This document shows positions 1-40,244 of a stretch of DNA of 40,244 nucleotides, one piece after another. Where the stretch lies: assembly GCA_903904515.1 (NCBI GenBank), contig CAIVCR010000014.1, forward strand, positions 1-40,244. Direction: 5' to 3'. Every line of letters starts with the position of its first letter. The stretch's first letter is position 1. Source of the stretch: an uncultured Bacteroidia bacterium (lineage in GTDB: Bacteria > Bacteroidota > Bacteroidia > Bacteroidales > Prolixibacteraceae). The notes below the pieces were generated by a model that saw only the letters and a list, made by a program, of their open reading frames with translations, ran no database searches and was not told where the DNA came from. Position numbers and translations under genes: made by a program.

Positions 1-61
1 CTACGATCGTTATAATATCCTGCATAATGAAGATTATTAACAACCAAATAAAATACAGATT

Positions 62-1012
62 ATGAGTGATTCAATAGTTTTAACCAATTTTTCATTTCCA
101 GGACAGAACAGTTTCTATAAAGGAAAGGTAAGAGATGTTTATAATATCAATAACGATTACCTCGTGATGGTCGTCACCGACAGGATCTCTGCTTTCGATG
201 TGGTTTTGCCCAGGGGAATTCCATTTAAAGGACAGGTATTGAATCAGATAGCTGCCAAATTTCTGGATGCTACCGCAGATATTGTTCCTAATTGGAAAAT
301 AGCACTTCCTGATCCAATGGTAACCGTAGGTCATTTATGCGAACCCTTCAAAGTTGAGATGGTAATCAGAGGATATCTGACTGGTCATGCCTGGAGACAA
401 TATCGTGCAGGAAAAAGAGTTTTGTGTGGTGTTGCTATGCCGGAAGGTATGAAAGAGAGTCAGAAATTTCCGGTTCCAATCATTACCCCTACGACTAAAG
501 CTGAAGAAGGGCATGATGAGGATATTTCACGGGAAGAGATTATCAGACAGGGACTTGTATCTGCCGAAGAATATGAAATACTTGAAAAATATACCCGTTC
601 GCTCTTTGAACGCGGGACTGAAATGGCAGCTGCCAAAGGTTTGATCCTTGTGGACACCAAATATGAATTTGGAAAAAAGGGGGATCAGATTTACCTCATT
701 GACGAGATTCATACCCCCGACTCATCACGCTATTTTTATGCCGAAGGATATGAGCAGAGACTTGAAAAGGGTGAGAATCAAAAGCAACTCTCGAAAGAAT
801 TTGTGCGTCAGTGGTTAATTGAAAATGGATTTCAGGGTCTTGAAGGACAAAAGGTGCCGGAAATGACCGATGAGATTGTCAATCAAATCTCTGAACGCTA
901 CATAGAGCTCTTTGAAAACATCACGGGTGACCAGTTTGTAAAAGGGGATGTGGCTAATGCAGGAAAAAGAATTGAAAATAATATTCAAAAATTTATTGCA
1001 GAAAAAGTTTAA
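62..1012 (+). CDS. purC: Phosphoribosylaminoimidazole-succinocarboxamide synthase (SAICAR synthase)
   Basis: This cytoplasmic purine-biosynthesis enzyme joins CAIR and aspartate with ATP to give SAICAR. The 316-residue product has the family pattern throughout: GKVRDVY near residues 21-27, [20 protein letters not shown] from about 39, [14 protein letters not shown] near 100-113, a [12 protein letters not shown] substrate loop near 142-153, LVDTKYEFG near 196 and [14 protein letters not shown] near 213. The length fits the longer form of the enzyme (around 300 residues) rather than the short E. coli form. The ATG at 62 is the only good start before GKVRDVY. The gene stands alone and ends before a strong bidirectional terminator at 1089-1128. 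No other purine gene lies in the window. Confidence 0.97.
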
Positions 1013-1088
1013 CCGAAACTACTACATCATATTGATTATCACGAATATTATAATTGTTATCTGAGTTAAATATACCAGCAGACTATAT

Positions 1089-1128
1089 AAAAAAAGAGCG
1101 GAAATCATAAGATTACCGCTCTTTTTTT
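1089..1128. terminator. Bidirectional intrinsic terminator between purC and the DUF5606 gene
   Basis: Two 18-nt arms, 1089-1106 and 1111-1128, pair with one mismatch around a 4-nt loop (ATAA). The core is AGAGCGG/CCGCTCT. The arms begin with seven A and end with seven T, so the hairpin carries a U-tract in either direction. This suits the convergent genes on each side. Confidence 0.9.
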
Positions 1129-1207
1129 ATATCATGAATCCTTTATTAATAAGGACAAATATCTCTTGAAGTTTTTATTTATTCGATTTACAGAATTGAC
1201 CTGGGAA

Positions 1208-1651
1208 TTATTCGGCAACCTCCGAATTGGTAGTTTCTGTTTCAGACCCACCTTCCACTGCTGTTTCAGGTTCAAAGATCAACAACCCTTTTTCATGCAG
1301 TAAGTTGTACCAGGAGAGCACCTTTTTTACATCAGAACCGTAAACACGCTCTTTATCATAGTCAGGAAGTACTTCTTCGAAATATTTCTTAAGTTCTTCC
1401 GGCGAAGCTTTTGCATTTATCGCCTGACCACCGTTTTCTTTATCCGAAATTTTCTTAAATATTTTCTTCAAAGGGACATCCTCTGATGAGGTGTAAATAG
1501 CGATATCTTCGAGAGTACTCATTTTGGCATCAGCATAAGCAGTTGATTTTTTGCCTGTTAGCAAAGATTCAATCACTACATTATTCTTACCTTCCGAAAT
1601 CACTTTATAAAGCCCTGGTTGGCCTGAAATGGCTAAAATTCCTTTTAACAT
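1208..1651 (-). CDS. DUF5606 domain protein
   Basis: This 147-residue soluble protein has the N-terminal pattern of DUF5606, a family I know from Bacteroidota: MLKGILAISGQPGLYKV, then a TGKKSTAYADAKMSTLEDIAIY stretch around residues 31-53. The first half looks like a small beta-rich domain. The second half (about 85-125) is helical, with KKYFEEVLPDYDKERVYGSDVKKV-type content, and the last 20 residues are acidic and low-complexity. There is no signal peptide. The biochemical role is unknown to me. It is a single-gene unit with a plausible promoter just upstream (1679-1709). Confidence 0.85.
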   Translation of the reverse strand: MLKGILAISGQPGLYKVISEGKNNVVIESLLTGKKSTAYADAKMSTLEDIAIYTSSEDVPLKKIFKKISDKENGGQAINAKASPEELKKYFEEVLPDYDKERVYGSDVKKVLSWYNLLHEKGLLIFEPETAVEGGSETETTNSEVAE

Positions 1652-1678
1652 AGATTATTCCTTTATTTTTTTGCATGG

Positions 1679-1709
1679 CGAAGATAGTCATTTTTAAATC
1701 CTCGGCAAT
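1679..1709 (-). promoter_or_regulatory. Candidate Bacteroidota-type promoter for the DUF5606 gene
   Basis: Read on the minus strand, TATCTTCG (1679-1686) is close to the -7 consensus TAnnTTTG. An ATTG at 1706-1709 lies 19 nt upstream, where the -33 TTTG element is expected. The predicted transcript start is about 25 nt before the ATG at 1651. Pattern match only. Confidence 0.4.
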
Positions 1710-1750
1710 AAATAAACGGGAAATGAAGCCAAATCCTCCCCTTTTGTCGA

Positions 1751-3823
1751 TTACAGATTAAGTTGATGAATGATTCCTATTTTCAGCCACCTTCCCGGTT
1801 CATGAACATTTCCAAAATCGTGATAACCTTTATTAAACAGATTTGAAGCCTCAAGATAGCAGGTAGTTCCCTTTCTGCTCCAATAAAGTCGGGTATCAAC
1901 TAAAATAAATGGTTTATAATCAACTTCATTTCCATATTTCGAGCCATCCCAGTTAGTATAGGTCCCGTTTCTGTCCAGATAAGCAAATTGCCAATTGATT
2001 CCAACATTTTTGATAACATTGTGGGAAACGCCAAGATTTATCTTATGTTTTAAATAATCAAGAACATACTGGGATGCATAAATTCCGGATTGTTTATTTT
2101 GGGTCAGATATGACCAGGAGAGATTTATAGTTTGAATAAATATCCTTTTATCCAATACTTTACCTGGATTAATCTTAATGGAAAATTCAAGTCCGTCAGT
2201 ATTCAGTTTTGTAATATTCTGAGCGTACCAAATATTATCAGACGGTTTTCTAACCCAATCGATAATATCTTTTCCATCGCGATGGAAATAGGCAAAGTGT
2301 CCATCAATTCCTTTCAGCTCATATTTAAACCCCGATTCGTATTCAACCGCCTTTTCTGGCTGAAGTGAGGTGCTCCCCTTATTGGTGGGACTTGAATAAT
2401 ACAAATCAGTAAAGGTTGGCATTCGCAGCGATGAATTTATTGAAGCATACCACTTTATCGGTTTAAAAAGGTGGTAGCTAAGATCAATCCCCGGAAAAAA
2501 ATTCCACTTTGTCCCTAATTGAGAATTCCAGTTGGCCATTAATCCTGCTGACGCTGTAAACTGCTGCAAATAAACAGAATGCTCTGCAAATAAACTGAAA
2601 TTTGTACGGGCATCGGATTTCGTAAAGAAGTGACCATCTTCACCTGGGACAGGGATCGGTTTTCCCAAAGGCTTACCCAGCACGTTACTCTTTATATTTT
2701 CACTTCTAAAATCGCTACCAAAAGCAGTTTTGCCCAATGCAGATACGAACCATGCATTTAAATTGGCGCCATAAACATCTGTAAGATGATAATTATGCCC
2801 TGAATACCACGAAGCTGCCAGTTCAGGATATCTGAAAAGTTCAAACCGATCCTGATTTCTGCGCCAATAGAGTGAGGGGGTAACATGTAAAATCTTTCCT
2901 GTTTCGATTTTTACGGCAGCGAAGGATGTTTTTACCTGTTCGAATTGATCGGGGTAAGCAGGAGTGTAAAAACTGTTGGCTCCAAATCTACGGTTTGTAT
3001 GGCCTGCCTGCCAGTCCAAGGCAAGGGCTTTTGAAGTTAGTTTCCCCTGGTAAAAGGCATCTGTGAGCTTGAAATCGGTATTTTTGATATAACCGTCAGA
3101 ACTTCGCCGGTCGACTGATACAAAATTCCTGACCTTCCCTGTTACGATTGTACCTGAAACTCCACGATCGAAATACCCATTCTCACCTCCGCTTATGCGT
3201 CCTTTGAGATTGGAGTTTTCCGAACTTCCTGTAATGATGTTGATTGCTCCACTGAATGCATTGGGACCATAAATGCGGGAAGCGGGCCCCTCAAGGATTT
3301 CTATTCTTTCGATTGCATCAAAACTAACCGGGAGATTTAGTGAATGATGCCCTGTTTGCGGATCATTGATGTTAATTCCGTTGAGCAGGATGAGCACCTG
3401 ATCAAACGAACCTCCGCGAATACTAATGTCTGATTGTACTCCTAACCCTCCTCGCTGCCTCACATCTACGTCCATGGCATACCGGAGCAAGTCTTGAAGA
3501 CTCTGAACAGGTGAGGATTGAAGCTCTTCTTTTCCAATCACTTTAACGATGCGCGCAACCTGTGAAAATACAACAGGGGCACGCTGTGCACTGACGACAA
3601 CCTCCTCAACCTCAATGTCTTTCATTGAGCTGATCGAGTCGTGTCCGGCAATAATCATGTTTCTTTCAGCATTGGCAGGTATAGCGAACAACAAATAAAT
3701 GATACTCAGAGAACCAATTCGCACAATTTTATGCAGACTCTGGAAAATAGAATATCCCTTCCGGCCAAATTTCTTAAAAGTTAAAACATGATCTGCCTGG
3801 CGCACCAGACCTTTTTGTTTCAT
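1751..3823 (-). CDS. TonB-dependent outer-membrane receptor (BtuB/CirA-like)
   Basis: This is a 690-residue outer-membrane gated channel for TonB-driven uptake. The plug domain spans roughly residues 73-200: VEEVVVSAQRAPVVFSQVAR, a SIRGGSFDQVLILLNGININDPQTG segment, then IERIEILEGPASRIYGPNAFSGAINIIT. The 22-strand barrel follows and ends in an aromatic-rich strand (GRWLKIGIIHQLNL). The N-terminus is odd: about 35 polar/basic residues precede the hydrophobic export segment (about 36-52, ending in PANA). The next Met is already beyond that segment, so the long n-region is probably real. There is no carboxypeptidase-like leader domain and no SusD partner, so this is not a glycan SusCD pair. The substrate cannot be read from sequence; BtuB-type plugs suggest a cofactor or siderophore. 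Confidence 0.9.
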   Translation of the reverse strand: MKQKGLVRQADHVLTFKKFGRKGYSIFQSLHKIVRIGSLSIIYLLFAIPANAERNMIIAGHDSISSMKDIEVEEVVVSAQRAPVVFSQVARIVKVIGKEELQSSPVQSLQDLLRYAMDVDVRQRGGLGVQSDISIRGGSFDQVLILLNGININDPQTGHHSLNLPVSFDAIERIEILEGPASRIYGPNAFSGAINIITGSSENSNLKGRISGGENGYFDRGVSGTIVTGKVRNFVSVDRRSSDGYIKNTDFKLTDAFYQGKLTSKALALDWQAGHTNRRFGANSFYTPAYPDQFEQVKTSFAAVKIETGKILHVTPSLYWRRNQDRFELFRYPELAASWYSGHNYHLTDVYGANLNAWFVSALGKTAFGSDFRSENIKSNVLGKPLGKPIPVPGEDGHFFTKSDARTNFSLFAEHSVYLQQFTASAGLMANWNSQLGTKWNFFPGIDLSYHLFKPIKWYASINSSLRMPTFTDLYYSSPTNKGSTSLQPEKAVEYESGFKYELKGIDGHFAYFHRDGKDIIDWVRKPSDNIWYAQNITKLNTDGLEFSIKINPGKVLDKRIFIQTINLSWSYLTQNKQSGIYASQYVLDYLKHKINLGVSHNVIKNVGINWQFAYLDRNGTYTNWDGSKYGNEVDYKPFILVDTRLYWSRKGTTCYLEASNLFNKGYHDFGNVHEPGRWLKIGIIHQLNL

Positions 3824-3850
3824 AATTAATAATTTTTATATTTTACCCGA

Positions 3851-3884
3851 CAAAGGTATTCAAAGATTTTATTTTATAGTTTTG
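3851..3884. promoter_or_regulatory. Divergent pair of candidate -7 boxes
   Basis: The minus strand reads TACCTTTG at 3851-3858, an exact TAnnTTTG match that puts the TonB-receptor transcript start about 24 nt before its ATG. The plus strand reads TAGTTTTG at 3877-3884, also exact, about 100 nt before the GH109-like gene. I found no convincing -33 TTTG at the expected 19-21 nt for either box, so both are weak candidates. Confidence 0.35.
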
Positions 3885-3985
3885 AGGTACCAATTAGGCA
3901 ATCTTTTTTTTCGAATAAGCCGAATTTTCAAAACAGATAAATCTTAAGATAATTATTTATTACCAATCAACTAAATAAAAATTGA

Positions 3986-5428
3986 ATGAAAACAAACCGT
4001 AGGGATTTTGTTAAAATTGGAACTGTAGCCGGAATAGGTTTAGCAGGAATGGGATTAGCTGAAAACGCATTTGGCCAGAAAAAAGTTAAAGGTAAAGAAC
4101 AGGGTGTGCATGATCCAGCCATCGTAAGAGTGGGCTTTATTGGTATTGGCGGCCGGGGAAGCGGTCATGTTCATGATTCAATTACTGTTGGAGGGATTGA
4201 GGTAGTCTCAATTTGTGATATCAGCCAGGAAGCGATTGATAATGTTCAGAAGATGGTTGTAAAGAATGGGATGAAAGCTCCCAAAGCCTACACAGGCAGC
4301 GATCATGCTTTTGAAGAGATGTTAAAGAATGAAGTTCTTGATGCTGTAATAATTGCCACACCGTGGGAATGGCATGTCCCTATGGCCATAGCATCCATGA
4401 AAGCGGGCGTTCCATATACCGGAGTTGAAGTTTCGGCTGCCAATACCCTGGAAGAGTGCTGGGATCTTGTGAATGTTCACGAGCAGACAGGAAATCAGGT
4501 AATGATCATGGAAAATGTTTGCTACCGGCGCGACGTGATGGCGATTTTAAATATGGTGCGTACTAATCTTTTCGGTGAATTGATTCACTGCCGTTGTGGA
4601 TATGAGCACGATTTACGTGGCGTGAAATTTGATGTCGAGACACATGATTTAAAGATAGGCAAAGAGGCTCATTCTGAAGCGAAATGGCGCGGTCTTCATG
4701 CTGTTCGACGTAACGGCGACCTCTACCCTACTCACGGTCTCGGCCCGATTGGCGTTTACCTGGATATTAACCGCGGTAACCGTTTCCTCACATTGTCTGC
4801 AATGGCAACAAAATCAAGGGGTTTAAGCAAATTTATTGACGATCATGTAGGCAAGGATCACCCCTATCAGAATATAAATTTTAATCTGGGCGATATTGTT
4901 ACATCAATGATTAAATGTGCCAACGGTGAAACAATCATTGTTACCCACGATACTAACCTTCCCCGTCCATATTCTTTAGGATTCCGTGTTCAGGGGACTA
5001 ATGGCCTTTGGAAAGGTGAAGGTGGAGGTGAATGGATGGATGCAGGGGAACAGATTTACATAGAGGGACAAAGTAAACCTCACAACTGGGATAAGGCGGA
5101 AGAGTGGCTAAAGAAGTATGATCATAAGTACTGGAGAGACAAGGGTGAACAGGCATTAGGTTCAGGCCATGGCGGAATGGACTTTATTATGCTCAACGAT
5201 TTCTTTGATGCTGTCCGCAATAAAAAACCTGTTCCTTTGGATGCTTATGACGCTGCTGCCTGGAGTGCTGTTTCTGCCTTGTCAGAAATGTCAGTCGCAC
5301 GAGGTGGTGCTTTGGTTGATTTTCCGGATTTTACACGTGGACAGTGGATCAAACGTCATCCGCAGTTTGCAACTGATGCCCAATTTCCGACTGCCCCTGA
5401 ACGTGATTTTATAAATAATATTTTTTAA
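3986..5428 (+). CDS. GH109-like secreted Gfo/Idh/MocA oxidoreductase (alpha-N-acetylgalactosaminidase family)
   Basis: The 480-residue protein begins with a twin-arginine signal (TNRRDFVKIGTVAGIGLAGMG) cleaved near AFGQ at about residue 31, so it should be exported folded with its cofactor. The Rossmann motif VGFIGIGGRGSGHV lies near residues 49-62, followed by AVIIATPWEWHVPMA near 120. The stretch ENVCYRRDVMAILNMVR, then GYEHDLRGVKFD and NGDLYPTHGLGPIGVYLDINRGNR, is typical of the NAD-dependent GH109 enzymes, which hydrolyse by an oxidation-elimination mechanism. GH109 members remove alpha-GalNAc from blood-group-like glycans, but many relatives have other sugar substrates, so GalNAc specificity is inference. 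It is monocistronic and followed by a hairpin at 5439-5467. Confidence 0.88.
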   Translation: MKTNRRDFVKIGTVAGIGLAGMGLAENAFGQKKVKGKEQGVHDPAIVRVGFIGIGGRGSGHVHDSITVGGIEVVSICDISQEAIDNVQKMVVKNGMKAPKAYTGSDHAFEEMLKNEVLDAVIIATPWEWHVPMAIASMKAGVPYTGVEVSAANTLEECWDLVNVHEQTGNQVMIMENVCYRRDVMAILNMVRTNLFGELIHCRCGYEHDLRGVKFDVETHDLKIGKEAHSEAKWRGLHAVRRNGDLYPTHGLGPIGVYLDINRGNRFLTLSAMATKSRGLSKFIDDHVGKDHPYQNINFNLGDIVTSMIKCANGETIIVTHDTNLPRPYSLGFRVQGTNGLWKGEGGGEWMDAGEQIYIEGQSKPHNWDKAEEWLKKYDHKYWRDKGEQALGSGHGGMDFIMLNDFFDAVRNKKPVPLDAYDAAAWSAVSALSEMSVARGGALVDFPDFTRGQWIKRHPQFATDAQFPTAPERDFINNIF

Positions 5429-5438
5429 AAGAAAATTC

Positions 5439-5467
5439 GGAAGCCAGGGCATAATGTCCTGGCTTCC
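5439..5467. terminator. GC-rich hairpin between convergent genes
   Basis: Perfect 10-bp arms GGAAGCCAGG (5439-5448) and CCTGGCTTCC (5458-5467) enclose a 9-nt loop. It sits between convergent stops at 5428 and 5476. The plus side lacks a T-tract. The minus side runs into a T-rich stretch (GAATTTTCTTTT), so it is better as a terminator for the minus-strand peptidase gene. Confidence 0.65.
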
Positions 5468-5475
5468 TGCTAATA

Positions 5476-6159
5476 TCAATCTCTTCTTACCCCCATATAA
5501 ATCATAACGTAATACAATAGTGTAGCCAGAGAACCTAAGGCTGCCACTATATAGGTGTAACCAGCCCATTTTAAGGCATCTTCTGCTTTCAGATGAGTCT
5601 GAGCATTGGTTACCCCTGATGTCCTGATCCAGATTAATGCACGATGACTGGCATTGATCTCAACGGGTAACGTTATAAAACTAAATAAAGTAGTCATTGC
5701 AAAAAGGACAATTCCTGCTAACAGGATTGCAGGGAAGGTATTAACCAAAAGGATTCCGGCCAATAAAATCCATTGCATCCATTGGGATGCAAAACTTACG
5801 ACAGGAACAAGCCCTGACCGTAAACCAAGCCACTGGTATGCAGCGGCATGCTGCAAGGCATGACCACATTCATGGGCTGCAACTGCGGCTGCGGCTACAC
5901 TTCGTCCACTGTAAACATCTTCACTCAGATTGATGGTTTTGGTCGTCGGGTCGTAATGATCAGTCAGCTTTCCCTCGACCGATTCAATTCTAACTCCCTG
6001 TATTCCATTATCCTGTAACATCTGCAAAGCCACTTCTCTTCCAGACATCCCATTCGATGTAGCAATCTCTGAGTATTCCTGAAAACGGCGTTTTAACTGA
6101 TGACTGATTAACCAGCTCGCCAAAGCAAAAACAATAAATATTATCCAACTTCCAATCAT
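5476..6159 (-). CDS. YugP-like neutral zinc metallopeptidase (Zn_peptidase_2 family)
   Basis: This 227-residue membrane protein has an N-terminal helix (about 3-18), then GMSGREVALQMLQDNGI, a family hallmark near residues 37-53. The zinc site is HECGHALQH at residues 96-104. Two or three further hydrophobic helices follow, around 115-135, 140-165 and 200-222. The length and order match YugP-type peptidases. Their substrates are not well established, and a membrane-protein quality-control role is only a guess. An exact -7 match (TACATTTG, 6183-6190, minus strand) lies about 24 nt before the start codon. Confidence 0.9.
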   Translation of the reverse strand: MIGSWIIFIVFALASWLISHQLKRRFQEYSEIATSNGMSGREVALQMLQDNGIQGVRIESVEGKLTDHYDPTTKTINLSEDVYSGRSVAAAAVAAHECGHALQHAAAYQWLGLRSGLVPVVSFASQWMQWILLAGILLVNTFPAILLAGIVLFAMTTLFSFITLPVEINASHRALIWIRTSGVTNAQTHLKAEDALKWAGYTYIVAALGSLATLLYYVMIYMGVRRD

Positions 6160-6497
6160 AGCTTTAAATTTTATTTTTTATTCAAATGTACATCCTTAAA
6201 GTATCAAAATTCCCGCCAAAGAATTAATTTCTGCAATAATGGCAGTCCGACAAACCTCTCGCACAACATGCCAGCCTTAATTACATGACAATCCGACAAC
6301 ATAAAAAATCAGCCTTTAAAATATATCTAATTTACAGACAATTATTTACGAATATTTTAATTCCGTTTTTAATCAAAAAAAACATTGAATTTTAGTCTTT
6401 AAAATAATGCGATTTTTTGACAAAAAATATCCTGAAATTTTGTATTTTCAATAAACATATTTTATAAAGGGTAGTGGAAATTTTAAAAACTGTTTTT
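6160..6497. other. AT-rich intergenic region between divergent genes
   Basis: These 338 bp hold no convincing gene. A minus-strand -7 box (TACATTTG, 6183-6190) fits the peptidase gene. A short near-repeat, CAGTCCGACA/CAATCCGACA, occurs near 6243 and 6290. The rest is A/T-rich and should contain the promoter of the gene at 6498, but I could not place it with confidence. Confidence 0.5.
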
Positions 6498-6806
6498 ATG
6501 AGAAAGATAATCGTAATTTCGTTAATGGCTGTTTTTTTTATGTGCTCCGGTCCCATCTTTGCATCAAAAGTGGTCCAACCTGCCAACAAGTCGGAAATAC
6601 AAAATAAAAAGGAAATGAAACGGCTGAAGAAAAAGGAATTATCGAAGAAAAAAGGGGAAGCTCCCTCTTCTGAGATAGGATCGAGAGATCAAAAAAAGAA
6701 AGAGATTGAAGCGAAGGAAAATTCCATCGACAAAAAGAAAAAGGTAAAAAGATTTTCGGCCGATGAAAACTTACAAGAAACTATAAAAAAGAGGAATATT
6801 CCTTAA
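6498..6806 (+). CDS. Small exported lysine-rich protein of unknown function
   Basis: A start at 6498 gives a 102-residue product beginning MRKIIVISLMAVFFMCSGPIFASK, a good signal peptide cleaved near FAS. An ATG at 6474 in the same frame would add eight residues in front of this signal and is less likely. The mature part is about one third Lys plus Glu, with KKK runs and no hydrophobic core, so it is probably disordered. Cys16 lies within the hydrophobic stretch and is a poor lipobox. I recognise no domain. The stop is only 5 bp from the stop of the convergent DUF502 gene, with no terminator visible between them. The signal peptide is the main argument that it is real. Confidence 0.55.
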   Translation: MRKIIVISLMAVFFMCSGPIFASKVVQPANKSEIQNKKEMKRLKKKELSKKKGEAPSSEIGSRDQKKKEIEAKENSIDKKKKVKRFSADENLQETIKKRNIP

Positions 6807-6811
6807 TCGCC

Positions 6812-7396
6812 TTATTGAATTGTGTTAAAATCAATTCCGGAAACCCCTCCTGAAATTATAAATTTCATAGCTTCAGAAGGTGGTACCTCCAGTGGCTTAA
6901 TATTGGCTGCTGGTACAAAATAAATTTCGCCTGCAAACCCGTATGAAAAAGGACAATAGACCGTAATTAATTGATTTTCTCCAATCAAAATTGGTAAATC
7001 CTGGGTCACAAAACCTATTTTCCATAAATTATTCTCTTTGTTTAAAAGCATCATAACCGGGCGATGAAATTTTCGCTCCTTCCCGATAAATGCTGAAAAC
7101 AAATCATTAATCGAAGAGTAAATCAATTTAAGGAAGGGCGTTTTTTGCAGAATGCGGTTGATTAAATTCTTGAGTGGTTTGGCTAAAATAGTCTCACCAA
7201 TCATGCCCAGCAAGACTAAAAAAATAAAAAGAATAAGGATTCCCAGACCTGGAGTCTTGATCTCAAAGTGCTCCTCCAGATAGGTCGACAATATTCCATC
7301 TGTAAACATGAAAATGCGGTAAACGATCAGCACCGTTAATCCCAATGGAGCTATTAATAAAAGTCCCTGAATAAAATACGTAAACAACTTCTTCAT
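6812..7396 (-). CDS. DUF502 family membrane protein
   Basis: This 194-residue inner-membrane protein has two N-terminal helices, about residues 8-28 (FIQGLLLIAPLGLTVLIVY) and 50-72 (GILILFIFLVLLGMIGE). The conserved DUF502 middle follows: TPFLKLIYSSINDLFSAF near 85-103, then a cytoplasmic or periplasmic domain with FVTQDLP, VYCPFSYGFAGEIYFVP and a small C-terminal GGVSGI. The role of DUF502 in bacteria is not known to me. It is a single gene. A CGAAGGTA at 7420-7427 (TACCTTCG on the minus strand) may be its -7 box. Confidence 0.87.
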   Translation of the reverse strand: MKKLFTYFIQGLLLIAPLGLTVLIVYRIFMFTDGILSTYLEEHFEIKTPGLGILILFIFLVLLGMIGETILAKPLKNLINRILQKTPFLKLIYSSINDLFSAFIGKERKFHRPVMMLLNKENNLWKIGFVTQDLPILIGENQLITVYCPFSYGFAGEIYFVPAANIKPLEVPPSEAMKFIISGGVSGIDFNTIQ

Positions 7397-7476
7397 CCCA
7401 ACATCATTTTATTTTACCGCGAAGGTACTAAAAAGATGTCAGCAAGATTCATTCGCACCTTATCAGAGGAAGAGTT

Positions 7477-7794
7477 TCATGAAATTTTTATCATGGTTAA
7501 CAGCATTTTAAACGGAGTGACCGAATCAACTGAATGAACAATGCCAGCGGGGAGAATTACACAGTCACCAGCTTTCATTTGATTCTTTTGCTCTCCAATC
7601 TGAAAACTACATTCACCATCAACGATCTGAACCAATGCATCAAAGGGTGCAATATGCGGACTCAACCCCTGACCTTTGTCGAATGCGAACAGGGTGACTG
7701 TTCCCGTCTCTTTTTTTATGATTGTCTTACTTACCACCGAATTGTCGGCATAACCAATTTGATCGGATAATCTGAATAATTTTGATTTTTCCAT
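7477..7794 (-). CDS. Small cupin-domain protein
   Basis: Starting at the ATG at 7794 (MEKSKLFRLSDQIGY) gives 105 residues, one cupin barrel. An upstream ATG at 7830 would add 12 residues without domain content. Cupin motif 1 is GLSPHIAPFDALVQIVDGE, with one His where a full metal site usually has two His and a Glu. Motif 2 is AGDCVILPAGIVHSV, with a single His. Metal binding may therefore be incomplete. Similar small cupins often sit beside Crp/Fnr-controlled redox genes. Here the gene lies about 110 bp downstream of the Fe-S protein on the same strand and may share its transcript. The ligand is unknown. Confidence 0.8.
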   Translation of the reverse strand: MEKSKLFRLSDQIGYADNSVVSKTIIKKETGTVTLFAFDKGQGLSPHIAPFDALVQIVDGECSFQIGEQKNQMKAGDCVILPAGIVHSVDSVTPFKMLLTMIKIS

Positions 7795-7907
7795 TAAATT
7801 TGATTTTTTAATAAAATGTGTAAGATGCAAAAGAAAACTACTTAACTAACTCATTTATATCATATTATTCCATGAAAACAACAAGGCGAATTTAAGGTCC
7901 CATCTGC

Positions 7908-8789
7908 TTAAACCCATTCTTCGCCAAGTATTTCGCCCTTAATACTCACTGTTATTGCCTTTACAGGAACTTTTCTACCTGCGCGGGATAATGCCATTTC
8001 GACCAATTGAAGTAATCCTCCGCAACACGGCACCTCCATAATTAATACGGTAATGGTATTAACCTTTGCGTTATCAATCAGCGAAATAAACTTTTGTAAA
8101 TAGATCTCCTTCCCCTGATCGAGTTTGGGACAAGCAATGACCAATGTTTTGTTTTTCAGCCAGTTTGAATGAAAATCTCCGAGGGCAAATGCAGAACAAT
8201 CGGCCGCAACCAACAAGTCCGATCCGATGAAATGAGAGGCACCAGGGTTGATTAAATGCAATTGTACCGGCCATTGTCGCAGTTGTGATTGCACGGATCC
8301 TTTAATCTGAGGATCTGCCATTTTAAATTCCGCAGGATCAAAAATTACAGTTCTCGATCCGGGGCACCCACCCCCGCATCCCGTCTCAGAATTGGGTTGT
8401 GCCTGCTGATGAACAGCATTTTTCACATCATTTACCATAAAATCAAGTTTCGATTCGTTTGCAATAAGATAAGCCATTCCCTGCTTAAGAAATACTGTTT
8501 CCTGGTGTTCCCTTAAATGGCGAAGATGGGCAACAACGGTATTGAATCCCTTGGAGACCATAATTTCCATGACCTTTACTTCATCATAAGGCTCTGCTTC
8601 ACGGCGTTCGATGGTTATCGCACCTTCCGGACAATGGCCGATACACGCACCAAGGCCGTCGCACATTAAATCACTGACCAAACGAACTTTGCCATCAATA
8701 ATCTGAAGAGCTCCTTCATGACAATTGGGAACGCAAAGTCCACAACCATTGCACAAATCCTCATTAATCTTTATAATTTCACGCTCCAT
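7908..8789 (-). CDS. Ferredoxin-like 4Fe-4S protein with C-terminal Cys-rich domain
   Basis: This is a 293-residue soluble protein. The first cluster site is CNGCGLCVPNC (Cys 13, 16, 19, 23). The second is CDGLGACIGHCPEGAI (Cys 43, 49, 53), a modified motif with wider first spacing that is usual in this family. A Cys-rich linker GCGGGCPGSR lies near residue 140. The C-terminal half has ADCSAFALGDFH and a final EVPCCGGL motif. Such proteins are found in anaerobes beside hcp and Crp/Fnr regulators of the HcpR type, so a role in nitrosative or redox stress is plausible, but no hcp gene is in the window. It is divergent from the regulator gene at 8926, and the shared palindrome lies where a class II activator would bind. 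Confidence 0.82.
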   Translation of the reverse strand: MEREIIKINEDLCNGCGLCVPNCHEGALQIIDGKVRLVSDLMCDGLGACIGHCPEGAITIERREAEPYDEVKVMEIMVSKGFNTVVAHLRHLREHQETVFLKQGMAYLIANESKLDFMVNDVKNAVHQQAQPNSETGCGGGCPGSRTVIFDPAEFKMADPQIKGSVQSQLRQWPVQLHLINPGASHFIGSDLLVAADCSAFALGDFHSNWLKNKTLVIACPKLDQGKEIYLQKFISLIDNAKVNTITVLIMEVPCCGGLLQLVEMALSRAGRKVPVKAITVSIKGEILGEEWV

Positions 8790-8853
8790 TGATTGAATAT
8801 TTTAATATTTAGAGTACCAGTTCAGAGAATTGGGACTTTCCCGATTCCGATGA

Positions 8854-8861
8854 CAAAAATA
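8854..8861 (-). promoter_or_regulatory. Candidate -7 box of the Fe-S protein gene
   Basis: The minus strand reads TATTTTTG, an exact TAnnTTTG match. No -33 element is present. The palindrome 8881-8900 occupies that place, with its centre about 41 bp upstream of the predicted start near 8850, which is the spacing of class II Crp/Fnr-activated promoters. Confidence 0.55.
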
Positions 8862-8880
8862 CAGGTGAGTGATTTTCCAG

Positions 8881-8900
8881 AGTGTAACATTTGTTACACT
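8881..8900. promoter_or_regulatory. Perfect palindromic operator for a Crp/Fnr-family regulator
   Basis: Nine-bp arms AGTGTAACA and TGTTACACT flank a 2-bp TT centre with no mismatch. The core GTAAC-N4-GTTAC resembles the sites I recall for HcpR-type Crp/Fnr regulators in Bacteroidota. It lies between the Fe-S protein gene and the regulator gene, so the regulator probably binds here. Confidence 0.75.
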
Positions 8901-8905
8901 TCGAT

Positions 8906-8913
8906 TATATTTG
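8906..8913 (+). promoter_or_regulatory. Candidate -7 box of the Crp/Fnr regulator gene
   Basis: TATATTTG matches TAnnTTTG exactly and would start transcription near 8917, about 9 nt before the ATG. The adjoining palindrome would then be centred near -26, inside the core promoter. That suggests autorepression. Confidence 0.5.
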
Positions 8914-8925
8914 TGAAAAAAACGA

Positions 8926-9600
8926 ATGTTTGATATCCTAAAATTATCCCCATTGTTTTCAGGGCTTGACACTCTCGAGATTAACTTACTGATTAATAAG
9001 GTTTTTCATCAAATTCGGACATTTTCGAACCAGGAAGTTTTGGCATTTTCCGGTGAAAAGGTTGAGCGTGCAATGATCCTTTTAGAAGGAAAACTTCAGG
9101 GCGAAATGGTTGATTTTTCCGGTAACAGTTTAAAGATTGAAGAGATAGAACCCCCTCAGATGGTCGCTGCTGCATTTCTATATGGTCCCCAAAGTTTTTT
9201 CCCGGTTAATTTATCTGCATTGTCCGATGGCAAGGTACTAATTTTTTTAAAAAATGATTTCACACAATTATTATCGAATGATCTCAGATTATTGAACAAT
9301 TATCTTAATATTGTGTCGGGGAAAGCTCAGTTCTTATCCCGGAAAATTACATTTTTGAGTTTTAAAACAATCCGGGAAAAGATAGCTTATTATTTATTAA
9401 ATCACTTAAAACCAGGCACAATGCTTGTTTTTTTAAATCAAAGTCAAAAAAGTCTGGCCGAAATGTTTGGGGTTGCGCGTCCTTCAATAGCTCGCACAAT
9501 CAGCGAGTTGGAAGACGAGAAGATTATCCGTTGGGAAAGAAACCAGGTTGTAATTCTTGATCTTCAATTGCTCCGATCAATACTTGGCAGACAATTATGA
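8926..9600 (+). CDS. Crp/Fnr-family transcriptional regulator without cysteines (HcpR-like candidate)
   Basis: The 224-residue protein has a cyclic-nucleotide-binding-like barrel (about 1-110), a long dimer helix (about 115-145) and a winged helix-turn-helix (SQKSLAEMFGVARPSIARTI, about 173-192). It has no cysteine at all, so it cannot carry the [4Fe-4S] cluster of classical Fnr. The sensory pocket also lacks the clear cAMP-binding RxS motif. A heme or small-molecule signal, as in HcpR/DNR regulators, is possible but unproven. It is divergent from a ferredoxin-like gene, with a perfect palindrome between them. Its stop overlaps the pabB start (ATGA at 9597-9600), so regulator and pabB are translated from one message. 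Confidence 0.9.
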   Translation: MFDILKLSPLFSGLDTLEINLLINKVFHQIRTFSNQEVLAFSGEKVERAMILLEGKLQGEMVDFSGNSLKIEEIEPPQMVAAAFLYGPQSFFPVNLSALSDGKVLIFLKNDFTQLLSNDLRLLNNYLNIVSGKAQFLSRKITFLSFKTIREKIAYYLLNHLKPGTMLVFLNQSQKSLAEMFGVARPSIARTISELEDEKIIRWERNQVVILDLQLLRSILGRQL

Positions 9601-10577
9601 AGAATATTACTTGCGATAATTTTACTGAAATAATGAATCAATGGGGAAAAGAAGGGAGACCTTTTCTTTTTATCCTCGATTTTGAGCTGAAAAAACCGAT
9701 AGTTATACCACTGGAAGAGGCTGCTGAAAACGGAATATTTTACACATTTGACAATCTTCATAATATTAGTAAACAGATAGTTACAAATAACAAGTTCACA
9801 TTTAACAAATTTCCGGTTTCTTATGATCTGTTCAGAAAATCGTTTGATCAGGTTCTAAGTGAAATCAAGAGGGGTAATTCCTTTCTTACAAATCTTACTT
9901 TTCCCACTCCTGTTGAAACCTCGCTTACCTTAAAGGAGATTTTTCATAGGAGTGAAGCACCTTATAAATTGTTAGTTGAAGATTCATTCGTTGTTTTTTC
10001 GCCTGAACTTTTCGTTACAATTCATACAGGTAAAATATCATCCTTTCCTATGAAAGGAACCATTGATGGCTCTATTCCCAATGCTGAAAGTAAAATATTA
10101 AGTGACATTAAAGAAACTGCTGAACATCATACGATTGTGGATATGATTAGAAGTGATCTTGCATTGGTTTCCACAAATGTAACTGTTGAAAAATTCAGGT
10201 ATATAAATTCGGTCAAGACTCACGACAAAACCTTATTGCAGGTTAGCTCAGAAGTTACAGGAGAGTTACCTTTGAATTACCTGGATCATTTGGGCGAAAT
10301 TATGGCAAAGTTGCTTCCGGCAGGATCAATTTGTGGTGCCCCCAAGAAAAAGACACTTGAGATAATAAGTAAGGCAGAGAATTACTCCAGGGGATATTAC
10401 ACCGGTGTTTTTGGAATTTTTGATGGTGAAAATCTCCAATCTGCTGTAATGATCCGATTTATAGAAAAGATTGATCACCGTTATCTGTTTAAAAGTGGCG
10501 GTGGGATCACTTTTTTCAGTGACCCGGAGAAAGAATATCAGGAACTAATTGATAAAGTTTATGTGCCAATTCATTGA
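9597..10577 (+). CDS. pabB: Aminodeoxychorismate synthase component I, short form
   Basis: The product (326 residues) turns chorismate and ammonia into 4-amino-4-deoxychorismate for folate synthesis. Chorismate-binding-fold motifs are visible: FPMKGTIDG (the PIKGT-type catalytic Lys), MIRSDLALV, LLPAGSICGAPKKKTLEII, the GYYTGVFGIFDG strand and FKSGGGITFFSDPEKEYQEL at the C-terminus. It lacks most of the N-terminal domain of full-length PabB/TrpE (about 450 residues), which is common in Bacteroidota. No glutaminase gene (pabA) is nearby, so the amidotransferase must be encoded elsewhere. The ATG overlaps the stop of the regulator gene by 4 nt, and the 3' end overlaps pabC, so the three genes form a coupled operon. 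Confidence 0.92.
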   Translation: MKNITCDNFTEIMNQWGKEGRPFLFILDFELKKPIVIPLEEAAENGIFYTFDNLHNISKQIVTNNKFTFNKFPVSYDLFRKSFDQVLSEIKRGNSFLTNLTFPTPVETSLTLKEIFHRSEAPYKLLVEDSFVVFSPELFVTIHTGKISSFPMKGTIDGSIPNAESKILSDIKETAEHHTIVDMIRSDLALVSTNVTVEKFRYINSVKTHDKTLLQVSSEVTGELPLNYLDHLGEIMAKLLPAGSICGAPKKKTLEIISKAENYSRGYYTGVFGIFDGENLQSAVMIRFIEKIDHRYLFKSGGGITFFSDPEKEYQELIDKVYVPIH

Positions 10578-11160
10578 AACAATCTGTTATGAGAATGGCC
10601 GTTTTCAACGAATTGAATTGCATAACGAGCGATGCAACCGAACCCGCGCCCATTTTTTTGGCAATCAACCTGAGGTTCGGCTTGAGTTGTTGCTTTCCAT
10701 TCCAATCCATTTAGTCCACGATACCGTTAAATGTACTGTGACTTATGGAATTGAAATTCTGAAAATTGAGTATGTGAAATATGCTATCCGGCCTATCAAT
10801 TCATTGCAATTGGTAACCGATAATAACATAGATTATTCATTCAAATATGCAGACCGGTCAGAACTGTCTAATTTATGGCGTAAGAGAATGGAATATGATG
10901 ATATATTGATTGTTAAGAATGGATTAATCACTGACACCTCATATGCGAATACTATATTCTTATCTAGAAATACATGGTATTCGCAGAAAATTCCATTGCT
11001 AATGGGGACAAGACTTCAACGTTATCTGCAGGAAGGGCGTGTCACTCCTGCCCTTCTCACTCCGAACGATCTTTTTAGGTTTTCGGAGGTCCGTATTATT
11101 AATGCAATGATTTCGATTGAGAACTCGCCCGTAATTCCTATTGAAGCCATCCATCACTAA
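10561..11160 (+). CDS. pabC: Aminotransferase class IV, probable aminodeoxychorismate lyase
   Basis: This PLP enzyme is expected to release pyruvate from aminodeoxychorismate to give p-aminobenzoate. I chose the ATG at 10561 (MCQFIETICYENGRF), because family members begin with a similar strand; an upstream ATG at 10549 adds only four residues. That gives 199 residues, shorter than E. coli PabC (about 270). The likely PLP lysine is in DYSFKYADRSEL, and the phosphate-binding part is around GLITDTSYANTIFL and MGTRLQRYL. The first 17 nt lie within pabB, and the position directly after pabB supports the lyase assignment over a branched-chain aminotransferase. Nothing suggests a further gene in the operon. 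Confidence 0.87.
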   Translation: MCQFIETICYENGRFQRIELHNERCNRTRAHFFGNQPEVRLELLLSIPIHLVHDTVKCTVTYGIEILKIEYVKYAIRPINSLQLVTDNNIDYSFKYADRSELSNLWRKRMEYDDILIVKNGLITDTSYANTIFLSRNTWYSQKIPLLMGTRLQRYLQEGRVTPALLTPNDLFRFSEVRIINAMISIENSPVIPIEAIHH

Positions 11161-11265
11161 TTTAGATTGAATTAAAATTGAGTCGCAATTGTAATTATGG
11201 GATAAACTTTGAAAACAATGAGCTAAAAATACTGTTACAATGTCAGTTTTTAAATAATTATTTTG

Positions 11266-11295
11266 GAAAATTGCAACCTACTTAAGGCAATTTTC
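11266..11295. terminator. Inverted repeat downstream of pabC
   Basis: Nine-bp arms GAAAATTGC (11266-11274) and GCAATTTTC (11287-11295) flank a 12-nt loop, about 105 bp after the pabC stop. The stem is AT-rich and the following T-content modest, so it may be a weak terminator or a binding site upstream of the cytochrome operon. Confidence 0.4.
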
Positions 11296-11345
11296 ATCAT
11301 ATTTCTTAAATATCTACTAAATATCATTAAAGTAAAATTTTATTT

Positions 11346-12350
11346 ATGCAAGGGAGAAAAACGATTCGGAACTCTTTAACACTTCTAACCGCATTGTCAT
11401 TTTTGGCATTGACCAATGTTCAATGCCGACATGACGGGCTTAATGTTTCAGCACTTAAACCTGTCTGTTTTGATACCGAAATAGCCCCGATCTTTTTAAA
11501 TAAATGTGCCACTTGTCACGGTCAGGGGGACAATAGAGGTGGTTTAAGGTTGAATGATTACACTACGATCCTCAAATCAGTAATCCCCTTTAATGCACAA
11601 AAGAGTAAGGCTTATCTGGCGATTACAGGCAAAGGATTTACTCAGTTAATGCCTCCTGATGGTGCATTATCCGAAAACGAACGGATTTTAATCAGGGTAT
11701 GGATTGATCAGGGGGCTAAAAATACGGTTTGCTATACACCTCCATCAGTTGACACAACGGGCAACGGGGGTGGAGGTTCTACCTTTGGAGGATCTGGCAG
11801 TCAGGTATGTTTTCAGCGCGATATACTTCCGGTTTTGTTATCCTCCTGCGGTACTAAAGGCTGTCATGACCAGACTACCCATGCAGAAGGTTATACAATT
11901 ACGAGTTATTCTTCAGTAATGACAAAACTGGTCAAGGCTGGTTCCCCAAATACTAGCAGACTCTACACATCCATTGCAAATAATAGTATGCCAAGAGGTT
12001 CGATAGCCAAATTAACTCAGGCGGTAAAGGATAGTGTTTACAATTGGATTAAAAACGGGGCAATCGACGGAACTTGTGCCTCGGCATGCGATACAACCGG
12101 AGTTGTGACCTACGCAAAACAGATCTCCTCGCTGGTTAACCGGAACTGCATTTCGTGCCACAGCGGAGCCAGTGCGCAAAAAGGGATTCTTCTGGATAGT
12201 TATGCCAATATAAAAACGTATATGGATAACGGAAAGTTAATGGCAGCAGTAAAAGGAACTTCAATCCCAATGCCTCAGGGATATAAAATTACCGATTGTG
12301 AGATGCGACAGCTTGAACTTTGGGTTGCAAATGGTCTAATACAGAATTAG
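11346..12350 (+). CDS. Exported triple-domain c-type cytochrome (PSCyt1-like)
   Basis: This 334-residue protein has an N-terminal export signal (residues about 8-26) followed by Cys27. A lipoprotein is possible, but NVQC is a poor lipobox. Three repeated cytochrome-like domains follow, around 38-128, 152-244 and 254-334. Heme sites are CATCH (54-58), CGTKGCH (168-174, an unusual CX4CH) and CISCH (268-272). Each domain has a likely distal Met in an MP motif (LMPP, SMPR, PMPQ near 102, 215 and 309). A Gly/Ser linker (about 139-152) separates domains 1 and 2. It probably transfers electrons at the cell surface or in the periplasm. The next gene encodes a single copy of the same domain. Confidence 0.88.
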   Translation: MQGRKTIRNSLTLLTALSFLALTNVQCRHDGLNVSALKPVCFDTEIAPIFLNKCATCHGQGDNRGGLRLNDYTTILKSVIPFNAQKSKAYLAITGKGFTQLMPPDGALSENERILIRVWIDQGAKNTVCYTPPSVDTTGNGGGGSTFGGSGSQVCFQRDILPVLLSSCGTKGCHDQTTHAEGYTITSYSSVMTKLVKAGSPNTSRLYTSIANNSMPRGSIAKLTQAVKDSVYNWIKNGAIDGTCASACDTTGVVTYAKQISSLVNRNCISCHSGASAQKGILLDSYANIKTYMDNGKLMAAVKGTSIPMPQGYKITDCEMRQLELWVANGLIQN

Positions 12351-12357
12351 TTAAAAA

Positions 12358-12747
12358 TATAAAAAAATAGTTTCCCCCCTTATTTTCCTGTTCCTTACCT
12401 GGTTTTTTACAGGATGTTATTACGATAGCAATGAAGCTTTATTTGGAAAACCTGACTCTGCATCAGCGGTATGCGACACCACAGTTACCAATTTTACTGC
12501 CCAGGTTAAACCAATATTGCTTTCCAACTGTTATTCATGTCATGCAAACGCACACGCAGCAGGGAGCGGTTCAGGAATTAAACTAGAGAATTACGCAGAC
12601 GTTAAAATCTATGCAGATAATGGCAGGCTTATGAGTTCTATTCTCCATACTTCATCCTTTCCAATGCCAAAGGGTGGGGGTACGTTAAGCCCATGTGAGA
12701 TCAAAATGATTAAAAGCTGGATAACCAGAGGCACTTTAAACAATTAA
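12358..12747 (+). CDS. Single-domain c-type cytochrome lipoprotein; start codon missing or non-standard
   Basis: The open frame from the stop at 12352 reads KKIVSPLIFLFLTWFFTGC, a classic lipoprotein signal with lipobox FTGC (Cys codon at 12415). A cytochrome domain follows with CYSCH at about 12529-12543 and a PMP distal Met. No ATG, GTG or TTG lies before the signal. Adding one G after 12360 would create ATG AAA AAA ATA in frame, so a one-base loss next to the A-run (mutation or sequence error) is likely. Otherwise ATA (12367), ATT (12382) or CTG (12388) must serve. A TTG at 12517 would remove the signal and cut just before the heme site, so it is unlikely. The domain resembles domain 3 of the upstream cytochrome (NGRLM/NGKLM, PMPK/PMPQ), pointing to duplication. 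Confidence 0.72.
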   Translation, partial: YKKIVSPLIFLFLTWFFTGCYYDSNEALFGKPDSASAVCDTTVTNFTAQVKPILLSNCYSCHANAHAAGSGSGIKLENYADVKIYADNGRLMSSILHTSSFPMPKGGGTLSPCEIKMIKSWITRGTLNN

Positions 12748-12748
12748 T

Positions 12749-13663
12749 ATGATGAAAAATAGATCATTAGCTCTAATACACTTGCTTGTGATGGGTGTGT
12801 TATTTTCAATTTCGGCATCGGGTCAGGACCTAGATTCTTTAATGGAAAAGTCGGTCAAACCGCAGACAGTCTACGCTACTGCTACATTTAAGTCAACCAG
12901 GGTAGTTAACGGCCATTCAGTCGAGCGAATGAAGAAGAACCAGCTTGAGTTCAGAGTATCGCACAGGTTTGGTGAATTTAATACCGGATCTTACGATTTT
13001 TGGGGTCTCGATCAGGGAACTATACATTTAGCCCTGGAATACGGTCTCACCGATTGGTTGGAAGTTGGTATTGGCCGCAGTACATTTGAAAAAACTGTTG
13101 ATGCTTTTACGAAGGTTTCACTTTTGCGACAAAGTAACGGGGCGAAAAACATGCCGATTCATCTCTCCTATTTAGCAAGTACGGAGGTAATCTCCTTAAA
13201 TGTTGACCCTGCAATGAAGCGGAATTTTACATCCCGAATGTCGTTTGTTCAACAAATAATGATTGCCAGAAAATTTAACGAAAGCTTTTCATTACAGTTA
13301 ACCCCAACTTATATTCACCGTAATATCGTTCCTACCGAAATAGAACATAATGACCTTTTCTCACTGGGTGTTGGCGGACGTTACAAATTATCGAAGCGAA
13401 TAGCCTTCAATGTTGAATATTTCTATGTCTATCGTGGAAATGAAAATGCAATTAATCAGCCAAATACAGGCGCTACCAAATATTACAACCCACTCTCTGT
13501 GGGTATCGATATTGAGACCGGAGGTCACGTTTTTCAGATTATGGTAACCAATTCTCAGGCCATGCGTGAAGGGGGATTTATCGGTAAAACAACGGGTGCC
13601 TGGGGCAGTGGCGGGATTCGCCTCGGATTCAATATTTCACGTGTATTTTCATTTAGTAAATAA
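12749..13663 (+). CDS. DUF5777 family outer-membrane beta-barrel-like protein
   Basis: The 304-residue protein has a signal peptide (to about SASGQ, residue 26) and then many alternating beta strands. The family-like stretch FKSTRVVNGHSVERMKKNQ near residues 47-65 is followed by LEFRVSHRFGEF and GLDQGTIHLALEYGLTDWLEVGIGRS near 85-112. The final strand GIRLGFNISRVFSF ends in an aromatic residue, as expected for an outer-membrane barrel. A second ATG at 12752 is an equally good start. It follows the cytochrome lipoprotein gene by 1 bp and precedes yceI. The same neighbours recur in Bacteroidota as far as I recall, so it may help place or serve the surface cytochromes; that is inference. Confidence 0.8.
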   Translation: MMKNRSLALIHLLVMGVLFSISASGQDLDSLMEKSVKPQTVYATATFKSTRVVNGHSVERMKKNQLEFRVSHRFGEFNTGSYDFWGLDQGTIHLALEYGLTDWLEVGIGRSTFEKTVDAFTKVSLLRQSNGAKNMPIHLSYLASTEVISLNVDPAMKRNFTSRMSFVQQIMIARKFNESFSLQLTPTYIHRNIVPTEIEHNDLFSLGVGGRYKLSKRIAFNVEYFYVYRGNENAINQPNTGATKYYNPLSVGIDIETGGHVFQIMVTNSQAMREGGFIGKTTGAWGSGGIRLGFNISRVFSFSK

Positions 13664-13677
13664 TTAAAACATTGATT

Positions 13678-14232
13678 ATGAACAAAATAACTTTAATTAT
13701 CGCCTTAAGTATACTTTGCTTTACTGCCGGGGCCCAGAATGTTTTTATCACAAAAGATGCAAAGATCATCTTTAACTCCTCTACGCCTCTTGAAGATATT
13801 GTTGCCGAATCGAATCAGGCAACAACAGTAATCGATATTGAAAAAAATGTGGTTAAGTTCTCGGTGTTAACCACCTCCTTCAAATTCCGCCGTGCACTTA
13901 TGGAGGAGCATTTTAACGAGAATTATATGGAATCGGCTAAATTTCCAAAGGCAAGTTTTACAGGAAAGATTGTAACTCCTGTCGACTGGAAAAGTGATAA
14001 GTCAATAATTGCCGATATCACAGGGACATTAACGATGCATGGAGTTAGCAGCGAAGTCACGGTGAAGGCCAAGATAACTCCGGGTAAGAGTAAGATTGCA
14101 GCCTCGGCTGAATTTAAAGTAACTCCCGAGGCTTTTAATATCCCCATTCCATCAGCTGTAAGGGATAAGATTGCCAAAGAGGTTACCATTAAGATAGATG
14201 CAGTTTATGCTCCATTTCAACAATTACCATAG
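13678..14232 (+). CDS. YceI-family periplasmic lipid-binding-like protein
   Basis: From the ATG at 13678 (MNKITLIIALSILCFTAGAQ) the protein has 184 residues, with a signal peptide cleaved near AGAQ. A TTG at 13672 would only add two residues. The mature part is a lipocalin-like barrel of the YceI type: FNSSTPLEDIVAES, KFSVLTTSFKFRRALMEEHFNENYMES (the family's FPKA..F region follows as AKFPKASFTGKI) and DITGTLTMHGVSSEVTVKAK. YceI proteins bind isoprenoid quinones or other long-chain lipids in known cases. Here the gene lies in a cytochrome operon, so a quinone-like ligand is plausible but unproven. It is followed 2 bp later by the OB-fold gene. Confidence 0.9.
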   Translation: MNKITLIIALSILCFTAGAQNVFITKDAKIIFNSSTPLEDIVAESNQATTVIDIEKNVVKFSVLTTSFKFRRALMEEHFNENYMESAKFPKASFTGKIVTPVDWKSDKSIIADITGTLTMHGVSSEVTVKAKITPGKSKIAASAEFKVTPEAFNIPIPSAVRDKIAKEVTIKIDAVYAPFQQLP

Positions 14233-14234
14233 TT

Positions 14235-14669
14235 ATGACAAAGAAAAAAACAATTCGTCTGGTTCTGTGGATTTTTCTGATTGGATTAATTGCCGCATTT
14301 GGTTCGATTTATTACGTTTTTAATATGCCGCGCCGAAATGTATCGGGTGAAAATGCTATTTATTCACTGCAAGCCAAACAGTTGATATCTGATTTTCGGA
14401 ATGATGAAACGATTGCCACCAAAAAATACCTGGATCAGGCAATCGCTGTAACAGGCGAAATCAAAAGCATTCGAACCCTGGATAACCATAGCATGGTCAT
14501 TAGCCTTGAGGATGCGATGGAAGGGGTTAGTTGTACGGTAGACAGTGCTGACGTCGTAAAGTATGGAACTCAACTTTCTGCTGTTAAAATTGGAATTAAT
14601 GCTACCTTCAAAGGCCGATGTTCCGGAATGTTAATGGATATCCAGGTAATCAACTGCGTGCCACAATAG
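14235..14669 (+). CDS. Membrane-anchored OB-fold protein (tRNA_anti-like)
   Basis: The 144-residue product has one N-terminal helix (about 8-28, LVLWIFLIGLIAAFGSIYYVF). A short linker with NMPRRNV and a periplasmic OB-fold follow, with AKQLISDFRNDETIATKKYLDQAIAVTGEI near 48-78 and CTVDSAD.. to GRCSGMLMDIQVINC near the end. This matches the tRNA_anti-like family, which does not bind tRNA in this setting as far as known. Three cysteines in the mature domain (about 100, 129 and 141) could form a disulfide. It ends the cytochrome/DUF5777/YceI operon. Function is unknown. Confidence 0.8.
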   Translation: MTKKKTIRLVLWIFLIGLIAAFGSIYYVFNMPRRNVSGENAIYSLQAKQLISDFRNDETIATKKYLDQAIAVTGEIKSIRTLDNHSMVISLEDAMEGVSCTVDSADVVKYGTQLSAVKIGINATFKGRCSGMLMDIQVINCVPQ

Positions 14670-14688
14670 GAAATCGAAAAAAAAAAAG

Positions 14689-14724
14689 AAATAAATAGAA
14701 ATACATAGAAATAAATAGAAATAA
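14689..14724 (+). repeat. 10-bp tandem repeat, about 3.5 copies
   Basis: Units ATAAATAGAA (14691), ATACATAGAA (14701), ATAAATAGAA (14711) and a partial ATAAG copy (14721) stand head to tail between the operon stop and its terminator. An A-run precedes them. It is A-rich, phased with the DNA helix, and non-coding. Confidence 0.7.
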
Positions 14725-14730
14725 GTTGGA

Positions 14731-14765
14731 ATAGCCCGGACAGTTAATGTCCGGGCTATTTTTTT
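14731..14765 (+). terminator. Strong intrinsic terminator of the cytochrome operon
   Basis: Perfect 12-bp arms ATAGCCCGGACA (14731-14742) and TGTCCGGGCTAT (14748-14759) enclose a 5-nt loop and are followed by a run of T (to 14765). It lies about 60 bp after the last gene of the operon. Confidence 0.92.
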
Positions 14766-14873
14766 GCTGCTAATGTAAAGTTAACCGTTTTCGATATAAC
14801 CTTTATTTAACCTGTTTTTGGCAACCTATTGCAACCCGGATCGTTAATATAATCGTAATCAATTAGATCAATA

Positions 14874-16163
14874 ATGTTGTCAGAAAATTATATATTAAAT
14901 ATTCCTGAAACGGATAAAAAAAGGGTTGTTATCGTAGGTGGTGGATTTGCCGGACTTAAACTGGCGTTAAAGCTTCACCGGAAAAAATTCCAGATTGTAA
15001 TGCTCGATAAGAATAATTACCATCTTTTTCAGCCGCTGCTTTACCAGGTCGCAATGTCGGGGCTCGAACCCAGTGCGATCTCCTTTCCGCTGCGGAAAGT
15101 CTTTCAAAATACGGGAATCTTTTTTCGTATGGCTGAATTAGAGTCTGTTCATCCGGATAAGAATGAATTAATTACAGATATCGGTCGGATTAAATACGAT
15201 TTTCTGGTTTTGGCAACCGGAGCTAAGACTAATTTTTTCAATCAGGAACAGATTGAAAAATATACGTTACAGATGAAATCTGCACCCGATGCCCTTTATA
15301 TTCGGAACCGGACACTAGAGAATTTCGAAAAGGCATTAAATAAGAAAGATGAGGAAGATGTGAAGTCATACCTCAATGTAGCCATTATTGGAGGTGGTCC
15401 CACCGGCGTTGAACTTGCAGGTGCCATTGCAGAAATAAAGAAGTATGTAATGCCTAAAGACTACCCGGAGCTTGATCTGCAGAATATGAAAATTATGCTT
15501 TTTGAGGCCTCTTCCCGACTGCTCTCCGGCATGTCAGAAACCGCATCTGTTACTGCAAGTAAATATCTTGATGATCTTGGAGTTGAAGTTTTTACCGGAA
15601 CTCCAGTAAAAAATTATGATGGCCGTACACTCACTTTACCTGATGACGTGACAGTTGATGTGAAAACAGTGATCTGGGCAGCAGGAATAACATCTGATAA
15701 AATTGCAGGCCTTGAATTGTCTTCTTACGGAAGAAATAACCGGCTAATTGTAAATTCATTCAACCAGATTACCGGGTATCTGAATATTTTTGCGTTAGGG
15801 GATAATTCATTAATGACGGAACCTGCCTTTCCTAACGGTCATCCGCAGGTGGCCCAGGTTGCCTTGCAACAGGCTAACTGTCTGGCTTATAATTTAAAAC
15901 AGATGATTGCTAATAAACCGCTCCATGAATTTCATTATACCGACAAAGGTTCAATGGCTACGGTTGGTCGTCATCTGGCAGTTGCTGACTTACCATTCGC
16001 GAAATTTAAGGGATACTTCGCATGGCTTCTATGGTCTGTGGTCCATCTGTTCTCAATTGTTGGAGTAAAAAACAAGATTTTTGTTTTGCTCGACTGGTCC
16101 TGGAAATACATTACTTATGATCAATCGCTGCGACTTCTTGTCAAGCACAAAACGAGGAACTAA
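14874..16163 (+). CDS. ndh: Type II NADH:quinone oxidoreductase (NDH-2 like FAD/NAD(P) oxidoreductase)
   Basis: This 429-residue monotopic membrane enzyme would oxidise NADH and reduce quinone without pumping ions. The FAD motif VVIVGGGFAGLKLA is at about 18-31. NYHLFQPLLYQVAMSGLEP (about 48-66) is the typical NDH-2 segment. The NADH motif VAIIGGGPTGVELAGAI is at 169-185. TVIWAAGI near 270 and NIFALGDNS near 307 complete the FAD site. The C-terminal part, FAWLLWSVVHLFSIVGVKNKIFVLLDWSWKY, is the amphipathic/hydrophobic membrane-binding region of bacterial NDH-2. The gene is alone and its stop overlaps the convergent stop at 16160 by 4 nt. Confidence 0.92.
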   Translation: MLSENYILNIPETDKKRVVIVGGGFAGLKLALKLHRKKFQIVMLDKNNYHLFQPLLYQVAMSGLEPSAISFPLRKVFQNTGIFFRMAELESVHPDKNELITDIGRIKYDFLVLATGAKTNFFNQEQIEKYTLQMKSAPDALYIRNRTLENFEKALNKKDEEDVKSYLNVAIIGGGPTGVELAGAIAEIKKYVMPKDYPELDLQNMKIMLFEASSRLLSGMSETASVTASKYLDDLGVEVFTGTPVKNYDGRTLTLPDDVTVDVKTVIWAAGITSDKIAGLELSSYGRNNRLIVNSFNQITGYLNIFALGDNSLMTEPAFPNGHPQVAQVALQQANCLAYNLKQMIANKPLHEFHYTDKGSMATVGRHLAVADLPFAKFKGYFAWLLWSVVHLFSIVGVKNKIFVLLDWSWKYITYDQSLRLLVKHKTRN

Positions 16164-16912
16164 AAGGCGAATCCAATACTGAAACCGCCTCTGATCCATG
16201 GGTATACAGCACTTTTGGCATTGATTAGAACCTGGGTAGATGTTTGTGTGGTTGTGAGTTTATTTCGGATAAAGGAGGGAGCCTGGGCAATATTCTGATC
16301 AATTACATTCTTAAGTACAGTTAAGATAATCGGATTATATTCTGTGTATGAAGTTGGCGTTGTTGTAATGCTTCCGTTTAAAAGGCCCCCTTCCAATCCT
16401 AAAAAGTATAGGTCTAAACTCACTCTTTTTGCAATCAGGAACTGTATTCCCAACTGGCATCCCATGTTTATTGTATTAAATTTCACATCAGATTTTCCGG
16501 AATATGGATCACCCTGGTCATCCACTCCGGCAATACTGGCTCCACCCTTAAGTTGCTGATATTTTAAATAGGGTTCGATATAAAACCCTTTGGGGAGTGT
16601 GCTTTGACCTGTATAATGGCGATAGGCACCCCGGATGATGGCCGATCCGAATTCCGCACTTTTAAGATCTGAATTTGAATTGATTCCGAATTTCCCCATG
16701 ATTGATTTTTGGTTTGGAATTCCGACCTGAAGTGTGACTGCATTATTACCATTTATCATCCGTTCGTATTCAAATGAAACAGCGTTAAATGGAAGAGTGA
16801 CTGGTTGAAACTTAACGATATTTTTAATCTTATAATCATCAGAATTCTGATTTTGAGCACCTGTGAAGAGTGCAAATGCAAATAAGAAGACTGGAAGAAT
16901 TATATATTTCAT
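16160..16912 (-). CDS. Predicted outer-membrane beta-barrel protein of unknown function
   Basis: The 250-residue protein has a clear signal peptide (LPVFLFAFALFTGAQ, cleaved near residue 19). Alternating strands follow, such as AVSFEYERMINGNNAVTLQVGI, IIRGAYRHYTG, GFYIEPYLKYQQL, GCQLGIQFLIAKRVSLDLYFLGLEGG and a final WIRGGFSIGFAF, which ends in Phe as outer-membrane barrels do. The pattern is like DUF3575-type small barrels, but I cannot assign the family with confidence. A helical insert (about 190-225) precedes the last strands. The stop codon overlaps that of the convergent ndh gene, with no room for a terminator. Confidence 0.72.
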   Translation of the reverse strand: MKYIILPVFLFAFALFTGAQNQNSDDYKIKNIVKFQPVTLPFNAVSFEYERMINGNNAVTLQVGIPNQKSIMGKFGINSNSDLKSAEFGSAIIRGAYRHYTGQSTLPKGFYIEPYLKYQQLKGGASIAGVDDQGDPYSGKSDVKFNTINMGCQLGIQFLIAKRVSLDLYFLGLEGGLLNGSITTTPTSYTEYNPIILTVLKNVIDQNIAQAPSFIRNKLTTTQTSTQVLINAKSAVYPWIRGGFSIGFAF

Positions 16913-17066
16913 AATAACTGAATTTAAATGTTTCGGGTTTTAATAACTTAACAAAAGCAAACTCCTAAAGTTATTTAAATGTGACAAAACTGACTTAAAA
17001 CAATATTGATATATTTATATCTTTACCCTATTATTCCGGATTTCAAGTATTTGGTACAAATAAGCT

Positions 17067-18299
17067 ATGATGAAAAAGTTTTGGTATGCCCTGATTTCTG
17101 CTCTCGTTTTTATTGATATTGCTAATGCTCAATCACTTGACAGTTTTATAAATTCCGGACTCAAAAACAGTCCGTTGCTGTATGATTTCAACAATCAGCG
17201 AATTTCCGGAAAATTAGACAGTCTGTTATTACTGGCTACGTTAAAACCTCAGGTTAATCAGCTTACTCAGGCCGCACATTTTCCATCCGGTTCGGGTTGG
17301 GGTTATGATGATGCAATTACCAATGGCGGAAATTATTCTGCACTGCTGAATGTAACTCAACCTGTATTCACCAGAAAGCGGATTGACCGACAACTTCAGA
17401 CAATTGAGCTACTGAACCAAACGATAAAACTTAATGCCAAAATAACGGTACTTGACCTGAAAAAAAGTATTACTGCACAATACCTGACTGCCTATACCGA
17501 TTTCACGCAGTATACGTTTAACCAATCGGTTCTTCAGCTGCTCAACGAGGAGCAAACAACAATTAAAGTATTGGTTGATAAGGGGGTGTACCTGGTAACT
17601 GATTATATGAACCTGCAAATTCTGATCAAGGCTCAGGGAATTGCAATCTCTCAATCTTTTATTCAGCTTAAAAATGATATGGCACTGCTAAACCTGCTTT
17701 GCGGAATCACCGATCAGGTTGACATTAACCTAACAAAACCGGAACTACTGGTCCAAAATAATCTGAACCCTGAAAATTCACCGGTTTATGCTCAGTTCCG
17801 ACTTGACAGTCTAAAGAATATGAATAGCCGCCAGATTATCGATCTTAATTACCGTCCAAAGATCACTGTTTATGCGGATGGCGGGATTAATGCCATCACA
17901 CCTGCAAACGTGCCACATAACCTGGGAGTTAGCGCCGGTATCAACTTTACCGTTCCTATTTACGACGGGAAACAACGCAAATTGCAGTACAATAAAATAG
18001 ATCTGGCTGAGAATACCCGGATTTATTACAAACATTATTATTCTTCGCAATACAAGATTCAATTTGATCAGCTTAATAATCAAATTATTATGACTGATCA
18101 TCTTTTAGGCGAGATCAAAAATCAATTGACAGACCAGGAACGGCTGATTGAACTCTACCGAATTGAATTAGAGAAAGGGATAGTCCGGTTTCTTGATTTC
18201 ATCACAGTTTTTAATAATTATACGGCCACAAAAATCACTTATCTGGTTACAGAGATGAACCGACTTCAAATTATCAACCAAATGAATTACCTCAAATGA
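17067..18299 (+). CDS. TolC-family outer-membrane efflux protein
   Basis: The 410-residue protein is the outer-membrane channel of a tripartite exporter. The signal peptide ends near NAQS (residue 22). Long helices follow, with periodic polar residues typical of TolC: LDSFINSGLKNSPLLYDFNNQ near the mature start, LLNVTQPVFTRKRIDRQLQTIELLNQ near 92-117, and a second repeat with GVSAGINFTVPIYDGKQRKLQYNKIDLAENTR near 286-317. It is somewhat short for the family (about 430-490), with reduced loops. Its stop overlaps the start of the adaptor gene (ATGA, 18296-18299), so the two are translationally coupled. Transported substrates are not evident. Confidence 0.9.
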   Translation: MMKKFWYALISALVFIDIANAQSLDSFINSGLKNSPLLYDFNNQRISGKLDSLLLLATLKPQVNQLTQAAHFPSGSGWGYDDAITNGGNYSALLNVTQPVFTRKRIDRQLQTIELLNQTIKLNAKITVLDLKKSITAQYLTAYTDFTQYTFNQSVLQLLNEEQTTIKVLVDKGVYLVTDYMNLQILIKAQGIAISQSFIQLKNDMALLNLLCGITDQVDINLTKPELLVQNNLNPENSPVYAQFRLDSLKNMNSRQIIDLNYRPKITVYADGGINAITPANVPHNLGVSAGINFTVPIYDGKQRKLQYNKIDLAENTRIYYKHYYSSQYKIQFDQLNNQIIMTDHLLGEIKNQLTDQERLIELYRIELEKGIVRFLDFITVFNNYTATKITYLVTEMNRLQIINQMNYLK

Positions 18300-19219
18300 A
18301 TTCTATCAGAACCATTTTGGCGACATCTTTAGCCATACAGTTGATGGGTTGCGGCAATAGTGCTTCGACAAAATCCGAAGAAATTCCGGTTAAAGTTTCC
18401 ACGCCGGTGTCAGTAAGTGCTGTTCAAACTATCCCAATTCGTGAGCTGGTTAATTTCAATGCCGTATCAACCTATCAGCGAAAAAACATCGTTAAATCAA
18501 ACATTAACGGATATATCGACAAATCATTTGTAAATCAGGGGGATGTCGTTAAGATTGGGCAAATATTGTACACTGTTAAAACAAAGGAAGCAGATGCGCT
18601 GAGCAAATTTTCGGCTAAAGATTCAACGCTACCCTTCAAGAGCAGGCTTACCATCATTTCTCCTGCTTCGGGTGTTATTATTGAAGCAACCAAACAAACC
18701 AATGATTATGTTGCCGATGGGGAGCAGCTTTGCATCCTCGCCTCTCAATCCAGTTTTGTATTTATTCTGAATATACCTTTCGAGCAGAACAGGTACGCTG
18801 TAATTGGTAAAAAGTGTAGTATTCACCTGCCCGATTCAACGATCCTGGCTGGAACCATCTCCGGCAAGTTGTCAAGTGTTGATCCGGTATCACAAACCCA
18901 GAGTTTTATCGTAAAACCCGTCACAAAAGCTATTCTTCCAGAAAATCTTTCAGTCCTGGTTCAGCTGATTAAAAGCTCAAAGGCAAACGCCCAGGTAATT
19001 GACAAATCGTGCGTGTTATCCGATGAGACGATGGAAAACTTCTGGGTAATGAGACTTATTAATGATACAACAGCTTTGAAAACAATCATTAAACCCGGAA
19101 TTACTGCCGGGAATCAGGTTGAAATTCTCTCTCCTGGCTTTACGCTTCAGGACCGGATTATCAGCAAAGGAAATTATGGTTTGTCGGATACCGCATTTGT
19201 GAAAATCATTCAACACTGA
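18296..19219 (+). CDS. RND efflux periplasmic adaptor (membrane fusion protein), lipoprotein
   Basis: The 307-residue adaptor begins with a lipoprotein signal (IRTILATSLAIQLMGCGN, lipobox LMGC, Cys18). The biotinyl-lipoyl-like domain is visible in two halves: NGYIDKSFVNQGDVVKIGQILYTVKTKEA near 66-94 and LTIISPASGVIIEATKQTNDYVADGEQLCILA near 119-150. A beta-barrel domain and a membrane-proximal part follow (NQVEILSPGF.LQDRIISKGNYGL at the end). The coiled-coil hairpin between the lipoyl halves is almost absent (about 25 residues), so the adaptor is short and should meet a TolC partner differently from AcrA-type proteins. It is coupled to the TolC gene. A strong hairpin separates it from the RND gene. 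Confidence 0.87.
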   Translation: MNSIRTILATSLAIQLMGCGNSASTKSEEIPVKVSTPVSVSAVQTIPIRELVNFNAVSTYQRKNIVKSNINGYIDKSFVNQGDVVKIGQILYTVKTKEADALSKFSAKDSTLPFKSRLTIISPASGVIIEATKQTNDYVADGEQLCILASQSSFVFILNIPFEQNRYAVIGKKCSIHLPDSTILAGTISGKLSSVDPVSQTQSFIVKPVTKAILPENLSVLVQLIKSSKANAQVIDKSCVLSDETMENFWVMRLINDTTALKTIIKPGITAGNQVEILSPGFTLQDRIISKGNYGLSDTAFVKIIQH

Positions 19220-19227
19220 CCCGATGA

Positions 19228-19281
19228 AATAGCCATGATAAGAATATCTCCATCTGAAATGAAGATTTTATCATGGCTATT
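19228..19281 (+). other. Intercistronic hairpin between adaptor and RND genes
   Basis: Perfect 14-bp arms AATAGCCATGATAA (19228-19241) and TTATCATGGCTATT (19268-19281) close an inner stem (ATCT/AGAT and CAT/ATG) with a 5-nt tip. No T-tract follows, so it is not a simple terminator. The 3' arm contains the alternative ATG at 19273, which the fold would bury. Confidence 0.7.
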
Positions 19282-19314
19282 CCATGCGACCTTAAAAAAA
19301 CAAATTATATACGC

Positions 19315-22300
19315 ATGAAAGATTTTTTTGTTTCGCATAAGAATCCGGTGATCGTCATCCTTGTGATCATTCTGGCGGCGGGGATTTACAGTTATTCTAA
19401 AATGCAATCTTCGCTATTCCCCGAGGTTACATTCCCTAAAATTAAGATCATAGCTGACAGTGGATTGCAACCTATCGGGAAAATGATGGTGACTGTTACC
19501 AAGCCGCTTGAAAACGCCATCAAGCGGGTTCCAAATTTAAAGATAGTCCGCAGCATAACCAGTCGGGGTAATTGTGAAATATCGGCATTTATGGAGTGGA
19601 GTGCCGATATTGATCTGAGCAAGCAGCAGATCGAATCATCGATCAACCAGATTAAGAACGATTTGCCACCGGGGACAAACCTGTCGGTTGAAAAAATGAA
19701 CCCCTCCATCCTTCCGGTTATCGGCTATGTGATTGAAGGAAAGGGACACAGCAATATTGAGCTGAATCAAATAGCCAACTATACCATTAAGCCATTTCTT
19801 TCCCAGGCACAAGGGGTGGCCGAAGTTTGGGTGATAGGCGGTAAAACAAAGGAGTATCATATTGAACTGCATGCACAAAAGATGGCTGCCCTGGGAATCA
19901 CACCTGCAAAAATTACTGCAGCATTAAGTCAAACCAATTTCATAAGCAGTAATGGTTATCTCACCGACTATAACCGCCTATATCTCACTGTTACGGATGC
20001 AAATGTCCAGAATCTTGAAGAACTTGAGAGCCTGATTATCAGCAATGATGGGAAACGGGTTTTGCAACTTAAAGATATCGGGACTATAAAAATTGCAGAG
20101 CAGACGCAGTATGTGAGGATCAATGCAAATGGGAAAAGTGCAATCCTGATGGCTGTAGTTAAACAACCCAATGCCAATCTGATTGAGGTTACCGATGGGG
20201 TAACCGAGAAAATAGCTGAATTAAACAACCACATTTTACCCAAGGATGTTAAGCTGACCCCCTATTATGTACAGGCGGATTTTGTGCATGATTCAATAAA
20301 GAGTGTAAGTGACAGTTTATGGATCGGTCTTCTGCTGGCTATCCTTGTCGCCTTTGTTTTTTTGCGTTCACTTAAATCAAGCACCGTTATTCTGGTCACC
20401 ATACCCATCACGCTTTCATTAACGCTTGTTGTTCTGTATTTAATTGGCTACAACTTTAATATCATGACGTTAGGAGCCATAGCTGCGAGTATCGGTTTAA
20501 TAATTGACGATGCGATTGTCGTTGTAGAGCAGATTCATCGGACCCATGAAGAGTTTCCTGAAAAGCCTACAAAGGAGTTGATTAGCGGTTCGGTAGGCTT
20601 CCTTTTGCCGGCCATGATCGGGTCCTCTATCAGTACGATTGTGATCTTTCTCCCGTTTGTTATTTTAAGCGGAGTGGCAGGCGCCTATTTCAAGATTCTT
20701 ACCAATACGATGATGATCACCCTGATTTGTTCCTTTCTGGTGACCTGGATCGGATTACCAGTTATCTATCTGTTCTTTTCAGGGCATACCAATAAGGTTT
20801 CAAAACCCCATCCTGATGCGCATAAAACAACCAGTAAATGGATCTCCTACTTTATTTTCAAACCATACCTGAGCTTTGCATTTATTGCTTTTCTTGTTAT
20901 TGCTGTTTATTTTATTTCGGGCAGGCTTCAGACCGGTTTTCTCCCTGAGATGGATGAAGGGAGTATTGTGTTGGATTACACCTCTCCACCGGGTACCTCT
21001 TTGCAGGAAACGGACCGGATGTTGCGTGAGGTTGAGAAAATTTTCCCGTCAATACCTGAAATTGAGACCTATTCCAGGAGAACAGGAGCGCAGATGGGAT
21101 TCTTCATCACTGAACCTAACTATGGAGATTACCTTATTCAGCTTAAGAAGGATAGAACCAGAACCACAGAAGATGTGATTGATGAGATTCGCCGAAGGGT
21201 TGAATCGTCACAACCCGCACTGAAAATCGATTTTGGGCAGGTGATTGGTGATATGCTGGGGGACCTGATGAGTTCCACCCAGCCGATCGAAATTAAGATC
21301 TATGGAGATAATGTAGGGATATTGCAGGAACTTGCGCGGAAAGTGGCTAAAATCACCTCCGGAGTTGAAGGAACGGCAGATGTATTCAATGGGATAACGA
21401 TTGCAGGACCGTCGATTAATCTTGAGCCGGATCATAAAAAACTGGCGCTTCTTGGGATCACTCCTGCCGATTTTCAAAATCAGCTTCAAACACAGCTTGA
21501 AGGGGTAATTGTAGGCAATATTTATGAAAAAGAGCAGTTGACAACGGTTCGTATGTTATACCCGGATGCGGCTAACACCTCCCTTGAGAAATTAAGAGAA
21601 GGATCAATCTTTCTTCCGGAAGGGAAACTTCATCCCATTGCCCAGCTTGCCAATATTTCTGTGGATGCAGGTATTGCGGAGATCGACAGGGAGAACCTTC
21701 AGTCAATGATTCCGGTCACTGCGCGGCTGAATAACCGCGATCTGGGCAGCGTCATGAAAGATTTACAGCATGAAATTCAATCCAAAATTAATTTGCCTCA
21801 TGGCTATCATATCACCTATGGGGGAGCATTTCAGGAACAGCAGAAATCGTTCAGTGAGCTATTGATAATACTGATTACCTCGGTTCTACTGGTTTTTGCA
21901 ACAATGCTTTTTCTGTTTAAGGAGTTTCACGTTGCCTTGCTGATTGTTTTTCTGGCAGCTCTTGGAATGTCAGGGAGTATGATTGCGCTTTTTATTACAA
22001 ATACTCCGCTTAATGTAGGAAGCTATACCGGCATCATCATGATCATTGGAATCATTGGTGAGAATGCCATCTTTACCTTCCTGCAGTTTGAGCAAACGCT
22101 GAAAACATCCACCACAGATGGTGCCATTGTCTACGCCATCTCAACCCGTCTCCGCCCCAAGCTGATGACAGCCCTGGGGGCAATTATCGCCCTCTCTCCT
22201 ATCGCCCTTGGTATAGGTACCGGTGCCCAATTACATCAGCCTTTGGCAATTGCGGTGATCGGAGGTTTTATCGTTGCACTCCCGCTTTTACTGATTGTTT

Positions 22301-22359
22301 ATCCATCAATGCTACGGATTCTGTTCAAAAATCATCATTACAAGCCGCTCCATTTATAA
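19315..22359 (+). CDS. RND-superfamily inner-membrane efflux pump (HAE family)
   Basis: A proton-driven exporter subunit. The ATG at 19315 (MKDFFVSHKNPVIVI) gives 1014 residues, a normal RND length and N-terminus. An ATG at 19273 adds 14 polar residues and lies in a hairpin. Twelve helices in two halves are visible. Helix 4 carries the paired Asp of proton relay (GLIIDDAIVVVEQIHRTHEE), which points to the drug/hydrophobe (HAE) type rather than metal CusA pumps. The second half repeats the pattern with YTGIIMIIGIIGENAIFTFLQFEQ and RLRPKLMTALGAIIALSPIALGIG. Two large periplasmic porter/docking regions lie between helices 1-2 and 7-8. It forms an operon with the TolC and adaptor genes. No regulator is adjacent and the substrate is unknown. 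Confidence 0.93.
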   Translation: MKDFFVSHKNPVIVILVIILAAGIYSYSKMQSSLFPEVTFPKIKIIADSGLQPIGKMMVTVTKPLENAIKRVPNLKIVRSITSRGNCEISAFMEWSADIDLSKQQIESSINQIKNDLPPGTNLSVEKMNPSILPVIGYVIEGKGHSNIELNQIANYTIKPFLSQAQGVAEVWVIGGKTKEYHIELHAQKMAALGITPAKITAALSQTNFISSNGYLTDYNRLYLTVTDANVQNLEELESLIISNDGKRVLQLKDIGTIKIAEQTQYVRINANGKSAILMAVVKQPNANLIEVTDGVTEKIAELNNHILPKDVKLTPYYVQADFVHDSIKSVSDSLWIGLLLAILVAFVFLRSLKSSTVILVTIPITLSLTLVVLYLIGYNFNIMTLGAIAASIGLIIDDAIVVVEQIHRTHEEFPEKPTKELISGSVGFLLPAMIGSSISTIVIFLPFVILSGVAGAYFKILTNTMMITLICSFLVTWIGLPVIYLFFSGHTNKVSKPHPDAHKTTSKWISYFIFKPYLSFAFIAFLVIAVYFISGRLQTGFLPEMDEGSIVLDYTSPPGTSLQETDRMLREVEKIFPSIPEIETYSRRTGAQMGFFITEPNYGDYLIQLKKDRTRTTEDVIDEIRRRVESSQPALKIDFGQVIGDMLGDLMSSTQPIEIKIYGDNVGILQELARKVAKITSGVEGTADVFNGITIAGPSINLEPDHKKLALLGITPADFQNQLQTQLEGVIVGNIYEKEQLTTVRMLYPDAANTSLEKLREGSIFLPEGKLHPIAQLANISVDAGIAEIDRENLQSMIPVTARLNNRDLGSVMKDLQHEIQSKINLPHGYHITYGGAFQEQQKSFSELLIILITSVLLVFATMLFLFKEFHVALLIVFLAALGMSGSMIALFITNTPLNVGSYTGIIMIIGIIGENAIFTFLQFEQTLKTSTTDGAIVYAISTRLRPKLMTALGAIIALSPIALGIGTGAQLHQPLAIAVIGGFIVALPLLLIVYPSMLRILFKNHHYKPLHL

Positions 22360-22378
22360 TTCTGACTAACTGTGAAGA

Positions 22379-22665
22379 AATCCGGTCGTAAAATTTACTT
22401 TTGGGGTTAGATTATGGGTAATCCGGTCGTAAAATCCCTCTGGGGGATCCGATTAAGGGTAATCCGGCCGGTTAATTTCCAGTTGTGGCCAGCTAAGGTG
22501 TAATCCGGACTCCTAATTTTTCAGGGAGGAGAGCTAAGGTGTAATTTGATAAGATTGTTATTCAGGGAGGAGAACTGAGGTGTAATCTGATAAGATTGTT
22601 ATTCAGGGAGGAGAATAGAGCTGTAATCTGAGACGATTGTTATTCAGGGAGCCCGGATATGAAAT
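22379..22665 (+). repeat. 41-bp degenerate tandem array, seven units
   Basis: Units start at 22379, 22420, 22461, 22502, 22543, 22584 and 22625, each exactly 41 bp long. All begin with AAT. Units 1-4 start AATCCGG and units 5-7 start AATTTG or AATCTG. Units 1 and 2 share AATCCGGTCGTAAAAT. Units 4-6 share TTCAGGGAGGAGA, and units 3-6 share a GGTGT-like end. Divergence grows along the array, with neighbours most alike, as expected from stepwise duplication. The period is not a multiple of three and there is no reading frame. There are no unique spacers, so it is not a CRISPR array. Confidence 0.88.
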
Positions 22666-22671
22666 AAGTGA

Positions 22672-22706
22672 CCCGGTGACTGTTCATGAGAAGAAAAATC
22701 ACCGGG
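22672..22706. repeat. Inverted repeat next to the tandem array
   Basis: Arms CCCGGTGA (22672-22679) and TCACCGGG (22699-22706) flank a 19-nt loop. It could end transcription of the PepSY-like gene from the minus side, but no T-tract follows in either direction. Confidence 0.5.
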
Positions 22707-22759
22707 ATACTTTCTGCAACTTAGTATTTAACTTATTGAACGATCGGACTATTTTGTAT

Positions 22760-23212
22760 TTATTTTTCCTGTTTTAACGATTCTTTTGAAATTATAGCTC
22801 CTTCAAAATCAAAAGCAATTTCCAGTTTAATTTTCCTCCTTAAAGCTTCCATTTCATAGGTAATATCGCCATTGGGATTGGTAACCTTTTCTATTTCTTT
22901 GAGCTTATATCCTGAAAAATCTTTTATAATTGATGTTTTCACCGATTGCGGGAGGTTGACTTCTTTTATCTCTTCCTCAATTTCAATCAATGCTCCTCTG
23001 AGATCGAACAAAGCTGCTGTTTTAATACCATTCAGCCTAAACTCGACTTCATATTCTCCAGGCTTTTCAATACTCCATTTGAACTTTGTCGCACCTGGAA
23101 ATTTTGCAGTGAATGCAGATTTAGCTTCTGATGAGGGCTGCACTTTGGGTGTATTTCCATAACCTAAAAGGATAATGAAAATGTAACTTAACAACAAAAT
23201 TAATTTTCTCAT
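22760..23212 (-). CDS. PepSY-like periplasmic protein
   Basis: This 150-residue protein has a signal peptide (LILLLSYIFIILLGYG, cleaved near residue 19-20). Two PepSY-like (beta-lactamase-inhibitor-like) half-domains follow. The first reads AKSAFTAKFPGATKFKWSIEKPGEYEVEFRLNGIKTAALFDLRGALIEIEEEI. The second reads VKTSIIKDFSGYKLKEIEKVTNPNGDITYEMEALRRKIKLEIAFDFEGAII. Each is alpha-beta-beta with the hallmark F-D-x-x-G turn. Such proteins are common and usually of unknown role in Bacteroidota. It stands alone between two repeat elements, the 41-bp array downstream and the inverted-repeat element upstream. Confidence 0.83.
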   Translation of the reverse strand: MRKLILLLSYIFIILLGYGNTPKVQPSSEAKSAFTAKFPGATKFKWSIEKPGEYEVEFRLNGIKTAALFDLRGALIEIEEEIKEVNLPQSVKTSIIKDFSGYKLKEIEKVTNPNGDITYEMEALRRKIKLEIAFDFEGAIISKESLKQEK

Positions 23213-23563
23213 TTTCTAAAATATATAGTTTTGATGAATCATATAAGTACTGATAACAAATAGATGTCGCATTTTGGTAATTGAAAATTTGTTATAATAA
23301 AAATTAAAAGTATTAAAATAGCCACAAAGTCGCCAAGACACTAAGGTTCTCAAAGTGTTGAAATAGAAAGAAATACACTTAGTATAACTTTGAGTCTTAG
23401 TCCGTCAACTGACGGATAGTGGCATTTTTTGTCTTCACAATCCACGCAATCCTCTTGAGTCTAAAATACGTCATTTATTTATTCTCATTACTTAAAGGTG
23501 GACCTGAAGATCCCTCCAAAATAATTACATACCATTTATACTCAAAAAAAGACGAACTGATAA
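23213..23563. other. 351-bp gene-free region with an inverted-repeat element
   Basis: No gene is apparent. The first 100 bp should hold the promoter of the PepSY-like gene, but no clear boxes were found. A REP/MITE-like inverted-repeat element occupies 23321-23423, and the remaining 140 bp are AT-rich and lead into the ABC permease stop. Confidence 0.6.
23321..23423. repeat. REP/MITE-like inverted-repeat element
   Basis: Outer arms GCCAC (23321-23325) and GTGGC (23419-23423) enclose inner arms ACTAAGGTTCTCAAAGT (23340-23356) and ACTTTGAGTCTTAGT (23387-23401), which pair with one small gap. A short perfect hairpin, TCCGTCA-AC-TGACGGA, lies at 23401-23416. Intergenic sequence of the type CACAAAGTCGC-CAAGACAC is, from memory, dispersed in Bacteroidota genomes. 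No transposase is encoded here. Confidence 0.6.
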
Positions 23564-26500
23564 TTACTTAATCTGCCTTACTCTAACCCATGAAAGCCCG
23601 ATAATCCAGATCAATCCATTGAGAAGGATTACTGCAACAATCAGTAAAACAGTCCAGAATGGGACTTTACCTGCAGGTAAAATGAAATTTGGAAGAACTG
23701 CCACTACTGCAGATAAAAAACCGGTAAGCACACCCCAGACCAGCAATACTGCGTACTCTTTAACCAGTAGGTGAACTACCTGCCGATGGGTAAATCCCAA
23801 AGCCGTTAGAAGGGCTATTTCTTCTTTTCTTTCGAGAAGGGTGCGAGCAAGGACTATCGCAAGTCCCACGGTCCCAAGAATCAACCCCAGCGCACCCAGG
23901 GCAAGAAAGATCGAGAGATAGGTATTCGCAACAGAATTAAACTCCATAAGCCTCTGGCTGGCACTGGTCATTTCCCATCCGTAATCCCGGAAAACACTTT
24001 GTAGTTCCTCGCTGGTCTTTTCCTCGTGCCCTTTTGGTACTTCGATTAGAAAAAGGTTTGATCCGCTAGTTGTGGCGAAATTCTTCAGGAAATTATCGGT
24101 TGAAATCAACACATACCCCTGAAAAACGGAAGGTGACAATCCTGCAATAAGTTTCAGCCGAAGGGTATCGCCCATTTCATTACGGTAGATTAACGTGTCT
24201 CCGATATTCTTTCCAAGTCCCCATTGAATCACTGTCTGATCGGCAATTGCGGGAATAACCTTACCTAACGGTTCATTCAGTGCCTGCCAAACCTCCTTTT
24301 GACCGAATTCAGCGCATTTTGTATCGAAACTGAACCGATTACGGAACAGCGTAGGGTCAGCACCTAAAATGGCAGGATTAGCGGCCCGGTTCAGATTCAG
24401 GCAACTGGCATCGTCACCCTCAATCTTACTAAATTGAAAAGCATTAAAAGGGGTTGTGAGCCCCTCTTTTGACCTCTGATCCATATCATTAAGACTGAAA
24501 AGGACCGGAATTGATGTTTCAGAAAAAAATTGAAATCCCCCTGTGCCGCTTTCTTTCTCATTTGAACCGGATAAAGATCCTTCACGGTTTGCGCCGGTTG
24601 ATACAACGAGGAAGGTTCCCAGGGCAAATAGTATAATTATCGTCATGGAGCGCCCCAAATTTTGAGACCTGCTCCTGCGGTTAAACGTATTTAAAGATAG
24701 GTTGGAAACCATCTCGTGCCGGTTACGCCGGAGAACTAAATCGGCCAGCAGAAGTAAACCTGTTAACATCAGACTACCCGATATAAAGAAAAGCGATGAA
24801 CTTAAATTACCGGAGCCGCTTAACTGGAAACCAACCAATCCGAAGGCTAAACCAAGTGAAATAAACATTCCCCATTTCCTGACAATTTGTACAATCGGCC
24901 TCTCTTCGTGGTTCTGTTTGCGTTGTAACTTTACTGTTTGGCGCTTAAAACTGCGGTGGAGTGCAAACAGGATGGTCACAATTGCCATAAAAACACTGAT
25001 AATCAAACCTGATAAAAGCGTAATGGCTTTAATATCAATTAATAGAATGGAGGTTCTGACCGCCTCCCACCAGAGTGTATTCAGGGCCAGGAAGATCAAT
25101 TTGGTATAAATTACGGCCAGAAAAAGCCCGAACAATCCACCAATAATAGAAATCACTGCCCCTTCGCAGAGAAAAAGTGCGCGGATTTGACTCCGTGTAA
25201 ATCCAACCATTAAAAGAGTTCCCAGCTCAGACCTGCGGTTTTCAAGATTGAACAGGAATAACAAGGAAGTTAGGATAAGTGCGGCAAGCAGCAGGAAAAA
25301 ACTCAGACCAATGAATAACTGGCTAAAGTCTACCCCATTTCGTGCGGCATTAAGCCCGTTTTCCCTGACAGGGGTGATCAACACACCCAGGTTGGCCGGT
25401 TTTATGGATGCTGCAAAAAGAGCTTTGTAAGTTTTATCGGTAAGAAGGTTTTCGTCGATTCGAATTGCAGTATAATTTCCGAACCTGTTACCCCAGATTT
25501 GGTGTGCTTTTTTTAGCGAAATAAAAGCTTTGGGTGTCCCTTTATATTGTTTCCAGTATACCTCGTCTTTGGTGCGAATTGATCCAAGTTTAATCGGAAC
25601 CCCTGCTTCCCAATCGCGGCAATGACCGGCATCCGACATCCCTGGAAGAGCAGGCATCAAATCTCTGTCCCCATATTTTCCTTCAATGGGGACAATCTTC
25701 TGAATCACAAACCGGGTCCCTTTTTCAATCAATTGACGTAATGGTCCTATCTGATAATATTTTATCAAGAGCGAATCTCCAACCTTTACATTCAAATCTG
25801 AAGCAACCCATTGATTTATTATTATGCTATTATCTGTCAATGAATTATCATCAATTGTCGAAATAAAAGAATAAGGTGTTGATCTCTCTTTAACCTCCAG
25901 ACTGTTTGCGAAATAGGTCAGTATGCCTTGTGATTGTCCCGTAGGTTCAAAAGCCCTTACGATCTGATCTTCAATGAAAACCCTTTCAGAGGTAATCTCA
26001 GTTTCTTTTAGTAACGGTAAGGTTTTAACTTTCAAACCGGCATCCTCTGGTGTAAAACAATGGTCCAAAAGCTCACCAATTTGTTTGTCTGTAGCTGATG
26101 GGGCTGAAATCAGTAGCCGGTTAGCTTTCCCGTTAAACTTCATCAAAGTGTTTAAGCGGGCCAGTGAGAGGAAAAGATTATAGGGGGCAGTCTGGGCATT
26201 TTTAAGATTGAAAAATCCCATATTCTGTTGATCAGCAATATTTTTAACAACAGCCCTGAAAGAAACACTGGTTTCAGCATCGGAAACAAATGGGGCATTC
26301 AGAGGAATCAGGCTCCCTTTTTTTATTCGGATAATGAAATTATCCCCAATTTTTAGGTGAAGCCGCCCGGCAAGATTTAAACTAATTATTACTTCATTAT
26401 CAGATAAGCTATTGTATATCTTTGATTTAGAAATTTGTTCAAAACGATTGTCGATGCCGGTTATCTGAACTTTATTTACGCGCTCCCTGCCACCCTCAGC

Positions 26501-26785
26501 GACAGCTATCCCCTCGAACATAAGTGCAGGTGCTACGTTGAGATTGCCTTCGAGGGAGAGCTCTTTGGCCAGATCGGTTCGAAAGAAGCGGTCAACTGTT
26601 GACACAACATGGGTCGTGCTCCCTAACCTTAAAAAAGCGGATTGCTCCAGACTAAAGGTTACAGAATCTCCGATAATCAAACCGCCTGTAAGGACTGCAG
26701 TACTTATAGCAACCCCCAGCGCAACAAGTATATTAGCTTTTAAATAGTATCTGAAATTACTGGAGATCAACGTTAAGCGCGTCAT
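23564..26785 (-). CDS. Large FtsX-type ABC transporter permease (ten-helix type)
   Basis: This 1073-residue inner-membrane protein is built as two FtsX/MacB halves. Helix 1 (about 15-38) is followed by a large periplasmic MacB_PCD-like domain. Three helices around 490-620 carry the FtsX motif ENRRSELGTLLMVGFTRSQIRALFL. Two linker helices lie near 650-700. A second half begins SMTIIILFALGTFLVVSTG, has another periplasmic domain, and ends with three helices containing RTLLERKEEIALLTALGFTHRQVVHLL. Such type VII ABC systems use ATP to move lipoproteins, lipids or peptides at the periplasmic face instead of across the membrane. Its start overlaps the ATPase stop (ATGA), so the two form one transporter. 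The substrate is unknown. Confidence 0.9.
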   Translation of the reverse strand: MTRLTLISSNFRYYLKANILVALGVAISTAVLTGGLIIGDSVTFSLEQSAFLRLGSTTHVVSTVDRFFRTDLAKELSLEGNLNVAPALMFEGIAVAEGGRERVNKVQITGIDNRFEQISKSKIYNSLSDNEVIISLNLAGRLHLKIGDNFIIRIKKGSLIPLNAPFVSDAETSVSFRAVVKNIADQQNMGFFNLKNAQTAPYNLFLSLARLNTLMKFNGKANRLLISAPSATDKQIGELLDHCFTPEDAGLKVKTLPLLKETEITSERVFIEDQIVRAFEPTGQSQGILTYFANSLEVKERSTPYSFISTIDDNSLTDNSIIINQWVASDLNVKVGDSLLIKYYQIGPLRQLIEKGTRFVIQKIVPIEGKYGDRDLMPALPGMSDAGHCRDWEAGVPIKLGSIRTKDEVYWKQYKGTPKAFISLKKAHQIWGNRFGNYTAIRIDENLLTDKTYKALFAASIKPANLGVLITPVRENGLNAARNGVDFSQLFIGLSFFLLLAALILTSLLFLFNLENRRSELGTLLMVGFTRSQIRALFLCEGAVISIIGGLFGLFLAVIYTKLIFLALNTLWWEAVRTSILLIDIKAITLLSGLIISVFMAIVTILFALHRSFKRQTVKLQRKQNHEERPIVQIVRKWGMFISLGLAFGLVGFQLSGSGNLSSSLFFISGSLMLTGLLLLADLVLRRNRHEMVSNLSLNTFNRRSRSQNLGRSMTIIILFALGTFLVVSTGANREGSLSGSNEKESGTGGFQFFSETSIPVLFSLNDMDQRSKEGLTTPFNAFQFSKIEGDDASCLNLNRAANPAILGADPTLFRNRFSFDTKCAEFGQKEVWQALNEPLGKVIPAIADQTVIQWGLGKNIGDTLIYRNEMGDTLRLKLIAGLSPSVFQGYVLISTDNFLKNFATTSGSNLFLIEVPKGHEEKTSEELQSVFRDYGWEMTSASQRLMEFNSVANTYLSIFLALGALGLILGTVGLAIVLARTLLERKEEIALLTALGFTHRQVVHLLVKEYAVLLVWGVLTGFLSAVVAVLPNFILPAGKVPFWTVLLIVAVILLNGLIWIIGLSWVRVRQIK

Positions 26786-27456
26786 TGGAGCCTGCCGTTT
26801 TTTAGATGATAAATCTTATCCATTTGAGAAGCAAGTTCTGACGAATGAGTAACAACGATCAGGGAGACACCCTCTTCGCTGCTAATATGGTTCAGAAGCT
26901 CTGCCAGATTTTCTGCATTTTGTTCATCCAGCGCTCCGGTTGGCTCATCAGCAAGGATTAACTGTGGTTTATTGATAAGTGCTCTGACGACGGCGGTTCG
27001 CTGACATTCGCCTCCCGAGAGTTCGGATGGCTTCTGGTTGCGTTGCTCCCAGATTCCAACTTTACGGAGCAAATGTTCAGCCCAATCCTTGTCAGCTTTC
27101 CCTACGATCTTTTTAAAGGGCAAAACCGGCAAGAGCACGTTCTCCCAGAGGGTGCATTGCGGTAAGAGGTGGTGCATCTGAAAAACGAAACCGAGTTCCC
27201 GGTTACGGAAATGGGCCAGCTCCTCATGCGAATAGCCTGTTATCCTGGCATCTTTGAAGATAATCTCACCTGCATCAGGGTGATCAAGTGTCCCAATCAG
27301 ATTCAGCAGGGTCGTTTTTCCCGATCCGCTTGGGCCGGCAATGGCAATCTTCTGGTTCGTATCTACTTCTAAGTTAAGATTCTCAAGAACCTTCCTGAAA
27401 TTGTTTTTCGATGGTTCACCGTAACCTTTGGAAATATTTTTTAATTGAAGGATCAT
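26782..27456 (-). CDS. ABC transporter ATP-binding protein (LolD/MacB family)
   Basis: The 224-residue ATPase has Walker A GPSGSGKTT (about 41-49), Q-loop FVFQMHHLLP (about 90-99), signature LSGGECQR (about 144-151), Walker B LILADEPTGALD (about 164-175) and switch His in VVTHSSE (about 199-205). The LADEPTGALD and MHHLLP versions are typical of the LolD/MacB/FtsE group. It is coupled to the large permease gene by a 4-nt overlap and starts 11 bp after the glycosyltransferase gene, so the three are probably co-transcribed. Confidence 0.94.
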   Translation of the reverse strand: MILQLKNISKGYGEPSKNNFRKVLENLNLEVDTNQKIAIAGPSGSGKTTLLNLIGTLDHPDAGEIIFKDARITGYSHEELAHFRNRELGFVFQMHHLLPQCTLWENVLLPVLPFKKIVGKADKDWAEHLLRKVGIWEQRNQKPSELSGGECQRTAVVRALINKPQLILADEPTGALDEQNAENLAELLNHISSEEGVSLIVVTHSSELASQMDKIYHLKNGRLQ

Positions 27457-27467
27457 TGTATTAAAAA

Positions 27468-28748
27468 TCAGAGTTTTTGATAAATCCCGATCATCTCTTT
27501 GGCATGTACATGGATATTAAAATTCAGCTCCACCCCTTTTCTGGCAGCAAGGCTCAGGTTATTTAATGTTTCAGAATCAGGTAACAATCCTGCCAGGGTA
27601 TTGCAGAGCGCTTCAGCAGTATTGGGCTCATAGGTGATACCTCCGCCAGACAAACCAATAATTTCGGGGAATGCTCCCAGAGCCGGTTGGATAACCGGGG
27701 TACCCGAAGCCATTGACTCCAGCAGATACATTCCGAAAGCTTCTCCATTTCTGACGGGAACCGAGATCACAGAAACGCGTCTAAAGAAGTCTATTCTGCT
27801 GTTATCTTCAAATTCATCAATAAATTCCACATCTTCGGTGAGTCTTTCTTTCGATATTTTTTTGGTTATATGCTTAATATACTGCGCGTCTGCTCCGGTT
27901 GAACCACCGGTAAGTAAAAGCCTTACATCCTCAAAGCCGGCTCTTTTTTTCAATTGAATAAACGCATCCACCAGAATATCCAATCCATTTTCGGGACACA
28001 TACGGGATATATAGCCGATATTACGCTTCTTCTCTATCGTGGGCATAAACTCGTAATCATCCGGATCGACACCCAGGTAGAGACTCTTAATTTTTTCCAC
28101 AGGGAGTGCCATTCTTTTTTGCATCACGTTCGAAAAAAAATGACTTACTCCTATAAAAAGGTCTACAAATTTTGCTTTTTCACTCATAAGGTTCCAGATC
28201 TGATCCTGAAAAGCTGGTTGCATGGCATCAACCCAAACATCTTCATCCTGCAATGAACAGACTATCTTTACATTCAGCCGCTCTTTAATCCTATGGGCCA
28301 AACCAAGTAACAAGGCGTTTGATATATGAACGACATCCGGTTTACAGTTTTCATGCATCCAATCGACCAAACGTTCAAGCTCCTCATTTTGCCTGCCATC
28401 TTCGCCAAGTAACATCGAAACGGTCATCTCTTCAAGCCCTTTGGCATTGGTTGACCCGGCCCTTGAAGCGGCAATCTTCAGGATGGGCTTCGAATTGAGA
28501 ATCCGGTCAACCCACGCCGGAGCTTTCCTGAAAATCGGATAAAGCTGTTTTAAATAGATACTTACTGCACCATAGAACACAGGAATCTCTTCAATATCAT
28601 GTTCATCTGAAAAAATGGGCAAGTACATAGGAATCTTGATGACCTGATGACCCTGTTGACGAAGGGCAACAACATATTTACTGTCGCGCAGACAGTTTCC
28701 GCAATAAAAACTCCCTCCTGAACCCGGGATAATCTGAACTATAATCAT
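27468..28748 (-). CDS. GT4-family glycosyltransferase
   Basis: The 426-residue GT-B enzyme starts MIIVQIIPGSGGSFYCGNCLRDSKYVVALRQQGHQV, with the Gly-rich N-terminal acceptor loop. A nucleotide-sugar-binding half begins near IGYISRMCPENGLDILVDAF. The GT4 EX7E-type region is RNGEAFGMYLLESMASGTPVI, followed by GGITYEPNTAEAL. There is no signal peptide or helix, so it acts in the cytoplasm, probably on a lipid-linked or cell-envelope glycan. The donor and acceptor cannot be read. It lies 50 bp after the PQQ-like propeller gene and 11 bp before the ABC ATPase, so it links the redox cluster and the transporter on one strand. Confidence 0.86.
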   Translation of the reverse strand: MIIVQIIPGSGGSFYCGNCLRDSKYVVALRQQGHQVIKIPMYLPIFSDEHDIEEIPVFYGAVSIYLKQLYPIFRKAPAWVDRILNSKPILKIAASRAGSTNAKGLEEMTVSMLLGEDGRQNEELERLVDWMHENCKPDVVHISNALLLGLAHRIKERLNVKIVCSLQDEDVWVDAMQPAFQDQIWNLMSEKAKFVDLFIGVSHFFSNVMQKRMALPVEKIKSLYLGVDPDDYEFMPTIEKKRNIGYISRMCPENGLDILVDAFIQLKKRAGFEDVRLLLTGGSTGADAQYIKHITKKISKERLTEDVEFIDEFEDNSRIDFFRRVSVISVPVRNGEAFGMYLLESMASGTPVIQPALGAFPEIIGLSGGGITYEPNTAEALCNTLAGLLPDSETLNNLSLAARKGVELNFNIHVHAKEMIGIYQKL

Positions 28749-28798
28749 GGCAGAATTACTTTTAAATTGTCAAAAAGATCAATTTCAATTAAATCCAA

Positions 28799-29908
28799 CT
28801 ATTTTCCAAAGCAATAAATTGCTCCATTCAGTGTGCACACCACCATTAAATTTTCGATAACGGCCGGGTTATGCAGAATTGAATTGCCTACTTCGTATTT
28901 CCAGATCAGGGATCCATCCGAAAGTTTGATCAATGCCAGATCACCCCTCATATTGGCAGTCAAAACTTTGTCCCTGATGATAACCGGTGAGGCTTCAACA
29001 CGATTGCCGGTATTAAAGTTCCAAAGAAGTTTGCCGCTATTTTTATCGAAGCAATAAATGAACTTATCACGATTGCCCGTTACAAGTTTATCGTCAGATA
29101 ATGAAGCAGATGCGACAAATGGTTGTTTAGCCTCTTTGTTTTCCCAGCTCCAGACTATTTTTCCAGCCCGCGTATCAACCTTCGAAAACTTACCATCATA
29201 GTCGCCGATATAGGCCATTTGATCACTTACAGGACATGATCCGGCCACGTATGTAGCCACATTGATCTTCGAATCCGATTTCCCGCTATTGATGTCTACA
29301 ATATGCAAAAAACCGTCACAACCACCAAATATGGCTTTCCCATTAAAACAGGCTGCTTCACCATTGATGAAATTGTCAGATTCGTATTTCCACTTCATTT
29401 TACCTGTTTGTGCATCCACACAATGCAGGTTGTAATCATAACTTCCTACAATTAACCATGTCTTAAATCCTAATTTCCAATAATTTGCAGAACCCATAAT
29501 TTGGTTGTCCGTTTTGTATTTCCAGATTAGTGATCCATCTGAAAGTTTAAGAGCGTAAAGGGTTCCATCCAGGTTTCCAACAAAGATCCTGTTATTCAAA
29601 ATAAGTGCAGGCGCCTCAATTGAATTCTCTGTCTTATATTTCCAGATTAATTTTCCTTTGAGATCCAAACAATAAACAACGCCATCTGTAGCACCTACAA
29701 CTATCCTTCCATCTGCAATTACTGCGGTTGATTTAATATTATCACCAATTTGATAGCTCCAAATAAGCTTTGGTTTGTCGGGAAAGCGAACTTCCGTGGA
29801 ACCCAGAAGATCCTGACCACCGCGAAAGTTGCTCCAGCTACTTGCAGTTTGCCCATTCGCACCTGCAAAACAGCTAAAAATCAGAATAAGAAAATATATA
29901 AGTCTCAT
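28799..29908 (-). CDS. Periplasmic PQQ-like (BamB-type) beta-propeller protein
   Basis: The ATG at 29908 gives 369 residues with a signal peptide (MRLIYFLILIFSCFAGANGQ). A start at 29944 would put 12 polar residues in front and overlap the upstream gene. About seven or eight repeats of the PQQ-propeller type follow, each with a G-x-L-x-W-K-Y strand (KLIWSYQIGD, GKLIWKYKTEN, GSLIWKYKTDN, GKMKWKYESDN, GSLIWKYEVGN). No catalytic residues of quinoprotein dehydrogenases are visible, so it is more likely a scaffold or docking protein than an enzyme. It is 2 bp after the FAD/Fe-S gene and belongs to the redox cluster, which has two more propellers of this kind and one of NHL type. Confidence 0.87.
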   Translation of the reverse strand: MRLIYFLILIFSCFAGANGQTASSWSNFRGGQDLLGSTEVRFPDKPKLIWSYQIGDNIKSTAVIADGRIVVGATDGVVYCLDLKGKLIWKYKTENSIEAPALILNNRIFVGNLDGTLYALKLSDGSLIWKYKTDNQIMGSANYWKLGFKTWLIVGSYDYNLHCVDAQTGKMKWKYESDNFINGEAACFNGKAIFGGCDGFLHIVDINSGKSDSKINVATYVAGSCPVSDQMAYIGDYDGKFSKVDTRAGKIVWSWENKEAKQPFVASASLSDDKLVTGNRDKFIYCFDKNSGKLLWNFNTGNRVEASPVIIRDKVLTANMRGDLALIKLSDGSLIWKYEVGNSILHNPAVIENLMVVCTLNGAIYCFGK

Positions 29909-29910
29909 AA

Positions 29911-31455
29911 TTAACTTTTTACAGTTAGTGCTCCAGTCGGGCATGCTTTGGCCACTTTTTCAGCTGTTTCGGTCAGTCCGGCATCTATGGATTCATTAAA
30001 AGGAACACCAATTTGAACATCAAATCCCCGTCCGATGTATGAGAACCCATATTTCTCCTGGTATTTTGAGGTCATTCGCACGCATATACCACATTTAATG
30101 CATTTAAGGGGCTCATAAACTATTGAATGTGCGAAATACTTTGTCATTACCTTGCGCACATTACCAGCATACCGGCGCTGGTTAGCATTATATTTACCCG
30201 ATAGATCTCTTAATTTGCAATTTTCGATATCACGGCAATCACAATGAAGGCATCGTTGTGCCTCCCGGATAGCTTCTTCTGGAGTATAACCCTCAGATAA
30301 TAAGTTATCTGATTTTATTCTGTCATATTTGACTGACTCCTTAAGATATTCGGATATTTCATCTCCAAGCAGCCGACCAAAACTCGAATTAAACAACCGG
30401 GGTTCCCCTATTACCTCTTCACCTGATAAATACTGAGCTACTGACCATGCCACCTCTTTTCCCTGACCAATTGGACGAACCGACATCCTTGAAAAACGTA
30501 ACGTGTTTCCAATGGCAAAAACGCCGTTCATTGAGGTTTCGTAGCTGTTTCGCCCTGCTTCAATTCCCTTGGGATTGGTTAGAAATCCCCAGGTTCTGAT
30601 TTCATCAACAAGTGCACCTGTTGCAATTACTACAGCATCATATTGATTTATAACTTGTTGGAATAAAGTTGCATTAATTTCAGTCTCACCTTTAAATAAA
30701 ATACCAGTACTTAATATTGTATTGATCTCCCTGTCCAGAACAGCAGTCGGTAAGAGTTCCGGATCGATATTGGTACGAAGAAGTCCTCCCGGAGCATTCT
30801 CCTTATCATATAATGTAGTCTGATAACCGTTTAACTGTAAATAATAGGCTGCGGACAAACCAGCAGGTCCTGCTCCGATTACGGCGACTCTTTTTCCTTT
30901 AAGAGGTAGTGGTTCATAAGGGTGGAGATTATTTTCATCTCCAACAAACCGTTTTAAGAGGCAAATAGAGACCGAAGTGTCAACTGTCCGGCGATGACAG
31001 GCCCCTTCGCATGGAGCAGGGCAAATGCGGCCCAGGACAGATGGTAGCGCGATATCTTTTTTAACAACTTTTAATGCGGCCTCAAATTTTCCGGCTGCGA
31101 TTAACCTGTTCATTTGCGGAATATCCATATGAGCCGGGCATGCCACCTGACATGGTCCCTGGCAATCCCCGACGTGCTCACTTAAAAGCAGCTCCAATCC
31201 GGTCTGACGTGCCTCCCTGATCTCTTCGTCATCTGTGATTACCGACATCCCTTCGGTTACGGTAACAGAGCAGGATGGAAATAAACGGCCATTTACGCTA
31301 TCTTTTACAAGGCAGAGCATGCAGGAAGTAAAATGGCCCAGTTCCTCGTTGTAACACATTGAAGGGACAGAAAATCCGGCAGATTCAGCAGCCTTAATTA
31401 CCGAGGTACCCTCTTCAACGACTGTATTTTGACCGTTTATATTGATTTGAATCAT
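29911..31455 (-). CDS. FAD/Fe-S oxidoreductase subunit: NuoG-type ferredoxin fused to a GltD-like FAD domain lacking the NAD(P)H domain
   Basis: This 514-residue cytoplasmic protein has four parts. A [2Fe-2S] plant-type ferredoxin (Cys 34, 45, 48, 62) comes first. A Fer4_20 region as in GltD/NfnB follows (GDCQGPCQVACPAHMDIPQ, Cys 98, 102, 106, then Cys 145, 149, 153). The FAD domain starts VAVIGAGPAGLSAAYYL (190-206). The C-terminal Fe-S part has CLHCDC (402-407), CIKCGICVR (452-460) and ACPTGAL (504-510). In GltD/NfnB about 120 residues of NAD(P)H-binding Rossmann fold sit between IATGA and the closing FAD motif. Here only about 30 residues separate IATGA (277-281) from GVFAIGN (311-317), so that domain is absent. 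Electrons should come from the NuoE-NuoF-like partner encoded upstream. It resembles the variable subunit of HydABC/Bfu-type complexes. Confidence 0.85.
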   Translation of the reverse strand: MIQININGQNTVVEEGTSVIKAAESAGFSVPSMCYNEELGHFTSCMLCLVKDSVNGRLFPSCSVTVTEGMSVITDDEEIREARQTGLELLLSEHVGDCQGPCQVACPAHMDIPQMNRLIAAGKFEAALKVVKKDIALPSVLGRICPAPCEGACHRRTVDTSVSICLLKRFVGDENNLHPYEPLPLKGKRVAVIGAGPAGLSAAYYLQLNGYQTTLYDKENAPGGLLRTNIDPELLPTAVLDREINTILSTGILFKGETEINATLFQQVINQYDAVVIATGALVDEIRTWGFLTNPKGIEAGRNSYETSMNGVFAIGNTLRFSRMSVRPIGQGKEVAWSVAQYLSGEEVIGEPRLFNSSFGRLLGDEISEYLKESVKYDRIKSDNLLSEGYTPEEAIREAQRCLHCDCRDIENCKLRDLSGKYNANQRRYAGNVRKVMTKYFAHSIVYEPLKCIKCGICVRMTSKYQEKYGFSYIGRGFDVQIGVPFNESIDAGLTETAEKVAKACPTGALTVKS

Positions 31456-31458
31456 TAA

Positions 31459-32109
31459 TTAATTTTCTAATAAATGTTTAGGATTATTAATGATGTATTG
31501 TCTGATTCTGTAATATTCATCATTATCCCTGATTATATGATCATGAAAACGTGGTTGCCACACCGGTTTACCTTGCGATTGTCGTAATTCGTTAATTCGA
31601 CGTCCTGAAAACGTTTTGAATGCACGAACAAATTCGAACAATCCATGATGTTTCATCGGTTTTATTGTTTTATTCGTGAAAATTGTATCATTGGGGATGA
31701 CGGTTTCGGTTGGGATTACGGTTTCGGTTGGGATCACGGTTTCGGTTGGGATCACGGTTTCGGTTGGGATCACGGTTTCGGTTGGGATCACGGTAGAGAC
31801 GGGTTTTAAACCCGTCTCTACGTCCACGTAATTAATTCTATTATCAATGATTATAATCCCATGAACGTGATTTGGCATAATCACAAATTCATCCAAACGA
31901 ATATTATCATAATGGTTCGGCAAATCGAACCAACATTGATTTACGATTTTGCCGTATTGATTTAATTCCATTTTGCCGTTTGCAACGCGTCCGAATAAAT
32001 TGTCACGATCCTGGGTACAGATTGTAACAAAATATGAACCTTCGGATGAATAATCCCATCCTTTTAACCTGGTAGATTCTATTCGATATTTATTATGATA
32101 TAATGACAT
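31459..32109 (-). CDS. REP-associated tyrosine transposase (RAYT, Y1-type TnpA-REP)
   Basis: The 216-residue protein has the RAYT order: YRIESTRLKGWDYSSEGSYFVTICTQDR near the start, the HUH metal site PNHVHGIIII (His 81 and 83), FVRAFKTFSGRRIN (159-173), WQPRFHDHIIRDNDEYYRIRQYIINNPKHL at the end with the nucleophilic Tyr (among 199-205). Family members nick REP palindromes as single-stranded DNA. Two unusual insertions lie between the HUH motif and FVRAF: a REP-type palindrome (31793-31821) read as residues 97-106, and a hexapeptide repeat PTETVI (about 109-140). The gene sits between two subunit genes of a redox complex, 42 bp after one and 3 bp before the other. Activity is plausible because all core motifs are kept. 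Confidence 0.9.
   Translation of the reverse strand: MSLYHNKYRIESTRLKGWDYSSEGSYFVTICTQDRDNLFGRVANGKMELNQYGKIVNQCWFDLPNHYDNIRLDEFVIMPNHVHGIIIIDNRINYVDVETGLKPVSTVIPTETVIPTETVIPTETVIPTETVIPTETVIPNDTIFTNKTIKPMKHHGLFEFVRAFKTFSGRRINELRQSQGKPVWQPRFHDHIIRDNDEYYRIRQYIINNPKHLLEN
31691..31797 (-). repeat. 18-bp in-frame tandem repeat inside the RAYT gene
   Basis: Six head-to-tail units of 18 bp (GGTTGGGATCACGGTTTC on the plus strand) begin near 31691, 31708, 31726, 31744, 31762 and 31780. The oldest-looking copies at the low-coordinate end are changed (GGATGA, GGATTA). On the coding strand they give PTETVI repeats. The 18-bp period keeps the frame, so copy number could vary without breaking the gene. 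Confidence 0.9.
31793..31821. repeat. REP-type palindrome embedded in the RAYT reading frame
   Basis: Perfect 14-bp arms GTAGAGACGGGTTT (31793-31806) and AAACCCGTCTCTAC (31808-31821) share a 1-nt centre. GTAGAGACG...CGTCTCTAC palindromes are, from memory, widespread dispersed repeats in Bacteroidota and cyanobacteria. On the coding strand it reads VETGLKPVST. Confidence 0.88.
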
Positions 32110-32151
32110 TCAGATAATTATGATATTTTGTCTATTTAAATACAAATTTAG

Positions 32152-34491
32152 TCATTTGACAACCACCGCATCCACCGGACAAACCTGGCGGCAGGCGTCG
32201 CATTTAATACACAAGTCGGTATTAATCACATGTTTTTGGTGCGGAAGAAATGGAATGGCCTCTACCGGACATCGTTGAACGCACAGTGTGCATCCGATGC
32301 AATCGTCAGTGATAGAATAGTTTATCAATTCGGTGCATTTACCTGTAGGGCAAATGCCATTTAAATGGGCCTCATATTCCTCCCTGAAATATTTTAAGGT
32401 ACTTAAAATGGGATTTGGTGCGGTTCGTCCTAATCCGCAAAGAGAACCCTTCTTTGTCCATTCTGCCAGCTTTTCGAGTTTTTCGAGGTCGCCCGGCTGC
32501 CCTTTTCCCTTTGTGAGGTTATCCATAATATCGAGCATCCTTTTCGTTCCCACGCGACAAAAAGTGCATTTGCCGCACGACTCATCCTGAGTAAAGGAGA
32601 GGAAAAACCGGGCAATATCAACCATGCAATCGGTGTCGTCAAGGACGATCAATCCACCTGAACCCATCATTGCACCAAGGCTTGTAAGCGACTCATAATC
32701 AATTGGTGTATCCTGTAAGCTGGCGGGAATACAGCCGCCTGAAGGACCTCCTATCTGGACTGCCTTGAATTTACGTCCGTTGGCAATACCGCCGCCGATT
32801 TCATCAACGATCTGTCTGATTGTCATTCCCATTGGGACTTCTATCAATCCGCCGCGAGCCACTTTTCCTGCAAGGGCAAAAACCTTGGTTCCTTTACTTT
32901 TCTCGGTGCCAATGCGGGTAAACCGGTCAACTGTATCCCGCATAATAAAAGAGATATGGGCGAATGTTTCTGTATTATTGACTAGTGTTGGTAATCCGAA
33001 TAATCCCTTCACAGCCGGGAAGGGTGGTCTGAGATGGGGAAATCCCCTATTGCCCTCGATGGACTGGATCAGTGCGGTCTCCTCCCCACAAACAAAAGCG
33101 CCGGCACCTTCATAAACTTTCACATTGAAATTAAAGCCTGATCCAAGTATATTGTTGCCAATCAGATTATTATCCTGACAAATCTGAAGTGCTGCCCGGA
33201 TTCTTGTCACTGCGAGCGGGTATTCTGCACGAATATAGAAGTAACCTTCGCAACTATTCACCGCAAAAGCACCAATAATCATCCCTTCAATAACCCGGTA
33301 CGGGTACGATTCGAGAAGCATCCGGTCCATGAAAGCTCCAGGGTCTCCTTCATCACCATTGCAAATGAGGTATTTAAGGTCGCTTTCCTGTTTAGCAACA
33401 AGTTCCCATTTAATCCCCGTTGGGAAGCCTGCTCCTCCCCGTCCCCTGATACCGCTTGTTTTGATTTTATCAATCACCTGAGCAGGTGTATATTCACTGA
33501 ACACTTTTTTTAATGCGAGAAATCCACCTTTCTGCTGGTACTCTTCAAGATCAAGAGGATTGATTAAACCCCTGTGCTCTGTGGCAATTGGAAACTGCTT
33601 TCCAAGAAAAGATGAAACATGTTTTTCTCTGATATTCAATTCATACCGTTCGATCCCCTTCCATTGATGATCCGTCTGAATATTTTCAATAACATTCAGA
33701 AATTTATTTTTTAGTCTCGAAAAACGACCTGCCGGCTGAAAATGAGACATTACAATTTGTTGAATATCTTCAGGTTTTACTTTGGAATATAGGGTTGGTT
33801 CCCCCTTAACGGGGACAATTTCAACCAACGGTACCTGGTGACACATACCCACACAGCCAACGCTTTTAAGTTTGACCTGCAATCCGGTTTGGTTAATTGT
33901 ATGTTCGACAGCATCTTTAATATCGCTGCTGCCACTAGCCACACAGCACGAACCAAGACCGATCCTGATTTCCCCCTGAATCTCACTGCCGTCCGTTTTC
34001 CGAAAGAATTTTTTGCCTTTATTAGCCTTTATGCTTTCAAAGTCTTTAATAATATCGGCAGCCTTATCGGATGTTACATGCCCATAAGTTATATGATCTA
34101 TTTGAACTACAGGTGCCAGCGTACAGCATCCCAGGCAACTAACTTTTTCTATGGTATATTTTCGGGTTACATCAGTGTTCTGTCCCTCCTTTAAATTAAA
34201 TGCCCTTCTTAAAGAATCGTAAACCAGTCCGGCTCCTTTAACATGGCAGGCTGTTCCGACACACACTCGTACCATATGTTCGCCCACAGGGGCAAGCCTG
34301 AACTGTGAATAAAAACTGGCAACTCCTATGATTTCGGCAGGTTTGATATCAGTGGTGTCGCTAACCCTTCGTAAAGCGGCTTCCGGCAAATAGTTATATT
34401 CGCGTTGAATAGCCTGAAGAATAGGAATTAAGGCTGTTTTAGTACTCCCCTTCTCCGCAATAGTACGGTCTATTTTATCCAGATTAATCAT
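32152..34491 (-). CDS. Fused NuoE-NuoF-type NADH-binding Fe-S flavoprotein (HydC-HydB/Bfu-like)
   Basis: The 779-residue cytoplasmic protein contains, in order, a NuoE thioredoxin-like [2Fe-2S] domain (Cys 77, 82, 119, 123), a second thioredoxin-like Fe-S domain (GSCC 180-183, GCVGMC 212-217), the NuoF core with FMN/NADH sites GRGGAGFPTGIKW (350-362), GDEGDPGAF (379-387) and GAGAFVCGEETALIQSIEG (462-480), the N3-type [4Fe-4S] site SCGKCTFCR with SLCGLG (Cys 639, 642, 645, 685), and a C-terminal 2x[4Fe-4S] ferredoxin (Cys 731-741 and 761-771). Complex I NuoF lacks the second and last domains. Their presence is typical of HydB in bifurcating hydrogenases and the wider Bfu family, where NuoE-like HydC is separate. 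Here the two are fused. No hydrogenase or formate dehydrogenase subunit is in the window. Confidence 0.9.
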   Translation of the reverse strand: MINLDKIDRTIAEKGSTKTALIPILQAIQREYNYLPEAALRRVSDTTDIKPAEIIGVASFYSQFRLAPVGEHMVRVCVGTACHVKGAGLVYDSLRRAFNLKEGQNTDVTRKYTIEKVSCLGCCTLAPVVQIDHITYGHVTSDKAADIIKDFESIKANKGKKFFRKTDGSEIQGEIRIGLGSCCVASGSSDIKDAVEHTINQTGLQVKLKSVGCVGMCHQVPLVEIVPVKGEPTLYSKVKPEDIQQIVMSHFQPAGRFSRLKNKFLNVIENIQTDHQWKGIERYELNIREKHVSSFLGKQFPIATEHRGLINPLDLEEYQQKGGFLALKKVFSEYTPAQVIDKIKTSGIRGRGGAGFPTGIKWELVAKQESDLKYLICNGDEGDPGAFMDRMLLESYPYRVIEGMIIGAFAVNSCEGYFYIRAEYPLAVTRIRAALQICQDNNLIGNNILGSGFNFNVKVYEGAGAFVCGEETALIQSIEGNRGFPHLRPPFPAVKGLFGLPTLVNNTETFAHISFIMRDTVDRFTRIGTEKSKGTKVFALAGKVARGGLIEVPMGMTIRQIVDEIGGGIANGRKFKAVQIGGPSGGCIPASLQDTPIDYESLTSLGAMMGSGGLIVLDDTDCMVDIARFFLSFTQDESCGKCTFCRVGTKRMLDIMDNLTKGKGQPGDLEKLEKLAEWTKKGSLCGLGRTAPNPILSTLKYFREEYEAHLNGICPTGKCTELINYSITDDCIGCTLCVQRCPVEAIPFLPHQKHVINTDLCIKCDACRQVCPVDAVVVK

Positions 34492-34527
34492 TATCAGGTT
34501 TTTGAGCCATATGTAAATCCATGAATT

Positions 34528-36354
34528 TTACTTTTTACCAATACAATAAATGAATTTAGGTGTTCTAAGGTACATCCGACCATCCTTAAATACCGGGGTT
34601 GTGGTAATTTTTTCACCCGCATCACCTTCGCCCAGAATTTTTTCTGTTTTTGCTGCCTCAAAAACTTTCATTTTCCCTGATGTATTATATGTATATAGCT
34701 TATTTTCACATACTACAGGAGATGAATAAAATCCTGTTCCATCCTCCTTCACCCAGTATTTCTCACCGGTTTTGGCATCATAACATGCAAGTACTCCATA
34801 GCTGGTTGCAATAAAAAGTAGTCCGTTGGCACAAACAGGACTTGCCACTTCAGGCATATACTCGTCACTTTCCCAAACCTTTGCTTTCTTAACCGGATCT
34901 ATAGCGACCAACCTGGCATACTCGTTGGCAGCAAAGATGAGGCCACTTCCGAACCCCGGAGATGGTCCGACTTCACCCATCATACAGTCGACAGACCACA
35001 GTTCCTTACCCGAATCAGTGTCGTATCCCGCCACCATTGGTTCGGTAGAAAGGACAACCTGGTATTGTCCGTTAATCTCAGCTAAAATTGGACTTGCCCA
35101 GGAAATTTTGCCCTTTCGAATCGTTTCCCATGCCAACTCTCCGGTAGCCGCTTTGAGTGCCAACAATTTCCGGCTTTTATTTGTATCGTACTGAATAAAG
35201 ATTTTGTCCTTCCACATGATCAGCGACGAAGCATGACCATAATGGTTATCAGGAATTCCGAGATTACGGGCCCAGATACGATTGCCATCCAGATCAAAAC
35301 AGATAATATCTCCGGTTGCGAACAAAGCGAATACACGATTACCGTCAGTTGTTAGCGAAGGAGCTGCATATCCTGTATCATCAGTCACCTTCGGAGGTAA
35401 TGCGGGAGAGCCAGGAATCTTGTCAACAGGCTGTTTCCAAATTACTTTGCCGGAATTCTGATCAAAACAATATACTTCGGCTAGCTTTCCGTCAGCTCCG
35501 GAGAGAAATATTTTATTTCCCCAGATTACGGGTGAATTGAACCCCTTTTTGGGGACAGGAGTTTTCCAGATTACATTTTTTCCGGAAGCTGCATCCCATT
35601 CAACAGGTGTACCTTTGGTATAAAATACACCATTTCCAAACGGTCCGCGAAAAGAGGGAACATTTGACTTCAGCTGACTGGAGGAAGGATAGCCGATTTT
35701 TGCAACAGCTGCCGGCAATGGTTTTACCTCAGTGGTTATCGCCGGCCTGGCTTTTAAACTGTCAATGGTGTTTTTTGAAGAATCCAGAATTAACGGGGTC
35801 TGACTAACCTGAATTACTTCAATCTTTTCCTGATTTTCAGTTGATTTTACAGACGCAATAGATTCATCTACATTGTATTTCTGAAGATGATCGACTGACG
35901 CAAGGGAGGCCACTAAACCAAGAACAATAAGAAGTGAACCTGTTATCAGGACCCATCGCTGCGTTAACATCCTGTTAAGCAACTCTTTATCACTCACTTC
36001 AACGGGCTCTTCTATTCTGGACCTTAAATCAAATACCACGCGTAATGAAAATGCCAGTACGATCGCTCCAAAAAGCAATAGGTAACCGCCGGTTTTAACC
36101 TGCCATTGGGTGTTAAAATAGGCTTTGCGGGCCAACAGATCGAAATTTCGGATCTCCTGCTTTAACTCATCACTGTTTGGTTCCTGACTAAGCCGCTTGA
36201 CCAATGATGTAATAGCCTTGCTTTCAAGCGGTTTATTCTTTGCCATCTGAATAAAATTCAACAGCAACAATAAAGCGACCGTTATGCAGAATATTCCCGA
36301 AACAAGGGCAATATTGATGGATAATTTAAGTTTAATATCTTGTTCCATGTGCAT
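34528..36354 (-). CDS. Membrane-anchored PQQ-like beta-propeller protein
   Basis: The 608-residue protein has three transmembrane helices (about 13-36, 88-109 and 133-155). A linker of about 65 residues leads to a periplasmic eight-bladed PQQ-like propeller (about 225-608), with W-docking repeats such as GKVIWKQPVDK, GNRIWARNLG, GELAWETIRKG, GKELWSVDCM, AKVWESDEY and GEKYWVKEDG. The ATG at 36348 (third residue) could also be used. The anchor is like that of membrane-bound quinoprotein dehydrogenases, but I see no clear PQQ- and calcium-binding set, so the cofactor is doubtful. Its place directly after the NapH-like gene suggests that it works with that membrane polyferredoxin. Confidence 0.85.
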   Translation of the reverse strand: MHMEQDIKLKLSINIALVSGIFCITVALLLLLNFIQMAKNKPLESKAITSLVKRLSQEPNSDELKQEIRNFDLLARKAYFNTQWQVKTGGYLLLFGAIVLAFSLRVVFDLRSRIEEPVEVSDKELLNRMLTQRWVLITGSLLIVLGLVASLASVDHLQKYNVDESIASVKSTENQEKIEVIQVSQTPLILDSSKNTIDSLKARPAITTEVKPLPAAVAKIGYPSSSQLKSNVPSFRGPFGNGVFYTKGTPVEWDAASGKNVIWKTPVPKKGFNSPVIWGNKIFLSGADGKLAEVYCFDQNSGKVIWKQPVDKIPGSPALPPKVTDDTGYAAPSLTTDGNRVFALFATGDIICFDLDGNRIWARNLGIPDNHYGHASSLIMWKDKIFIQYDTNKSRKLLALKAATGELAWETIRKGKISWASPILAEINGQYQVVLSTEPMVAGYDTDSGKELWSVDCMMGEVGPSPGFGSGLIFAANEYARLVAIDPVKKAKVWESDEYMPEVASPVCANGLLFIATSYGVLACYDAKTGEKYWVKEDGTGFYSSPVVCENKLYTYNTSGKMKVFEAAKTEKILGEGDAGEKITTTPVFKDGRMYLRTPKFIYCIGKK

Positions 36355-36370
36355 GCGATAATTAACTACA

Positions 36371-37633
36371 TTATTTCTTTACCGGACAATAGCTTATGCA
36401 CCTTGCACAGCTATAACAATTACTTTTATCGGGTTCATAGTCACTCTTTGTCCGAAAAATGACCTGATTGAGCAATGACATTCCGATTACGAAACCCATA
36501 AATCCGCCGGCCAACCAACATCCGATATAAAATTTATGACGAATTATTGTTGCCTCATTGACAAGTATTTCCATTGATTTACCTGAACTAAGAAATGCCT
36601 GAACATCGAGATTTTTTTCATCATTGTGCACTTCAGGTTTGGAAATTAACAGTTCAGCCAGATATACCTTGGGATTTGCCTTCGAAATCCAGGTATGGGC
36701 TTTTGAGCCAGCGAAGCCCAAGGACAAGACCCATATTGGTATCAGCAACAGGTAAACCAGAAAGCGGTTAACGCCCCAAATTCTGTGCTTTACCTGCTTT
36801 TCATCAGTGGGCAAATCAATGGCATCAAACGGGCACGAGTCACTGCACAGTTTGCATTGAATGCAGGCTGCGGGAGATATGGTAAGGTGCCATTTTGAAA
36901 ACTTGGACATCCAGCTCAGCAGGACTCCATAAGGACATAGAAACCGGCAATATGGACGAGCCACAAACATTCCCATTAATAAAAATGCGATTCCAAGGAC
37001 AATCATGTGGAATGCGGCATCCATTCTAAAGATTCCGACAAATGGGTCATACCGGCAAATAATAAAATCGGTACCTGTAGCTGCAAACAGAACAGCAATG
37101 GTGAGATACAGGTACGGAATGAGCCCCAGCGTTTTTCGAAGCCATTCGGGTAGCGACAGCGGTTTAATAATTATTAAATCCTGTATTGCCCCCAGAGAAC
37201 AGGCACCGGCGCAAAAAGTCCTTCCAAAGTAGAGGGTGAAAAGAAGCGGCAGTAAGAAAAACAGCAAGGTTGAGACGGAGATGGCATATCCGGGATCGAA
37301 AATCGTCAGTGCCACATTCTGAATTGATCCGATTGAGCAAATGCAACCATCCCGGTAAAAACCGAAGTAGAGTAAGGTGAATAGTGATAGCCACACCATC
37401 CATTTTCGTGATCGCTTCCGTACTGCCAGCCAACTTGCAAGCGAAAGGACAACCAGCAACACGAAAACATCGGTATATTCAAGTGCCAGCGCACGAGGCT
37501 CAGGAGTTATTGGTGTCGGCTGATGATACCCGGTCCCAAATTCTGGTTTTGGAAATCGCTGTTTCTGAGTCATTCCTGCTAAACTGTAAAACAGTAAAGT
37601 AAATAGCAGCGATATCTTAATCCATTTATTCAT
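36371..37633 (-). CDS. NapH/NosR-like membrane polyferredoxin
   Basis: The 420-residue inner-membrane protein has about six or seven helices and four cysteine-rich sites. Signal-like helix 1 (about 7-22) is followed by a short periplasmic stretch. The membrane Cys motifs are FCAGACSLGAIQD (Cys 141, 145) and CRFLCPYGVLLS (Cys 229, 233), both typical of NosR/NapH/CcpM proteins. The first [4Fe-4S] site is CIQCKLCSDSCP (257-268) and the second is CYSCARCISYCP (406-417) at the C-terminus. An extra DGCICSIG (Cys 97, 99) lies between helices. There is no N-terminal FMN domain, unlike NosR. Such proteins pass electrons between quinol and periplasmic acceptors. It sits between a Tat-exported ferredoxin and a propeller gene. 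Confidence 0.88.
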   Translation of the reverse strand: MNKWIKISLLFTLLFYSLAGMTQKQRFPKPEFGTGYHQPTPITPEPRALALEYTDVFVLLVVLSLASWLAVRKRSRKWMVWLSLFTLLYFGFYRDGCICSIGSIQNVALTIFDPGYAISVSTLLFFLLPLLFTLYFGRTFCAGACSLGAIQDLIIIKPLSLPEWLRKTLGLIPYLYLTIAVLFAATGTDFIICRYDPFVGIFRMDAAFHMIVLGIAFLLMGMFVARPYCRFLCPYGVLLSWMSKFSKWHLTISPAACIQCKLCSDSCPFDAIDLPTDEKQVKHRIWGVNRFLVYLLLIPIWVLSLGFAGSKAHTWISKANPKVYLAELLISKPEVHNDEKNLDVQAFLSSGKSMEILVNEATIIRHKFYIGCWLAGGFMGFVIGMSLLNQVIFRTKSDYEPDKSNCYSCARCISYCPVKK

Positions 37634-37655
37634 GAATATCTTATTGTATTACTTT

Positions 37656-38213
37656 TCAACCCTCTTTTGTGAAACTACCCTTGACTTTATAGGCATTACT
37701 TGCCTTAACCCGTGAAATTGCTTCAGAGGGACACAACCGTGCGATTGAACACTCATTGCAATTGAGACAAATGTTGTGAATAATCTGCAAATGCAATGAC
37801 CCATTTCCAAATGATGTGCACCCTTTGACGCATTTGGCGCATCCAATGCAAAGGTCTCTATTTATAACATATTCAAAATAAGGCTCCTCAATGTATTTCC
37901 GCTGAATTGCAGCTGTTGGGCAGAGTTGATTCTCAGCTGCAGTGGAGAGTTTATTCGGATCCGGTTTAAGATAACCGCCGCACAGGTCACAGTAACCGCA
38001 CAGATCAAAGGCGTGAATACATTTTACTGCCGATGGGGTCATCACGCACGAAGTGGCGCATCTGCCACACTGGGTGCATTTGAACGGGTCGATTTGCCAG
38101 ACATATTTCTCTGCGGTCAGATTCCTGGCTGTTATTCCACCCACAGCCCCCAATGTGATGAGCAATGAGAGGCGGGTACCTTTCCGTATAAAATCGCGTC
38201 TACTGTTATTCAT
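37656..38213 (-). CDS. Tat-exported polyferredoxin (NapG-like)
   Basis: The start at 38213 (MNNSRRDFIRKGTRLSLLI) gives 185 residues and a twin-arginine signal SRRDFIRKG. A strong ribosome site AAGGAG (38221-38226) stands 7 nt before it, so the longer start at 38264 is unlikely. The Fe-S sites are CTQCGRCATSC, CGYCDLCGG, LCPTAAI, CIGCAKCVKGC and CLNCNECSIARLCP, enough for about four [4Fe-4S] clusters as in NapG and related proteins. It should act in the periplasm or on the outer face of the inner membrane and exchange electrons with the NapH-like protein 21 bp downstream. The first 8 nt overlap the end of the small Cys-rich gene. Confidence 0.88.
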   Translation of the reverse strand: MNNSRRDFIRKGTRLSLLITLGAVGGITARNLTAEKYVWQIDPFKCTQCGRCATSCVMTPSAVKCIHAFDLCGYCDLCGGYLKPDPNKLSTAAENQLCPTAAIQRKYIEEPYFEYVINRDLCIGCAKCVKGCTSFGNGSLHLQIIHNICLNCNECSIARLCPSEAISRVKASNAYKVKGSFTKEG

Positions 38214-38403
38214 TTTTTTTCTCCTTATTTGCTTGTGGAAGATCACATTGAGAATACTTACCACAATTTTTGCATAAAGTTGAGACTGAACAATTATCAG
38301 GGCTAACCACCTTGTTTTCTACAATAAGAAAAGTGCTAAGTAGTCCAATAACTGATAAAATAGTCAGGCGAATTCCCTGTATAAAAAAATCTTTTCTGTT
38401 CAT
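38206..38403 (-). CDS. 65-residue Cys-rich small protein with export signal
   Basis: The product begins MNRKDFFIQGIRLTILSVIGLL, an N-R-K-D-F-F variant of the Tat motif plus a hydrophobic stretch (about 12-28). The mature part of about 35 residues has CSVSTLCKNCGKYSQC (Cys 38, 44, 47, 53). Four cysteines in 16 residues could hold one Fe-S or metal site. A ribosome site AAGGAG (38409-38414) lies 5 nt before the ATG. The ATG overlaps the stop of the NHL gene (ATGA) and its end overlaps the polyferredoxin start, so it is clearly translated in the operon. I know no named family for it. Confidence 0.72.
   Translation of the reverse strand: MNRKDFFIQGIRLTILSVIGLLSTFLIVENKVVSPDNCSVSTLCKNCGKYSQCDLPQANKEKKNE
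38221..38226 (-). promoter_or_regulatory. Strong Shine-Dalgarno site for the polyferredoxin gene
   Basis: AAGGAG lies 7 nt before the ATG at 38213 on the minus strand. Strong sites are uncommon in Bacteroidota, and it decides the start of the NapG-like gene. Confidence 0.75.
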
Positions 38404-39368
38404 CGTTTCTCCTTTCTTACAAATAGACGTACCATTTTTCGATCCATATCCAGGACGTAAATATTCCCCTGGTTATCAACTGCCAGATCTGGGGCATGAC
38501 TATTCTCCTTAAATTTTGATGGGGCAGCAACAATGCCCAAAAACTCACCCGAAGGTTTGTAGATTTTAACCCGGATCGTCCCCTTTTCACTGGTGACAAA
38601 ACATCCGTCAGGTAAAAAGGCGAAATAGGCAGGATTGCAGCATCCGCTAAAACCTTCAACTCTCACGGAAGTTGCCTTCCACCAGGTTCGAAGTTCACCA
38701 TTCAATGTATAATTTTCGAGCGAATGTTTTCCGGGATTGACAATCCAAAGCTCCCCGTCAGGATTAACAGCAAGCTCGAAATAGGGACTCGGAATAATAA
38801 ACCCGTGAATCTGATCATTCCCGGATTTACCTGCAATCTCTCCCATCGGTTTTCCCTGAAGGGTAAACTTCCGGACAATTCGTTTACCGGCATCAGCAAC
38901 AAATACCATTTCCGATTTTTCTGCAATGGAGGTAATTACCGTACTATCTGAAAAAGTGTTCCAATCAGCAATCTTTAGCCCATCACTATTCAAAACGGAT
39001 ACCGATTTCCGAAATCCGATAAAAATATTTTTCTGCGATACAAACACGCAGGTTGGTTTTTGATCAAAGGGTACTTCTTTGATTAATTTTCCGGAAGGTT
39101 CTATAATCTGCATTTTTTGATCACCCACAACAAAAATTTTCCCATCCTGAAAACACATCCCTGAAGGTTCTGAGAAGTTAATTGCAAGGTCACGACTTTC
39201 ATTAAACATAATCAATGACGTGTCAATGCGCGCAAATGGATCGGCATCGAGAGCATAAGGATTGGCCGGAAGCTCATCCGGTTTGGAAGAGTAATAATCA
39301 TAGGTAACAACTGTTACAATCACAATGGCCAGAATAATCAGAAAAAAAACGATCCCCTTGTTCTTCAT
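38400..39368 (-). CDS. NHL-repeat six-bladed propeller protein with N-terminal anchor
   Basis: The ATG at 39368 (MKNKGIVFFLIILAIVIVTVV) gives 322 residues with an uncleaved-looking N-terminal helix (about 6-22). Six NHL-type blades follow with repeats such as PSGMCFQDGKIFVVGDQKMQIIEPSGKL, MVFVADAGKRIVRKFTLQGKPMG, ELAVNPDGELWIVNPGKHSLENYTLNGEL and DLAVDNQGNIYVLDMDRKMVRLF. A GFSGCCNPAYFAFLPDG motif (two adjacent Cys) lies near residue 240 and is a possible metal or cofactor site. It probably faces the periplasm. It is 9 nt after the next upstream propeller gene and overlaps the small Cys-rich gene by 4 nt. Confidence 0.85.
   Translation of the reverse strand: MKNKGIVFFLIILAIVIVTVVTYDYYSSKPDELPANPYALDADPFARIDTSLIMFNESRDLAINFSEPSGMCFQDGKIFVVGDQKMQIIEPSGKLIKEVPFDQKPTCVFVSQKNIFIGFRKSVSVLNSDGLKIADWNTFSDSTVITSIAEKSEMVFVADAGKRIVRKFTLQGKPMGEIAGKSGNDQIHGFIIPSPYFELAVNPDGELWIVNPGKHSLENYTLNGELRTWWKATSVRVEGFSGCCNPAYFAFLPDGCFVTSEKGTIRVKIYKPSGEFLGIVAAPSKFKENSHAPDLAVDNQGNIYVLDMDRKMVRLFVRKEKR
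38409..38414 (-). promoter_or_regulatory. Strong Shine-Dalgarno site for the 65-residue protein
   Basis: AAGGAG lies 5 nt before the ATG at 38403 on the minus strand, inside the 3' end of the NHL gene. It supports real translation of the small gene. Confidence 0.7.
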
Positions 39369-39377
39369 AACCATATT

Positions 39378-40244
39378 TTAAAGGTTCATATTTAAGCAAA
39401 CCATTGTTTTAGAATCTCTTAATATCAAAAAACCATTTGCAATTGCCAGAGGAGCCCAGGCATCTGCACCGTCCTTTATAACTTTTACCTGGTCCAGTTG
39501 AATATATTTGGAAGTACTTGGTTTGATAATTGTCAAAGTTCCCTCGTCATCGAGGATAAAGAATTTATTATCTGCTATAAAGTAAGGACCCAATCCAAAG
39601 CGGGCAGTTTGGCCACTTGACCAGACCATTTTCTTACAATCGGACGGATCGACGCAAACAAACTGATTTCTCAGTGAACCGGCATCTTTGGGTAATATTC
39701 CAAAAAGATGTCCTTCCCAATAGACTGGTGTCTGCTGTTCGCAGGCAAGTCCGAAACGGGGAAGGTATTGCTGCAAAACATCAATTGTAAAATTAGCACC
39801 ATTTTTCTTTAATTGAAGCATCATTGCTCCTGCTCCGTAACCTGCGGTCATAAATATTTTTCCATCGGGCATGCAAACCGGCGAGGGGGCGACGACTGAA
39901 TGGTTCCAGGCCGGTGTCTTCCACAGGACCCTCCCGATATCGGGTCCGTCTGCAGCGATGCCGACCAAACCTCCTATTGCGCTGTAAACGTACATTTTGC
40001 GACCACCAAAATTAAAGGGCATGACAGATGAATGTGACATTTTCCACCCGTCCGGATTAGGAGTTTCCCATAATTTCTTGCCGGTTTCGCAACTTACACC
40101 GATCAGAAGTGCCTTTCCTCCAGTGGCGATAATTGCTACATTGTTGTCAATCAGAGGACATTGGCCCGTATACCAGAATGGAATCTCGGTAGAATACTCT
40201 TTGGCTACATCAAGACCCCAACGAAAGTTTCCGGTTGCGCGGTC
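39378..40244 (-). CDS. PQQ-like beta-propeller protein, 5' end outside the window
   Basis: The frame stays open from the stop at 39378 through to the window edge at 40244, giving 288 codons and no start. An ATG at 40040 is internal: the 68 codons before it continue the propeller (TGNFRWGLDVAKEY, GKKLWETPNPDGWKM). Four or more W-docking blades are visible, including GRVLWKTPAWNHSV and CKKMVWSSGQTARFGLG. The order of blades and TETYPE of repeats match the other two PQQ-like propellers in the cluster. The missing N-terminus should carry a signal peptide or anchor. It is the first gene of the cluster seen here, and the operon promoter lies outside the window. Confidence 0.82.
   Translation of the reverse strand, partial: DRATGNFRWGLDVAKEYSTEIPFWYTGQCPLIDNNVAIIATGGKALLIGVSCETGKKLWETPNPDGWKMSHSSVMPFNFGGRKMYVYSAIGGLVGIAADGPDIGRVLWKTPAWNHSVVAPSPVCMPDGKIFMTAGYGAGAMMLQLKKNGANFTIDVLQQYLPRFGLACEQQTPVYWEGHLFGILPKDAGSLRNQFVCVDPSDCKKMVWSSGQTARFGLGPYFIADNKFFILDDEGTLTIIKPSTSKYIQLDQVKVIKDGADAWAPLAIANGFLILRDSKTMVCLNMNL

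Follow-up and report, generated by a model that had tools for sequence, protein, structure and literature searches.

A Bfu-type NADH core encoded with membrane Fe-S proteins and beta-propellers in Bacteroidales: a possible outward electron-transfer system

Enzymes of the Bfu family (BfuABC) are described, in the parts of the family survey used here (PMC9304861), as soluble or as predicted proton-pumping membrane complexes, none of them tied to a periplasmic acceptor. In two of the described types, Nuo-Bfu and Mbh-Bfu, the Bfu core is coupled to membrane subunits. Among solved structures, those nearest to the two cytoplasmic subunits discussed below are of the Stn/Nfn-Bfu type (9bov, 8oh5 and 9n5u; covered in part from PMC10482914). 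The survey also contains 17 unassigned BfuB clades.

We analyzed a gene cluster of an uncultured bacterium of the Prolixibacteraceae (Bacteroidales). The window, that is the whole stretch of 40,244 nucleotides, is the entire contig (C14), hence the upstream end of the cluster is cut and its first propeller gene, P3, is truncated. The set appears to consist of about a dozen bacterial genes that link a cytoplasmic NADH enzyme to an extracytoplasmic chain of Fe-S proteins and propellers. Like the Bfu family, the cluster has the BfuBC ligand positions, including the B2 histidine, and a BfuA-type subunit with [2Fe-2S] and [4Fe-4S] motifs. Unlike in that family, BfuC and BfuB are fused, and a NapH-like/polyferredoxin/propeller module stands in the place of the third-substrate module, with no such module in the parts of the survey considered. 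A Bfu core coupled to membrane subunits recalls Nuo-Bfu and Mbh-Bfu; here, however, complex-I-like membrane subunits and hydrogenase subunits are absent from the cluster proteins and the electrons appear to be bound for the periplasm. A preliminary description of this DNA knew of no named system of such composition, and we found none in the open-access literature or in the same parts of the survey. Judged by its sequence, the cluster is a Bfu-family variant not described before in the open-access literature. We read it, tentatively and with slightly more doubt than confidence, as an electron-transfer system that is attached to the membrane, has an electron-bifurcating Bfu core as its base and is directed outward to envelope propellers, with a glycosyltransferase and an ABC/FtsX exporter included.

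Extent and layout of the cluster

Ten minus-strand ORFs run from 28799 to the window end, as the preliminary description had placed them, and their coordinates bore out its statement that neighbors overlap or lie at most 42 bp apart: from P3 to P1 the spacings were 3, -4 (overlap), overlap, 22, 16, 36, 42, 3, and -34 bp. Domain searches confirmed the products proposed for the NuoE-NuoF fusion, the FAD/Fe-S subunit, the NapH/NosR-like protein, the polyferredoxin, three PQQ-like propellers and one NHL propeller. The proposed ten-gene unit stood as far as its genes are concerned, but not in one of its members or in its limit. The member is the RAYT (REP-associated tyrosine transposase; 31459..32109, minus strand), which locus comparison by tblastn detected in just two of the 120 other loci (L079 and, truncated, L080); therefore, we regard it as a local insertion outside the system. 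Its Pfam domain Y1_Tnp scored above the cut-off, while its NCBIfam score was 69.4 bits against a cut-off of 80.

Position 28799 is not the limit, as genes continue on the same strand. Domain searches identified a GT4-type glycosyltransferase (27468..28748), an ABC transporter ATPase (26782..27456) and an FtsX-type ABC permease of 1073 aa (23564..26785), all on the minus strand. The glycosyltransferase and FtsX were tied to the set by genome co-occurrence and the ABC ATPase by position alone. This part of the set had been absent from the preliminary description, as had the additional upstream propellers and the lack of an NAD(P) domain in the BfuA-type subunit.

Relatives carried from 0 to 4 extra propeller ORFs upstream, within the stretch examined per locus; further propellers aside, the gene families next to the set recurred in at most 3 of 40 clustered loci. 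Contig C103 was considered as the upstream neighbor of the window and set aside: its propeller matches were no more than distant ones (23-26%), and in the single orientation compared its ends shared no overlap of 16-150 bases. Promoter-like sites numbered 51 (36.6 ± 6.9 in shuffles) and terminator-like sites 18 (15.9 ± 4.6), counts that were used for no conclusion.

The cytoplasmic NADH module

The fused BfuC-BfuB protein of the NuoE-NuoF type (32152..34491, minus strand) contained PF01257, PF01512, PF10531, PF10589, and a C-terminal 2[4Fe-4S] (Fer4) domain, all of them Pfam matches over the cut-off; Pfam families were treated as equivalents of the InterPro entries in the survey. In the structure-template alignment with NiFe-BfuB (7t2r_B), residues C622, T660, H709, C714, and C719 fell on C438, C476, H525, C531, and C536, which are the B2 cluster ligands according to the parts of PMC9304861 used here; the same source gives the B2 histidine as missing in non-bifurcating homologues. 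We observed that C622, H709, C714, and C719 were invariant in 82/82 aligned cores, and that position 660 was Thr in 36, Cys in 29 and Ser in 8 cores, i.e., one of these three residues in 73 of the 82. The C1, B5, and B3/B4 cysteines were each present in 81-82 cores, and the B1 cysteine C645 was replaced by Gly in five. The ligand residues place the NADH module in the bifurcation (Bfu) type, in agreement with the preliminary description. The fused protein carries, at the level of its residues, the ligand set of an electron-bifurcating Bfu core, and coupled NAD(H)/ferredoxin exchange is predicted for it.

The BfuA-type subunit (29911..31455, minus strand) was characterized by domain searches, template alignment and an alignment of 73 copies. 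It has N-terminal [2Fe-2S], His/Cys and GltD-type Fe-S motifs and a C-terminal Fe-S domain, and in terms of families it combines PF13510 and PF14691 with a partial FAD fold and no NAD(P) domain. Its closest solved chains are the Stn/Nfn-Bfu subunits, in comparison with which it lacks the NADP(H) domain and has a shorter C-terminus than the solved chains of 963-1178 aa. The alignments to 9bov_A and 9n5u_A skipped about 130 target residues, which are the NADP domain, and no insert able to hold such a domain was present at that place in the 73 copies. Inserts of at least 30 aa relative to the window's copy occurred in two of them (30 aa at residue 183 and a C-terminal extension). The whole FAD domain was gone in 5/73 copies; at the same time, 18 cysteines and one histidine were kept in 73/73 and C165 in 68/73. 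Because the NADP domain is absent, the FAD domain dispensable and the cysteines kept, the third redox partner of the core is probably not NADP.

These observations bear directly on the idea of a Stn/Nfn-Bfu transhydrogenase (working with NADH, ferredoxin, and NADP) that happens to lie beside unrelated genes. The nearest solved relatives are indeed StnABC and Nfn-Bfu subunits, and some Nfn-Bfu enzymes are listed in Bacteroidetes (in the parts of PMC9304861 considered); yet with one domain missing and the other dispensable, and with a separate longer homologue (open frames of 905-1242 aa) in 8 of the 12 genomes searched, we find this idea hardly credible.

Membrane, periplasmic, and propeller proteins

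The NapH-like membrane Fe-S protein (36371..37633, minus strand) was assigned by domains, cysteine alignment and comparison with E. coli NapH, which it matched with a probability of 95.8%; its score against TIGR02163 was 34.3 bits, far below the NCBIfam cut-off of 213.05. Fifteen cysteines were invariant in 73 sequences, forming two CX3C pairs and two ferredoxin motifs together with C97, C99, and C193. The same kinds of evidence identified the NapG-like Tat-type polyferredoxin (37656..38264, minus strand; 89.3% probability against E. coli NapG), which had 16 cysteines invariant in 21 sequences and was found by tblastn in 117 of 120 loci. Its listed start is a GTG, and Met18 at 38213 is the likelier one. 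The small Cys-rich protein of the preliminary description was confirmed as an ORF of 65 aa (38206..38403, minus strand). This anchored protein, CysS, has a four-cysteine motif and an N-terminus that we read from its sequence as Tat-like; its profile matched in 108/120 loci, and a Pfam search returned no family for it.

The pair resembles NapGH of periplasmic nitrate reductase in the NapH core (two CX3C pairs and a ferredoxin motif) and in the Tat-type polyferredoxin. It differs in the additional C97, C99, C193, and C-terminal ferredoxin motif of the NapH-like protein, and no Mo reductase NapA was seen among the conserved genes (the window itself is cut off upstream). NapGH-type proteins work at the quinone pool. 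The NapH-like protein could thus reduce menaquinone, making the cluster an NADH/ferredoxin:menaquinone oxidoreductase like Nuo-Bfu with accessory periplasmic parts. MenD over the cut-off or a strong MqnC was present in 20 of 24 cluster genomes. However, the remaining four (96-99% complete; G038, G032, G023, and G108) had neither, three of them also had no MenA over the cut-off, weaker matches being present, and such an enzyme would not account for the conserved polyferredoxin, CysS and propellers. We consider this reading quite unlikely.

All four propeller genes are on the minus strand. P3 (39378..40244; PQQ_2) is a PQQ-like beta-propeller whose 5' end is cut by the contig end. Its relatives have an N-terminal membrane anchor, and the full-length relative L080 is 476 aa long. 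The structure model of the latter (pLDDT 91.9) matched the fold of BamB, YxaL, and tetrathionate hydrolase with 12-17% identity among the matches listed, which shows a propeller fold and, within that list, points to no function. Compared with these three proteins, P3 is anchored in the inner membrane, is encoded in a redox operon and has invariant residues of its own. The NHL propeller (38400..39374) has an NHL domain and a hydrophobic N-terminus (membrane anchor), with C245, C246, E263, and K264 invariant in 101 aligned sequences and Cys245-Cys246 vicinal. TM-PQQ (34528..36354; domains and alignment) has three predicted membrane helices ahead of a PQQ-like propeller, and P1 (28799..29944; domains) is a PQQ-like propeller (Beta-prop_ACSF4) whose N-terminus is hydrophobic.

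Neither of the family models tried was matched at its cut-off. For the PQQ-dependent dehydrogenase (TIGR03075, cut-off 480.05 bits) P1 scored 72.3 and TM-PQQ 59 bits; for BamB (TIGR03300, cut-off 285.2 bits) P1 scored 160, TM-PQQ 80.5 and the truncated P3 19.6 bits. The gene pqqC was detected in 0/24 cluster genomes, where control searches likewise gave no match. PQQ was considered as the propeller cofactor and judged unlikely, and neither a terminal reductase nor a known redox cofactor was found in the propellers.

Two further readings concern what the propellers do. They could be surface relays of a cytochrome-free extracellular electron exchange, as proposed for Methanothrix SqpA. In the parts of the cited papers used here, interspecies electron transfer in Methanosarcina goes along with higher levels of PQQ-domain proteins without PQQ synthesis (PMC6315138), and SqpA is suggested as a protein that might carry electrons at the surface (PMC10470525); in addition, no CxxCH motif was present in the proteins checked. 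Still, no conserved outer-membrane conduit was apparent (non-propeller families adjoined the set in at most 3/40 loci), the propellers are without a known redox cofactor, and the N-terminal anchors of P3 and NHL look uncleaved in our reading of the sequences. This exchange appears very unlikely. Alternatively, a reduced compound would be oxidized at the periplasmic propellers, several of which are secreted and could take varied substrates, and the electrons would pass inward through the NapG-like and NapH-like proteins to a Bfu core bifurcating to NAD+ and ferredoxin. Bfu enzymes are reversible (PMC9304861, in the parts used). Such a chain, however, would need a periplasmic donor near -400 mV, whereas the potential of a PQQ-domain protein, about +90 to +100 mV (PMC6315138, in part), is far too high. 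Domain searches of the window's cluster proteins identified no known dehydrogenase, hydrogenase or cytochrome, which together with the lack of CxxCH in the proteins checked leaves the inward chain unlikely.

Co-retention and the proposed electron path

We sampled 295 Bacteroidales genomes for co-occurrence. The NapH-like gene was present in 48 and the fused core in 45, with both in 44; four of the 48 were therefore without the fused core (three candidates per genome were scored). The FtsX gene was found in 47 genomes (44 with NapH, 3 others) and the glycosyltransferase in 42, of which 38 were shared with NapH, ten NapH genomes having no glycosyltransferase match at E 1e-70. Fisher p-values for these counts overstate independence, as the genomes have common ancestry. 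The order NapH, TM-PQQ, and fused core was consecutive in loci of 23 families, and because this neighborhood recurs so widely we consider the gene order to be beyond chance. The genes are split in some genomes. P3 and the short BfuA were still present in genomes with a split set, and TM-PQQ directly adjoined the core in two of these. BfuA was separated from the fused core in several genomes, and so it may have other partners as well. Genome co-occurrence and gene order thus bore out the preliminary idea of a conserved, co-retained unit, which the refuting checks proposed with it did not overturn, and the set seems, from these comparisons, to be retained or lost as a whole in many sediment bacteria. 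Plasmid matches (NapH-like, 30 records; NHL-like, 1 record) were all below 60% identity, i.e., distant relatives. Named hosts with strain records are Draconibacterium, Maribellus, Sunxiuqinia, Gaoshiqia, and Perlabentimonas.

The genes could still be co-inherited neighbors, with a Bfu enzyme of the ordinary kind, a pair like NapGH and the envelope proteins each serving a function of their own. The mirror-tree correlations of 0.75-0.92, run without a control, would also be expected from plain vertical descent. Against this, NapH orthologues span 31 families with varying presence and absence within families (e.g., f33 and f96), and the parts co-occur even in split-set genomes, which makes separate functions a remote prospect.

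We return to the outward system, for which the following path is proposed. The fused BfuC-BfuB would exchange electrons with NADH and ferredoxin, and the BfuA-type subunit, as an Fe-S wire now cut off from NADP, would pass them on to the clusters that the NapH-like protein has on its cytoplasmic side. The NapH-like protein would carry electrons over the membrane to the NapG-like polyferredoxin and CysS, and from there they would reach the anchored or secreted propellers (P3, NHL with its vicinal cysteines, and TM-PQQ), where a putative reductive step, periplasmic or elsewhere in the envelope, would take place. The envelope component involved may be provided or exported by the glycosyltransferase and the ABC/FtsX exporter. 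The preliminary description had proposed that the flavoenzyme feeds or drains such a chain and that the propellers are its scaffold; flow through NapH to the periplasm, its direction and the scaffold role are conjectural. We infer complex formation and this electron path, as well as the roles of the propellers, glycosyltransferase and exporter; the outward direction, with NADH and ferredoxin oxidized, is likewise suggested because of the redox potentials in the parts of PMC9304861 used. A fuller version, in which confurcated NADH and ferredoxin electrons cross the membrane along an Fe-S wire without haem and reach propeller-bound periplasmic catalysis that serves the making, modifying or export of an envelope component, is doubtful.

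The co-retained set, even where it is split, offers a route to testing haem-free export of low-potential electrons from NADH and ferredoxin, and it provides a functional setting for PQQ-like propellers. If the fuller version is true, this would be, to our knowledge, the first electron-bifurcating enzyme with its third half-reaction outside the cytoplasm.

Gene order in the contig and among relatives

All genes of the cluster lie on the minus strand. The most upstream, encoding the PQQ-like propeller P3, is cut by the end of contig C14, which is the window in full; it is followed by genes for an NHL propeller, a 65-aa four-cysteine protein (CysS), a NapG-like polyferredoxin, a NapH-like membrane protein, a propeller with three predicted helices (TM-PQQ), a fused NuoE-NuoF protein (the fused core), a REP-associated tyrosine transposase (RAYT), an FAD/Fe-S subunit of BfuA type, the propeller P1, a glycosyltransferase (GT), an ABC ATPase and, most downstream, an FtsX permease. 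The preliminary description had recognized a ten-gene redox cluster (28799..40244). Its genes and their spacing proved correct when the window was re-examined; its extent fell short at the downstream end, where GT, the ABC ATPase and FtsX were omitted, and the RAYT, which it had counted in, is an insertion present in only two of 120 other loci (L079 and the near relative L080, where the copy is truncated). Positions 31662-31821 of the window, in the RAYT gene, hold an 18-bp tandem repeat (54-nt registers, 18 bp spacing) and a perfect inverted repeat whose 14-nt arms are 1 nt apart.

The cluster is real and conserved. We compared two sets that share some genomes: 40 stretches from 40 of the 47 other order-sample genomes with a NapH orthologue, and 80 named loci, the best of at least 559 relatives and biased to close ones. 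Positional counts have loci with enough flank as denominators and are lower bounds because of the identity thresholds. Downstream of NapH on the same strand we found, in at least the stated numbers of the first and second sets, TM-PQQ (35/40 and 63/63), the fused core (30/35 and 48/48), the FAD/Fe-S subunit (26/31 and 42/43), P1 (23/29 and 39/41) and GT (11/19 and 29/37); upstream were, again at least, NHL (32/35 and 69/70) and P3 (25/31 and 59/60). NapG was detected by tblastn in 117 of the 120 loci and CysS by profile in 108. Within the fetched stretches, the 97 loci with P3 had zero to four extra PQQ-like propeller ORFs upstream of it: 18 loci had none (zero counts include contig ends), 17 had one, 34 had two, 24 had three and 4 had four.

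Among the fetched loci, L066 (8403-9074) encodes a NapG-like protein that carries the four-cysteine motif of CysS as a fusion in its N-terminus. Upstream of the propellers, the close relative L080 (3-2805) carries a squalene-hopene-cyclase-like gene and an ArsP_1 permease; homologues of both occur in L149, and of the cyclase-like gene only in L041, L076, L077 and L095. A sensor kinase and a LytTR-type regulator, named by reading, lie between the upstream propellers of L085 (Draconibacterium orientale; 3439-5212), with homologues of both in L089, L116 and L063; a Thioredoxin_3 protein gene (15523-15978) stands between the fused core and the FAD/Fe-S subunit of L085. An HdrA/MvhD-type bifurcating operon lookalike, so named by reading, precedes the cluster in L052 (2-6055). 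In L129 the ABC ATPase and FtsX are divergent and upstream of the propellers, not downstream.

Distribution and co-retention

Of 295 Bacteroidales genomes, 48 carry a NapH orthologue (at least 39% identity and E 1e-27 or better, counting fragments and leaving out genomes with only short or 25-35% matches); they belong to 31 families. When 395 genomes sampled across the phylum were searched, the window's own genome alone gave a NapH match at E 1e-30. The fused core (at least 54% identity) occurred in 45 of the 295 genomes: full-length in 39, as a partial match in five and as a fragment at a contig edge in one (G058). Both were present in 44 genomes, the core without NapH in one, and NapH without a detected core in four (G128, G188, G256 and G263). 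FtsX (E 1e-60) was found in 47 genomes, 44 of them shared with NapH, and GT (E 1e-70) in 42, with 38 shared. Absences of the fused core and of FtsX are soft, as only three candidates per genome were scored for the former and two for the latter. Fisher p values for co-occurrence were 1e-33 to 1e-46, with shared ancestry ignored. In G128, NapH is broken by a stop and no fused core was detected, a pattern that a decaying system would show.

NapH and the core lay on separate contigs in six genomes (G145, G169, G170, G085, G016 and G070), in several of which unrelated genes stood between the parts. P3 still adjoins NapH in G145 and G169, where TM-PQQ directly adjoins the core; in G170 TM-PQQ is two ORFs off the core, and in G085, G016 and G070 it remained with NapH. 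In G197, NapH and the core are together, with P3 and BfuA on another contig. P3 and the short BfuA were retained somewhere in all seven genomes.

The cytoplasmic enzyme

In passages of PMC9304861, the defining mark of the Bfu family is a BfuBC core in which the [2Fe-2S] cluster B2 has a histidine that non-bifurcating homologues lack. Aligned with NiFe-BfuB (7t2r_B), the fused core of the window matches at each B2 position. All B2 ligand positions but one are the same in each of 82 copies; the exception varies as T36/C29/S8 and is reported as Cys or Thr in the same passages. One B1 cysteine is Gly in five of the 82. We are highly confident that the enzyme belongs to the Bfu family.

The BfuA-type subunit resembles the NADP-linked Stn/Nfn-Bfu chains 9bov_A, 9n5u_A and 8oh5_C, but their NADP domain is skipped in the alignment, and an insert able to restore it was found in none of 73 copies. 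All 73 keep 18 cysteines and one histidine, and 68 keep C165. Five copies, spread over four families, have the FAD fold excised; this need not abolish bifurcation, since the StnC FAD is described in part of PMC10482914 as not the bifurcating one. The short BfuA is a separate protein, because a longer homologue is also present in eight of 12 genomes searched (six with open frames of 1236-1242 aa). In L059, the FAD/Fe-S subunit is extended by 365 aa at its C-terminus and P1 is missing as a gene of its own downstream, which may reflect a fusion of the two.

Proposed membrane path and periplasmic proteins

The NapH-like protein has 15 invariant cysteines (73 sequences). Hydropathy and the positive-inside rule suggest a cytoplasmic position for the CX3C pairs and the two ferredoxin motifs, and would place C97, C99 and C193 near the periplasmic face, where they could hold an outer-side cluster. 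The alignment with E. coli NapH spans residues 126-269 and takes in both CX3C pairs; no E. coli cysteine is aligned with C193, and C97/C99 fall outside the aligned part. The 16 invariant cysteines of NapG (21 sequences) would be enough for four [4Fe-4S] clusters. A transmembrane Fe-S path is, in our judgement, rather likely.

For P3 of L080, a BamB-like propeller preceded by an N-terminal helix was confidently predicted; the central cavity may be lined by residues that are invariant or nearly so (H113, H161, R165, C216, H259, E357, R403 and D449). Apart from the Fe-S proteins, no candidate for a redox site in the periplasm is more concrete than the invariant vicinal cysteine pair of the NHL protein.

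With NADH at roughly -280 mV and ferredoxin at roughly -500 mV, as tabulated in PMC9304861, their electrons would merge to about -400 mV, exit via BfuA, NapH and NapG, and end at a propeller site outside. This whole reading, with its outward direction and envelope role, is tentative, and we place it a little short of even. Menaquinone as the acceptor would suit the 20 of 24 cluster genomes with MenD over the cut-off or a strong MqnC, but is weakened by the other four, 96-99% complete, which have neither.

Searches of open PMC papers returned no description of the gene set. The system is best filed in the Bfu family, as a variant not previously described in those papers, and its third half-reaction probably takes place in the periplasm.
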